Shown piece after piece: positions 1 to 54,158 of a stretch of DNA of 54,158 nucleotides. Location of the stretch: positions 1 to 54,158 of the forward strand of contig JAHBZZ010000021.1 in assembly GCA_019635215.1 (NCBI GenBank), read 5' to 3'. Each line of letters begins with the position of its first letter. Positions within the stretch are counted from its first letter, which is position 1. Below the pieces are notes generated by a model. That model was given only the letters and a program-made list of their open reading frames with translations. It made no database searches and was not told the origin of the DNA. The DNA comes from Nitrosomonas sp. (lineage in GTDB: Bacteria > Pseudomonadota > Gammaproteobacteria > Burkholderiales > Nitrosomonadaceae). A program made the position numbers and the translations under genes.

Positions 1-1
1 T

Positions 2-496
2 TCTAAGAAACAACAATCGGATGATGGTAGGCCTGATGTTCGGCTCAAGGCCAGCACTCATGAGATGGGAAAGGATACATATGGGCAATGGGGCCAGACC
101 GCGCCGGTATTGGCAGAAGCGATATTCGGGCGCTGGAATAGCTCGAAAGAGCCAATGAATACTTGGATTTCAATTACTAGTGCCTTTCGGCGTACGGGGC
201 AGACGTTATCGTTGGGTGGTACCAGTTACTCGATCTTTGAAGAGGCTGACAGTTACAGCCATGTACTGTCTCACGAAGGACCGGTCAAACGCTGGGAATA
301 TTCGCTGACAGGCGATGCTCTGACGCCGATTGCCAGCGGCGGCAATATTAACCTAGTTCGGGTGCCTGTGGATGGCAAGGCAGTTTTGAAAGTGAAGTAT
401 GAGGCAGTTACTGAGGATGGTTTCTGGCACCGCTGGCCGTGGTGGGCTTGGCTTCTGATTTTACTGATTATCGTTTTGATTGCTATCTTTATTTAA
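2..496 (+). CDS. Truncated tail-anchored protein of the eCIS locus (5' end outside window)
   Basis: The reading frame is open from base 2, so this is the 3' part of a longer gene; the first in-window ATG is at 65 but is probably internal. The visible part is mainly polar and ends in a tryptophan-rich turn (HRWPWWAWL) followed by one strongly hydrophobic helix that runs to the last residue, which suggests a C-terminal membrane anchor. I do not recognise the family. It lies 27 bp upstream of an eCIS-type gene on the same strand and shares its base composition, so it probably belongs to the same locus. Confidence 0.55.
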   Translation, partial: SKKQQSDDGRPDVRLKASTHEMGKDTYGQWGQTAPVLAEAIFGRWNSSKEPMNTWISITSAFRRTGQTLSLGGTSYSIFEEADSYSHVLSHEGPVKRWEYSLTGDALTPIASGGNINLVRVPVDGKAVLKVKYEAVTEDGFWHRWPWWAWLLILLIIVLIAIFI

Positions 497-523
497 TATT
501 TAGGCGGTGCAGGGCTCACTCAG

Positions 524-2506
524 ATGATTCCCATCGACATTGGATCCAATTATCTCCATTTAAACAATGTGCGCCTTTATGGTCTTTTTGACAGGATCCA
601 CATCCGCCAGCGCTTTGAATCGGCGCTGGCGGGAATGGATCCAGCAGCGTTGGGTTTGCCGCCGCATACGTTATTGATTGTTCAGCGGGTTGTTCCCGCT
701 GCGCGGTTGCATCTTGGGCCATTCGGGCGCAGCGCTGCATTTGTGCAATCGGTGCAAGTGGAGCTGGCACAAAAGGCACGGCAGGCGCGGCGGCCGTGGC
801 TGCAGGCGGATACCGCAGGAGCGGAAGCGGTGCTGTTCGCGGATGAATCGGAGCTGATGGCTTGCCTGCTGCGGGACTGGTTGCGCGGCCGGCTTGCCGG
901 GCGCTGGTGGTGGCGGACGGTATTGGGGGATTTTTCCGTACCGGCATGGTGGCGTCGCGAAGTGTTGCCGCGTGGCGAAGTATTGCCTGCCGTATTGTCG
1001 TTGCTGGCATCGCAGGGCGAGGCGGTGGCCTGGGTTGCCCGCTTGGATAAAGCCGAAACGATGCAGGCGATCGCTGCGGTAGCGCAGGCACATGCGTTGC
1101 CTGCGCTGCTGGATGAGGCGGATTCCAAACGACCTTTATCGCCGTCCGTATCGTTTGCATCATCCGTACCGCCGGGACATGCATCACCGGCCGATGCTCG
1201 CCAGCGTTCATCTGCCTCCTTATTGGTTTCGGCTTCCCATCAGACTTCGGTTTCAACATACCGCAAGCTGCTTGAAACTATCCCTGAGTTACAGTCGAGC
1301 ATGCTGACTTTTCCGCAACGGCGGTTGCTGGCGGTTGCACTGGGTTTGCAGCGTGCGCCTGCATGGGTGCGCAGTGCGGCGTTTGAAATGGCCATGCAAT
1401 GCCTGGAACAGGCGCCGGCGCGCATGTCTGAGGTAGCTGCATCGGGAAAAGCGGATCCGTTTGTCCCGCTGCCGGATAAACCCGGGCTCGATCCCGTCAA
1501 AACGACCCCGGTCAGCCACAGCGCTGAACCGCTTTCCCGGATACAGGATGAAGGAGTGTTTCAACAGCCTGTTTCAACAAATTCTGCACAATTCGCACAA
1601 ACCGGTGGTGCGGCCGACATTCGGACTGAACAGATGACGGTGAGTGGCCCGACAGTGTTATCGGATTTCATAACGCCCGCTTCCCCGCGTGATGGCGATA
1701 TCGCTGGTGAATCAGCGGAATTATTGCTATCGGTTACTGAAACCCGCTACGGCGGCATTTTTTATTTGCTCAACGTGGCGCTGGCGCTCGGGTTGTATGG
1801 CGATTTTACTCAGCCGCGTAATCCAGGCATTGCGTTGTCACCCTGGGATTGGCTGGCGCTGATTGGTCGAGCCTGGTTTGGCCGGTCTTTTGAACGGGAT
1901 GCCGTGTGGCGTTTGCTGGCCGGCCTGGCCGGTCGGCCGCTGGAGCAACCGCCCGGCAGAGATTTTGCTGTGCCGGATGTCTGGACGGTACCGGCTGAAT
2001 GGCTCAAACCCTGGGGGGAGGTCGATCAGGTTCGGGTTTACGCAACACGAACGCGGTTACAGATATGGCACGCAGCGGGGTTTGTCATAGCCGACACGGT
2101 ACGCGATCCGGCAATGACGCCGCTGATGCAGGCCTTTGACCACTGTGCGCAGCATGAAGCGTTGAGCGGGGTACGGCGGGTGCGTGTCTACAGACAGCCG
2201 CGTAAGCTTACCCGGAAGGTCAGGATGCGCAGCGCCGCTGGCCGTTGGATGGGCTGGTTTTTGCTTTATCTGAACGCCCGGCTGGCCCGGGCGCTGGGTG
2301 AAGAGAGTGGTGAGGGTAATGATATGACGGATACACTGGCCGGATTAGTATGCTGCCATGCGGCCAGCATGCATTGCACGGCAGCGGCGCTCGATGTGTA
2401 TCTGTCTCTGGCGGAGTTGCCGATTGCGCTGCGTATTGCCGGGCTGGACCGCGATCCGGGCTGGATTCCGGTTACGGGCCGGACGATTGCTTTTCACTTC
2501 GAATGA
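524..2506 (+). CDS. Conserved eCIS-associated protein of unknown function
   Basis: A 660-aa soluble protein without a signal peptide or transmembrane helix. The N-terminal 200 residues and the C-terminal 250 residues look folded and are rich in Trp, Leu and Arg. They flank a low-complexity Ser/Pro/Thr-rich linker at about residues 205-400. The C-terminus has the motif LAELPIALRIAGLDRDPG, of the kind seen in large proteins encoded just before the AAA+ ATPase in Afp/PVC-like clusters. The stop overlaps the start of the ATPase gene (ATGA), so the two are translationally coupled. A role in particle assembly, for example as a baseplate or length-control factor, is inferred from position only. Confidence 0.6.
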   Translation: MIPIDIGSNYLHLNNVRLYGLFDRIHIRQRFESALAGMDPAALGLPPHTLLIVQRVVPAARLHLGPFGRSAAFVQSVQVELAQKARQARRPWLQADTAGAEAVLFADESELMACLLRDWLRGRLAGRWWWRTVLGDFSVPAWWRREVLPRGEVLPAVLSLLASQGEAVAWVARLDKAETMQAIAAVAQAHALPALLDEADSKRPLSPSVSFASSVPPGHASPADARQRSSASLLVSASHQTSVSTYRKLLETIPELQSSMLTFPQRRLLAVALGLQRAPAWVRSAAFEMAMQCLEQAPARMSEVAASGKADPFVPLPDKPGLDPVKTTPVSHSAEPLSRIQDEGVFQQPVSTNSAQFAQTGGAADIRTEQMTVSGPTVLSDFITPASPRDGDIAGESAELLLSVTETRYGGIFYLLNVALALGLYGDFTQPRNPGIALSPWDWLALIGRAWFGRSFERDAVWRLLAGLAGRPLEQPPGRDFAVPDVWTVPAEWLKPWGEVDQVRVYATRTRLQIWHAAGFVIADTVRDPAMTPLMQAFDHCAQHEALSGVRRVRVYRQPRKLTRKVRMRSAAGRWMGWFLLYLNARLARALGEESGEGNDMTDTLAGLVCCHAASMHCTAAALDVYLSLAELPIALRIAGLDRDPGWIPVTGRTIAFHFE

Positions 2507-4569
2507 ATACGCAGACTACTCCTTTCACCGTTAGCGCGAACGAACGTTCGTTCAGCAACGTTGCGCAGACCGCGGCTGAGCATTTCCGGTTGTCGATATT
2601 CGGTGTCATCGCGCATCTGATCGAAGTCTGTATGGATGGCGATCGCGCCGCTGCGCTGACTGCGTATCCTTTCCTGGCCGATTATGCCGATGAGCTGGCA
2701 GCGCGGCTTCAGCCTGCCGATTCATCGTCGGCGCAGTGGCGCACGGCGCTCTCGGCCTGGGAAAGTAAGGCGACTGTGAATCTGCCGTTGCTGGCCTTGC
2801 GGCGCGCCGGGCTCAGCCGGTTGGAGCTGGAGCTGGTGTTGATCACCGGCCTGCTGGAGGAGGATCCGCGTTTTGCAGTGTTGTTTGAGCAGGTGACCGG
2901 CGGCAGCCGCCGCCCGACGGCAGGACTGTTGATTGCCTGGTGGCGCAGCGATGCGGCGGGGCAGGATTATACGGAAGCGGTGCGCCGTTCCATGCGCAGC
3001 CTGGTTCATGCGGGTTTGTTGCAGGTTCTGAATCCCGGCATGCCGGGTTCTGAGTGGGTGCTTGCCGTGCCGCCGCCGATCTGGGACGGGCTGCGCGGCG
3101 AGCCGCCGGAATTGCCCTGGCTGCGATACGTTCCGCAGGCGGATTTGCTGCCCCTGTCGCGTTATATTGCCCCGCCATCCGTGGCACATCTTTGCGACAA
3201 GTTGCCGCCGCTGCTCGCGGCGCAGCCCGGGCAACTGCTTATCGTGCGCGGCCCACGCCGGAATGGACGGAAAACGCTGGCCGGCAGTGTGGCGCATGCT
3301 CTGGATAAGGCCATGCTGAATGAGGAATCACACTGGCGGCTGCTGGGCGTGCTCGCCGTCATGCTGGATGCCTTCCCCGTGATCGAACTGGCGTTGTCAC
3401 CCGGTGAGAACCGGACTTTGCCGCCGCTGCCGCTGCTCAGCGGCCCGCTGGCCGTGGTGATGGGCATGCATGGGGGCATTCATGGCGATGATACGCGTAC
3501 TTCGTTGACCGTAACCATTCCGATGCCGGATGCCGCTCTCCGGCGTTTGCACTGGCAGGACACGGTTTCCGCACAACATCCCGCTATTCTTGATGATCTG
3601 GCGCAATCGGTTTGCCTTACCAGCGGCAATATCCGCCGTGCGGCACGGGCGGCGCTGGGTTACGCGCAGTTGGACGGCCGCAGCGTGATTGAACATCGCG
3701 ATGTGCAACTGGCGTGCCGGGGGCTGCACAGTGCGCGCCTGGAAACACTGGCAACGCGCCTGGAAACCCGTGGCAGCCTCGACGATCTGGCGGTCGACGA
3801 GACGACGCATGCGGAGCTGAAAACATTGATGCTGCGCTGCCGTTATCGTGAACCGCTGGCGGCTGCCTCGCACCATGGCGGAGGGTGTTCGACAGGGGTT
3901 CGTGCATTGTTCAGCGGCCCGAGCGGTACCGGTAAGACGCTGGCGGCGCGTTTGCTGGCGTCTGCCCTGGGCAAGGATCTGTATCGGGTCGATTTATCCG
4001 CTACCGTCAATAAATACCTCGGGGAGACGGAAAAAAGCCTTGACCAGGTTTTCAGCGCGGCGGAAGAGCTGGATGTGATTCTGCTGCTGGACGAAGGCGA
4101 TGCGTTGATGGCTTCGCGCACCGATGTTAGTTCTTCGAATGATCGCTATGCCAACCTCGAAACCAATTTTCTGCTGCAGCGCATCGAAGCGTTCAACGGC
4201 ATTCTGCTGGTTACGACCAACGTTGCCGATCGTATCGACAAAGCCTTTGCGCGGCGTATCGAAGTGATTGTCCGGTTCCGTGCGCCGGATCAATGGCAGC
4301 GGTACCAGATTCTCCGGATGCACCTGGGCAGCCATGCGGTGGATGACGGCTGGTTGCAGGAGGTGGCCTGCCGTTGTGAGCTTACCGGCGGCCAGTTGCG
4401 CAATGTGGTGATGCATGCGCGCCTGCTGGCTATGGATGTGCAGGAACCGATCCGCAATGCGCATCTGCATGCGGCATTGCAGCGCGAATACCGGAAAACC
4501 GGGGCGCATTGTCCGCTAAAGCCGCTGATACCGCCCGATATCGCCGATACCGCAAAGGTTGCGTCATGA
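2503..4569 (+). CDS. Tandem AAA+ ATPase of contractile injection system (Afp15/PVC15-like)
   Basis: A 688-aa cytoplasmic ATPase. The start at 2503 is chosen because its ATG overlaps the preceding TGA; an in-frame upstream extension lies inside the previous gene. The C-terminal AAA+ module has Walker A GPSGTGKT at residues 472-479, Walker B LLLDEGD with D530/E531, and a sensor region TTNVADRID. An earlier module carries a degenerate P-loop, GPRRNGRKT, at 250-258, so one active and one decayed ATPase domain are likely. In Afp/PVC-type eCIS such ATPases act in particle assembly or disassembly. Base composition is GC-rich, unlike the rest of the window. Confidence 0.85.
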   Translation: MNTQTTPFTVSANERSFSNVAQTAAEHFRLSIFGVIAHLIEVCMDGDRAAALTAYPFLADYADELAARLQPADSSSAQWRTALSAWESKATVNLPLLALRRAGLSRLELELVLITGLLEEDPRFAVLFEQVTGGSRRPTAGLLIAWWRSDAAGQDYTEAVRRSMRSLVHAGLLQVLNPGMPGSEWVLAVPPPIWDGLRGEPPELPWLRYVPQADLLPLSRYIAPPSVAHLCDKLPPLLAAQPGQLLIVRGPRRNGRKTLAGSVAHALDKAMLNEESHWRLLGVLAVMLDAFPVIELALSPGENRTLPPLPLLSGPLAVVMGMHGGIHGDDTRTSLTVTIPMPDAALRRLHWQDTVSAQHPAILDDLAQSVCLTSGNIRRAARAALGYAQLDGRSVIEHRDVQLACRGLHSARLETLATRLETRGSLDDLAVDETTHAELKTLMLRCRYREPLAAASHHGGGCSTGVRALFSGPSGTGKTLAARLLASALGKDLYRVDLSATVNKYLGETEKSLDQVFSAAEELDVILLLDEGDALMASRTDVSSSNDRYANLETNFLLQRIEAFNGILLVTTNVADRIDKAFARRIEVIVRFRAPDQWQRYQILRMHLGSHAVDDGWLQEVACRCELTGGQLRNVVMHARLLAMDVQEPIRNAHLHAALQREYRKTGAHCPLKPLIPPDIADTAKVAS

Positions 4570-4633
4570 CAGCGCCGGTGATTCATTTTTCCGTCCGGGC
4601 ATTCTGTTCATCCTATATTCGGGGGCGGCTGCT

Positions 4634-7600
4634 ATGACCAGCGTGGCTGTCAAAACCCGGTCTGCGGATACCGCTAAGGCATCCGCCTCGATCCGCCTGG
4701 TTTCACCGACGGTTTCGAGCAGCAGCAGCCATACGCAAATCCATCGTCACATGCAAACCGCAGCGGGTGCTAAGCCTGCTACTGCCCGGTTGAGTACTTT
4801 ACTGTCGCCCAGGATTCAGACGGCAACCCGCATCTCCTCCCCCAATGATTCTGCAGAACGTGAAGCTGAAGTAACCGCCAGAAACATCATACAAATGCCT
4901 GCTCCACCTGCACCGGGCATCGCAAATCAGGGTCATGGCATCGGGCGCCGCGCTGAGGCGGTATCAGCAGGCTCGTCTTTACTGGCGCGTTCTCCTGCTG
5001 CGCATACGGCGGTATCTTCTTTATCTGCCCATCGGGTTATTCAGCGCTCGGCCGTGGCGTCGTCGACTGTGGCGCCGGATATCGAGCAGGCGATACGGGC
5101 GGAAATGGCATCCGGCATGCCGCTTCCCCAGGGGGTGCGCAGTTTCATGGAGCCCCGTTTCCGGGCTGATTTCGGTGCGGTCAGAATCCATACTGACGAT
5201 AAGGCGGCAAGACTTTCCGCGCGCCTGAGTGCACGGGCGTTCACCTACGGCAAGCATATTTTCTTCGGGAAAGGCCAATTCCGCCCCAGTGAACGGGACG
5301 GCGCTGAACTGATCGCCCATGAGCTGACCCATACCATTCAGCAGAGAGAGGTGATTCAGCGCCAGGAAGCGGTCACCGTCACAGAGCATTCGCCGGTTCA
5401 GGTACAGCGACTGGGTATTGGCGATGCGCTGAATTATTTCGCAGACCATGCCAACCATATTCCTGGTTTCCGGATGCTTACCCTCATCCTGGGCGTGAAC
5501 CCGATCAATATGACGCGCGTGGAGCGTAACGTCGCCAACACCCTGCGTGCCGTCGTCGAATTGATGCCTGGTGGCGCGCTGATCACTCAGGCATTGGACA
5601 ACCATGGTGTGATCAACCGGATTGGTACCTGGGTGCAACAGCGGATCGACAGCCTCGGTATAACGGGCCGTACGATTCGTGCTGCGATTGATCAGTTCCT
5701 TGCTTCACTGAGTTGGAGCGCCGTGTTTAATCTCTCTGGTGTCTGGAACGATGCGAAGCAGATTCTCAATGAGCCGATCAATCGTATCAGGGCCTTTGCC
5801 GAGCGGTTAGCCAGCGACGTCATCAATATGATCAAGGAGGCGATTCTGACACCGCTGGCACGCCTGGCATCGGAAGTTCGCGGTTGGGATCTGCTCTGCG
5901 CAGTGCTGAACCGTAATCCGATTACCAATGCGGTAGTGCCGCGCAATGCTGAGACGTTGATCGGCGGCTTCATGAAACTGATCAATCAGGGAGAGGTGTG
6001 GAAAAATATCCAGCGCGGCAATGCGGTAGCGCGTGCCTGGGCCTGGTTCCAGGGTACATTGGGTGGTGTGCGTGTTTTTGTGCAACAGGTACCTGTGCTT
6101 TTTATGCAGGCACTGCGTTCCCTGCAGGTAGCCGATATCGTGTCGTTGCCAGGTGCCTTTGTCCGTGTTGCCGGTACTTTCGCCAATTTTGCCGGGCAAT
6201 TCATTTCCTGGGCCGGGCAACAGGTTTTGGGTCTACTGACCATCATTTTCGAGGTGGTCGCACCGCAGGTGATGGTCTATATCCGGCGGGCAAGGGGTGC
6301 GTTGCAGACGATTATCCGTGACCCGATGGGTTTTGTCCGAAATCTGGTGAATGCGGGCAAGCGGGGTCTTAAGCAGTTTGCGGGAAATTTCCTGACCCAT
6401 CTGCGTGCTTCGCTGATTGGCTGGCTTACGGGTGCGATGAGCGGGGCCAATATCTATATTCCGCAGGCGTTTACGCTGCAGGAAATCGTTAAATTCATTC
6501 TGAGCGTGCTGGGCTTGACCTGGCAGAACATCCGTACCAAGCTCGTGCGCGTTATGGGTGAGCCTGTAGTAGCGGGGCTTGAGCGGAGCTTCGATATCGT
6601 CATAACGCTGGTGCGCGAAGGCCCGGCCGCAGCCTGGGACAAGATCGTCGAGAGCATGACCAACCTGCGTGAGATGGTGATGGAGCAGATCATGACATTT
6701 GTGCAAAGCAGGATCGTTCAGGCAGCCATTACGCGCCTGGTCTCCAGCCTGAACCCGGCTGGCGCCTTTATCCAGGCGATCATCGCCACCTATAACACTG
6801 TCATGTTCTTCGTGGAGCGCTTCCGGCAGATTACTCAGGTGGTCACTGCGTTCATCGACTCAATTGCCACGATTGCCAGAGGCGATGTTTCCCCCGCGGC
6901 CAATCGGGTCGAGCAGACTATGGGCGGGTTGCTGACGCTTATCATCAGCTTCCTCGCGCGCCTCGTCGGCCTCGGAAATGTGAGTGACGCAGTGACCAAC
7001 GTCATCAACCGCGTGCGCCAACCGATCGACCGGGCGCTGGATCGGGTGGTGGCGTGGATACAGCAGCGGGCGCGTGGTTTAGCGAGCCGAGCGTTGGGGG
7101 GGCGGCCAGGTGCTCCCCCTATAGAGAGATTACAGGCAGGCATTAGGGAAGCTACAGCAGTTGTTAATCGCTTTGGAGGTCGACGCGTCACAGCTATTGT
7201 TTTACGCCCGCTACTAGTTCCAATTCGCGCACGCCACAATTTGCAGCGACTTGATGTAATGCCCCGGGGGAACAACTGGTATGTTGAGGGTATGGTCAAC
7301 CCAACTGCAGGACAGAGTACAACTGCTCAAGTAGATACGAGTACAGCTTCAGGCAATCAGCAAGATGGGAGTTCTCGTGATCACGCCATTGAGATCGCTT
7401 GGGTCAAACCACCGGTCGCACAATATCCAGTGATCAGTATCATTAATCCGCAACTGGTACGCAATGCTCAGGCAAGTGATCAGACTCTTAATACAGATTC
7501 AGCGGCTCGCATTACTGTGCGTCCTACTGAGTCAACGTTGTTGATAGACGATGTGGTTATTGGCGTAAGAAACACGACTTCGGTTAATCTCAGCGTAGGA

Positions 7601-7897
7601 TACATCTTCCGGGCACGAGCTCCAGTAACTGGTAACTCCAAAAAGAATCGAATGAATAGAATACTTAACAGATACTTTGGCTATAACCGTACTACAGGAC
7701 CTGGTGCGCCGCATGATAACGACCATGTTTGGGAAAAACAGCTCGGTGGTACTGATGCATACGAAAACCTTTGGCCATTGAACGCGAGTACGAATCAGAG
7801 ATCTGGGGGTACTATTCGTGCAGAAATTAGCCGTGCGCGCAATCGGCTAGGTATCTCAAGCTTGGCTGGCAAATGGATTAAGCTACGTGCACCATGA
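4634..7897 (+). CDS. DUF4157 eCIS effector with C-terminal HNH-like toxin domain
   Basis: A 1087-aa protein. I choose ATG 4634, which has a G-rich stretch upstream, over a TTG at 4559 that overlaps the ATPase gene. After a Ser/Thr/Ala-rich disordered leader comes an eCIS core (DUF4157) domain with HELTH at residues 229-233, the zinc-metallopeptidase-like signature. A long region of amphipathic helices follows (about 260-820), of the type conserved in DUF4157 proteins. The last 60 or so residues contain DxDH (D1030, H1031), GGTDAYENLWPLN (N1045, N1050) and N1054, resembling HNH/endonuclease-type polymorphic toxins. DNA becomes AT-richer after about 7100, consistent with a swapped toxin module. 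It is probably loaded into or exported by the injection particle. Confidence 0.75.
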   Translation: MTSVAVKTRSADTAKASASIRLVSPTVSSSSSHTQIHRHMQTAAGAKPATARLSTLLSPRIQTATRISSPNDSAEREAEVTARNIIQMPAPPAPGIANQGHGIGRRAEAVSAGSSLLARSPAAHTAVSSLSAHRVIQRSAVASSTVAPDIEQAIRAEMASGMPLPQGVRSFMEPRFRADFGAVRIHTDDKAARLSARLSARAFTYGKHIFFGKGQFRPSERDGAELIAHELTHTIQQREVIQRQEAVTVTEHSPVQVQRLGIGDALNYFADHANHIPGFRMLTLILGVNPINMTRVERNVANTLRAVVELMPGGALITQALDNHGVINRIGTWVQQRIDSLGITGRTIRAAIDQFLASLSWSAVFNLSGVWNDAKQILNEPINRIRAFAERLASDVINMIKEAILTPLARLASEVRGWDLLCAVLNRNPITNAVVPRNAETLIGGFMKLINQGEVWKNIQRGNAVARAWAWFQGTLGGVRVFVQQVPVLFMQALRSLQVADIVSLPGAFVRVAGTFANFAGQFISWAGQQVLGLLTIIFEVVAPQVMVYIRRARGALQTIIRDPMGFVRNLVNAGKRGLKQFAGNFLTHLRASLIGWLTGAMSGANIYIPQAFTLQEIVKFILSVLGLTWQNIRTKLVRVMGEPVVAGLERSFDIVITLVREGPAAAWDKIVESMTNLREMVMEQIMTFVQSRIVQAAITRLVSSLNPAGAFIQAIIATYNTVMFFVERFRQITQVVTAFIDSIATIARGDVSPAANRVEQTMGGLLTLIISFLARLVGLGNVSDAVTNVINRVRQPIDRALDRVVAWIQQRARGLASRALGGRPGAPPIERLQAGIREATAVVNRFGGRRVTAIVLRPLLVPIRARHNLQRLDVMPRGNNWYVEGMVNPTAGQSTTAQVDTSTASGNQQDGSSRDHAIEIAWVKPPVAQYPVISIINPQLVRNAQASDQTLNTDSAARITVRPTESTLLIDDVVIGVRNTTSVNLSVGYIFRARAPVTGNSKKNRMNRILNRYFGYNRTTGPGAPHDNDHVWEKQLGGTDAYENLWPLNASTNQRSGGTIRAEISRARNRLGISSLAGKWIKLRAP

Positions 7898-7985
7898 TTT
7901 TATATATCATTTAGATATCATGCACTTGTATTGGTGGATCAAATCCTTGTTATGAAAAACAGGTACTTTATTGAGAGCTTCTTAT

Positions 7986-8558
7986 ATGAATTTTGTTAGT
8001 AATGTGCTTTCATTGATTTTTGGGATTACCCTACTGGGCCTGCTCGGTGCAGGGATCTATTATGCTTTTCATTACATTGCAGAAACTCTTTTCGCCAACC
8101 TTGACCCACAGCTTGCCGCAATCACCGCTATCGCTGCTGCCACTTTTCTGATTGCGAGTTTTATCATTGCAAGCGCTGTGCGCGGTGTACAAAAGAATAC
8201 TTATTTATTCAATGCTGAGAAGAAAGCGGTGTATGAGCATTTTGTTCAAATCTGGGGAAACCTGTTCTGGCAAAATCTTCACCAGCAAGGTGGAATAGAT
8301 GAGAATGAAGTGCAGGCATTTGAAAAGCAACTCATGCTCTGGGCCAGCCCTAAAGTCATCCAGGCTTACCTCGCGCTGCGGCAGCTTGAGGTGGAGGCTG
8401 ATTTTCCCGATTCGAAGGTGAAAGCACAATTCATCAGCGTATTGATGGAGATGAGAAGAGACCTTGGTTTGTCCAATCTGGGGCTTGACGCGCAAGCGTT
8501 ACTGAAACTGTCGGGCAGCAGTCCGGATAAGCCGGAGAACGTCTGGTCTGTTGATTAG
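7986..8558 (+). CDS. Two-helix membrane protein with cytoplasmic domain; candidate immunity protein
   Basis: A 190-aa protein from ATG 7986; an in-frame TTG at 7971 would add five residues. There are two transmembrane helices at about 8-30 and 45-65. A charged helical domain of about 125 residues follows, ending in LGLSNLGLDAQALLKLSG. I do not recognise the family with certainty. It begins 88 bp after the nuclease-tailed effector, on the same strand and with similar AT-richer composition, which is where an immunity gene would sit. Similar two-helix proteins occur outside toxin loci, so that role is a guess. Confidence 0.6.
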   Translation: MNFVSNVLSLIFGITLLGLLGAGIYYAFHYIAETLFANLDPQLAAITAIAAATFLIASFIIASAVRGVQKNTYLFNAEKKAVYEHFVQIWGNLFWQNLHQQGGIDENEVQAFEKQLMLWASPKVIQAYLALRQLEVEADFPDSKVKAQFISVLMEMRRDLGLSNLGLDAQALLKLSGSSPDKPENVWSVD

Positions 8559-8560
8559 TC

Positions 8561-8794
8561 AGGTATGTCATTGAATATTTCCTACGGCAGGATTATCCGG
8601 AGAAGGAATTGATTATTCTGGACGATGGAGAGGACTGTATCGCTGATCTGATTCCGGACGATCTCCGTATCCGTTATTTCCGGGAAACAAACGTCAAAAC
8701 ATCGACGCTAAACGCAGCGAGCTACATACTTTTGCTGTCATGCCTCAGCGCTGGATGGTGGAATGATCATTCGCCTGGATTAACAACCTGCTAA
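8561..8794 (+). pseudogene. Fragment of family-2 glycosyltransferase
   Basis: In the frame of 8564 the sequence reads YVIEYFLRQDYPEKELIILD and continues DDGEDCIADLIPDD, then RIRYFR. This is the nucleotide-sugar-binding start of a GT2-type glycosyltransferase. The homology then shifts frame near 8704, where DAKRSEL resembles the family's GAKRN motif, and fades before a stop. There is no recognisable start and no acceptor-binding domain, so this is a decayed remnant and not a 61-aa gene. Confidence 0.65.
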
Positions 8795-8911
8795 AGGCTG
8801 ATCCGGTACAAAGCGCAGACGTATGATGATGCATGCCGTGTCGACACGTATAACTCGGTCCATTTCCCGGTTTTATCGTTTATAAAAAAGCGTTTATTTT
8901 CTCTATTACGC

Positions 8912-8917
8912 TATAAT
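8912..8917 (+). promoter_or_regulatory. Possible -10 of the ppa promoter
   Basis: A perfect TATAAT lies 31 bp upstream of the ppa ATG. No convincing -35 hexamer is seen at 16-18 bp spacing, so the assignment is tentative. Confidence 0.35.
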
Positions 8918-8948
8918 TTGTTCTTTTTTGCAGTGTGAGGAAGTGTAA

Positions 8949-9488
8949 ATGCGCATCGAAGCCATACCTGTCGGCAATAACGCCCCGGAAGACGTCAATG
9001 TACTGGTTGAAGTACCGATTGGCGGCCACCCCATCAAATACGAACTCGACAAAAATTCCGGCACGTTGGTGGTGGATCGCTTTTTGCATACCCCCATGGC
9101 CTATCCTGGTAATTACGGGTTCGTACCCAACACGTTGTCTGACGATGGCGATCCCATTGACGTACTGGTGTGTAACACCCGCCCGCTGGTGCCCGGTTGC
9201 GTGATCAACGTGCGGCCGATCGGCGTACTGGTGATGGAAGACAATGCCGGGCGGGACGAGAAGATCGTTGCCGTGCCTTCCCCGCATCTGACCAAACGCT
9301 ATGAGAATATCTTCAATTACGACGATCTGCCGAGCATCACACTGAGCCAGATCGCACACTTTTTTGAACACTACAAGGATCTGGAGCCTGGAAAATGGGT
9401 GAAGATCGGTGACTGGCGCGATGCCAGCGAAGCCAGGCGGTTGATTGTCGAAGCCATGGCGCGTTACCAAAGCACTTTGTCTACATGA
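8949..9488 (+). CDS. ppa: Inorganic pyrophosphatase, family I
   Basis: A 179-aa soluble enzyme that hydrolyses pyrophosphate to two phosphates, pulling biosynthetic reactions forward. The family I signature [10 protein letters not shown] is present near residue 59, followed by the metal-binding [13 protein letters not shown]. The length is the bacterial norm. The GAGGAAG ribosome site is well placed. The gene stands alone: an eCIS-linked remnant lies upstream and typA downstream, separated by a weak hairpin at 9495-9524. Confidence 0.96.
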
Positions 9489-9494
9489 GTTGAC

Positions 9495-9524
9495 ATGTAG
9501 GGGGGAATTGATGAGCCCCAACAT
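9495..9524 (+). terminator. Weak hairpin after ppa
   Basis: ATGTAGGGG pairs with CCCCAACAT with one mismatch and a 12-nt loop, just 6 bp after the ppa stop. No T-tract follows, so intrinsic termination would be inefficient. Confidence 0.35.
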
Positions 9525-9562
9525 CAGTATGTTGTACATTAGCCTTGCTTGTCATTGGCTGG

Positions 9563-9568
9563 TATAAT
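9563..9568 (+). promoter_or_regulatory. Extended -10 promoter of typA
   Basis: The hexamer TATAAT is preceded by TGG, giving the TGnTATAAT extended -10 form that can act without a strong -35. It lies 51 bp upstream of the typA ATG and after the ppa hairpin, so typA probably has its own promoter. Confidence 0.55.
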
Positions 9569-9619
9569 AACGCCCCCGATGTGGTGTCAATAAAAGCTTA
9601 TTTTTGAGGAATTTACTTT

Positions 9620-11431
9620 ATGTCCCGTTCTATCCGTAATATCGCAATCATTGCGCATGTTGATCATGGTAAAACCACACTGGTTGACAAGCTTTTGCAT
9701 CAGGCGGGGACTTTTGCAGCGCATCAGCAGGTATCCGAGCGCGTGATGGATTCGAATGATATTGAGCGCGAGCGCGGCATTACGATTCTGGCTAAAAACT
9801 GTGCGATTGATTACGAAGGCGTGCATATCAATATTGTCGACACACCGGGACATGCGGATTTTGGCGGGGAGGTGGAGCGTGTGCTGTCGATGGTCGATGG
9901 CGTTCTGTTGCTGGTCGATGCGGTCGAAGGGCCGATGCCGCAGACGCGGTTTGTAACCCGGAAGGCGCTGGCGCTGGGATTGAATCCTATCGTGGTGGTG
10001 AATAAGATTGACCGTCCGGGCGCCCGTCCGGATTGGGTTGTCGACCAGACCTTCGATTTGTTTGACAAGCTTGGCGCGAACGACGCGCAGCTCGATTTTC
10101 CGGTCATCTATGCATCGGGTCTGAACGGTTATGCCACGCTGGATTATAATGCGCCAAGCCAGGATATGCGTCCCTTGTTTGAAACCATCATCGAACATGT
10201 GCCATCTCCTGAAGGAAACCCGGATGAACCGCTGCAGTTGCAGATCAGCTCACTGGATTATTCGAGTTTCGTCGGACGTATCGGTATCGGGCGCATACGG
10301 CGCGGGCGTTTGAAACCCGGTCAGGAAGTCATGGTGATGACGGGTGATAAAGTGGTCCGCAAAAAAGTCAATCAGGTACTCTGTTTCAGCGGACTGGAAC
10401 GTGCGCTTGTCGATGAGGCGATGGCCGGAGATATTGTCTCGATCAACGGCATTGATGAACTCAGTATCGGTACGACGATTGCCGATGCGGATCGTCCTGA
10501 AGCGTTGCCGATCAGCCTGGTGGATGAGCCGACGATATCCATGACATTTCAGGTCAATACTTCGCCTTTTGCCGGACAGGAAGGCAAATTTGTCACCAGC
10601 CGTCAATTGCGTGAGCGTCTGGAAAAAGAATTGCGTACCAATGTCGCTATGCGTATGGAAGAAACCGGCGATACCGACGCGTTCCTGATTTCCGGTCGTG
10701 GCGAATTGCATCTGACGATTTTACTGGAGAATATGCGCAGGGAAGGCTATGAACTGGCGGTATCGCGCCCAAGAGTCGTGGTGCGTGAAATTGACGGTGT
10801 GAAATGCGAGCCGTTTGAAATGCTGACGGTTGATGTGGAAGAAGCCAACCAGGGAGCGGTTATGGAAGCACTGGGCGAGCGGCGCGGTGAATTGCAGGAT
10901 ATGGCATCGGATGGCAAAGGGCGGGTGAGGTTGGATTACCGTATTCCTGCCCGCGGTCTGATCGGTTTTCAGTCGGAATTCATGACGATGACGCGGGGTA
11001 CCGGACTGATCAGTCATGTGTTCGACGAGTTCGCGCCGGTCCGTTCGGACATTCCACCGCGCCGGAACGGCGTGCTGATTTCGGGTGAAGCCGGTGAAGC
11101 CGTGGCCTATGCCCTGTGGAAATTGCAGGAACGTGGACGCATGTTCGTCAGTCCGGGCGACCGGCTGTATGAAGGCATGGTGATCGGCATTCATAGCCGT
11201 GACAATGATCTGGTCGTCAATCCGATCAAAGGCAAGCAGCTGACCAATTTCCGTGCTTCCGGCACCGATGAAGCCGTTGTTCTGACACCGCCGATACAGC
11301 TGACGCTGGAATCGGCGATTGAATTTATCGCCGATGACGAACTGGTCGAAATTACACCGAAAACCATTCGTATCCGCAAGAAGCTGCTGCTTGAGCATGA
11401 ACGCAAACGCGCATCGCGCGTAGCGGCTTGA
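9620..11431 (+). CDS. typA: Ribosome-associated translational GTPase TypA/BipA
   Basis: A 603-aa GTPase of the EF-G superfamily that acts on ribosomes, notably in 50S assembly and stress adaptation. G1 is [10 protein letters not shown]3 is [14 protein letters not shown] and G4 is NKIDRPGAR. The middle and C-terminal parts show the EF-G-like beta-barrel and domains III and V, followed by the TypA-specific tail with [12 protein letters not shown]. The length is typical. The start is preceded by a GAGGAATT-type ribosome site. Confidence 0.97.
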
Positions 11432-11460
11432 CAGGTTGTTAAGAGATACTCAAAGCTGTT

Positions 11461-11600
11461 TGGAGACCTTTATTTCAAGTCAGTCTTCTCAGCATGAAAT
11501 ATGGTCATGGCGATGTAAATGTAGGTTTCATCGATGCTTGTGAGACATTTGCAGCTTTTTCTGAGTCGGCGTAAATATTCAACCCGCTGGAGGCTGCTCG
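11461..11600 (-). pseudogene. IS5-family transposase remnant (C-terminal end)
   Basis: On the minus strand the frame reads YLRRLRKSCKCLTSIDET, then YIYIAMTIFHAEK and a stop at 11470-11472. This matches the RRL...FIYIAM end of IS5-type transposases. It abuts GGAGACCTTT, which resembles the GAGACCTTT terminal repeat of the MITE at 30267. No start or catalytic core remains. Confidence 0.55.
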
Positions 11601-11639
11601 GCCACTGATGATATAAACAGTAAATAATGATTCATGATA

Positions 11640-11800
11640 GATAGGATTTGAAACGCATATCGGCGGTCAGATGTTGTTGTTTGCGTAATGCTTTGGTCTG
11701 AGCTCATTTGTGATGGGGTTGAGGTTCGGAGAGTACGCAAGCAGATATTCAAGGTGTGTACCCTGCATTTTGTGGCATCGCGGATATCCTGTCGCTTATG
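11640..11800 (-). pseudogene. IS630-family transposase remnant
   Basis: Minus-strand reading gives CHKMQGTHLEYLLAYSPNLN followed by PI, which is the conserved (L)xPYSPxLNPIE region near the C-terminus of IS630 transposases. After a frameshift it continues as AQTKALRKQQHLTADMRF in the next frame, as expected for the family's tail. The upstream DDE core is absent. Together with the adjacent IS5 remnant, this shows that the typA to transglycosylase gap is a graveyard of insertions. Confidence 0.6.
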
Positions 11801-11890
11801 GAACGTGGCTTCTTCGATTTGCTTCAGGCGCGATTCCGTCTGTGAATTCCACGCACCGCTAAAACTGAAAGCTGTGATTCACCGTGATCC

Positions 11891-13033
11891 ATGGATAAAC
11901 ACATTAAAACAATACGTCCTGACCGCACGGATATTGACACAAACATTGTCATAAAACCGAAACCCAAGCGCAAACGGAATTCTGCAGTGCGTTCGGCAGA
12001 AGCCTTGCAATCCGGGCAGCGCGGGTCAAGAAAAAAGCTTAAGCAGAATCCGCAAAGCAGTTACAAAAAGAAGTTCATGCTGGCCGGTGTAGAGACACTT
12101 TGTCTGAGTGTTATCGCTGTTCTGGCGATCATGGCGCTGTTAGGTCATTCCGCAAACCGGTTTTCAGGCACGAGTTTTTTTGATCATTTGCTTCCGTTTG
12201 CAGTGGTTGTCTTGATACTGATGCTTATTTCAACCCTTTTCCTCATTGGTTGGTGGAAGCTCAGAAATCGTTTACAACTGTATTCCGAATATTCGATGCC
12301 TTTGTTGTCCGTATTGTTGGCCTTGGTGTTCACTGGGTTCGTCATTGATGACCGGTTTACACTGGCTTACGGAAGTTTCCGTACTCTGGTCGGCGGAAAA
12401 GAAGAGGCCGGCCGCATGACCATTGCGCATCAGGTCTATGCCGCTTATCGGAGACAAAACGGTGCTCAACTGCAAGTCATGGTGGATCGTGCGCAGGAAT
12501 ACCGCCCAGCCATTGAAGATGCGGCTCGTGCCTTTAATATTGATGTCCACTTGCTGCAGGGTATCGCGGCGACTGAGTCATCCTTTATTCCGAGAACCAG
12601 CAGTGACGGTGGACATGGACTGTTTCAGATTACCCGTGTTCCAACAGTTGCAGTCAATCAGGCGCACCAGCGGTTAGGCGCAGAAAAAATTTCACTGGAT
12701 AATCCCCGCCACAATGCATTTGTCGCAGCAGCTACGTTTAAGCATTATCTTGCTGAAATGAAGAATGATTTGTTTCTTGGGCTGCTGGCCTATAACATCG
12801 GACCGGCCAATGGCGGCTTACGGTTTATCATGCAGCAGTATGGCGCAACCGATTTCATCACGATTCAACCTTATCTGCAGACATTGCCGCGCGATTATCC
12901 GATACGGGTATTGTCTTATTCTCTGGCCTTTCGCATCTGGGAGAAAGAGGGTAAATTGCTTGCCTATGAGGAAGGCGGCAACGCCGTACATATACAGCGT
13001 ATCGGTATTCCCGGATTGCAGGCAAAACTGTGA
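11891..13033 (+). CDS. Membrane-anchored lytic transglycosylase (SLT domain)
   Basis: A 380-aa protein. The basic N-terminal cytoplasmic segment is followed by three transmembrane helices at about 58-80, 98-122 and 135-155. The C-terminal SLT/goose-lysozyme-like domain has the catalytic glutamate in GIAATESSF, followed by GGHGLFQIT and LLAYNIGPANGG. Such enzymes cleave peptidoglycan to 1,6-anhydro-muropeptides on the periplasmic side. It carries three membrane helices where most soluble SLTs have a signal peptide. No clear ribosome site is seen. The gene is separated from typA by transposase remnants. Confidence 0.85.
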   Translation: MDKHIKTIRPDRTDIDTNIVIKPKPKRKRNSAVRSAEALQSGQRGSRKKLKQNPQSSYKKKFMLAGVETLCLSVIAVLAIMALLGHSANRFSGTSFFDHLLPFAVVVLILMLISTLFLIGWWKLRNRLQLYSEYSMPLLSVLLALVFTGFVIDDRFTLAYGSFRTLVGGKEEAGRMTIAHQVYAAYRRQNGAQLQVMVDRAQEYRPAIEDAARAFNIDVHLLQGIAATESSFIPRTSSDGGHGLFQITRVPTVAVNQAHQRLGAEKISLDNPRHNAFVAAATFKHYLAEMKNDLFLGLLAYNIGPANGGLRFIMQQYGATDFITIQPYLQTLPRDYPIRVLSYSLAFRIWEKEGKLLAYEEGGNAVHIQRIGIPGLQAKL

Positions 13034-13076
13034 AATTTGTTTTAAAGCTGAACGTTAATTTATCTTTTTATGCATA

Positions 13077-14582
13077 ATGAATAAAAATTATCAAAATCTG
13101 ATTCATAGACTTGAAGAAATTTCCCGGTTAAAAGGTGTGATGAGCATCATTCAATGGGATCAGGAAGTGACAATGCCAACAGGCGCTGCAGAGGCGCGTG
13201 CCAATCAGATTTCAGCCCTTGCTGGTGTAATTCATGAGCGCATGACGGATAAGATATTGGGTGAGTACCTGGGTGAATTAAGTGTGCAGAAACATGATTT
13301 TTGTGCAGCTGAGCAATGCAATATCGAAGAAGCATGTAGAGAATTTGATTTGATGACCAAAGTTCCGAAGCAACTGGTCCAGGCAATTGCAGCATTAAGT
13401 TCACGTGGACATGCAATTTGGGTCCAGGCGCGCAAGGAAAACAGGTTTATTGATTTTGCACCCGTCATCCAGGAATTTCTCAAATTAAAACGGGAGTGGG
13501 CGGCATGCGCTTATCCTGACAGTTCAGTTTATGATGCCAATATTGCTCTGTTTGAGCGTGGAACAACGGCAGCAGAAATTTCCGTTATTTTTGATCAGTT
13601 GAAGGAAGCACTGATACCGTTTATTCAGGAATTAGAGCATCACACCTATCAACCCGATGTTTCCTTTTTACAGGGCTATTTCCCGGTTGAGAAACAGGCG
13701 GCGTTGGCGCGTAGAATCAGCGAGGATATCGGTTTTCAGTTCGATAAAGGGCGTATGGATGTTTCGGTTCATCCGTTTTGCGGCGGTAGTCATTCGACTG
13801 ATGTGCGAATAACAACACGGTATAACGAGAACGATTTTATCGAGTCCTTATATGCTGTTATCCACGAAACGGGGCATGCGCTTTATGAGCAGGGGCGCAT
13901 GCCGGATGCCAGTGATTTGCCGGTTTCTGAGTCGTTGACCATGGGCATTCACGAATCGCAGTCGTTATTCTGGGAGCGAATGATTGCGCGTAGCAGGGGA
14001 TTCTGCACGCATTACTTTGAAACGATATGTACAGCATTTCCCGGTAATCTGCAAAGAGCGACCGTTGATACCTTTTATCAGGCAATCAATGCATGCAGGC
14101 CCGGTTTTATACGCGTGGAAGCCGACGAATTGACATACCCGCTGCATGTTATCCTGCGTTTTGAGATCGAGAAGGATTTGTTTGAAGGCAACTTGTCTGT
14201 CGGTGATTTGCCGGAAGTCTGGAACGAGAAAATGAAAAAATATCTGGGCATAATACCGCCAACGGATACCGTTGGTGTTTTGCAGGATTCTCACTGGAGC
14301 AGCGGTGCTTTCGGATATTTTCCTTCTTATACCCTGGGTGCTATTTATGCCTGTCAGTTTTACAATGCCTTGCGGAAGGAATTGCCGGATACCGATAAAA
14401 ATATAGAAGCAGGATATTTTGTACCGATCAAAAACTGGTTAAACCAGAACATTCATCGCCAGGGAAGACTGTATACGCCGCAGGAACTTGTGTTGCGTAT
14501 AACCGGTGAGTCTTTAAATCCGCAGCATTTGATCCATTATCTCAAGTCCAAGTACAGCGCAATTTATAAGCTGAATACATAG
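13077..14582 (+). CDS. Thermostable carboxypeptidase 1-like M32 metallopeptidase
   Basis: A 501-aa cytoplasmic zinc carboxypeptidase of family M32 (Taq carboxypeptidase type). The zinc site HETGH appears within VIHETGHALYEQG, and HESQSLFWERM follows about 35 residues later, as in the family. The upstream HPFCGG...DVRITTRY block is also conserved. The length matches M32 enzymes. It lies 43 bp downstream of the transglycosylase gene and may share its transcript. Confidence 0.93.
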   Translation: MNKNYQNLIHRLEEISRLKGVMSIIQWDQEVTMPTGAAEARANQISALAGVIHERMTDKILGEYLGELSVQKHDFCAAEQCNIEEACREFDLMTKVPKQLVQAIAALSSRGHAIWVQARKENRFIDFAPVIQEFLKLKREWAACAYPDSSVYDANIALFERGTTAAEISVIFDQLKEALIPFIQELEHHTYQPDVSFLQGYFPVEKQAALARRISEDIGFQFDKGRMDVSVHPFCGGSHSTDVRITTRYNENDFIESLYAVIHETGHALYEQGRMPDASDLPVSESLTMGIHESQSLFWERMIARSRGFCTHYFETICTAFPGNLQRATVDTFYQAINACRPGFIRVEADELTYPLHVILRFEIEKDLFEGNLSVGDLPEVWNEKMKKYLGIIPPTDTVGVLQDSHWSSGAFGYFPSYTLGAIYACQFYNALRKELPDTDKNIEAGYFVPIKNWLNQNIHRQGRLYTPQELVLRITGESLNPQHLIHYLKSKYSAIYKLNT

Positions 14583-14696
14583 TGCAGCAAAAAACGGAGA
14601 AGCAATAAGTTTTTTTACCGCTTTTGCGCATAAATATCTTTTTTAGCGGTTGGCATTAAACATATGGCCGTCCCGACAGGCCGTTAAAATCCTTGC

Positions 14697-14731
14697 GATG
14701 AAATATGTGCGTTTACTGTAAATATTTCATC
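14697..14731. repeat. 10-bp inverted repeat
   Basis: GATGAAATAT and ATATTTCATC are perfect complements with a 15-nt spacer. This could be a hairpin ending the M32 transcript (no T-tract follows) or a regulator site. Confidence 0.5.
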
Positions 14732-14872
14732 TCATCATTGGAAGCAACTCGAGACTTTCAATCCCACTTGAACCGATAACAGACCGGAAATCATTGATAT
14801 CGACGGGTATGGTTTTTCCGTTCCGGAAAATGAACCGTTTGCACATTAAATGAGTACATTCAATGGCCTAAA

Positions 14873-14886
14873 TTGATATTTATCAA
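14873..14886. promoter_or_regulatory. FNR/CRP-family operator
   Basis: TTGATATTTATCAA matches the FNR consensus TTGAT-N4-ATCAA at every defined position. It lies 140 bp upstream of the SulP ATG. No promoter is clearly placed relative to it, so activation versus repression cannot be told. Confidence 0.55.
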
Positions 14887-14942
14887 TGTGAAAATCTTAA
14901 TAAAAACATGTTAATTCTTCACGAATTTTTCACATGCGCTGT

Positions 14943-14970
14943 GTTAAATTTTTGTTGCGCAAAAATTAAC
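14943..14970. promoter_or_regulatory. Near-perfect inverted repeat, possible operator
   Basis: GTTAAATTTTTG faces CAAAAATTAAC across a 5-nt spacer, with a single extra A in the left arm. It lies 56 bp before the SulP ATG. A LysR-type (CbbR-like) or other dimeric regulator could bind here. Confidence 0.4.
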
Positions 14971-15026
14971 AAACAAATGCATTTAGTCGTGTCAATTAGA
15001 ATTTTATATCTGGGAGAGTTTTTTAT

Positions 15027-16388
15027 ATGAGTTCAGAAGCTGTAAAAGAAAACAAGTCGTCGCCTAGTGGTGAGAATTTAGCGCCAGATGGGTCAGTCGT
15101 CTTGACGGCCGATAAGCATTTTGGCGCGGCGGCATTCCAAGCCAAGTATGCCATGCGTGACGCATTTGCGGGCACCATTACCGGTTGCATGGCGATACCG
15201 CTGTCCATCGGTATCGCCATGATGTCCGATTATCCGATCAAAGTCGGTCTGGCTACAGTGGTTTTTGCCAGCTTGGTTGGTTGGCTGTTTGCCTGGTTCA
15301 GGCCAGGCAACTACATCGGTAGCGCGGGTATCGCGGCGGGATTGGCACCGGCACTGGCGTTGGGTGTGGCTACATTTGGTATTGAGAACATGGCGTTCTG
15401 TATATTTCTGACGGCGAGCATGCAGGCGGTTTGCTGGTATTTCAATTGGCAGAAATACCTGCTGGTTGCGGTTCCGGTATACTTGGTGGAAGGTCTTTTG
15501 GCCGGTATCGGTTTGAAAATTTTCCTAAAATTCTTCGAGTTTACCTATGAGATTCCGGAAGAATCCATTACCGAGGAGTTCTGGAATGAAGTACGTATAC
15601 AGATGCTAATTATTTCAGCTGTCGGTTTTGCAATGTTTGTTTATCTGTTCTCCAAGTTTAAGGATATTCAACCGGCGATTCCTTATTTTGCTCTGATTCT
15701 GGGTGGCGTTGCTGTGGCGCAATTTGTCGCTGTGCCAATGATTTATGTGGAAGATGTTGATTTGGTATTGAGACTGCCTATTCCAACGGACGTCACATTT
15801 ACCATGGTTATTTTAATGGTGCTGTTCTGCGCGATGCTGGCCACCATTGACGTGATTGAGCAGGTAATGAGTAACGCCGCGATTGAGAAAATTGATCCTC
15901 TGAAACGTAAATGTAACAGCAACAATAGTTTGCTGGCAATCTGGGTTGCTAACATGGGATCGAGTTTCTTCGGCGGTATGACCAATCTGGACGGCTTGGC
16001 GAAAAGTACCACCAACAGATTAGCGGGTGCATATACCAAGTTTTCTCTTGTATTTATTGGTTCGGTAGTGTGTTTCTTTATGCTGAATACTGAGTATCTG
16101 GAGTATTTGCCTAAATTTGCTTTGGCGGCGATTATGATGTTCTCCGGTTATAAGATGATTGCCGGTCTGGTGCACGTAACGCATTATGGCCCTTACGCCA
16201 TGATGCTTGCATTATTGACAGGGTTGCTGGTGTTTCAACTGGGTATCTTCGAGGGGATGATGATTGCGCTAGTTGTGCATGCTGTGATTCATTATATGGT
16301 TTACACCAAACATGACAATATGCCTGGAAGGGATGTTATCAAACGCTACTTTGAGAATCTTAAGCGTGATAGCAGCAACTTGCAATAA
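15027..16388 (+). CDS. SulP/SLC26-type anion (probable bicarbonate) transporter lacking STAS
   Basis: A 453-aa inner-membrane protein with about 12-14 transmembrane segments of the SulP fold. The start is supported by GGGAGAG 8 bp upstream. The N-terminal half has the PLSIGIA motif and GSAGIAAGLAPALALG; the C-terminal half has FGGMTNLDGLAKSTTNRLAG. The protein ends about 30 residues after the last helix, so the usual C-terminal STAS domain is absent. SulP members transport sulfate, dicarboxylates or bicarbonate. Bicarbonate is inferred from the adjacent DAB operon and the autotrophic context. Confidence 0.82.
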   Translation: MSSEAVKENKSSPSGENLAPDGSVVLTADKHFGAAAFQAKYAMRDAFAGTITGCMAIPLSIGIAMMSDYPIKVGLATVVFASLVGWLFAWFRPGNYIGSAGIAAGLAPALALGVATFGIENMAFCIFLTASMQAVCWYFNWQKYLLVAVPVYLVEGLLAGIGLKIFLKFFEFTYEIPEESITEEFWNEVRIQMLIISAVGFAMFVYLFSKFKDIQPAIPYFALILGGVAVAQFVAVPMIYVEDVDLVLRLPIPTDVTFTMVILMVLFCAMLATIDVIEQVMSNAAIEKIDPLKRKCNSNNSLLAIWVANMGSSFFGGMTNLDGLAKSTTNRLAGAYTKFSLVFIGSVVCFFMLNTEYLEYLPKFALAAIMMFSGYKMIAGLVHVTHYGPYAMMLALLTGLLVFQLGIFEGMMIALVVHAVIHYMVYTKHDNMPGRDVIKRYFENLKRDSSNLQ

Positions 16389-16423
16389 CGGGTGATTTGT
16401 AATTAATATGGAGTCGAAAAATG

Positions 16424-16460
16424 GCGGGTTGAATCCAATCGATAGGGCCCGCTTTTTTTT
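16424..16460 (+). terminator. Intrinsic terminator after SulP gene
   Basis: GCGGG pairs with CCCGC across a 19-nt loop that can form its own small TTG/CAA hairpin. Eight T residues follow. It separates the SulP gene from the Usp gene. Confidence 0.7.
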
Positions 16461-16507
16461 ACCACGTTAATGATAACCTGGTAAACAAATCATATAAGGA
16501 TTTTAAA

Positions 16508-16915
16508 ATGTACAAAAAGATCATGGTGGCCATAGATGGTGGTGAAACAACGCAAAGAGCACTGGAGGAGGCGCAGAATATCGTTAATTCCTACAATGCG
16601 GAATTGTGTATCGTCCATTGTATAACAGGTGAGGAAGAAGCTGACAGAGCAGCCGGAAATGCAGTTCTGGAAAAGGCAAAGGAATCTATCGATGCATTGA
16701 GTATCGATACCTATTTGCTGGAAGCCAATATTGCCTATGGTACAAATGGTATATCGGAAGCGATCGGAAATGCAGTCAATGAATGGGGTGCTGATTTACT
16801 GGTGGTAGGTACCGCGAATCGCAGAGGTTTGCAGCGCTTTGTTATCGGATCTGTAGCCGAACAACTGGTGAGTCTTGTCGGTGCATCGGTTCTTTTGGTG
16901 CGTCCGCAAGATTGA
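16508..16915 (+). CDS. Universal stress protein (UspA family)
   Basis: A 135-aa single-domain cytoplasmic protein starting MYKKIMVAIDGG. The C-terminal nucleotide-loop region reads VVGTANRRGLQRFVIGSVAE: the terminal GS is kept, but the first GxxG of the ATP-binding Usp signature is GTAN, so ATP binding is uncertain. It follows the SulP gene after a terminator, 120 bp away. Small nucleotide-binding proteins regulate other bicarbonate transporters (SbtB with SbtA), so a regulatory role here is possible but unproven. Confidence 0.88.
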   Translation: MYKKIMVAIDGGETTQRALEEAQNIVNSYNAELCIVHCITGEEEADRAAGNAVLEKAKESIDALSIDTYLLEANIAYGTNGISEAIGNAVNEWGADLLVVGTANRRGLQRFVIGSVAEQLVSLVGASVLLVRPQD

Positions 16916-16957
16916 TGAGTCTGAATATTTGCCTGTTTTCATAGGGTAATAATTCAT

Positions 16958-17138
16958 CCCAGATTTCCCATTAGGCGATTTTCTAATGGAAATGATTAGA
17001 GAAAAGCTATTGAAATATATTCAGATTTTTCTAATTCAGAAGTGATTGCATTTGAAATTTTTTTCTGGGAATTTGGATTAGGAATCGCTTGCTCTATTAG
17101 CTTGTCATCATCTCCGAATTTCTAATGGAAAATCTGGG
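16958..17138. repeat. 181-bp element bounded by 17-bp inverted repeats
   Basis: The left end CCCAGATTTCCCATTAG (16958-16974) is the reverse complement of the right end CTAATGGAAAATCTGGG (17122-17138) except at one base. The interior is AT-rich, non-coding and includes a further CTAATGGAAATGATTAG motif. It resembles a MITE or a collapsed insertion sequence. No exact target duplication is seen. Confidence 0.5.
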
Positions 17139-17511
17139 TTAATCATAATCATCATACACAATTATTTACTTTGCAAAATTTTAATCTCTTTTTAACATTA
17201 ATTTGACATTGCTTTGATTACAATATTTTAGACTGAATGAAATTCTACTGATCCTAAACAGCGCGTGGCATAAATAATATCCGGCTCATTGTTCAGAAAG
17301 ACATATATAGTCCGAACACATTCCAGGTAATTGGTTGATATACAGCGTATTTAAAAGTTCGCTATCAATCATCGTTTTCGCCGATATTAGGATTTGTATA
17401 AAAAAACTGGGTTTTGAAAAGTAATAAATATAAAAAAACTTAGGCATTCTTAATCGGCATATTTCTTTATGCTGAGCGTTTGCTTTTGAGAGCATAAAGG
17501 TAATTAATATA
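17139..17511 (+). promoter_or_regulatory. Long leader of the DAB operon
   Basis: A non-coding AT-rich stretch. A perfect -35 TTGACA occurs at 17203-17208, but the best -10 matches (TATTTT/TTTTAG) are poor, so the promoter is uncertain. If it is used, the transcript has a leader of about 280 nt. TTGATA at about 17335 and TATCAA at about 17367 are inverted half-sites of unknown meaning. The ribosome site before the first gene is AAAGG. Confidence 0.3.
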
Positions 17512-18984
17512 ATGGGGATACTCAGTACACTATTATTGACGCCATTTTTAGGCATTCTTGTCCTGACGCTCATACCGGGAGGGAATATAAGTCAAATCCG
17601 TTTCACAGCGAATATTTTTGCCACCGTGGCTTTTTTATTCAGCTGCTGGCTGATTGTAGATTACAACCAGCTTTATGGTGAAGTTCAATATTATGAGCAG
17701 TTCATTTATAACCCAAGCTTTAATTCGGCATTCGCTCTAGGCGTTGACGGCGTATCACTGCCAATGGTAGTTCTGGCATCGGTGCTCACATTAATCGCGC
17801 TTCTGGCGTCCTTCAGCATTGTGCATAACGTCAAAAGTTATTATATCAGTGTTTTGTTGCTTGAACTAGGCATGTTGGGCGTTTTCCTTTCTCAGGATTG
17901 GTCGCTATTTTACATCTTCTGGGAATTAACCCTGATACCACTGTTTATTCTGATCGCGCGCTGGGGGGGTGTTCGCCGTGGTGCCGCCAGCATCAACTTT
18001 GTTTTGTATACCATGGGTGGATCGATATTCATGCTGATCAGTCTGATGGCGATCAGTCAGCATATGCCTGAACACGGCGGTACGTTGATGGCCGACATGA
18101 CCGAAGCCGCGCGGAGCATGTCCAGAAGCGAACAGCTCTGGGTTTTGATGGGCTTTTTGATTGGTTTTGGTGTCAAAATGCCTGTTTTTCCATTGCATGG
18201 TTGGTTGCCGCTGGCGCACGTGGAAGCACCCAGTCCGGTCAGTATTCTACTTTCAGGCATTCTGCTCAAAATGGGCGCATACGGTTTGATACGTGTTGTT
18301 GTCATGCTGCCTGAAGCGACGCTGGTCTTTCAGCCTTATTTAATGTTTATCGCATTGTTTGGGATGATTTATGGCGGTGTACTTGCATGGCGGCAATCGG
18401 ATCTCAAGGCCATGGTGGCTTATTCTTCGGTGAGTCATATGGGGATTGTGCTGTTGGGTATTGCCACTTTGAATTTTACCGGACTAACCGGAGCCGTTTT
18501 GCAAATGACAGCGCATGGTCTGGTTGCTGGTGCATTGTTCTTGCTGGTTGGTTTGCTGTATGAGCGTACACATACCCGGAATATATTGGATTATAGCTCG
18601 CTTGTGCAGGTAATGCCACGTTTTGCCTTTTTTATGACGATCACATTGTTTGCAGCAATGGGAATGCCTGGAACAGTTGGATTTGTGGCTGAAATACATG
18701 CGGTCATCGGCGGTTATCAGCAATGGGGAAATTTGATGCTGTTTCTGGGGTTGAGCATTCTTATCAGTGCGGCTTATGCGATGCGGACAGTTGGTATGTT
18801 ATTCACGGGGCCGGTCAAGCCACAGATGCGCGAAATTGAGGATTTAAAATTATATGAATTGACTGCGGCCATTATTCTGGTTGCCGCAATCGTGTTGTTG
18901 GGTTTGTGGCCTACGCCTTTAATTGATTTGTCCGTGGCAACCATAACCCAGATGAATGACTTTATCAGTCAAAGTATTCACTAG
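17512..18984 (+). CDS. NuoM/MrpD-like proton-translocating subunit of DAB locus (first copy)
   Basis: A 490-aa inner-membrane protein with about 14 helices, of the complex I antiporter-like subunit family. Charged residues equivalent to the NuoM proton channel are all present: E138 (FWELTLIP), K222 (GVKMPVFPLHGWLP), K253 (LLKMGAYGL) and E394 (GFVAEIHA). No other complex I genes (nuoA-J) are nearby. The next gene, dabA, starts 8 bp downstream. This makes it a likely extra energy-coupling subunit of the carbon pump, not respiratory complex I. Confidence 0.88.
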   Translation: MGILSTLLLTPFLGILVLTLIPGGNISQIRFTANIFATVAFLFSCWLIVDYNQLYGEVQYYEQFIYNPSFNSAFALGVDGVSLPMVVLASVLTLIALLASFSIVHNVKSYYISVLLLELGMLGVFLSQDWSLFYIFWELTLIPLFILIARWGGVRRGAASINFVLYTMGGSIFMLISLMAISQHMPEHGGTLMADMTEAARSMSRSEQLWVLMGFLIGFGVKMPVFPLHGWLPLAHVEAPSPVSILLSGILLKMGAYGLIRVVVMLPEATLVFQPYLMFIALFGMIYGGVLAWRQSDLKAMVAYSSVSHMGIVLLGIATLNFTGLTGAVLQMTAHGLVAGALFLLVGLLYERTHTRNILDYSSLVQVMPRFAFFMTITLFAAMGMPGTVGFVAEIHAVIGGYQQWGNLMLFLGLSILISAAYAMRTVGMLFTGPVKPQMREIEDLKLYELTAAIILVAAIVLLGLWPTPLIDLSVATITQMNDFISQSIH

Positions 18985-18992
18985 GATTAACT

Positions 18993-21900
18993 ATGCACGC
19001 ACATCACACTGATTTAGCAGATAAAAAGTCTGAAATTTTACATTACCTGGATCATCTGGGGCATATTCTGCCTGGACAGGCGACCATACGTGAATTTGTC
19101 CATCATAATACGATTCATGGTTTTCAGCACTTGCCTTTTGAAGTTGCGGTCAAGGAAGTAGAAGCGCTAACGGGAATACACGGTTATTTGTCAGATGACA
19201 GAAACCGGGCTTTATATCAGAAAGGCGCCATTACCGATGAAGATCTGGCTGCTGCAATAGCGCATCACAAGGAGTTAAAAGCCGAAGAACACGTTATGAA
19301 GACCGATCAGTTATCGATTTCTCGTAACGACATTTATCAAGTGGCTTTGCGCTATGATTTACAGAGCATTTCAGCCAGCAATTTAAACTGGCAGATCGAA
19401 GAGTTTGATGTACTGAATAAAATTCAACCAGACGTGCCAGGTTCCGTACGTGAAGTCTTACTTGAAACAGCACAGAATGAGAAGCATTATGCCGCCTTGC
19501 TGTGGGATCACATTCTGGATCGGATGGAAATTGACAAAATACCATTACATCCGGAAAACATGGTCGATTTATCCGAAGAACAGGCCAGGGTATGGCTGGA
19601 TAGAATACGCGCGGAACTTTCGGATAATACCAATTTGATGGTTCATCAAAAAATGCGGATAGAAGCGCAAGAAAAACTCAATGAGATGTTGGATCAGATT
19701 GGTGTGCGGCTGACGATGCGGGATTTTGTCAAAGCACTGACCGGGGTCGATATTCTTTTTTCTGTTCGTGCGCAGCTGATTCGGATTTGTGCATCAGCAT
19801 TGGATGAAGGTATCTCAGCATGGCGGCTGCCAGATTGCAGTGATACCGGATTATATAAGGCATGGAAAAATGTGGTTAATTATGATGCAAATCCTTTCTT
19901 GCATGATTTGCCGGATTGGCAGCGTGTTATTTCAGAGGCACCCGATGATCCGGTAGACTGCATTATTAGCCAATTAAAATATATGGAAATCCCCGAGGTG
20001 CGCTGGGAGGGCTATCTGCGCCTAGTGGCGCTGGAACTGCCGGGGTGGTCGGGGATGATTAACTGGAGACAGAATCATTCGAACTATATTGCTGAAAGCG
20101 GGCCAACACAGGTGCATCTGGCAGATTATCTGGCGATACGATTAATACTGGATCGGCTCTGGTTGTCGCAGGCATGCGAGGAAAATTGGAATATCGATGC
20201 AAAACTCGGTACGTTCAAGTATTACTTTCATAAGTATTTGTCGGAATTCATGGTGCGCAAGTTGTTTTACCAGGGTGATCTGCCTGAGTATCTGACAAAT
20301 CTGGTTAAATATCTTTTTCTCCATTCCGGCTCAGAACGTTATGAGCAATCCGAATGGCAGGAGTTGGCTGATCTGATCTGGACATGGCAATTCAGCTCTA
20401 TGGCAGATAACAGTATTGTGTACACTCCATTCAATTCGGGCTGGCGTTTATTTCGCCTGTGTCAGCATCTGGGTATCAAGACTTCGCAAATTAAAAATAT
20501 TCAGAAAAATGATTTCTTGAATATGCTGAAGGTTATAAATGAGTTCACTGCGGATAAAAGAGGCAGTGTATGGTTGTACGCTTATGAATACCATTACAGG
20601 GAAAATTTTTATCATGCGATTCATGCCAACCTGAATCGTGGGCGATGGGCCAAGCGGGACCAAAGACCCCAGGCGCAAATTATGACCTGCATGGATGATC
20701 GGGAAGAAAGCCTGCGCCGTCATCTGGAAGAAATCAATCCGGCTATTGAAACGATAGGGGCTGCTGGTTTTTTTGGTATTCCTATGAATTATCGGGGAAT
20801 TGATGACATTAATCGTAAGAAACAGTGTCCCCTGCCCGTAACACCAACCAATGAAGTTATTGAGGAACCCAGGGAAGGGACGGAACAGTTAGTCGCTGCG
20901 CATAACAAAGGCTATACACTCTTCAGAAAATTGGCCTATCTGTTTAATCAATCGCTGCGCCGCAGCCTGCTATTTTCGCATGCGGTAATCGATGCCTTAG
21001 CGCCCATTGCTTTTTTTGGTTTGCTCGGCAAGGTTTTTTCACCAAGATATGTTCTGGCAGTTAATAGCAGGCTGCGGCAGGTTATTGAAAAACCAGTGCC
21101 GACACGTTTGAATTTTATTGCGCCGCAGTCGGATGTGGCGGCTACACCTGAAAATCCTCGTATTGGTTTTACAGACAATGAACAAGCTGACAGGCTGGCT
21201 TTGTTTTTACGGACAACCGGTTTGACGTACGGTTTTGCGCCAATTGTCTGTTTATTCGGGCATGGTTCAACCAATCAGAATAATCCGCACGGATTTGCCT
21301 ATAACTGTGGTGCATGCAGCGGCAAGCGGGGCGGACCGAATGCGCGTCTGTTTGCGGCCATGATCAATCGCCCGGTCATAAGAAAGTTGTTGGCTCAGCG
21401 GGGCATTCATGTGCCTGAAGACACCTGGTTTGTGGGTGCTGAACATGATACATGCAGTGATGAATATTTCTGGTTTGATCTTGAAGATATTCCGGAAAAT
21501 GCGTTGCCCGCTTTTGAATCTGTCCGAAAATATCTGGAAATGGCCAGACAGGCATCAGCGCAGGAACGATGTCGGCGTTTTGTGTCGGCTGATCATCCTA
21601 GGGTACCGAGTAACGGATATGCACATGTCCAGGAGCGTGCGAATGATTTTTCACAGGCTTTTCCCGAATTCAATCACGCAACCATAGCTGGCGCAATTAT
21701 TGGTCGCCGCTCTGTTTCGCAGGGGGTATTTCTGGATAGGCGGGTTTTTCTCATTTCATACGATGCTACCCAGGATTTGGACGGGAAGCTTTTGGAAGGT
21801 TTGCTGTTGGCAGTAGGTCCTGTTGGAGCCGGTATCAATTTGGAGTATTACTTCTCAACAGTGAATAATGATTATTTCGGGTCGGGTACAAAGGTTACCC

Positions 21901-22277
21901 ATAACATTACCGGTATGTTCGGTGTTATGGAAGGTACCAGCAGTGACTTAAGAACGGGACTGACCAAACAGATGGTTGAAATTCATGAGCCTGTCCGTCT
22001 GCAGGTTCTGGTCGAAGCCAAAACTGAGATTCTTGGACAAATTTACGAACGGCAGGCAGCTATCCAGGAATTGGTAGGCGGAGGGTGGATTTTACTCGGC
22101 GCTATTGATCCCGATACAGGCGAAATCTCCTATTTTGAGCGGAATGTGGGATTCGTGCCGTGGAAGTCAAAAGAGAGGAGTGTACCCGTGTTTGATTCGT
22201 CGAATGCTTACTACCAGGATATGAGTGAACCGCTGCCACCGGTATTAGTTAGACAACCAGAAATGACGGGAGCCTGA
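18993..22277 (+). CDS. dabA: DabA-type inorganic carbon pump subunit (DUF2309)
   Basis: A 1094-aa largely soluble protein that in DAB complexes is thought to act as a membrane-tethered, vectorial carbonic-anhydrase-like unit converting CO2 to bicarbonate. The beta-CA-like zinc site is visible: C566 and D568 in TCMDDRE, H757 in GHGSTNQ and C772 in YNCGACSG. The H-to-C spacing of 15 agrees with characterised DabA. The protein is longer than the Halothiobacillus DabA of about 830 aa, with additions in the N-terminal half. It is followed by dabB after 2 bp, and the pair is the core of the operon. Confidence 0.94.
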   Translation: MHAHHTDLADKKSEILHYLDHLGHILPGQATIREFVHHNTIHGFQHLPFEVAVKEVEALTGIHGYLSDDRNRALYQKGAITDEDLAAAIAHHKELKAEEHVMKTDQLSISRNDIYQVALRYDLQSISASNLNWQIEEFDVLNKIQPDVPGSVREVLLETAQNEKHYAALLWDHILDRMEIDKIPLHPENMVDLSEEQARVWLDRIRAELSDNTNLMVHQKMRIEAQEKLNEMLDQIGVRLTMRDFVKALTGVDILFSVRAQLIRICASALDEGISAWRLPDCSDTGLYKAWKNVVNYDANPFLHDLPDWQRVISEAPDDPVDCIISQLKYMEIPEVRWEGYLRLVALELPGWSGMINWRQNHSNYIAESGPTQVHLADYLAIRLILDRLWLSQACEENWNIDAKLGTFKYYFHKYLSEFMVRKLFYQGDLPEYLTNLVKYLFLHSGSERYEQSEWQELADLIWTWQFSSMADNSIVYTPFNSGWRLFRLCQHLGIKTSQIKNIQKNDFLNMLKVINEFTADKRGSVWLYAYEYHYRENFYHAIHANLNRGRWAKRDQRPQAQIMTCMDDREESLRRHLEEINPAIETIGAAGFFGIPMNYRGIDDINRKKQCPLPVTPTNEVIEEPREGTEQLVAAHNKGYTLFRKLAYLFNQSLRRSLLFSHAVIDALAPIAFFGLLGKVFSPRYVLAVNSRLRQVIEKPVPTRLNFIAPQSDVAATPENPRIGFTDNEQADRLALFLRTTGLTYGFAPIVCLFGHGSTNQNNPHGFAYNCGACSGKRGGPNARLFAAMINRPVIRKLLAQRGIHVPEDTWFVGAEHDTCSDEYFWFDLEDIPENALPAFESVRKYLEMARQASAQERCRRFVSADHPRVPSNGYAHVQERANDFSQAFPEFNHATIAGAIIGRRSVSQGVFLDRRVFLISYDATQDLDGKLLEGLLLAVGPVGAGINLEYYFSTVNNDYFGSGTKVTHNITGMFGVMEGTSSDLRTGLTKQMVEIHEPVRLQVLVEAKTEILGQIYERQAAIQELVGGGWILLGAIDPDTGEISYFERNVGFVPWKSKERSVPVFDSSNAYYQDMSEPLPPVLVRQPEMTGA

Positions 22278-22279
22278 TT

Positions 22280-23848
22280 ATGGATGTGCTTGTTATCTTT
22301 ATTCCTTTACTCCCGTTTATCGCTGCAGTCATTATTGGTTTTGGCTATTTTTCCAGTCAAGTTATAGGATTACAGGGAGAACTGTCGAGTTCGGATGTTG
22401 CCCGGAATGCAGTTTATTTGTCATCGGTATCCGCCATTCTTTTGCTGATTGCTGATCTGGCCGGTGAAAATTCAGGATCTAAAATGGTGGGCCAGTGGCT
22501 GGATAGTGGTCATTTTGTGGTGAATCTGAATTTTATTACCACAGGCTTTAATGTTGTTGTTGCTGCTTTATTTTCAGTCATTCTGGTCATTATCACGTAT
22601 TTTTCAAAAAACTATATTCACCAGGAATCCGGATTCCGCCGGTTTTTCTTTGTGCTCAGCCTGTTTTCATCCTCAATGTTTCTGCTGATTCTGTCAGGAA
22701 ATGCCATCGGGACGTTTATTGGCTGGGAATTGGCAGGGTTATGTTCTTATCTATTGATATCTTACTCATATGAACGCCCTGTCGCGGTAATTAATGCAAC
22801 ACGGGTATTTGTGACCAACCGGATTGGTGACACGGGTTTTATTCTTGGAATTGCCTTGTCTTTCTACTTTGCCGGAACGGTAGACTGGTTGAGTCTGAAT
22901 GGGATGGCAGAAACTTTGGCGACGCCGACAGTTACTGTAATTAGTTTATGTTTTGTGGTTGCCGCAATCACCAAATCGGCACAATTGCCATTTTCTCCCT
23001 GGTTAGCGCGTGCAATGGAAGGACCGACCCCCTCAAGCGCAGTATTTTATGGATCGGTGATGATTCATTCAGGTATTTTTCTGGTCATTTTATTACAGCC
23101 GATCATTGAGAATGCACCGTTTACAATGGGTTTTCTGGTAATCATCGGTCTGTCTACGGCCATATACAGTTATTTGGTCGGGTTAACTCAGACAGATGTT
23201 AAGAGTTCAGTGTGCTTTGCAATTACCGGGCAACTGGGCTTGATGTTTCTGGAATGCGGATTGGGTTTATGGGAGCTGGCGATGTGGCATATGTGTGCTC
23301 ATGCAATCGTCAGGTGTTTCCAGGTTTTGACAGCTCCCTCGCTGATTAAATATGTCAATGGCAATCCCATGAAACCCGTATCCCCATTTTTTATGAATAA
23401 ACGGTGGTTGTATATTGCGTCTATACAACGATTCTGGCTGGATCCGATCGCTGACAGAACATTGGTCAGGCCGGTTTATGGTTTAGGGCATGATTTGGAT
23501 CGGTTTGATAAAAATATCATTGACCGTGCGATGGGCGATCCGGTTTCATCATTCACGGCCATTTCTTCTTTGACTCAAATAGAGAAGGAGGTGCACCGGA
23601 AAAGAGTGGATGAAATCCAGATGGAATTTGTCCGAGGAAAAGGCATAGTCGGCAAGTTGCTGGAATGGGTGGCCAATATCATGAGCTGGTTCGAAGAACG
23701 TCTGGTGCTTCGTGGAATTGGTATGGATCTGGTTACTATCGGTAGAAATCTGGGGCATGCTGCCAACATGTTTGAATTGCTCCTGCTCAAACCGCGTTAT
23801 CTCGTGCTGTTTGTATTCATTGTGTTAATGCTTGCCGCTTCGATCTGA
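22280..23848 (+). CDS. dabB: DabB-type membrane subunit (NuoL/NdhF-like)
   Basis: A 522-aa inner-membrane protein related to the antiporter-like NuoL/NdhF subunit but lacking the long lateral helix, as in DabB proteins. The channel residues E150 (IGWELAGLCS) and K232 (AITKSAQLPF) are kept, with VFYGSVMIHSG following. The C-terminal part is a hydrophilic domain of about 130 residues before a last helix. DabB is the cation-coupling partner of DabA. Its stop lies 7 bp before the next ATG. Confidence 0.93.
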   Translation: MDVLVIFIPLLPFIAAVIIGFGYFSSQVIGLQGELSSSDVARNAVYLSSVSAILLLIADLAGENSGSKMVGQWLDSGHFVVNLNFITTGFNVVVAALFSVILVIITYFSKNYIHQESGFRRFFFVLSLFSSSMFLLILSGNAIGTFIGWELAGLCSYLLISYSYERPVAVINATRVFVTNRIGDTGFILGIALSFYFAGTVDWLSLNGMAETLATPTVTVISLCFVVAAITKSAQLPFSPWLARAMEGPTPSSAVFYGSVMIHSGIFLVILLQPIIENAPFTMGFLVIIGLSTAIYSYLVGLTQTDVKSSVCFAITGQLGLMFLECGLGLWELAMWHMCAHAIVRCFQVLTAPSLIKYVNGNPMKPVSPFFMNKRWLYIASIQRFWLDPIADRTLVRPVYGLGHDLDRFDKNIIDRAMGDPVSSFTAISSLTQIEKEVHRKRVDEIQMEFVRGKGIVGKLLEWVANIMSWFEERLVLRGIGMDLVTIGRNLGHAANMFELLLLKPRYLVLFVFIVLMLAASI

Positions 23849-23855
23849 GGAATTC

Positions 23856-25445
23856 ATGAATAATGCAAATATAATTTTATGGTCTGAAATGGCGGGGTTT
23901 CCCGTATTATCAGTACTGATGCTCATTCCACTGGTCAGCATGATTCTGGTGATCCAGATTTCCTCTCCGAGTACCGCATTACGACTGGGGATTGGCGGAG
24001 CGATCCTGACACTTGTCGCTGGTATCTATATGCTGTTCAAGTTTGATATTGATCGCCAGATCGGCATTCAGTTTTATGAGCAATATCAAGTTTTCGGACT
24101 GACGTATAGTGTTGGCGTCGATGGCACCAATATCCTGTTTGTGCTGCTTACTACAGTTCTGGCTGTATTGGCGTTGATCTATACCCTGACAACACGGCGC
24201 GTTTCTGATCGATTACATATTGCGTGTTTGTTGGGCTATGAAGCCATACTGATCGGCGCGTTTACCGCTATGAACGCGATACAGTTCTGGTTCTGGTGTT
24301 TCCTTGAGTTGATACCGGTGGTATTGATGACGCTCAGGGCCGGATCGGGACAAAATCGCCGCTGGGTTGTCGCTTTGCTTCTGCAGCATTGGGGAAGCGG
24401 ATTGTTTATGGTATTGGCGGGGTTCTTGATGCTCGGATTTGGCGTCATGATAACCACCGATGTACTTTCCTTTGACTGGCTGGTTCTGAAAGAAAATGAT
24501 GTCAAACTTGAATATGCAACGCTGATCTTTTTTCTGCTGTTTTTTGGTTTTGCAATACGCATGCCGTTGTTCCCGTTTCATGGCTGGCTGCCGGTATTGG
24601 CGGAGCAGGGAACTGTTGCCAGTGTGAGTATTTTTCTGGTCAGCTTGAAACTGGGCGTTTATGGCGCCATGCGATTTTTAATTCCGTTACTTCCCGAAGT
24701 TGCGGAAGAATGGACATGGTTTGTTGTGACATTGGGTCTGGCAGGCATCTTTTACGGGGCGCTGTTGGCGCTGATGCAGATCAATATGCGCAGGTTGCTG
24801 GCGTTTGCCATCATCAGTCAGACGGGGCTGCTGGTGATCGGAATTTTTGATTTCAATAAATATGGCATGGAAGGCAGTATTCTGCTTTCAGTGACCTACG
24901 GACTGGCTGCGGCAGGCATGTTTTTGAGTCTTGGGATGATTTATAAACGTACGCATACTGCCTATATTCCGCGTTTGGGGGGTATTTATGATATGAATGC
25001 CGCTATTGCGGCTTTATTTGTCATCTGTGCCTTAAGTACTATGGTGATGCCGGGAACACCCGGTTTCGACGGTATTCATTTATTGCTCGAGGGTACTATC
25101 AAAGGGCAGGGCTGGCTGGTTGCAATCGCTATTCTGATCGGAAACGTTCTGGCGGTCGGCTTGTTGTTGCGGGCTTTTCAGCAGATATTCATTGCGCCAC
25201 CCAAACGCTATCATGGGCCTTTTAAATCTGTTATGCACAGTTCCGCCACACAGCCATCACCAAGAAACGAATGGATGATCGCGATCGTCATCTGCGCCAT
25301 ATTGATCACCGCTGGCATACATACCTCGCCATGGCTGAACATTATCGATCAAAACATTCAATCCGTCAGTGGGACGTATTCCGGCTTGGAAATCTCCCAT
25401 TCGGAAGCATTGGCTGCAAACCACATTATCACGAAGGATTATTAG
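23856..25445 (+). CDS. NuoM-like subunit of DAB locus with altered channel residues (second copy)
   Basis: A 529-aa multi-spanning protein. ATG 23856 with GAGGA just upstream is preferred over a TTG at 23832 inside dabB. It has the NuoM fold, but two proton-channel positions differ. The lysine before FPFHGWLP is R235 (AIRMPLFPF), and the TM12 glutamate position holds I407 with an aspartate two residues earlier (GTPGFDGIH). E151 and K265 remain. Hence this copy may be a structural or modified-coupling subunit. The next gene follows after 1 bp. Confidence 0.87.
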   Translation: MNNANIILWSEMAGFPVLSVLMLIPLVSMILVIQISSPSTALRLGIGGAILTLVAGIYMLFKFDIDRQIGIQFYEQYQVFGLTYSVGVDGTNILFVLLTTVLAVLALIYTLTTRRVSDRLHIACLLGYEAILIGAFTAMNAIQFWFWCFLELIPVVLMTLRAGSGQNRRWVVALLLQHWGSGLFMVLAGFLMLGFGVMITTDVLSFDWLVLKENDVKLEYATLIFFLLFFGFAIRMPLFPFHGWLPVLAEQGTVASVSIFLVSLKLGVYGAMRFLIPLLPEVAEEWTWFVVTLGLAGIFYGALLALMQINMRRLLAFAIISQTGLLVIGIFDFNKYGMEGSILLSVTYGLAAAGMFLSLGMIYKRTHTAYIPRLGGIYDMNAAIAALFVICALSTMVMPGTPGFDGIHLLLEGTIKGQGWLVAIAILIGNVLAVGLLLRAFQQIFIAPPKRYHGPFKSVMHSSATQPSPRNEWMIAIVICAILITAGIHTSPWLNIIDQNIQSVSGTYSGLEISHSEALAANHIITKDY

Positions 25446-25446
25446 C

Positions 25447-26952
25447 ATGATCGAAGCAGATTTTCCATTTCTGAGTTTTCTCATCATTATTCCATTGGCA
25501 GGTGCGATTCTGGCTGGATCAATACGGAATATCGATGTCGCAAAACATATCGCGTTTTATGTCGCGATACTGACTTTGTTGTTATCACTTTTTGCGCTTA
25601 TTTTGTTTGATCCCAGCTACGGCGAATTTCAGCTCGTTGAACGCTATGCATGGATTCCTTTGCTGAATATCGAATATTTGGTCGGCGTTGACGGGATTTC
25701 GATCTTGTTTTTACCGATGACCGCATTACTGACATTAAGCACGATGCTTGCTGCCTGGAATTCAGTCTCTTTACTGACGCGCTTTCATTTTGCGTTGCTG
25801 TTGGCACTGGAAGGCGTGAGTTTCGGGATCTTTTGTGCACTGGATACAGTACTTTTTTTCCTGTTCTGGGAACTGACATTGCCACCGTTCTTTTTCTTGA
25901 TCGGTTTGTGGGGTATCGGTTCTCATCGCCGCAGTGCTGCGATGAAGTATCTTTTGTATATGATTGCAGGAGGAGTGCCTATTTTGCTGGCGTTTATCCT
26001 GTTGGCATCCAATCACGCGTATCGTGTCGATGAAATCATTCCACTGGGGCTTTCTTTCAGCCTGCCGGTATTGCTGAATACACCGTTGCCCGATAATTTG
26101 CAGACCATCGTTTTTGTCCTTCTGTTATTAGGATTTGCTGTAAAAGCGCCTTTGGTGCCGCTGCACACATGGATGCCTACGGTGGCGATGGAGGGCCCGA
26201 CGCATGTTGTTGCTTTGCTCGTAGGCTTAAAATTGGGTGTTTACGGTATTCTGCGATTTGCGATGCCTCTGGCGCCGGTAGCAGCGGCGGATTTTAGCTG
26301 GTTATTGAGCGTTATAGGCGCCATTACACTTATTTACGCTGCCTTGATTGCGCTGCAGCAGACAAATTTGCGCCGGTTGCTGGCTTATTCAAGTGTGAGT
26401 CATGTGGGATTGGTGATTGTCGGCATTGCGTCATTAACCGTACAAGGACTGCAAGGCGCAATTTTCCAGATGATTAATTTTACGTTTATGGCCAGTGCGC
26501 TGATGTTGATTGCCGGATTTATACATCATAGAATTGGCAGTACCGAGACAATCCATTTGGGTGGGCTTGCAAATGTAATGCCCAAATTGACCTTTTTTTA
26601 TTTTTTGTTTCTTTTGTCGAGTATCGGATTACCGGGGACCAGCGGCTTTCCAGCTGAGTTGTTAATGATAATCGGTGCACTTAATACGCATTCGATTCTC
26701 GGATTTGCTGCCTTGTCCGGCGCGATTCTGAGCGCTGCTTATATGTTATCGTACACACGTAAAGCTTTTCTGGGGCCTGTAATACACAATGACGTAAGGC
26801 AGGTTTTTGATTTAAAACCAAGAGAAATAGCGTTATTATTTATCCCCGGACTGTTGGTTTTGATATTCGGCCTGTTTCCGGATTATGTGTTAAATATTAA
26901 TCAATCTGCTTCGGAAACATGGTTGTCAAGATTAATAATTCAAACACCTTGA
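25447..26952 (+). CDS. NuoM-like proton-translocating subunit of DAB locus (third copy)
   Basis: A 501-aa membrane protein. ATG 25447 is chosen because it follows the previous stop by one base and has GAAGGA upstream; a longer in-frame start lies inside the previous gene. The channel residues are intact: E142 (FWELTLPPF), K233 (AVKAPLVPLHTW), K262 (GLKLGVYG) and E404 (GFPAELLM). With the first copy, DabB and the altered copy, the operon encodes four antiporter-like subunits. Confidence 0.87.
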   Translation: MIEADFPFLSFLIIIPLAGAILAGSIRNIDVAKHIAFYVAILTLLLSLFALILFDPSYGEFQLVERYAWIPLLNIEYLVGVDGISILFLPMTALLTLSTMLAAWNSVSLLTRFHFALLLALEGVSFGIFCALDTVLFFLFWELTLPPFFFLIGLWGIGSHRRSAAMKYLLYMIAGGVPILLAFILLASNHAYRVDEIIPLGLSFSLPVLLNTPLPDNLQTIVFVLLLLGFAVKAPLVPLHTWMPTVAMEGPTHVVALLVGLKLGVYGILRFAMPLAPVAAADFSWLLSVIGAITLIYAALIALQQTNLRRLLAYSSVSHVGLVIVGIASLTVQGLQGAIFQMINFTFMASALMLIAGFIHHRIGSTETIHLGGLANVMPKLTFFYFLFLLSSIGLPGTSGFPAELLMIIGALNTHSILGFAALSGAILSAAYMLSYTRKAFLGPVIHNDVRQVFDLKPREIALLFIPGLLVLIFGLFPDYVLNINQSASETWLSRLIIQTP

Positions 26953-26977
26953 AAAATTTTCACTACATGGGATAAAA

Positions 26978-28060
26978 ATGATGACTACACAAAATACAGG
27001 TATTGATTACCTACTTGATTTGAATGCCAGGCATTCGCGGGCTTTTATGGATCTTTCATCCGAGCGTCGCAGATACAGAGGGGAACATCCGACTGAAATA
27101 GCGGCACTCAAATGCATGGACGGTAGATTGCACTTACCGGTAATGACACAAACCGCACTGGGTATTATTCAGCCATTCCGCAATCTGGGCGGTAAATTCG
27201 ATCTGGGTTGGCCTTTTTTTCAAAATATAATTGAACAATGGGTGCAGTATTCGATCGGGCGCGGCAGGCATTGTCTTGTTTTTGTAACCTATCATTACGC
27301 GCGTGGCGATGCACACCGCGGTTGCCGCGGGTTCAACTATGATACCAACGCGGCAAGAGATGCCGCGGTTAAACTCAAAGATCAGTTTATCCGCGTTTAT
27401 GGCAGAGGTGCTGTAATGCCTATTGTCTGTGGCATTGAAACCGATCTGGATGCGCTGATTTTACATGGTGAAGATGTTGGGACAGTTGTCGATCTGGCGA
27501 AAATCAAACAGTCTTCACAGTTGGAATTGGAAGAACTGCTCTACTCCTTGTATCCGACAATGCCCGAACGGATTGTGCGGGATATGATTCCGCTTGTGCG
27601 TGGTAATATCAGGCATATCGCAGAAATTCGTGCATCTAATAGGCCTACTGAGGATGCTGAGCATAAAGAGTGGGTTCTGGGTGTGGGTCGCGGGTTTGAC
27701 TGGTTGCATGCGATTAATACGGCGTTTATTGTAGGGCCGTTTGATCCGAATTTGTCGGTTGCTATCGAGACTGCGGCGAAGCTTCTTAAAGGGAATATTG
27801 ATGAGGGGCGCGTCGATCCGAATGGTATCGTTTTACTGACATCAGCCGCATTCCGTGACGAGGCCGGTCCAGAATATCATCTGGCCAGGGAAAAAGCGCT
27901 ATTTCTCAGCGAGTTTGCACAAAATATTATCAGAGATAAAGTGCCGGATTTGGTTCCTCATCTACAGATACTGACCGGTTTCACTGATCTGGATACGCGG
28001 AAGTTCGAAGTCATTGAACGTTTGGAAGCCGCACCGGCTAAAAAGAAAAAAATTGCATAA
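26978..28060 (+). CDS. Beta-carbonic-anhydrase-like zinc protein of the DAB operon (CsoSCA-like)
   Basis: A 360-aa soluble protein. The beta-CA zinc signature is clear: CxDxR (C46, D48, R50) and HxxC (H113, C116). The spacing between the two parts is about 10 residues longer than in ordinary beta-CAs, and a C-terminal domain of about 200 residues has no match I can name. Some nitrifier homologues are, I believe, named carboxysome shell carbonic anhydrase. It lies 25 bp after the last NuoM-like gene, so it is probably co-transcribed and equilibrates CO2 and bicarbonate for, or within, the pump. Carbonic anhydrase activity is inferred from the motif only. Confidence 0.7.
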   Translation: MMTTQNTGIDYLLDLNARHSRAFMDLSSERRRYRGEHPTEIAALKCMDGRLHLPVMTQTALGIIQPFRNLGGKFDLGWPFFQNIIEQWVQYSIGRGRHCLVFVTYHYARGDAHRGCRGFNYDTNAARDAAVKLKDQFIRVYGRGAVMPIVCGIETDLDALILHGEDVGTVVDLAKIKQSSQLELEELLYSLYPTMPERIVRDMIPLVRGNIRHIAEIRASNRPTEDAEHKEWVLGVGRGFDWLHAINTAFIVGPFDPNLSVAIETAAKLLKGNIDEGRVDPNGIVLLTSAAFRDEAGPEYHLAREKALFLSEFAQNIIRDKVPDLVPHLQILTGFTDLDTRKFEVIERLEAAPAKKKKIA

Positions 28061-28074
28061 TTTTTATACTGTCA

Positions 28075-28100
28075 GCTTTAAACCGCTCGCGGTTTGAAGC
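28075..28100 (+). terminator. Hairpin at the end of the DAB operon
   Basis: GCTTTAAACCGC and GCGGTTTGAAGC form a 12-bp stem with one mismatch, 15 bp after the stop codon. A T-tract is missing, so it may act as a stabilising 3' hairpin or a weak terminator. Confidence 0.5.
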
Positions 28101-28364
28101 TAACGTTCCAATACGGCTAAATAACAAAAAAGCGCCTGTGTAGTTTTTGCGTGCACGTGCATAGCTGACTCAAAACAAAACTGGCTTGAGCCGGAATCCG
28201 AAGCTACTGATTTGTACCAGGAGCGGCTCAAGTTCAGTTACCGCATTATAAGAAATGGTAATGTCCCGGGTAATATTTCTGTGAAGAATATGGCTGATTA
28301 ATTCGTCCAAATGCGTGCAGGATAGAAGCACAATCGCTACGAAATAAAAAATACAGAATCAGAA
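28101..28364. other. Non-coding stretch before the Pho box
   Basis: No gene, recognisable protein remnant or strong repeat is seen here apart from scattered short open frames. It separates the DAB operon from the Pho-type promoter. Confidence 0.4.
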
Positions 28365-28415
28365 CTTTAATAAAAATTTCATCAAATCTTCATAAATACG
28401 TCAAAGTAATTTCAT
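28365..28415 (+). promoter_or_regulatory. Tandem Pho box of the plcP-patatin unit
   Basis: Seven-base units with 4-bp spacers recur every 11 bp: CTTTAAT, ATTTCAT, TCTTCAT, ACGTCAA and ATTTCAT. This matches the PhoB-binding architecture (CTGTCAT repeats). A -10-like TTTAAT follows at 28424-28429, 8 bp after the last unit, and the gene starts at 28466. Individual units are degenerate, but the periodicity is exact. Confidence 0.65.
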
Positions 28416-28465
28416 AAATCCGCTTTAATCTGACCATTATCTTCAATTCAATAAAAAGCGATACG

Positions 28466-29269
28466 ATGGTCAATAAAACTGCACCCATGAAAGTCAGAAG
28501 CGTATGGATATCCGATATACATCTCGGTTTCCGAGGTTGCCAGGCGCAAGCGCTGCTGCATTTCCTGCATTCGGTCGAAACAGAGTATCTGTTTCTGGTT
28601 GGCGACATTGTTGATTTCTGGGGAATTAAGAAGAACCCTTACTGGCCACAGGAACACACCAACGTCATTCGCTCGATTCTGGGCAAAGCCAAGCATGGTA
28701 CCAAGGTGATCTATATTCCCGGTAACCATGACGAAGCCCTGCGCGACTGCGCGGGTCATGTATTCGGCAATCTTGAAATTCATCTGGATTATGTCCATAC
28801 AACCTTTGATGGCAAGAAACTGCTGATCATGCATGGTGATGAATTCGACGTCATTGTCAAGCACAGCCGGTGGATCGCAATGCTCGGCAACGCAGCTTAC
28901 GATACATTACTGTGGCTGAACCGGCATCTCAACGGTCTGCGGAAAATCTTCGGTTATTCCTACTGGTCTCTGGCTGCATATCTGAAATTGAAGGTTAAAA
29001 ATGCGGTCAGTTATATCAGCAGCTTCGAAGACGCGCTGGCTCGGCTCGCTAAGGAACGCGGCGTTGACGGCGTTGTCTGCGGGCATATCCACCATGCGGA
29101 AATCAAGGAAATCAACACAATATTGTATTGCAACGATGGTGATTGGGTCGAAAGCTGCACCACTTTGCTGGAACATCCCGACGGATCGCTTGAACTGGTT
29201 TATTGGGCGGAAAAATTCGAACAATTCAAAAATATCGAAGGCATGATCACTGCGAAAAAAGCAGCCTGA
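28466..29269 (+). CDS. plcP: PlcP-like phospholipase C / UDP-2,3-diacylglucosamine diphosphatase-family phosphoesterase
   Basis: A 267-aa calcineurin-like metallophosphoesterase. All five metal motifs are present: D17-x-H19, G46-D47-x-x-D50, G86-N87-H88-D89, MHGDEFD and GHIHH. It differs from LpxH in the GxRGCQA region and the YWSLxxYLKLKVKNAV segment, which fit the PlcP subgroup. PlcP degrades membrane phospholipids to diacylglycerol when phosphate is scarce. The Pho box directly upstream and the lipid genes downstream support this over a lipid A role. ATG 28487 is an alternative start. Confidence 0.78.
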   Translation: MVNKTAPMKVRSVWISDIHLGFRGCQAQALLHFLHSVETEYLFLVGDIVDFWGIKKNPYWPQEHTNVIRSILGKAKHGTKVIYIPGNHDEALRDCAGHVFGNLEIHLDYVHTTFDGKKLLIMHGDEFDVIVKHSRWIAMLGNAAYDTLLWLNRHLNGLRKIFGYSYWSLAAYLKLKVKNAVSYISSFEDALARLAKERGVDGVVCGHIHHAEIKEINTILYCNDGDWVESCTTLLEHPDGSLELVYWAEKFEQFKNIEGMITAKKAA

Positions 29270-29297
29270 CGAATCTGCCGGGTATCAGGAGTTATCT

Positions 29298-30236
29298 TTG
29301 CAACCCAAGTTTGTTTTAAGTCTCGATGGCGGCGGCAGTCATCTGCTGATTCAACTTAGCGTGCTCGCCAGTCTTGAAAATGAAACCGGTATTTCAGTTT
29401 ACGATCTGTTTGATATGGTTGCAGGTTCCTCATCGGGCGGTATGACTGCCTGCCTGATTCTGGGACGTACCACAAGCGCATCCGAAATCGTTCAGATGAT
29501 CCAACAGGATAAATTACTCGAAAACATGATGACCGGGCACTGGATGAACCGGTTATTGAACCGGCTGCACATGCGCCCCAAATATTCGGGCGTTTCCAAA
29601 AGCCGGGTACTGCAACGTGAGCTCGGTTATCTGAGACTCGCGTCACTGGATAAACAGATTTTTGTTCCTTGCTTCAACCTGGATCGCGATCAGTTGGAAA
29701 TTGTGACGAATAGTTGTCCAGTGAATTTTCTTTTAAGTGAGATCGCCGATGCCTGTACCGCCGCACCAGCCTATTTTCCACCGGTGCAAATGGAAGATGG
29801 GGGCTGGCGGATCGATGGCGGTGTCGGTATGAATAACCCGGCGCTGGGCGCATATCTGCATGCTTTGAAGATCTGGCCGGATCATGATGTCAAGGTGCTT
29901 TCCATTGGTTCGGGCTGGCGCAGTTTTGCCTTCAATGGTTCAAGTGCGCGCGCGTACGGTGGTATGCAATGGTCTGTCAAGGGTATCGCATCAGTAATAC
30001 TCCGGGAGAAAATGATGGCCAATGCACGCATGACTGAAGCAATGCTGGGCAGGCATGTGCTGTATATCAACGATCATCTGAAAAACTACGGTATGCCCGA
30101 TCATATGGATTCAGCCAACCATCCGGAATATCAACACAAATCACTGGAAATCGGCAGGCTGTGGTATGAACGGAACCGCGATCGCATCAAAAAATGGTTG
30201 TCCGGCCAACCGGAAGAATCCATGAATATTGCATAA
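29298..30236 (+). CDS. Patatin-like phospholipase with atypical oxyanion motif
   Basis: A 312-aa acyl hydrolase. The TTG start is supported by AGGAG 7 bp upstream. The nucleophile elbow is GSSSG (S45), and the catalytic aspartate lies in RIDGGVGMNNP. The usual DGGGxRG oxyanion motif reads DGGGSHL, losing both the arginine and the last glycine, so oxyanion stabilisation may differ. It follows the plcP-like gene after 28 bp and probably shares its Pho-controlled transcript. Substrates are probably phospholipid or lysolipid acyl esters. Confidence 0.83.
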   Translation: MQPKFVLSLDGGGSHLLIQLSVLASLENETGISVYDLFDMVAGSSSGGMTACLILGRTTSASEIVQMIQQDKLLENMMTGHWMNRLLNRLHMRPKYSGVSKSRVLQRELGYLRLASLDKQIFVPCFNLDRDQLEIVTNSCPVNFLLSEIADACTAAPAYFPPVQMEDGGWRIDGGVGMNNPALGAYLHALKIWPDHDVKVLSIGSGWRSFAFNGSSARAYGGMQWSVKGIASVILREKMMANARMTEAMLGRHVLYINDHLKNYGMPDHMDSANHPEYQHKSLEIGRLWYERNRDRIKKWLSGQPEESMNIA

Positions 30237-30266
30237 ATTAAACAGCTTTTCACGGCGACATCAATA

Positions 30267-30407
30267 GAGACCTTTGCACGATGTCATGAGCGGTACGAGA
30301 ATAAGGCAAAAATTTGCGAAAAAGCGGAGTTTGCATGGGGTAAATGAGCATTTTTCGCAAATTTTTAACGCAATTATCGTGCCGCGTAGTAGCCGTGCAA
30401 AGGTCTC
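30267..30407. mobile_element. Hairpin MITE with 14-bp terminal inverted repeats
   Basis: The ends GAGACCTTTGCACG (30267-30280) and CGTGCAAAGGTCTC (30394-30407) are perfect inverted repeats flanked by a direct CAATA duplication (30262-30266 and 30408-30412). Inside, AAAAATTTGCGAAAAA (30308-30323) and its exact complement (30351-30366) form a second stem. The 141-bp element is non-coding. The terminal GAGACCTTT matches ends of IS5-type elements, including the remnant at 11461, so an IS5-family transposase probably mobilised it. Confidence 0.85.
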
Positions 30408-30437
30408 CAATAGAACCATCGTCTCGGTAATTGCTGC

Positions 30438-30674
30438 ATGATCATACGTTCCCTCTTGTTAAGCCTGGGAGTGATTATTTTTGTACTTGGCATCATGCTT
30501 TTTCTGGTCCCGGGGCCTTTCGGCATACCCACCATGGCCATCGGGCTGTCCATCATGCTGAAAGCTTCCGATACAGTCAAACGTATAACGCTTCGTCTGA
30601 TTCACAAGAACCGCCACAGCAGCCGGATATGGTACAGCATGCGCAATCTGTATAAGCGCTTCCGCAAGCCATAA
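30438..30674 (+). CDS. Small PGPGW-type transmembrane protein
   Basis: A 78-aa inner-membrane protein. One hydrophobic stretch is broken by LVPGPFGIPTMAIGLSIML, the P-G-P core of the putative transmembrane PGPGW family, followed by a strongly basic C-terminal tail. Function is unknown. It begins 30 bp after the MITE, which may have displaced or supplied its promoter, and ends 2 bp before the second Pho box. No good ribosome site is seen. Confidence 0.65.
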   Translation: MIIRSLLLSLGVIIFVLGIMLFLVPGPFGIPTMAIGLSIMLKASDTVKRITLRLIHKNRHSSRIWYSMRNLYKRFRKP

Positions 30675-30676
30675 AA

Positions 30677-30716
30677 CTGTCATCAAACTTTCAGGAAACC
30701 GTCATGTTCCTGTAAC
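30677..30716 (+). promoter_or_regulatory. Tandem Pho box of the PAP2-glycosyltransferase-lipid kinase unit
   Basis: Four seven-base units at exact 11-bp intervals: CTGTCAT, CTTTCAG, CCGTCAT and CTGTAAC. The first is a perfect PhoB half-site and the others are close. A -10-like TAAAAT lies 10 bp after the last unit (30727-30732), the normal geometry of a PhoB-activated promoter, and the ATG is at 30759. Confidence 0.8.
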
Positions 30717-30758
30717 AGCGCTTCCCTAAAATCCTCGTGATTTTATGACAGCATACTG

Positions 30759-31286
30759 ATGATGAAAGCACTGAAAACCCTGCATGAATATGATTTATCG
30801 CTCTTCAACCGGTTGCATCCTGTGCGGCTGAATGGAGATTTCATACGCTTCAACCGTTACATTTCCAGCAGCGGTGACGGGCATTTATATCTGTTATTGC
30901 TTGCCTGGACCGGATGGCAAGAAGGCTATCAGAATCCTTTCTTTATAGCGATCCTGACTGGTTTTGCCATCGAACGCCCGGCGTACTACATCCTGAAAAA
31001 CAGTTTTAAACGCAACCGTCCGGAATCCGTTCTGGCAGGTTTCTGCAGTATTATCAGGCCGGGAGACCGTTTCAGCTTCCCTTCAGGGCATACTTCCGCG
31101 GCATTTATGATTGCTATGCTTTGTGGTTACTTTTACCCGGCGCTCTTTTTCTGGCTGCTTGGCTGGGCGCTGCTGGTCGGTGTTTCACGCGTTGTGTTAG
31201 GCGTACATTTCCCGACAGACACACTCGTGGGTATGGGCTTGGGCGTTGGCGCAGCGTTAATCAGCATGGAAATCGTCCTGTCATGA
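30759..31286 (+). CDS. PAP2-family membrane phosphatase
   Basis: A 175-aa multi-spanning enzyme of the phosphatidic acid phosphatase type 2 superfamily. All three signatures are intact: KNSFKRNRP (Kx6RP), FPSGHTS, and SRVVLGVHFPTD (SRx5HxxxD). It would dephosphorylate phosphatidate or a polyprenyl or lipid phosphate on the periplasmic face; phosphatidate to diacylglycerol fits this Pho-controlled lipid context. Its TGA overlaps the next ATG. Confidence 0.9.
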   Translation: MMKALKTLHEYDLSLFNRLHPVRLNGDFIRFNRYISSSGDGHLYLLLLAWTGWQEGYQNPFFIAILTGFAIERPAYYILKNSFKRNRPESVLAGFCSIIRPGDRFSFPSGHTSAAFMIAMLCGYFYPALFFWLLGWALLVGVSRVVLGVHFPTDTLVGMGLGVGAALISMEIVLS

Positions 31287-32329
31287 AAATATTTTACGGC
31301 ATACAGGGAACGGGGAACGGTCATATTACACGCGGGCGGATTATGGCTCGGGAATTACACGCCGCCGAGATTGCGGTTACTTACCAGTTTACCGGCAGGG
31401 CTCAGGATCAGTTCTTTGATATGGAAATTTTTAAAGATCATCAGTGGCGTGAGGGTCTGACATTCAGCATCAAAAACGGAAAAATAAATCATTTAAAGAC
31501 AGTGCTCAAATCAAGTCCGGTCCGATTGTTAAAGGACATCCGGCAATTGGATCTGAGTGGTTATGACTTGGTTATTTGCGATTTTGAACCCGTTACGGCC
31601 TGGGCGGCGCGTCAGCAGAAGAAGAAAACTGTTGGCGTCAGTCATCAGTATGCTTTTCGATATAAAATACCCCGCGCGGGCGGCGACCCGATTTCCGAAG
31701 CTGTGATGAGAAACTTTGCACCTGTCGATACGAGTATTGGTTTACACTGGCATCATTTCGGGCAACCTATTTTGCCACCTATAATCGCGACGCCGGATAT
31801 TCCACAGCATACGCAGAAAAATAAAGTTGTCGTTTATCTGCCCTTTGAAAACCAGCAGCATTTGATCGAATTGCTGGCACCATTCAAGGATTATGAATTC
31901 AATATTTATTCATTCGTTCCGGACCAGACGCATACGCATGAGCATATTCATTGCAAACCACTTTCCCTATACGGATTCCAGCGGGATTTGCATGATTGTG
32001 CCGGAATTATCTGCAATGCTGGTTTCGAACTATCCAGCGAGGCTTTGTATCTGGGTAAGAAACTGTTGGTTAAACCCGTGCATGCACAAATGGAACAGGC
32101 GTCGAATGCAGCTGCACTGGTCGAGCTTGGTTATGGTCAGGCGATGAAAAAAATGGATCAGACCGTTATTGAACAATGGTTGCATGAAACCAAAGCCGTT
32201 CGCATTACCTATCCGAATACCGCCAGATATCTGGTTGAATGGATCAAGAACGGAATGCAGCCGATTGATCAGCACTGGTGCAATCAGGTTTGGTCCAATG
32301 TGCAGATTATTCCTGTCGAATTCACCTGA
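31283..32329 (+). CDS. MJ1255/VC2487-family glycosyltransferase
   Basis: A 348-aa GT-B-type enzyme. ATG 31283 overlaps the PAP2 stop (ATGA); a longer in-frame start lies inside that gene. The N-terminus has the donor-domain signature GTGNGHITRG at residues 9-18, and the C-terminal half has the sugar-nucleotide-binding region GIICNAGFELSSEALYLGKK. The acceptor is not known for this family. Its coupling to PAP2 and location in a Pho-controlled set with a PlcP-like lipase suggest glycosylation of diacylglycerol to a phosphorus-free glycolipid, replacing the Agt of other bacteria. Confidence 0.82.
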   Translation: MKIFYGIQGTGNGHITRGRIMARELHAAEIAVTYQFTGRAQDQFFDMEIFKDHQWREGLTFSIKNGKINHLKTVLKSSPVRLLKDIRQLDLSGYDLVICDFEPVTAWAARQQKKKTVGVSHQYAFRYKIPRAGGDPISEAVMRNFAPVDTSIGLHWHHFGQPILPPIIATPDIPQHTQKNKVVVYLPFENQQHLIELLAPFKDYEFNIYSFVPDQTHTHEHIHCKPLSLYGFQRDLHDCAGIICNAGFELSSEALYLGKKLLVKPVHAQMEQASNAAALVELGYGQAMKKMDQTVIEQWLHETKAVRITYPNTARYLVEWIKNGMQPIDQHWCNQVWSNVQIIPVEFT

Positions 32330-32369
32330 TTGAGTACAATTGTGCCGAGGGAAATAATCCAATTATTAT

Positions 32370-33368
32370 ATGCCGACTTTGACTAGCAATAATCATCATC
32401 CGACCAGCGAAGTGCTGATCAAAATACCATCCCCCCAGAATATTCTCATTTTCTACAACCCCATATCCAGCGCCGGGAATACGGAAAAAACCGCGAAACA
32501 GCTGGAAATCGCACTTGTTGCGCATGGAAAGAATGTCCAGGTGTATCCTTCCGAAAAGAAAATAAAAGGATACAAATCGATGCAGGCGGTGATCATTGCC
32601 TGTGATCTTGTCGTCATTGTCGGCGGCGATGGCACGGTCAGGAAGCTGCTGACGATTATCGATAAAACCGGCACGCCGGTATATGTCATTCCCGGAGGTA
32701 ACGAATCCCTCTTTGCGCGTATGTACAACATGAGCGCCAGCAGCGACGCGTTGCTACAGGCGATTATGCATGGCAATTGCTTGCAGCAATACTACGGTTT
32801 AATCAGCGGTACGGATATCCGAGGCAAGAAACCTTTCTTCAACATGGCCTCAATGGGGCTTGATTCGCTGACGGTAAAAAATATCGGCAAACGCAAAGGA
32901 CCGCTGAACGACGCCATTTATGTCTGGCACGGCTTAAAAGCGTTATGCTCACTCCATCATCCGATAGCATCCATCAGCATTGACGGTCACACCGTCGTGG
33001 ACCATGAGTCGGGATACATCATCGTGGCGAACAGCGCCGCGTATGCAAAAAACCTGCAACTGGTGCCAAGCGCCAATCCCTCAAAGCATGAGCTTGTTGT
33101 CGGCTTTCTATCCGGTGCAAAACATCAGCATGAGTTAATCAAAGCCATGAAAATTTTGCAGCGTAAACCAGCTAACCTGCCCATGCAGTATTTTTCTGGA
33201 AAAACAATCGCGTGTACTTTGCATGAAAAAGCCTATCCCCTGCAGGTCGATGGTGATTATTTCCGCAATCGCGATATTGCGGCTGACAGCACTATAGTGT
33301 TCAGCATCAGTCCGGCAGCTATCCGGATTCTGATGCCGCCGGAATCCGGCAAAAATCTTGAAGCATAA
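32370..33368 (+). CDS. Diacylglycerol-kinase-family lipid kinase
   Basis: A 332-aa cytoplasmic lipid kinase of the DAGK catalytic-domain family (YegS/DgkB type). The ATP loop is GGDGT at residues 85-89, followed by PGGNESLFARMYN. The C-terminal beta-sandwich keeps QVDGDYF. It would phosphorylate diacylglycerol or a related lipid and so return diacylglycerol to phosphatidate, opposing PAP2. It follows the glycosyltransferase after 40 bp and is probably in the same transcript. Confidence 0.86.
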   Translation: MPTLTSNNHHPTSEVLIKIPSPQNILIFYNPISSAGNTEKTAKQLEIALVAHGKNVQVYPSEKKIKGYKSMQAVIIACDLVVIVGGDGTVRKLLTIIDKTGTPVYVIPGGNESLFARMYNMSASSDALLQAIMHGNCLQQYYGLISGTDIRGKKPFFNMASMGLDSLTVKNIGKRKGPLNDAIYVWHGLKALCSLHHPIASISIDGHTVVDHESGYIIVANSAAYAKNLQLVPSANPSKHELVVGFLSGAKHQHELIKAMKILQRKPANLPMQYFSGKTIACTLHEKAYPLQVDGDYFRNRDIAADSTIVFSISPAAIRILMPPESGKNLEA

Positions 33369-33648
33369 TGGCGCGTCGATGATAAGCTGATATCCATCCT
33401 GGCTATGCAACAGCACGCGCCTACAGCCTGCGTTTCACTGCCAGAGCAGCCGGGCTGTTTTTCATTTTGTCATAAAAATGCAATGCAACAATGCTAATTT
33501 CACGCTGTTCAAAAAATGCATTGCGCTTCACATCAAAAGACAAAAAAGATTTTTTTCTTGAATCCTGCCAGAACCGCAATGCATGTCCGATAACGATAAG
33601 GTTTGTTATTGCTGAATTCCTGTTTAATCCAGAAAGATTCAAGTTGAA

Positions 33649-35481
33649 ATGCCGACACAAGCCAATAAAGAAAATATTGATACCGCATTAGCAAAAAAAT
33701 CAATATCGGAGAATCTGCAGAGCGAATTACTTTCCCTGTTGATCGAAATCATTGATCTGAAAAAGCTGACTGCTTATTTTCAGCCTATTATCTGTATTTC
33801 AACGGGAAAAATCATCGGCTACGAAGGGTTGATACGCGGTCCGTCGAATGGTCCTTTGCACTCACCCGTTTATATATTTCATACTGCCCGGCAATTCGGC
33901 ATGCTAATGGAACTGGAACGGTTATGCCGCCAGACCGTGTTGGAATCTTTTGTACAATTAAATCTTGAAGGCAAACTGTTTCTGAACATCAATCCCGAAT
34001 GCTTTCTGGATTCAAGTTTTAAAACCGAAGACACCCTGCCTTATATTCAATCACTCGGTCTGGATCCTCGCCGAATTGTCATTGAATTGACTGAAAGTCA
34101 GCCGATACCCGATTATCGCTGGATGCTTGAGGCCGTGCGCTATTATCGTGAATTGGGACTGGAAGTCGCGATCGACGATCTGGGTGAGGGGTTCTCCAGC
34201 CTGCGGTTATGGCTGGAATTGATGCCTGAATACGTTAAAATCGATAAGCATTTCATACAGAACATCAATCAGGATCCCGTCAAACTGCAATTCGTCAAAT
34301 CCATCCAGGAAATCGCGGAAAATTCAGATTCTCTAATCATTGCAGAAGGCATTGAAACACAACCGGAATTCATGACCATCAAGGACCTGGGCATTGCCTG
34401 CGGTCAGGGTTATTTTATAGCGCGGCCCGAACCGGTACCGGCGGCATCGTTATCGATCGACGTCATTAGCAGTCTCAGCCAAAAGAGCATTCAGGTTTAT
34501 CCGAGCACAGGCATAATCTGTCCAAAAACCCCGCCAGTTTTAAAATTACTGAACATATTACCGCCTGTTCTATCCGATGCGAATAATGCTGAAGTTTGTC
34601 TACGCTTTGAAACCGATCCGGCCATTGAAATTTTACCGGTGGTGAATCAACAAGGCATACCGCTGGGGCTGATTAACCGCAATCAATTTAATGAATGCTT
34701 TGCACGGCCATTCGGGCGCGAACTTTTTCGCAAGAAACCATGTACGCTATTGATGGAGGCATCACCACTGGTTGTTGATAAAAATATTGATTTATGTGAA
34801 TTGAGTACCGCAATGGTTGCAGCAGGTCCCAAACATTTATCAAACGGTTTTATCGTTACCGATCAGGGGGTCTACCTGGGTGTCGGTACCGGGCATGGGC
34901 TCATGCGCGAAATAACCCAGATGCAGATCACCGCGGCACGTTACGCCAACCCGCTCACTTTTTTACCCGGAAATGTGCCGATCGACCAGCATATCGACCG
35001 TCTGCTTAAAAATCATATCCAATTTTGCGCTTGCTATTGTGACTTGGATGCGTTTAAACCTTTTAATGATGTTTACGGTTATCGCAAAGGAGATGAGATT
35101 ATTCAGATTACCGCGCATGTATTGCAACAGGTTTGTGATCTGCAGCATGACTTTGTCGGGCACATCGGCGGCGATGATTTTATTATCCTATTTCAGAGCC
35201 ATGATTGGGAGAATCGCTGTAATATGGCGCTGCGGATTTTTGAACGCGAAGTGAGAAAATTTTTCAAACCTGAACATCTGGCACGGCAGAGTTACACCAC
35301 CGTCAATCGCACCGGACAGAATACAGTCCACCCACTGGTTACACTGTCGATTGGTGCAGTTCAGATTGAACCCGGAAAATTCAGCTCACACCATGAAATT
35401 TCGGCGGCTGCGGCTTCTGCCAAAAAACAGGCCAAGTGTACCGCAGGTAATACGTTATTCATCGAGCGGCGTGGCAGATAG
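33649..35481 (+). CDS. EAL-CBS-GGDEF cyclic-di-GMP protein with variant motifs
   Basis: A 610-aa cytoplasmic protein. The N-terminal EAL domain (about 35-270) has EGL at 59-61 in place of EAL, and NINPE, ELTES, IDDLGEGFSS, KIDK and AEGIE, so most catalytic positions survive. A CBS-pair-like region (about 300-430) links to a C-terminal GGDEF domain (about 440-600) whose active loop is GGDDF (507-511). EAL-first order with CBS in between is a known architecture for c-di-GMP signalling. Whether it makes, degrades or only senses c-di-GMP cannot be decided from the motifs. Confidence 0.87.
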   Translation: MPTQANKENIDTALAKKSISENLQSELLSLLIEIIDLKKLTAYFQPIICISTGKIIGYEGLIRGPSNGPLHSPVYIFHTARQFGMLMELERLCRQTVLESFVQLNLEGKLFLNINPECFLDSSFKTEDTLPYIQSLGLDPRRIVIELTESQPIPDYRWMLEAVRYYRELGLEVAIDDLGEGFSSLRLWLELMPEYVKIDKHFIQNINQDPVKLQFVKSIQEIAENSDSLIIAEGIETQPEFMTIKDLGIACGQGYFIARPEPVPAASLSIDVISSLSQKSIQVYPSTGIICPKTPPVLKLLNILPPVLSDANNAEVCLRFETDPAIEILPVVNQQGIPLGLINRNQFNECFARPFGRELFRKKPCTLLMEASPLVVDKNIDLCELSTAMVAAGPKHLSNGFIVTDQGVYLGVGTGHGLMREITQMQITAARYANPLTFLPGNVPIDQHIDRLLKNHIQFCACYCDLDAFKPFNDVYGYRKGDEIIQITAHVLQQVCDLQHDFVGHIGGDDFIILFQSHDWENRCNMALRIFEREVRKFFKPEHLARQSYTTVNRTGQNTVHPLVTLSIGAVQIEPGKFSSHHEISAAAASAKKQAKCTAGNTLFIERRGR

Positions 35482-35576
35482 ATCAAGTCTGGCGAGACTC
35501 AAGATGATTGGCGCACGCATACTGAACGAGTTTGTGCGGTGCAAACAGGAATCTGTAAAAGCTTGTGCGAATCCGA

Positions 35577-36017
35577 TTACTCAGCTTTTTCCTGCAGCCG
35601 TTTGCCTTCACTTTCCAACATTTTTCTTTCTTTCTCCAGCTCGGCAATGGCTTTTCTGACGATATCCTTATCTGCGGCATCCGGATCGGTGTCCAGCAAT
35701 TGCTGCAGATCATTTTTCTTCTGGTCCCAGTCGTTCTTCCTTTGTTTCCAGCTTTCGATTTCTATAAGTAATTCGCCGCCTTGCTCCTTGAGCTTGCCCA
35801 AGAGATGACTGATGTTCTCAAGCGCTTCGTCATATTTGCCTTCCTGATATTTCTGGTACTCTGATTTTAAAAACCCTGCACCTGCACCAACGGCTTCAGC
35901 CCCTTTGCTGAATATTTCCTGCGCCTGCTCTTTTTCTTCCGCAGTGCCAAAAAAATAGTTGTAGCTCAATAACGTAATGACCAGAAAGAATGCAGTTGAG
36001 ATGATAAATCGCAGCAT
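35577..36017 (-). CDS. Membrane-anchored coiled-coil protein
   Basis: A 146-aa protein with one N-terminal transmembrane helix (about 3-22). The rest is highly charged: a predicted coiled coil dominated by Lys, Glu and Gln (about 75-146), with a short Ala/Gly-rich stretch (EAVGAGAGFL) between. No family is recognised. It is convergent with the EAL-GGDEF gene. The base composition and codon use are ordinary for the window and the frame is intact, so it is probably real. Confidence 0.6.
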   Translation of the reverse strand: MLRFIISTAFFLVITLLSYNYFFGTAEEKEQAQEIFSKGAEAVGAGAGFLKSEYQKYQEGKYDEALENISHLLGKLKEQGGELLIEIESWKQRKNDWDQKKNDLQQLLDTDPDAADKDIVRKAIAELEKERKMLESEGKRLQEKAE

Positions 36018-36231
36018 AATAAGTACGTTGTAGATAATATTTCTGCAATTGTATCAGTAACTGCATTATTGCAGGCGATACAAAAATAGACTGGATAGCT
36101 GACAAACATGATCTGGAACGGCATCACCCGAATGATTTTTTCCAATTTACCGCAGGAGATATAAAGTCTGTTGACATTTCACATAGGGAGCTAGAGCTCC
36201 ATAAATATATATACGCGTATTCACCATACGC
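36018..36231. other. Non-coding stretch upstream of the coiled-coil gene
   Basis: No gene is seen. A 14-bp palindrome, GGAGCTAGAGCTCC, sits at 36187-36200, 14 bp after a TTGACA. It borders the IS5 remnant and may mark the old insertion edge. Confidence 0.35.
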
Positions 36232-36450
36232 TCAAAATTTCTCTTGAATCTTGTATACATTCGCTGTCATAGCCCTTTTATCCGCAGCAATCGCTTTCGC
36301 GTCAGGCAGTCTGGCAATCAGATTAGATGCTGCAGAGCAGTCATTGACTTCCCCACCGGTGATTTTAAACTCAACCAGCAGATGAATCTTCGTAGTGTTG
36401 CCTGCACGGCTTTTGACTTTGGCCTGCGATTCCTGACCTGTTGCTCCAGC
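36232..36450 (-). pseudogene. IS5-family transposase remnant
   Basis: The minus strand reads SRAGNTTKIHLLVEFKITGG, then EVNDCSAASNLIARLP, AIAADKRAM and a premature stop. This is the central region (RGGLTTKIH...LTGGxxHD...LADKAYDS) of IS5-type transposases, with the DDE aspartate region altered. The upstream frame is disrupted, and no ends are recognised. It lies just before aroA. Confidence 0.6.
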
Positions 36451-36530
36451 TTCGACCGGAACTCATCGCTGTACTTGTTGCTTATTACGCATATACGTTA
36501 TTATCCATCTTTTTTTAAAGATGAAATAAG

Positions 36531-37832
36531 ATGAAATGGCTTGATTTGCCGGCGGCGAGAACGGCGTGCGGTACTATTCGGCTTCCCGGTTCTAAAAGTA
36601 TATCCAACCGTATTTTGTTGCTTGCTGCTTTGGCAAAGGGGACAACGCATGTTTGTGATTTACTTGCCTCAGACGACACCGCGCATATGCTTAAAGCATT
36701 AGAGATTCTGGGGGTCGATATTAAACGGACAGGAGAAAATAGCTATCAAGTTGTCGGCACTGAAGGCCAGTTTAAAGTGACCAATACCGATTTGTTTCTG
36801 GGTAATGCCGGTACAGCTTTTCGTCCATTGGTCGCCGTGCTTTCGCTCATGCAGGGGCATTATCGAATGTCTGGTGTGGCGCGGATGCATGAAAGGCCTA
36901 TCGGCGATCTCGTTGATGCCTTGCGCGAGTTGGGCGCAGATATCGACTATATGGGTAATCCAGGTTATCCGCCGCTGGAAATTAAACCTGCGGTAATTCA
37001 TCGTGAATCTATTCATCTGGTTGTTAAAGGGGATGTTTCCAGTCAATTCCTGACCGGATTGTTAATGGCGCTGCCGATTACCGGGAAAGAGTCCGTGATT
37101 CAAGTTTCCGGAACACTGATTTCTCAACCCTATGTGGCATTGACGCTGGAGCAGATGAAACGTTTCGGTGTGATTGTCAAGCAAGAAGCATGGCAAAAGT
37201 TTACTTTGCCGGCACATCAGTGTTATCGCAGTCCGGGTGAAGTAATGGTGGAAGGCGATGCGTCTTCTGCTTCGTATTTTCTGGCTGCAGGAGCTATCGG
37301 TGGCGGCCCGGTTCGTGTATCGGGTGTCGGGCGCGAGAGTGTGCAAGGTGATGTGCGTTTCGCAGATGCTTTAATACAGATGGGGGGCAGAATCGAAATG
37401 GGGGCCGACTGGATTGAATCGAGCCGTGTGCAAACAGAAAATAAACTATTGCGGGCGATTGATTTGGATTGCAATCATATTCCGGATGCAGCCATGACTC
37501 TGGCTGTGATGGCGTTGTTTGCCGAAGGTGTTACTACACTTAGGAATATTGCCAGCTGGCGGCTAAAGGAAACAGACCGACTTGCGGCAATGTCCAATGA
37601 ACTCATGAAGTTGGGTGCGCATGTGGAAGAAGGAGGTGATTATTTACGAATCACGCCACCGGAAAATGGTTTAAAGACCAATGTTGCAATAGATACATAT
37701 AATGATCATCGTATGGCCATGTGTTTTTCTCTGGTTGTTTTTGGAGCGCCTGTGCGTATTAATGATCCGGGTTGTGTGTCAAAGACTTTTCCCGATTTTT
37801 TTGAGCAGTTTCAACGTATTGCGCATTGCTGA
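36531..37832 (+). CDS. aroA: 3-phosphoshikimate 1-carboxyvinyltransferase (EPSP synthase)
   Basis: A 433-aa enzyme of the shikimate pathway that joins shikimate-3-phosphate and PEP. Signatures are [20 protein letters not shown] near the N-terminus, [10 protein letters not shown], and the late [15 protein letters not shown] and YNDHRMAM motifs. The length is standard. It begins a conserved group with cmk, rpsA and ihfB. The ribosome site is weak. Confidence 0.96.
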
Positions 37833-37866
37833 AAAAACGGAATGGAATACAAGGAAAAAATAAGCC

Positions 37867-38541
37867 ATGATGTATGACAAGATGATTCCGGTGATTACAA
37901 TTGATGGTCCTTCCGCGTCCGGAAAAGGTACTATTGCACAGTTGGTCGCCAAAGAGCTCGGTTTTCACTATTTGGATAGCGGTGCATTGTATCGATTAGT
38001 GGCGCTAAAGTCTTCGCAGGAAGGTGTGAATATTTCTGATGAAGATGTGCTCGCTGAGATCGCGTCTAATCTTGATGTTTCTTTCGAAAATAACGATGTT
38101 TTCCTGGAGAATAAACAGGTAACGGATGCTATACGTACTGAGCAATGCGGTGTGTTGGCATCAAAACTGGCTTCTTATCAGGGTGTTAGGGATTCCTTGG
38201 TGGCGCGCCAACGTGCCTTCCGTAAATTACCGGGATTAGTTACTGATGGGCGTGATATGGGTTCTGTCATATTTCCTGACGCGGTGTTGAAGATCTATTT
38301 AACGGCGAGTGCTGAGGTTCGTGCACAAAGGCGTTATAAGCAGTTGATAGAGAAAGGAATAAATGCTAACATTAATGCTTTGCAGGAAGAGATACGTGAG
38401 CGAGATGAGCGCGATAGTCATCGCGAGATAGCGCCCTTACAGAAGCGTTTGGATGCGAGGTTGTTGGATACAACCTCGCTTTCTATTTTTCAAGCTCAAA
38501 ATAGTGTACTGGAATGGTATAGAGCTTGTTGTGCAAATTAA
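37867..38541 (+). CDS. cmk: Cytidylate kinase
   Basis: A 224-aa P-loop kinase converting CMP/dCMP to the diphosphates. The P-loop is GPSASGKGT, followed by HYLDSGALYR, the NMP-binding DGRDMGSVIFPDA and the lid with RDERDSHREIAPL. It lies 34 bp after aroA, the usual proteobacterial order aroA-cmk-rpsA. Confidence 0.96.
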   Translation: MMYDKMIPVITIDGPSASGKGTIAQLVAKELGFHYLDSGALYRLVALKSSQEGVNISDEDVLAEIASNLDVSFENNDVFLENKQVTDAIRTEQCGVLASKLASYQGVRDSLVARQRAFRKLPGLVTDGRDMGSVIFPDAVLKIYLTASAEVRAQRRYKQLIEKGINANINALQEEIRERDERDSHREIAPLQKRLDARLLDTTSLSIFQAQNSVLEWYRACCAN

Positions 38542-38651
38542 TACACGGGTTTGAAACAGCGTTTTTCAGGTTTGTTGTGCATGTTTCAAACATTTTTCTA
38601 ACTAACCCCCTTCTTTTCTTGAAAAGAGAAATATATTAGGTATTTTTAATA

Positions 38652-40361
38652 ATGACTACTGCTTCTACTGTAACAAAGTCCACAGAAAGTTTTGCTAATC
38701 TGTTTGAAGAGAGCCTTGCACGGCAGGAAATGCGTGTTGGTGAGGTGATCACGGCCGAGGTTGTTCGTGTTGATTACAATATTGTTGTTGTCAATGCGGG
38801 ATTGAAATCGGAAAGCTATATTCCTGTTGAAGAATTCAAGAACGACAGAGGTGAAATTGAGGTAAAACCGGGCGACTTTGTCAGTGTGGCCATTGAAACA
38901 CTTGAAGATGGCTATGGTGAAACACGTTTATCACGCGATAAGGCCAAGCGTTTAACGGCATGGCATGATCTTGAGGAGGCCATGGAGAGCGGTGCAATAG
39001 TGACGGGTATGGTCAATGGTAAAGTTAAAGGCGGTCTGACTGCCATGATTAACGGCATACGCGCATTTTTGCCCGGATCATTGGTTGATATTCGTCCGGT
39101 GAAAGACACTACGCCTTATGAAAATAAGGAAATGGAATTCAAGGTGATTAAGCTTGATCGCAAGCGTAATAATGTTGTGGTTTCGCGTCGTGCTGTTCTT
39201 GAAGAAACTCAAGGTGCTGATCGTCAGTCGCTACTGGCAAGTCTTGAGGAAGGCGCAGTGGTCCAAGGTATTGTTAAAAATATTACCGACTATGGCGCAT
39301 TTGTTGATTTGGGTGGAATTGACGGATTGTTGCATATCACCGATTTGGCTTGGAGGCGTGTCAAACATCCTTCGGAAGTGGTGAATATCGGCGATGAAGT
39401 GACGGCCAAAGTGCTTAAGTTTGATCAGGATAAGAATCGTGTTTCCCTTGGTTTGAAACAACTGACTGAAGATCCGTGGGTTGGTTTGTCACGTCGTTAT
39501 CCTCCGCGTACTCGTTTGTTCGGTAAAGTGACCAATCTTACCGATTATGGTGCATTCATTGAAATTGAACAGGGAATCGAGGGACTTGTTCACGTTTCTG
39601 AAATGGATTGGACGAACAAAAATGTTTATCCGTCAAAAGTGGTTCAGTTGGGTGACGAAGTTGAAGTCATGATTCTTGAAATTGATGAAGAACGTCGTCG
39701 TATTTCGCTGGGTATGAAACAGTGTCAGGTGAATCCTTGGGAAGAGTTCTCCATGAATCATGAAAAGGGCGACAAAGTTAAGGGGCAGATTAAGTCTATT
39801 ACCGATTTTGGTGTGTTTATAGGATTGCCTGGAAATATCGATGGATTAGTGCATTTGTCTGATTTGTCATGGAATCAGCCGAGTGAGGAGGCAGTGTGCA
39901 ATTATAAGAAAGGTGATGAAGTTGAGGCAGTCATTTTGTCTATCGATGTCGAGCGGGAGAGAATCTCGCTGGGGATTAAACAACTGGAGAATGATCCTTT
40001 TAATCACTTTGTTGCTGAGCATGATAAGAATAGTATTGTTGAAGGGACAGTTAAATCTATTGATGCCAAGGGTGCTGTAATAGCATTAACAGGTGATATA
40101 GAAGGTTACTTGCGTGCATCTGAGATTTCGAGAGACCGTGTTGAAGATATTCGTACACACTTGAAGGAAGGTGAAAAAGTAGAAGCGATGATTATCAATG
40201 TTGATCGTAAGAATCGTGCTATTAATCTTTCGATCAAAGCTAAGGATAAATCGGATGAAACAACCGTGATGCAGAAAATAAAGGCGCCTGCAAATGCTGG
40301 TACAACCAGTCTGGGTGCATTACTAAAAGCAAAAATGGATAGTAAAAATACAGAGCAATAA
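38652..40361 (+). CDS. rpsA: 30S ribosomal protein S1
   Basis: A 569-aa RNA-binding protein with six S1 repeats of about 70 residues each. The repeats recognisable by [19 protein letters not shown] starts (for example at about 195 and 282) are the mRNA-binding ones; the first two bind the ribosome. S1 recruits mRNAs with weak Shine-Dalgarno sites, a feature of several genes here. It has its own 110-bp leader after cmk. Confidence 0.97.
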
Positions 40362-40373
40362 GGAATTTTATTC

Positions 40374-40658
40374 ATGACGAAATCTGAATTGATTTCCCGG
40401 CTTGCGGCACGTTTTCCGCAGCTTGTGGCAAAAGATGCCGAGCTTTCTGTTAAGATGATTATTGATGCAATGGCTAAAAGTCTTGCAAATGGACAGCGGA
40501 TAGAAATTCGTGGTTTTGGCAGTTTTGATCTTAATTACAGGCCTCCAAGAACTGGTCGGAATCCTAAATCGGGCGAAAAAGTAAAGGTTCCGGCAAAATA
40601 TGTGCCGCATTTTAAAGCGGGTAAAGAAATGAGGGAGCGTGTTGATTATAAAAAATAA
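40374..40658 (+). CDS. ihfB: Integration host factor beta subunit
   Basis: A 94-aa DNA-bending protein of the HU/IHF family. The beta-arm region [20 protein letters not shown] and the [11 protein letters not shown] start identify IHF-beta rather than HU. It lies 12 bp after rpsA, the standard position. Confidence 0.96.
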
Positions 40659-40894
40659 TAAGACGCATTTATTAATGTAGAGAAGAAATAAGTGGGTATT
40701 AACTGGATTACTGGGAATTCATCTACATGAAAGTTGGAATATCTGATCGCAATATAGTCGACCGTTTAAGGGTTATAGATATTTAGTCAGGATAAGAAGG
40801 TTGGCTATAGTAGTGTAGAAGAATGCATGTTGCCGTAGTATGGCATTTACAGTTGCGGTAAGGGGTTTTTATAAATCTTTTGAGTTTATTTATC

Positions 40895-41101
40895 ATGCAA
40901 GTAATAACATGGTCATTGCGTTTAGTCATTTTTTTCCTGTTTGCAGGTTTTGCTGCGATGAATTCTGAGAATATCGTTGTGCATTATTATGAAGATTGTT
41001 TTGTAGAGATACCGTTAAGTGTTGCCCTTCTGGCTTTTTTTGCACTAGGCGTGTTTTTGACCATTTTTACATCGCTGCGGTGTTTGGTCGGAAAGAAGTA
41101 G
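40895..41101 (+). CDS. lapA: LapA-domain (DUF1049) inner-membrane protein
   Basis: A 68-aa protein from ATG 40895; a TTG at 40880 would add five residues. Two transmembrane helices flank a short loop (AAMNSENIVVHYYEDCF), the DUF1049/LapA pattern. LapA helps control LPS synthesis together with LapB. The usual neighbour lapB is missing; the next gene is transketolase after 386 bp. Confidence 0.75.
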   Translation: MQVITWSLRLVIFFLFAGFAAMNSENIVVHYYEDCFVEIPLSVALLAFFALGVFLTIFTSLRCLVGKK

Positions 41102-41487
41102 CGTTCATTCAAATTTCTGATCTTTCGCTAATACACTGAAGTGTAATGTCGTTGGTGATGATCAATAGATTGATTCCTCGCAAATAGTTATTGATGAACA
41201 AACCTGGTAGTCGCTTTGCTTAATTAAGATAACATTGACTTAAGTAAATCAAGTCAAAATATGAATTCTGTAGATTCATTTCTTTTTTGAATGATGAAAT
41301 GGAATTTATTAATGTTGTCTGGTATTTCAATATGGACGACAGTGTTCGATTTACTCGGTATTGACATATACCCAGATGGAGAATTTGATTCACCGGTTAA
41401 GTGAAGTAAGTGATTTTTCTTCAATTATCAAAAAGATTTATAAATTTAGTTCATAAGTAAAAAAGAATATAAGGGAGTGCATATGTA
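41102..41487 (+). promoter_or_regulatory. Upstream region of the tkt-gap-pgk-pyk-fba cluster
   Basis: An AT-rich 386-bp stretch with no gene. TTGACTT (41235-41241) and AAGTCAA (41251-41257) form a perfect 7-bp inverted repeat with a 9-bp spacer, which could be a CbbR-like operator. A second weak repeat, ATGAAT/ATTCAT, follows at about 41260. A clear ribosome site (AAGGGAG) precedes tkt. Confidence 0.4.
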
Positions 41488-43503
41488 ATGGATACATTCA
41501 AGGATTTTGAAGAACCTATTTTTAAGAATCTGACTAGCGCTGTACGCGCATTAGCAATGGACGCCGTTCAGAAAGCAAATTCTGGACATCCGGGAATGCC
41601 GATGGGAATGGCGGAAATTGCCGAGGTACTGTGGATACATCATCTGCGGCATAATCCGAAAAATCCCAAATGGTTTGATCGGGATCGCTTCGTGTTGTCA
41701 AACGGACATGGTTCAATGTTGATATATGCATTGTTGCATTTGACCGGTTACGATCTTTCAATGGAAGATATCAAGCAATTTAGGCAACTGCATTCCAAAA
41801 CTCCCGGGCATCCGGAATATGGATATACGCCGGGAGTGGAAACCACAACGGGTCCACTGGGGCAGGGTATTACCAATGCAGTGGGCATGGCGATAGCTGA
41901 AAAAGTTTTGGCGGCACAATTCAATCGGCCTGGTTTTGATATTGTGAATCATTATACATATGTGTTTCTCGGAGACGGTTGTCTGATGGAAGGTGTTTCT
42001 CACGAGGCATGTTCGCTTGCAGGAACGCTGGGTCTGGGTAAACTCATTTGTTTTTACGATGATAATGGTATTTCAATAGATGGTCATGTCGAAGGCTGGT
42101 TTACGGATGATACCCCTAAGCGTTTTGAGTCATATGGATGGCACGTAGTACCAAACGTGAACGGGCATGATCCAGTTGCTATAGAAGGCGCAATCGAGGA
42201 AGCAAAACGTGTTTATGATAAACCGACCATGATATGCTGCAAAACAGTTATTGGCATGGGCTCTCCAAATTTGGCGAATACGCATGCAGTGCATGGTGCG
42301 GCATTAGGTGACGCCGAAATAGCAGCGGCAAGACCTCATATCGGTTGGCACCATTCGCCGTTTGAAATTCCGGAAGATATATACAGTGCATGGGATGCTA
42401 CAGAGAAAGGTAAACGGCTTGAGGACGAATGGAATTTTAAATTTGCAGAGTATGAAAAGAAGTACCCGGGCGAAGCTGCCGAATTTAAACGCCGTATGGC
42501 GGGTGATCTGCCTGCAAACTGGGCAAGTCATGTTGATGCAGTGATTAGTGAAGTCAACGGCAAGGCAGAAACAATTGCAAGCCGTAAAGCTTCACAAAAT
42601 GCAATAGAGAGCTTGGCGCCGGTATTACCGGAATTGATTGGCGGATCAGCTGATTTGGCAGGCTCAAATCTGACATTATGGTCGGGATCAAAAGGCGTGA
42701 GCCGCGAGACGGGGGGTAACTATGTTTATTACGGTGTACGTGAATTCGGCATGAGTGCCATGATGAATGGCATGTCCTTACATGGTGGGTTGGTTCCTTA
42801 TGGCGCAACTTTTCTGATGTTCTCGGAGTACGCACGCAATGCGCTGCGTATGGCTGCACTGATGAAAATTCGCAATTTGTTCGTATTTACGCACGATTCC
42901 ATCGGTTTAGGGGAAGATGGCCCTACGCATCAGCCTGTTGAACAAACGGCAACCTTGCGATTGATTCCCAATATGGATGTATGGCGTCCATGCGATACTG
43001 TTGAATCTACGGTTGCCTGGGCACGTTCAATAGGACGGAAAGAAGGTCCTTCCACATTGATTTTCAGCCGCCAGAATCTGCCTTTCCAGAAACGCGATGC
43101 AGCGACAATTAGGCTTATTGATAAGGGGGGCTATATCCTGTCTGAAGCGGATAGTGGACGTCCGCAAGTTATTTTGATAGCGACTGGTTCTGAAGTTGGT
43201 TTGGCCATGCAGGCGCAAGCGGCATTGGCGAAAGAAGGCATTAAGTCTAGAGTTGTTTCTATGCCGTGTACCAGTATATTTGATCGTCAGGATAAGGCTT
43301 ATCAGGAAAGCGTCTTGCCGCGAGGTGTGTCGCGTGTGGCAATTGAAGCCGGTGTTACTGATTACTGGCGTAAGTATGTTGGATTGGAAGGTGCTGTCAT
43401 CGGCATTGATTCTTTTGGCGAATCAGCGCCTGCGAATGTTTTATTTGAGCACTTTGGCTTCACTGTTGCGAATGTGGTTAAAACAGTGAAAGAAGTGCTT
43501 TAA
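41488..43503 (+). CDS. tkt: Transketolase
   Basis: A 671-aa thiamine-diphosphate enzyme that moves two-carbon units between sugar phosphates in the Calvin and pentose phosphate cycles. The cofactor motif [13 protein letters not shown] runs through to the NG of DDNGISIDG, and the substrate-binding HSKTPGHPE and [16 protein letters not shown] are intact. It heads a cluster of carbon-fixation and glycolytic genes. Confidence 0.96.
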
Positions 43504-43519
43504 AAAATTCACAAAGTAA

Positions 43520-44563
<1,044 letters not shown>

Positions 44564-44737
44564 TTGATTACTCGTGCTTACTTATAAGCAGTATAAACAG
44601 TTCTGATGGCATCGCGCAAATGCTGTGGAACGCTGTCAATTATCAAAATTGTTTATTGAAATCTACTTTTGATTAATTTTAGGTAAAGGGTAGCAAAAGC
44701 TATCCTTTATTTATTTTAAGACAAACTGGAGTTTACT

Positions 44738-45916
44738 GTGTCTGTTATTAAGCTTGTAGACCTTGATCTCAAGGGTAAACGTATTTTTATTCGTGCTGAT
44801 TTGAATGTGCCCGTAAAAGACGGGAAAGTCACTTCGGATGCACGCATTACGGCCTCAATGGCCACGATTAATCATTGTCTGGGGGCCGGTGCGAAAGTGA
44901 TGGTGACATCACACCTGGGACGTCCGGAAGAGGGTGAGTGGTCCGAGGAAAATTCACTGAAGCCTGTTGCGGATAACATCGCAGCTCGCTTGAATAAGCC
45001 CGTACGTTTAATTAAAGATTGGATAAACGGTGGGTTTGATGTTGCCGAAGGCGAATTGGTCGTATTGGAAAATTGTCGTATCAATAAAGGTGAAAAGAAG
45101 AATCTGGAAGAAACCGCCCGTAAATATGCCGATCTATGCGATATCTTTGTCATGGATGCATTTGGTACCGCACATCGTGCGCAAGCGTCGACGTATGGTA
45201 TTGCGCAATATGCGCCTGTGGCGTGTGCAGGTATTCTGTTGACTGAAGAGTTGGATGCATTGACCAAAGCGTTGAGCAATCCGGCAAGACCTATGGTTGC
45301 GATTGTTGGCGGTTCAAAAGTTTCAACTAAGCTGACTGTACTTGAATCACTGTCCGATAAAGTGGATCAGCTTGTAGTGGGCGGTGGAATTGCAAATACT
45401 TTTTTAAAAGCGACTGGAAAAAACATCGGTAAATCATTGTGCGAAGATGATTTGATACCAACAGCAAAATCCCTGATGGAAAAAATGATTAAGCGTAACG
45501 CTTCGATTCCTGTTGCTGTAGACGTTGTAGTCGGTAAGAAATTTGATGCTAATGAACCGGCAGTATTGAAGGACGTTAATGCGGTAGCTGATGATGACAT
45601 GATTTTCGATATCGGACCCAAAAGTGCACAGGAACTTGCGGATATCATCATGAAAGCGGGTACGGTTGTTTGGAACGGCCCTGTGGGCGTTTTCGAATTT
45701 GATCAGTTTGGGGCGGGCACTGAAAAAATTGCACGTGCCATTGCAGAAACAAAAGCATTTACATTAGCGGGTGGTGGCGATACGATTGCAGCTATTCAGA
45801 AATATGACATATACGATAAAGTGTCGTATATTTCGACAGCAGGTGGCGCCTTTCTTGAATTTCTGGAAGGCAAGGTATTACCGGCAGTGGAAATTCTGGA
45901 AACACGCGCAAAATAA
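44738..45916 (+). CDS. pgk: Phosphoglycerate kinase
   Basis: A 392-aa monomeric kinase of the Calvin cycle/glycolysis. The GTG start has TGGAG 7 bp upstream. The N-domain signature is [16 protein letters not shown], and the C-domain ends with [10 protein letters not shown] and [15 protein letters not shown] 174-bp gap separates it from gap and may hold a secondary promoter. Confidence 0.96.
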
Positions 45917-45958
45917 TCTTTCCCTTTCCAGAAAAATATAAACAAGTCAGATAGAAAA

Positions 45959-47422
45959 ATGATCCGTAGAACCAAGATTGTGGCCACACTCGGTCCGGCA
46001 AGCTGCTCAAACCCCAAAATCCTCGAAGGTATGATCAGTTCTGGAGTCGACGTAGTACGGATCAATTTTTCGCATGGAACACGCGAGCAGCATTTGCAGT
46101 ATGCTGAAATGACGCGATCGATAGCGCAATCGCTGGGACAAACTGTAGGTGTGCTGGCCGATTTGCAAGGACCAAAAATACGCATCGGTAAATTCGAACA
46201 GGGTCGAGTCAGACTGAATGTGGGTGATCAGTTTATACTGGATTCCGACTGCATATTGGGTAATCAGGAAAGAGTGGGGCTGGATTATAAAGAACTACCC
46301 ACTGATGTCGAAACCGACGCAACACTTATGCTGGATGATGGACGTATAGTGCTGAAGGTTTCAACGGTGAGCAATAATCAAATTTTCTGTGTTGTTGAAC
46401 AGGGTGGTGTATTGTCCAATAATAAAGGAATCAATCGTAAGGGTGGCGGATTGAGTGCGCCGGCATTGACCGGAAAAGATATAGAAGATATCAAGGTTGC
46501 AGCGGAAATGAACGCTGATTACTTGGCTGTTTCATTTGTTAAGTCAGGTGATGATGTCAGAAAGGCGCGTGAAATGCTATATGCAGCAGGCGGAAAGAGT
46601 CTGATCATGGCCAAAATAGAGCGATCAGAAGCCATTCTTGCTTTGGATGACATTATTGAAGCATCCGATGCCATCATGGTGGCGCGCGGTGATCTTGCCA
46701 TTGAGGTCGGTGATGCGGCAGTACCTGCGTTACAGAAGAAAATGATACGTGCTGCGCGTATGAATAATAAACTTGTCGTGACCGCAACACAAATGATGGA
46801 ATCCATGATTACCAACCCGATTCCAACGCGAGCGGAAGTGTCCGATGTGGCCAACGCAGTGCTTGACGGTACGGATGCAGTGATGCTGTCGGCTGAGTCT
46901 GCTGCGGGAGAGTATCCCGTAGAGTCAGTCGCAGCGATGGCAAGAGTCTGTCTTGAGGCGGAAAAAGAATATCTGGTCAATGTTGATAGGCGGCAGCCTA
47001 TCAGTCATCCCGCTTCGATCGAAGAGGCAATTGCACGTGCAACAATGTTTACTGCGACGGGTCTAAAGATCCGTGCAATTGCTGCCCTGACACAAAGTGG
47101 TGAAACCGCATTGCTAATGTCGCGCAGAAGTTCGAAAGTGCCTATTGTGGCATTAAGTCCTCATGAAAGTACACGTCGAAAAGTAACATTGTTCAGAGGC
47201 GTGTATCCTGTTGAATTCGGGAAAGATTTGAATGACACGGAAGTTATTCTTCGGCTTGCCGAAGATGAGTTGCTCAACAGAGGGATTGTGCGTAATGGCG
47301 ATATTATGGTAATGACCATTGGTGAACCTATTGGTAAAACAGGTGGTACGAATACTATGAAAATAATCCGTGTGGGCGCGTGCAGAACCGTTGAAGAGGC
47401 CGCTGAAGCTGAAAAAAATTAA
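45959..47422 (+). CDS. pyk: Pyruvate kinase
   Basis: A 487-aa enzyme that makes pyruvate and ATP from PEP. MAKIERSEAI is the active-site signature, and NPIPTRAEVSDVANAVLDGT, DAVMLSAESAAG and the C-terminal regulatory domain are complete. It lies 42 bp after pgk. Its position within the Calvin block suggests it channels fixed carbon to biosynthesis. Confidence 0.96.
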   Translation: MIRRTKIVATLGPASCSNPKILEGMISSGVDVVRINFSHGTREQHLQYAEMTRSIAQSLGQTVGVLADLQGPKIRIGKFEQGRVRLNVGDQFILDSDCILGNQERVGLDYKELPTDVETDATLMLDDGRIVLKVSTVSNNQIFCVVEQGGVLSNNKGINRKGGGLSAPALTGKDIEDIKVAAEMNADYLAVSFVKSGDDVRKAREMLYAAGGKSLIMAKIERSEAILALDDIIEASDAIMVARGDLAIEVGDAAVPALQKKMIRAARMNNKLVVTATQMMESMITNPIPTRAEVSDVANAVLDGTDAVMLSAESAAGEYPVESVAAMARVCLEAEKEYLVNVDRRQPISHPASIEEAIARATMFTATGLKIRAIAALTQSGETALLMSRRSSKVPIVALSPHESTRRKVTLFRGVYPVEFGKDLNDTEVILRLAEDELLNRGIVRNGDIMVMTIGEPIGKTGGTNTMKIIRVGACRTVEEAAEAEKN

Positions 47423-47508
47423 ATATGCTTGGAGTGCTCGAATCAATGAAAACAGAATTGATGTGCAGATAGTAAAATGAATTAGATCAATCTTTAAAGG
47501 AGAAATAT

Positions 47509-48573
47509 ATGGCATTGGTATCACTAAGACAACTTTTGGATCATGCGGCAGAAAATGATTATGGATTGCCAGCATTCAATGTAAATAATCTGGAACAGAT
47601 TCATGCCATTATGCAGGCAGCTGACGAGTGCAATAGTCCGGTGATTATGCAAGGTTCCGCAGGCGCCAGAAAATATGCAGGTGAACCTTTTTTACGTCAT
47701 TTGATTGCAGCTGCAGTTGAAGCCTATCCACACATTCCGATAGTTATGCATCAGGATCATGGTGCATCGCCGTCTGTCTGTGTGAATGCTATTCGCAGTG
47801 GCTTTTCAAGTGTCATGATGGATGGTTCATTGGAAGCCGACGCAAAAACGCCCGCATCATATGAGTATAATGTGCAGGTCACATCCGAAGTTGTCAATAT
47901 TGCACATTCTGTAGGTGTGTCTGTTGAAGGCGAATTGGGATGTTTGGGTTCCCTCGAGTCAGGTATGGGTGAAGCGGAAGATGGTCATGGTGCGGAAGGC
48001 AAACTTTCGCATGATCAACTCTTGACCGATCCTGAAGAGGCTGCCGATTTTGTCAAGAAAACAGGTGTGGATGCGCTGGCGATAGCCATTGGTACATCGC
48101 ACGGTGCTTATAAATTTACGCGCAAACCGACGGGCGATATTTTGGCAATTCAGCGTATCAAGGAAATTCATCAACGCATACCGAACACACATCTGGTCAT
48201 GCATGGCTCCAGCTCGGTGCCACAGGAGTGGCTGGACATCATCCGTGAACATGGCGGTGAAATGAAAGAGACTTATGGTGTTCCGGTTGAAGAAATTCAG
48301 GAAGGTATTAAGAATGGCGTACGCAAAGTAAATATTGATACTGATATCCGTTTAGCGATGACAGGTGCAATTCGCCGTCATATGGCGCAGGATAGAAGCA
48401 ATTTTGATCCCCGCAAATTTCTGCAAGTGGCAACAGCTGCAGCGAAAGAAATTTGTAAAGCACGTTTTGAGGCATTCGGTTGTGCCGGGCAGGCAGGTAA
48501 AATCAAACCAATCAAGCTGGATGACATGGCCGCTCGTTATGCGAAGGGCGAACTGAATCCGATTATTAAATAA
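47509..48573 (+). CDS. fba: Fructose-bisphosphate aldolase, class II (CbbA type)
   Basis: A 354-aa zinc-dependent aldolase. [20 protein letters not shown] contains the class II zinc-binding motif, followed by [13 protein letters not shown] and GTSHGAYKF. The length fits the CbbA-type subfamily of autotrophs and other proteobacteria. AAAGGAG precedes the ATG. It ends the cluster. Confidence 0.95.
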
Positions 48574-48607
48574 GTAATTGATCAAGGGGAATTGTAAGAT
48601 CCGCGCA

Positions 48608-48638
48608 TTGAACAATCGTATTCAGGATGATTGTACAA
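48608..48638. terminator. Convergent terminator between fba and the CYTH gene
   Basis: TTGAACAATC pairs with GATTGTACAA with one mismatch across an 11-nt loop; a T-rich tract (TTCCTCTGTTTC) follows on the plus strand. It lies between two convergent genes. Confidence 0.55.
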
Positions 48639-48676
48639 TTCCTCTGTTTCAGATTGATGCTGGGCTTTGGGAATAA

Positions 48677-49297
48677 TTATTCAGAAAGCAGGGTAAATCC
48701 GCGCATTGCTTTACTTTTATTCTCCGGTGTGAGTTCAAAGGAACAATGTGCTTGTAACATTTTGTAGAACTCTATCAGTTGCTCGTTTTTCCCCGTTTTG
48801 AGTTCCAGTTCCACTTCACAGATTAATTCAGTCTTGCTATTAGCTGTGATTTTTCCTGTATCAATGCAAAACTCAAGCTTGAAACCTTCAAATGGTTCGA
48901 GTAGGTATGTTGTTCGATGAAAATCAGTAGTGAAGATAGGTTGCAGTGAATTTCTGAGCTTGCTATCAGAGAAGAAAATCATTAAATCCGGATCCGAGAT
49001 TTTGTCGAACTCGGGAATATTTGTGATAATCGGGTATTCCCATTCGTAATGCTGATGAAGACCATCTTGAACGATGCCGTTATTTTTAATGGTTTGCAAC
49101 CATTGAGTGCCTATCCTGCGTGTCCGTAAAGCAATACGATTTTTGCGAAGTATGAAATCAGGGGTATCGAAGTAGATGCTAAAGATGTCTTGTTCTGCCG
49201 GTTTAGTGATGCTGTAGTTTCTGAGCAACGGCAGCTCCTTAATAGTCGTGACATATTGAGGAGGAAGCCGTAATTTGAGTTCAATTTCAGTAGACAC
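48677..49297 (-). CDS. CYTH-domain protein (triphosphatase/adenylate cyclase-like)
   Basis: A 206-aa protein. GTG 49297 is chosen because the CYTH fold starts there with ExExK (TEIELKLRL); a longer start at 49474 would run inside yggX. The tunnel residues include YFDTPDFILRKNRIALRTRR and ELELKTG. CYTH enzymes hydrolyse inorganic or nucleoside triphosphates. A C-terminal CHAD domain, frequent in the family, is absent. The start lies 26 bp after yggX. Confidence 0.8.
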   Translation of the reverse strand: MSTEIELKLRLPPQYVTTIKELPLLRNYSITKPAEQDIFSIYFDTPDFILRKNRIALRTRRIGTQWLQTIKNNGIVQDGLHQHYEWEYPIITNIPEFDKISDPDLMIFFSDSKLRNSLQPIFTTDFHRTTYLLEPFEGFKLEFCIDTGKITANSKTELICEVELELKTGKNEQLIEFYKMLQAHCSFELTPENKSKAMRGFTLLSE

Positions 49298-49323
49298 AAT
49301 CTTAAATTTAAGCGTAATCTGCG

Positions 49324-49596
49324 TTAATCTTTCTGGGGGATATAGCCTGCTGGATTCTCGGCGCCTTTGCCGAAAAAATGCGCTTCTAATTGTTCCGTAA
49401 GGTATTGGCGCGCTTTTGTGTCGGATAGATTGAGGCGGTTCTCGTTTATGAGCATGGTTTGGAGTTTGAGCCATTCATTCCAAGCTTCTTTTGATACGTT
49501 TTCAAAAATGCGTTTTCCCAATTCACCAGGATATGGCTGGAAATCCAGGCCTTCCGCTTCGCGTGCAAGTTTGATGCAATATATTGTTTCTGCCAT
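49324..49596 (-). CDS. yggX: Probable Fe(2+)-trafficking / oxidative damage protection protein
   Basis: A 90-aa protein of the YggX family with the METIYC-type start and the signature [17 protein letters not shown], followed by [10 protein letters not shown] and ending GYIPQ. It protects iron-sulfur clusters and is small and cytosolic. It lies between argA and the CYTH gene on the same strand; its start has a purine-rich ribosome site (GGAGG on the minus strand). Confidence 0.94.
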
Positions 49597-49687
49597 ATTT
49601 CCTCCAAAAAGAATCCGACCAGAAGTACCGATTATGGTGTTTTCGTCAGGTTGCGTAAATACTAAATCCAGGATGATGTAATTGATA

Positions 49688-51031
49688 TCAGGATGTCAGT
49701 GTCTTGATGAACACTTTTGATCGGCGCTTATAATTATATAAATCTTGTTTAAGTTTGGGTAAATCGGAAAGTGATGCTTCTGAGAAGCCATGCTCGATAA
49801 ACCAGTGCGTGGCATGAGTGGTTAGTACAAAAAGTTTTTGACTGCCTTGAGCGATGGCGCGTTCTTCAATCGTTTTAAGGAGCCGATCACCATGACCCTG
49901 GTTACGATAGGATGGATGTACAGCCAGACAGGCCAATTCACACATTCTGTCTTGTGAAAATGGATAAAGTGCTGCGCAACCGATAGTTATACCATCATGC
50001 TCAAATACGATGAAACGGTCAATTTCAATTTCCAGTAATTCCCGGTTTCTTCTGACAAGTATGCCTTCTGCTTCGAGTGGTTCAATTAGCTGAAGAATGG
50101 TTCCAACATCTTCAATACTGGCATTTCTGAGTGTTTCCAGGGGTTCGCGCGATACCATGCATCCAATACCATAATGTGTAAAAAGCTCTTGCAGAATAGC
50201 ACCATCCATGTGTCGACTGATGAAATGTGTGCGTGTGACTTTTCCTTCACACGCTTTTATAGCGCATGCAAGTTTCTGCTGAATTTCATCGCTCAAACAG
50301 GTGGATTTGTGTTTTATTTTCTGGAGCAGTATTTTGGTTTGTGCAACTGTCAGTTCGCGTGGCAGGCGATTTTCATTTTCAGTCGTTGAGTTGATTGCAT
50401 TAAACGTATCGAGGAGAAAAATGAGTTTCTCGGCATTCAGTGCAATGGCGATTTCTGTGGCTACATTGTCCATTGTGAGGTTAAAGATTTCACCAGTAGG
50501 TGAGTAACCCAAGGGGGGAATTAGAACCACATTACCTTGATCCAGGCAGGTTTGGATAGCGCGGGTGTTAATTTTGCGTACTTTACCCGTCAACATGAAA
50601 TCAACACCGTTAATAATACCAAAAGGGCAAGCGGTGATAAAATTACCGCTGGCAACATGGATATCTGCATTAGCCATGGGAGAATTGGGTAATCCCATGG
50701 ATAATAATGCTTCGATTTCAAAGTGAACGCGGCCGATTGCTTCTTTAACACAGTTTAAGGAGGGCGCATCGGTAATACCGGATTCCAAAGCTGAGCTTTT
50801 TTCCGGGTGATTTTCGTTGAGCCGATGCTGTATTTGCGGTTGTGCGTCATACACCAGGATTAGACGTACTCCCAGGCTGGCGAGTAAATTGATATCGTGA
50901 ATAAAACTGACAAATTTCTCATTGGCGATCATTTCTCCACCAAAGCCGAATACAAATGTTTTTCCTCGGAAAAGATTTATATAGGCGGCAACAGAGCGGA
51001 ACCAAGTAACAAATTCAGTGTTTGAGTTCAT
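49688..51031 (-). CDS. argA: Amino-acid N-acetyltransferase (N-acetylglutamate synthase)
   Basis: A 447-aa two-domain enzyme of the first step of arginine synthesis. The N-terminal kinase-like domain (about 20-285) resembles acetylglutamate kinase and gives feedback control. The C-terminal GNAT domain (about 300-440) has [19 protein letters not shown] and [12 protein letters not shown]. The classical ArgA type is long, as here. It is followed on the minus strand by yggX after 91 bp. Confidence 0.93.
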
Positions 51032-51133
51032 GGGTAAACAGAATGCAATAGATGATCAGAGCAAGTTATATATCAATGGTATTAATCGGTTGTCGCGATT
51101 CAGCTGTCATCCAGTGTTAAATTTAGGCCGATT

Positions 51134-51880
51134 TCAGAAGTCCCCCCAGCAAGTTTGTAACGCTGCAATTGTGGCCAATGCTGCTGTCTCTGTGCGCATT
51201 ATCCGTTGACCTACGCGCAGAGCAGTAAATCCGGCTTGCTGCAGAATGATTTCTTCATCTTCCGTCCACCCACCTTCCGGTCCAACAGCGAGTGTCAGTT
51301 GAATATCTGATAGCGGTGGTTTAGTGAAGTTTTTCAGACAGTGACTGCCAGTGATCGATAACATAAAATCAAGGTGCTGCGGTGTACTAGCTTTCCTGAC
51401 ACTTAACCAATCTGTTAATGAATTCAGCGGTGCTATCATCGGTATACGATTTCTGCGACACTGTTCGCATGCAGCAATAATGATTTTTCGCCAGTGTTCC
51501 AGCCGCTTTATCGCGCGCTCTTCAGATAGACGGACGATACTTCGGGCTGTAATAACCGGTTGAATGCTGGTCACCCCTAGTTCAACCGATTTTTGTATAA
51601 TCCAGTCCATTTTGTCATTGACGCATAGCGTTTGGATAAGTGCAATAGTGAGTGGCGATTCGCGCTCAATATCATCAAATTGATCAATGACTACAGTTGT
51701 GGATGTTTTCCGGATATTGTCGATATGTGCATGAAATTCACCGCCTTTGCCATTGAATAAGATAACTGAATCACCGACTTTAAGCCTTAATACTTTACTC
51801 GCATGATGTCCGGCAGCAAGATTGAGTTCAATAGTCTGTCCGATAAAAATATCTTCGGCATGATAAAAGCGAGGGGACAT
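51134..51880 (-). CDS. rsmE: 16S rRNA (uracil1498-N3)-methyltransferase
   Basis: A 248-aa SPOUT-fold enzyme. The N-terminal PUA-like part starts MSPRFYHAEDIFIG, and the C-terminal knot carries AVGPEGGWTEDEE and LGQRIMR-type LRVGQRIMRTETA. Length is standard. It lies 102 bp upstream of argA on the same strand. Confidence 0.95.
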   Translation of the reverse strand: MSPRFYHAEDIFIGQTIELNLAAGHHASKVLRLKVGDSVILFNGKGGEFHAHIDNIRKTSTTVVIDQFDDIERESPLTIALIQTLCVNDKMDWIIQKSVELGVTSIQPVITARSIVRLSEERAIKRLEHWRKIIIAACEQCRRNRIPMIAPLNSLTDWLSVRKASTPQHLDFMLSITGSHCLKNFTKPPLSDIQLTLAVGPEGGWTEDEEIILQQAGFTALRVGQRIMRTETAALATIAALQTCWGDF

Positions 51881-52059
51881 ACTTAGTACTTAGACGGGAA
51901 GGGTAATAAAAAATTGGTAAGACGACTCATGCTAATATAACATGTTTAACCTCCAAAACTATCTCGATGGAAATTATTACCAAAGGCTCTATAAAGGAAT
52001 ATGTATAAACCAGAATAAAGAATGTAGATTTGATTATTATTCAGTAGGAGAAAAAAGAT

Positions 52060-52617
52060 ATGGCAAGTTTGGAAACGCCTGTTTGTGATTTTGGTTGGAA
52101 AGCGGTCGATTTTGATTTATTGGGTGTTGATGGCAAACGCTATGATCTGGCTTCAGCTCAAGGGGAAAACGGATTGCTGGTAATGTTTATTTGCAATCAT
52201 TGTCCTTACGTCAAGGCAATACAGGATCGTTTGATACGTGATGTCAATGAATTAAAACAGCATGGCGTTAATGCTATTGCAATTATGTCAAATGATCCGA
52301 GCGATTATCCTGAAGACTCTTTCGATAATATGGCTCGTATTGCCAAGGAATTGGCTTACCCCTTTCCATATGTATGGGATGAAACCCAGCAAGTTGCAAA
52401 GGCCTATGGTGCAGTATGTACGCCTGACTTTTTCGGGTTTAATAATAAATTGGAGCTTCAGTACCGTGGACGATTTGATGCTTCTCGCAAGGAAGCTGCG
52501 GCACCTGATGTGCGTCGTGATTTATTTGAAGGTATGCTTGAAGTCGTGGTGACAGGTGAAGGGCCCAAGGATCAGATACCCAGTATTGGATGTTCAATCA
52601 AGTGGCGTTTAGAATAA
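52060..52617 (+). CDS. Thioredoxin-family (AhpC/TSA-like) protein
   Basis: A 185-aa cytosolic protein. The redox site is CNHC in MFICNHCPYVKAI, with a thioredoxin-fold region DFFGFNN and YRGRFD. Substrate is not known. A strong AGGAG lies before the ATG, and the gene is divergent from rsmE with about 180 bp between. Confidence 0.85.
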   Translation: MASLETPVCDFGWKAVDFDLLGVDGKRYDLASAQGENGLLVMFICNHCPYVKAIQDRLIRDVNELKQHGVNAIAIMSNDPSDYPEDSFDNMARIAKELAYPFPYVWDETQQVAKAYGAVCTPDFFGFNNKLELQYRGRFDASRKEAAAPDVRRDLFEGMLEVVVTGEGPKDQIPSIGCSIKWRLE

Positions 52618-52619
52618 AC

Positions 52620-53402
52620 GTGTTGAATAAAGTCATATCGATAGTCAGGGAAGTTGCGCAGCATGAAATTATGCCGCGCTTTTTGCAGGTTGCTCGGCAG
52701 ATAAAAGCAGATGGAAGTACATTTACCGAGGCAGATCTGGCGGCTCAGGATGTTTTGATGGAAGCGCTTCGAAAAATTCGTTCGGGACCGATTCTGGGTG
52801 AGGAAATGCCCCGACAGAAGCAAGAAGCACTATGGTACCAAGGAGTTGATGGACTGTGGAGCGTCGATCCAATAGATGGTACATCCAATTTTCTCAATGG
52901 CCTGCCATATTTTGCCATTTCAGTGGCCTGGATGGAGCAGGGCAAAAGTGTATTGGGGGTCATTTATAATCCGGTTTCAGATGAAATGTTTTATGCGGAG
53001 AAAGGGCATGGTGCTTTCTTAAATGGTAAATCGTTGCCGATAAAACATAATGCTTCTCTCTTATCGAATGCAGTCGCTAACGTGGATTTAAAAAGACTAC
53101 ATAGAAAATTGGCAACAGAAGTCGCTGCTGATCCACCATATGCTTCTCAGCGAAATTATGGTGCGTGTACTTTAGAATGGTGTTATACGGCAGCTGGTTT
53201 TTTTGATTTGTATCTTCACGGTGGGCAGAAACCATGGGATTATGCCGCAGGGAGTCTGATCCTGGAGGAGGCTGGTGGCTATATGTCGGGGTTTGAGCAT
53301 GATGATTATTGGGCAGGCTCACCCTGGAGCCGCTCAGTAGTTGCAGCGTTAGATAGGGATTTGTTTGTGCAATGGCGCGACTGGGTGCGCGCTCATCGAT
53401 AA
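52620..53402 (+). CDS. Inositol monophosphatase-family phosphatase
   Basis: A 260-aa metal-dependent phosphatase. The site has GEEMPR, DPIDGTSNF and KPWDYAAGSLILEEAGG, the three IMPase motifs. GTG 52620 is chosen as the start, 2 bp after the preceding stop; ATG 52590 overlaps that gene by 28 bp and would add ten residues. Members include histidinol-phosphatase (HisN), SuhB and CysQ; the sequence alone does not decide. Confidence 0.84.
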   Translation: MLNKVISIVREVAQHEIMPRFLQVARQIKADGSTFTEADLAAQDVLMEALRKIRSGPILGEEMPRQKQEALWYQGVDGLWSVDPIDGTSNFLNGLPYFAISVAWMEQGKSVLGVIYNPVSDEMFYAEKGHGAFLNGKSLPIKHNASLLSNAVANVDLKRLHRKLATEVAADPPYASQRNYGACTLEWCYTAAGFFDLYLHGGQKPWDYAAGSLILEEAGGYMSGFEHDDYWAGSPWSRSVVAALDRDLFVQWRDWVRAHR

Positions 53403-53584
53403 GACTTGCTCCAGTATATACAGACCCACTTCTGGGAATTAGGGTTAGATGGTACTCGTAGACTCGGATTATGCTTCGAAGATGTCTATGTAGTTTTACA
53501 AATAAGAGTAAATTAAATTGCACAGATTTTTGTGATAGGAAGCAAGAGTTGTTGGAATGTTAAGTAAAATAACTAGTATATAAA

Positions 53585-53992
53585 GTGAGTAAAGCTACTA
53601 TATCAGATTCGGATGATATTAAGGTGTTGATTGTTGACGATAGCAATACAATTCGGCGCAGCGCGGAAATTTTTTTACATGATTCGAATTGTCAGGTAAT
53701 AACTGCGACAGACGGTTTTGATGCAATGTCAAAAATTGTTTATAATCAACCAGATATTGTTTTTATTGATATTGTTATGCCGAGGCTGGATGGTTATCAG
53801 ACATGCCAACTGATTAAAAAGAATCCGCGTTTTTATATGACACCGATTATCATGCTGTCAAGTAAAAACGGCTTGTTTGATAAAGCAAAAGGACACATGG
53901 CAGGAGCAGATGAGTATTTAACAAAGCCTTTTACACAGGAAGTTTTACTTGCAATCATTCAGAAACATGCGTTGCGAATAAACAACAAATAA
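53585..53992 (+). CDS. pilG: CheY-like response regulator PilG
   Basis: A 135-aa receiver-only protein. The acidic pocket and phospho-acceptor are IVDDSN and FIDIVMPRLDGYQTC; the switch residues lie in MLSSK and YLTKPF. Length and the NTIRRSAE helix fit PilG of the type IV pilus chemosensory system. The GTG start has no strong ribosome site. The expected partner genes (pilH, pilI, pilJ) would lie past the window end. Confidence 0.85.
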   Translation: MSKATISDSDDIKVLIVDDSNTIRRSAEIFLHDSNCQVITATDGFDAMSKIVYNQPDIVFIDIVMPRLDGYQTCQLIKKNPRFYMTPIIMLSSKNGLFDKAKGHMAGADEYLTKPFTQEVLLAIIQKHALRINNK

Positions 53993-54048
53993 ATGATATT
54001 GCAAAAAGATCCAGCTAATTTTATTGAGGAAAATTCTATTGAAAAATA

Positions 54049-54064
54049 CCTTAATTTTTTAAGG
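54049..54064. terminator. AT-rich palindrome after pilG
   Basis: CCTTAA and TTAAGG pair around TTTT, 57 bp after the pilG stop. It is AT-rich and weak, so it may be a poor terminator. A GTG at 54110 opens a frame to the window edge, too short to judge. Confidence 0.3.
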
Positions 54065-54158
54065 TGCATTCTTATATGCATAATTATGCTATATTATTGA
54101 AAATAAACTGTGATTGAAGTTCTGGAATTGAAAAAGACCATATTGCGGGTAGAGTTTT

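What the first reader, a model, noticed from the sequence alone, without database searches (positions are those of the whole stretch)
17512..28060. Expanded DAB carbon pump: four antiporter-like subunits plus a carbonic-anhydrase-like gene
Seen: six tightly packed genes in the order NuoM-like, dabA, dabB, NuoM-like, NuoM-like, beta-CA-like, with gaps of 1-25 bp and no other complex I genes. Known: the characterised DAB system needs only DabA and DabB. Inference: extra proton-channel subunits could raise the energy coupled per CO2 hydrated, a design analogous to cyanobacterial NDH-1MS but without the peripheral arm. I am not aware of experimental work on this six-gene form.
Basis: partly seen in the sequence, partly recalled or inferred. 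Interest (0 to 1): 0.85.

Follow-up and report, generated by a model that had tools for sequence, protein, structure and literature searches.

The report
Five-gene DAB carbon pump with antiporters
A conserved bacterial gene set joins the known CO2-to-bicarbonate pump DabA-DabB to three extra proton-channel-like proteins; it occurs in nitrifiers, methane eaters and other bacteria and may be a pump that uses several protons per CO2, but I found no experiment on it.

Summary
In detail: M1(NuoM)-dabA-dabB-M2(NuoM)-M3(NuoM)-CA lie on one strand at 17512-28060 with 1-25 bp gaps. The core is five genes, kept in 61 of 62 related loci with enough flank and 19 of 20 remoter loci; the sixth gene is a CsoSCA2-type carbonic anhydrase, an optional neighbour. 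The gene set is not new: a 2017 paper (PMC5700660) noted NuoM and SulP genes beside ybcC(dabA)-nuoL and proposed more ions per turnover. What I did not find in print is the residue pattern. M1 and M3 keep the canonical NuoM charges; M2 lacks the TM5 and TM12 Glu and has Arg for the TM7 Lys in 87 of 87 sequences. DabA keeps its zinc site, but the finger Glu444 essential in DAB2 is Asp in 56 of 81 near members, with no acid in 21 of 21 remote ones; some two-gene DabAs also lack it. Proton flow may therefore run through M1/M3, away from DabA, as in complex I. The 8 nitrifier hosts tested have RuBisCO, the 12 methanotrophs do not, so it is not tied to the Calvin cycle. Function is inferred.

The parts
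17512..18984 (+). M1: NuoM-like antiporter subunit (490 aa), canonical TM5 Glu, TM7 Lys, TM8 Lys, TM12 Glu; sister to complex I NuoM
18993..22277 (+). dabA (1094 aa), PF10070; zinc site C566/H757/C772 with D568-R570; model helices 631-657 and 659-682 at the place of the DabA2 finger, with D667 in the column of Glu444
22280..23848 (+). dabB (522 aa), NuoL-like; keeps the TM5 Glu that is Ile151 in DAB2 DabB
23856..25445 (+). M2: NuoM-fold subunit with altered charges (E151 two residues past the usual TM5 Glu place, R235 for the TM7 Lys, K265 kept, D405 and H408 in TM12)
25447..26952 (+). M3: NuoM-like antiporter subunit (501 aa), canonical charges; sister paralogue of M2
26978..28060 (+). csoSCA2-like carbonic anhydrase (360 aa), zinc ligands and the Asp-Arg pair kept (C46, D48, R50, H106, C116); optional neighbour
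15027..16388 (+). SulP-family transporter (453 aa, no STAS match in Pfam), recurrent upstream neighbour
16508..16915 (+). universal-stress-protein gene between SulP and M1; SulP-Usp-M1 in this order in 8 of 80 loci

Best explanation
The five genes most likely encode one membrane complex of the DAB/DAC family: DabA hydrates cytoplasmic CO2 to bicarbonate at a buried zinc site, DabB holds DabA in the membrane, and three NuoM-type subunits extend DabB. Shown from sequence: the DabA active site is intact; M1 and M3 have complete NuoM-type proton-channel charges; M2 has a conserved but changed set; the column of the DabA finger Glu that is essential in DAB2 holds Asp here and no acid in remote members. 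Inferred: protons driven inwards by the proton-motive force pass through M1 and M3, and the motion is passed along the antiporter row (through DabB and M2) to DabA, so that hydration is coupled to more than one proton and separated in space from the proton path. This would let the pump run at low membrane potential or very low CO2. CsoSCA2, in carboxysome-free Nitrosomonas, would be a separate soluble enzyme that equilibrates the accumulated bicarbonate with CO2.
For: Gene order: M1 is the next gene upstream in 74 of 74 loci with 1.6 kb of flank (72 within 300 bp; L178 and L179 at about 360 bp), DabB-M2-M3 follow in 61 of 62 with 5 kb (L130 has DabB in two ORFs); same five genes in 19 of 20 remoter loci (in L227 M2 is in two ORFs and M3 cut by the contig end). 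Distances of the five proteins correlate over 36 shared loci, r 0.73-0.89; M1, M2, M3 and DabB of the module each form one clade. DabA zinc ligands and Asp-Arg pair 81/81 and 21/21. M1: TM5 Glu 75/76, TM7 Lys 76/76, TM8 Lys 76/76, TM12 Glu 75/76; remote 20/20 each. M3: 66/66 and 19/19 each. M2: TM5 Glu absent 68/68 and 19/19, TM7 Arg 68/68 and 19/19, TM12 Glu absent 68/68 and 19/19, TM12 His 68/68 and 19/19 (full-length rows only). Bicarbonate-related neighbours in some loci: SbtA and P-II proteins, SulP, carbonic anhydrases. DAB2 mechanism and Glu444 mutants from PMC13144422 (introduction, discussion and two result sections read).
Against: No evidence that the five proteins form one complex. 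DabB's TM5 Glu is likewise kept in five two-gene DabBs and lost in six, so it is no mark of the long form. DabB is short (522 aa) and seems to lack the long lateral helix that ties complex I antiporters together (from length and recall of NuoL). In one methanotroph (L158) M1 lacks both the TM5 and the TM12 Glu. One remote locus (L231) has a DabA piece with none of the other four genes in 18.5 kb. Promoter- and terminator-like sites are about as many as in shuffles (22 against 24.1, 14 against 12.3), so a single transcript is not shown. The energetic benefit is inference.
Confidence: 0.45

Rival explanations
1. DabAB work alone as in DAB2, and M1-M3 form a separate ion-translocating (Mrp-like) unit in the same operon, for example to balance protons or sodium when CO2 is hydrated.
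For: Known DAB2 needs only DabA and DabB (PMC13144422). M1-M3 fall with NuoM and could in principle translocate ions without DabA. Two-gene DABs with SulP, without M genes, exist in the same genus and even in the same locus.
Against: No other Mrp-type gene lies among the genes of the cluster or its scanned neighbours; M1 lies before dabA and M2-M3 after dabB, an interleaved order kept in 61 of 62 and 19 of 20 loci.
Confidence: 0.23
2. The complex runs the other way: an exergonic reaction in DabA drives ion export through several antiporter subunits (the reading of the 2017 COGNAT paper).
For: Proposed in PMC5700660 (section 10 read); the number of membrane subunits would set the number of ions.
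Against: Later work on DAB2 supports PMF-driven CO2 uptake (PMC13144422). CO2 hydration or its reverse under cell conditions releases too little energy to pump several protons (inference). Some neighbours are bicarbonate transporters and carbonic anhydrases.
Confidence: 0.07
3. It is a sodium- or proton-coupled bicarbonate transporter, as proposed for MpsAB, in which the extra subunits give coupling strength; M2 with its Arg/Lys/His core carries the anion.
For: M2 has lost the canonical acidic residues while keeping Arg, Lys and an invariant His; MpsAB was proposed to be a Na+/HCO3- symporter (introduction of PMC13144422).
Against: DabA keeps the zinc-site residues (81/81, 21/21), which a pure transporter would not need; M2 also has conserved acids at new places (Glu two residues on in 68/68 near rows but 1/19 remote, Asp two residues back in 68/68 and 18/19).
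Confidence: 0.15

Closest known systems
DAB2 of Halothiobacillus neapolitanus (DabA2-DabB2, PDB 9rd0)
   Same: PF10070 DabA with the same zinc ligands and Asp-Arg pair, a helix hairpin in the model at the finger place, NuoL-like DabB
   Different: Three extra NuoM-type subunits; DabA 1094 against 870 aa; finger Glu444 column is Asp here; DabB keeps the TM5 Glu that is Ile151 in DabB2
COGNAT clade C operons (ybcC upstream of nuoL with COG1008 NuoM and COG0659 SulP), PMC5700660
   Same: By its description the same kind of gene neighbourhood; same idea that subunit number sets ion number
   Different: In the section read: no residue analysis of NuoM genes, no CO2 function, opposite energy direction; the supplementary figure with the clade was not seen, so identity with this set is not checked
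Two-gene DABs with SulP in the same genus (L068, L070, L147)
   Same: DabA upstream of DabB; DabB with TM5 Glu; nearest DabB clade in the tree
   Different: No M1-M3; finger column Gln; shorter DabA (846-868 aa)
Cyanobacterial NDH-1MS (recalled, and introduction of PMC13144422)
   Same: A CO2-hydrating soluble part with NuoL/NuoM-type subunits
   Different: NDH-1MS has an electron-accepting peripheral arm; no such gene among those scanned here
2M complex I (extra NuoM)
   Same: Extra NuoM subunit to couple more protons (passage in PMC7117926)
   Different: No redox arm here; three M subunits of which one has changed charges
CsoSCA2, PMC9164163
   Same: Short N-terminus, active-site residues kept, no carboxysome genes in the genome; the paper lists Nitrosomonas oligotropha
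   Different: The section read does not mention the DAB genes next to it

Membership tests
DAB/DAC family | PF10070 cytoplasmic subunit | tested here: met
   782.9 bits, cut-off 25; phmmer to 9rd0_A E 4e-68
DAB/DAC family | Zinc ligands Cys, His, Cys and Asp-Arg pair | tested here: met
   81/81 near and 21/21 remote
DAB/DAC family | Adjacent NuoL-like PF00361 subunit | tested here: met
   DabB 132.2 bits; DabB falls with two-gene DabBs
DAB/DAC family | PMF-driven CO2 hydration | not testable with these tools
   needs an assay
DAB2-type single-channel mechanism | Glu444 at the DabA finger tip | tested here: not met
   Asp667 in the window; near 56 D, 17 N, 8 other of 81; remote 0 acid of 21; two-gene DabAs 7 E, 6 Q of 13
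DAB2-type single-channel mechanism | Loss of the DabB TM5 Glu (Ile151) | tested here: not met
   Glu in 71/71 and 20/20
DAB2-type single-channel mechanism | Two-subunit complex | not testable with these tools
   subunit make-up unknown
NDH-1MS / complex I | Peripheral arm and quinone-module genes in the locus | tested here: not met
   none among the nine genes of 15027-29269 scanned; complex I L, M, N lie on C6
NuoM subfamily (M1, M2, M3) | TIGR01972 above cut-off | tested here: met
   467.9, 284.5, 449.7 bits, cut-off 263.8
Canonical NuoM proton channel (M2) | TM5 Glu, TM7 Lys and TM12 Glu | tested here: not met
   0 of 68 and 0 of 19 for each
CsoSCA2 | CsoSCA catalytic domain with all zinc ligands | tested here: met
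   ligands and Asp-Arg 28/28; the Pfam score of the window protein is just under cut-off, 21.4 against 21.5, a relative (L092) scores 29.4
CsoSCA2 | Not in a carboxysome locus | tested here: met
   no BMC shell match in the whole genome

The most novel reading that the evidence does not exclude
A complex I-like vectorial carbonic anhydrase: the five-gene form is a redox-free proton machine in which two intact NuoM channels (M1, M3), a rewired relay (M2) and DabB drive DabA from a distance at two or more protons per CO2, while the direct proton carrier in the DabA finger has been given up.
Probability: 0.3. Interest if true: 0.8.

Novelty: new variant of a known kind. Interest (0 to 1): 0.58.

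Why it matters
How proton flow drives CO2 hydration in DAB pumps is open; a natural variant with extra channels, one rewired subunit and a changed finger residue gives a direct genetic test. If more protons are used per CO2, it would be a geared carbon pump of use for engineering carbon fixation, and it would show that antiporter rows of complex I type can be coupled to a reaction that is not a redox one. It also shows that such pumps occur in bacteria without RuBisCO, such as methane oxidisers.

Tried and rejected
Rejected: 'the extra M genes are the missing antiporter genes of complex I' (L, M and N lie on C6). Rejected: 'M2 is simply dead'; a first look at canonical columns suggested it, but neighbouring columns showed a conserved shifted Glu (near rows), Asp and His. 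Rejected: 'the module belongs to ammonia and methane oxidisers'; that came from the 80 best of 365 hits and failed on an even phylum sample, where 36 of 398 genomes carry it and none of the 36 has an AmoA/PmoA (PF02461) match, the window's own genome included. Rejected: 'DabB TM5 Glu marks the long form' and 'loss of the finger Glu marks the long form' (both also seen in two-gene DABs). A pairwise alignment first put Gly at the finger Glu place; the multiple alignment puts Asp there.

Led nowhere: promoter/terminator scan (one 11-of-12 promoter-like site at 17486-17513 overlaps the M1 start codon). Foldseek of the DabA model: no match with E up to 0.001, and DAB2 is not among the 50 rows shown, probably because its entry is newer than the library. 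The antiporter tree holds one protein of the own genome three times (rows L008, L010, L014), which does not touch the result. Rows left out before counts: proteins shorter than set lengths, so 68 M2, 66 M3, 71 DabB, 76 M1 and 81 DabA rows out of 80 loci plus the window; M2 of L227 (two ORFs) and everything but DabA of L231 in the remote set, which also holds L097. G721 (long DabA frame, 39% over 529-1086 and weaker pieces) was not counted among the 36 and its locus was not fetched; it has no RuBisCO match. Two papers on DABs were not held, so their operon figures were not seen.

Full report
What is there. The window is a whole contig (C14) of a 3.4 Mb genome, 99.96% complete. The closest named hit to its DabA is from a Nitrosomonas MAG (89% identity), and the genome has an AmoC match. 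Six genes lie in a row: M1, dabA, dabB, M2, M3, CA, with gaps of 8, 2, 7, 1 and 25 bp when M2 starts at ATG 23856 and M3 at ATG 25447. Family searches name them NuoM-like three times, DabA, a NuoL-like DabB and a CsoSCA-like carbonic anhydrase. It is the only PF10070 match of the genome. Of 14 PF00361 matches in the genome four are here, three on C6 (NuoL, M, N by the trees), two on C16, two on C23 and three on C34; C34 reads as an Mrp-type cluster (my reading of the ORFs).

Is it a unit? A scan of the named species genomes gave 365 relatives of DabA; the best 80 were loaded. Of 74 with at least 1.6 kb upstream, all have M1 as next gene (72 within 300 bp; L178 and L179 at about 360 bp), and of 62 with at least 5 kb downstream 61 have DabB-M2-M3 next; the exception, Methylobacter tundripaludum (L130), has DabB in two ORFs. 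Those with a genus in the title are Nitrosomonas, Nitrosospira, Nitrosovibrio, Nitrotoga and gammaproteobacterial methanotrophs. In an even sample of 398 genomes of the phylum, 36 carry a long DabA that covers most of the query (the window itself, the others at 36-54% identity, six of them in pieces). Of 20 such remote loci taken, 19 have the same five genes (L227 with M2 in two ORFs and M3 cut) and one (L231) has a DabA piece without the others. In the window's genus 16 of 37 genomes have the long DabA: the window, 13 with the five genes on one contig, one (G015) split over contigs and one (G019) cut by a contig end.

The carbonic anhydrase is optional. It follows M3 directly in 17 of 56 loci with at least 6.8 kb downstream, and stands on the other strand in 3 more. 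A search of 369 genomes of the class for it gave five other genomes with close relatives (32-45% identity); in one (L094) it stands beside the DAB set, on the other strand, and in four (L092, L093, L095, L096) without it. It keeps the zinc ligands and Asp-Arg pair in 28 of 28 proteins compared. It fits CsoSCA2, a short non-carboxysomal relative of the carboxysomal enzyme (PMC9164163, section 6 read). The window's genome has no shell-protein match; 2 of the 61 genomes searched do, and neither carries the five-gene set.

Residues. Near rows are full-length proteins of the 80 loci and the window; remote rows are those and L097. DabA keeps Cys566, His757, Cys772, Asp568 and Arg570 in 81 of 81 near and 21 of 21 remote proteins. 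The finger Glu444 of DabA2, whose Ala and Gln mutants abolish DAB2 activity (PMC13144422, section 11), falls in the column of Asp667; near proteins have D 56, N 17, Y 3 and five others of 81, the non-D cases being methanotroph or unnamed MAG loci; remote ones have no acid there in 21 of 21; 13 two-gene DabAs at hand have E 7 and Q 6. The six Q cases show that loss of the Glu is not special to the long form. An AlphaFold model of DabA (mean pLDDT 85.1) shows helices 631-657 and 659-682 at this place. In E. coli NuoM numbering, M1 has Glu144 75/76, Lys234 76/76, Lys265 76/76, Glu407 75/76 (L158 lacks both Glu); M3 has each of the four in 66/66; remote sets 20/20 and 19/19. M2 has none of Glu144, Lys234, Glu407 in 68/68 and 19/19; it has Arg at 234 and Lys at 265 in all; Glu at 146 in 68/68 near but 1/19 remote (else Gln or His); Asp at 405 in 68/68 and 18/19 (one Glu); His at 408 in 68/68 and 19/19. 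The M2 model (pLDDT 87.8) is a NuoM fold, TM-score 0.87 to mycobacterial NuoM 8e9i_M. DabB keeps the TM5 Glu in 71/71 and 20/20; it is also kept in five two-gene DabBs and lost in six.

Descent. In a tree of 84 rows M1 is sister to complex I NuoM (95/91), M2 and M3 are sisters (100/95), and DabB joins two-gene DabBs, nearest to the SulP-linked ones. Distances of the five proteins correlate across 36 loci (r 0.73 to 0.89), though shared species history alone also gives correlation. In a tree of M1+M3+DabB (13 nitrifier, 16 methanotroph and 3 remote rows) nitrifiers fall in two groups among methanotrophs; one clade is rejected (p-AU 0.0006, quick tree; I had seen a like split before naming the group). 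This points to transfer of the set between these guilds.

Who uses it. Of 20 hosts, 8 nitrifiers (by name) have a RuBisCO match and 12 methanotrophs have none; completeness of these genomes is not given. Of the 36 carriers in the phylum sample only 2 (the window's genome and G627) have a RuBisCO match. Of 36 genomes tested for the citrate-binding part of ATP-citrate lyase, a reverse-TCA mark (recalled), 23 have it, against 0 of 14 control genomes; that set is the 34 RuBisCO-free carriers, of which 23 are positive, plus G627 and G409, both negative. So the set occurs with several carbon economies. Among flanking genes of 100 loci, SbtA and P-II proteins cluster in 7 loci each (Pfam-checked in L132 and L120), SulP in others, and beta carbonic anhydrases in 4 (two checked, in L133 and L179), which supports a bicarbonate role in part of the hosts.

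Mechanism. Best reading: PMF drives protons through M1 and M3; the motion is relayed to DabA. With about 14.5 kJ per mol and proton at 150 mV (calculated), one proton is already enough for a steep bicarbonate gradient, so extra protons make most sense at low PMF or very low CO2. This step is inference. Complex formation, stoichiometry and direction are not shown.

Prior art. PMC5700660 (section 10 read whole) reports that ybcC upstream of nuoL often has COG1008 NuoM and COG0659 SulP genes and suggests that subunit number sets ion number. Searches of the held open-access library for DabA/DabB, DUF2309, Nitrosomonas with carboxysome and NuoL, ybcC with NuoM, CsoSCA outside carboxysomes, the DAC name, 'inorganic carbon transporter subunit', and DAB with nitrifiers or methanotrophs (listings seen, passages of some papers) showed me no experiment on the five- or six-gene form. 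Most subscription papers are not held, among them the 2019 DAB paper.

Noticed in passing
L147, L155, L178: A two-gene DAB lies in the same locus as the five-gene set in Nitrosomonas mobilis and two methanotroph loci, so one cell can hold both kinds.
   Followed up: partly
L073 6251-13200: Two adjacent DabA ORFs (1046 aa each) in a carboxysome-bearing relative (G001), near its RuBisCO gene.
   Followed up: no
L072:1898-2695: The small protein between DabB and DabA of the carboxysome-linked DAB weakly matches the C-terminal part of an antiporter (NF006241, 20.9 bits, far under its cut-off; BLAST to M1 33.5 bits; no Pfam match): perhaps a half antiporter.
   Followed up: partly
window 2350-7897: G+C-rich stretch (57-63% over 1-6000) with an AAA ATPase and an eCIS_core (PF13699) protein, perhaps the end of a contractile injection gene cluster.
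   Followed up: no
window 41488-48573: Transketolase, GAPDH, PGK, pyruvate kinase and aldolase genes in a row on the same contig as the pump.
   Followed up: no
G000 whole genome: AmoC is found but no AmoA match (PF02461), although a congener (G006) has three; perhaps collapsed repeats in the assembly.
   Followed up: partly
L158 M1: M1 of Methylobacter sp. KS41 lacks both the TM5 and TM12 Glu, the only such case in 76.
   Followed up: no
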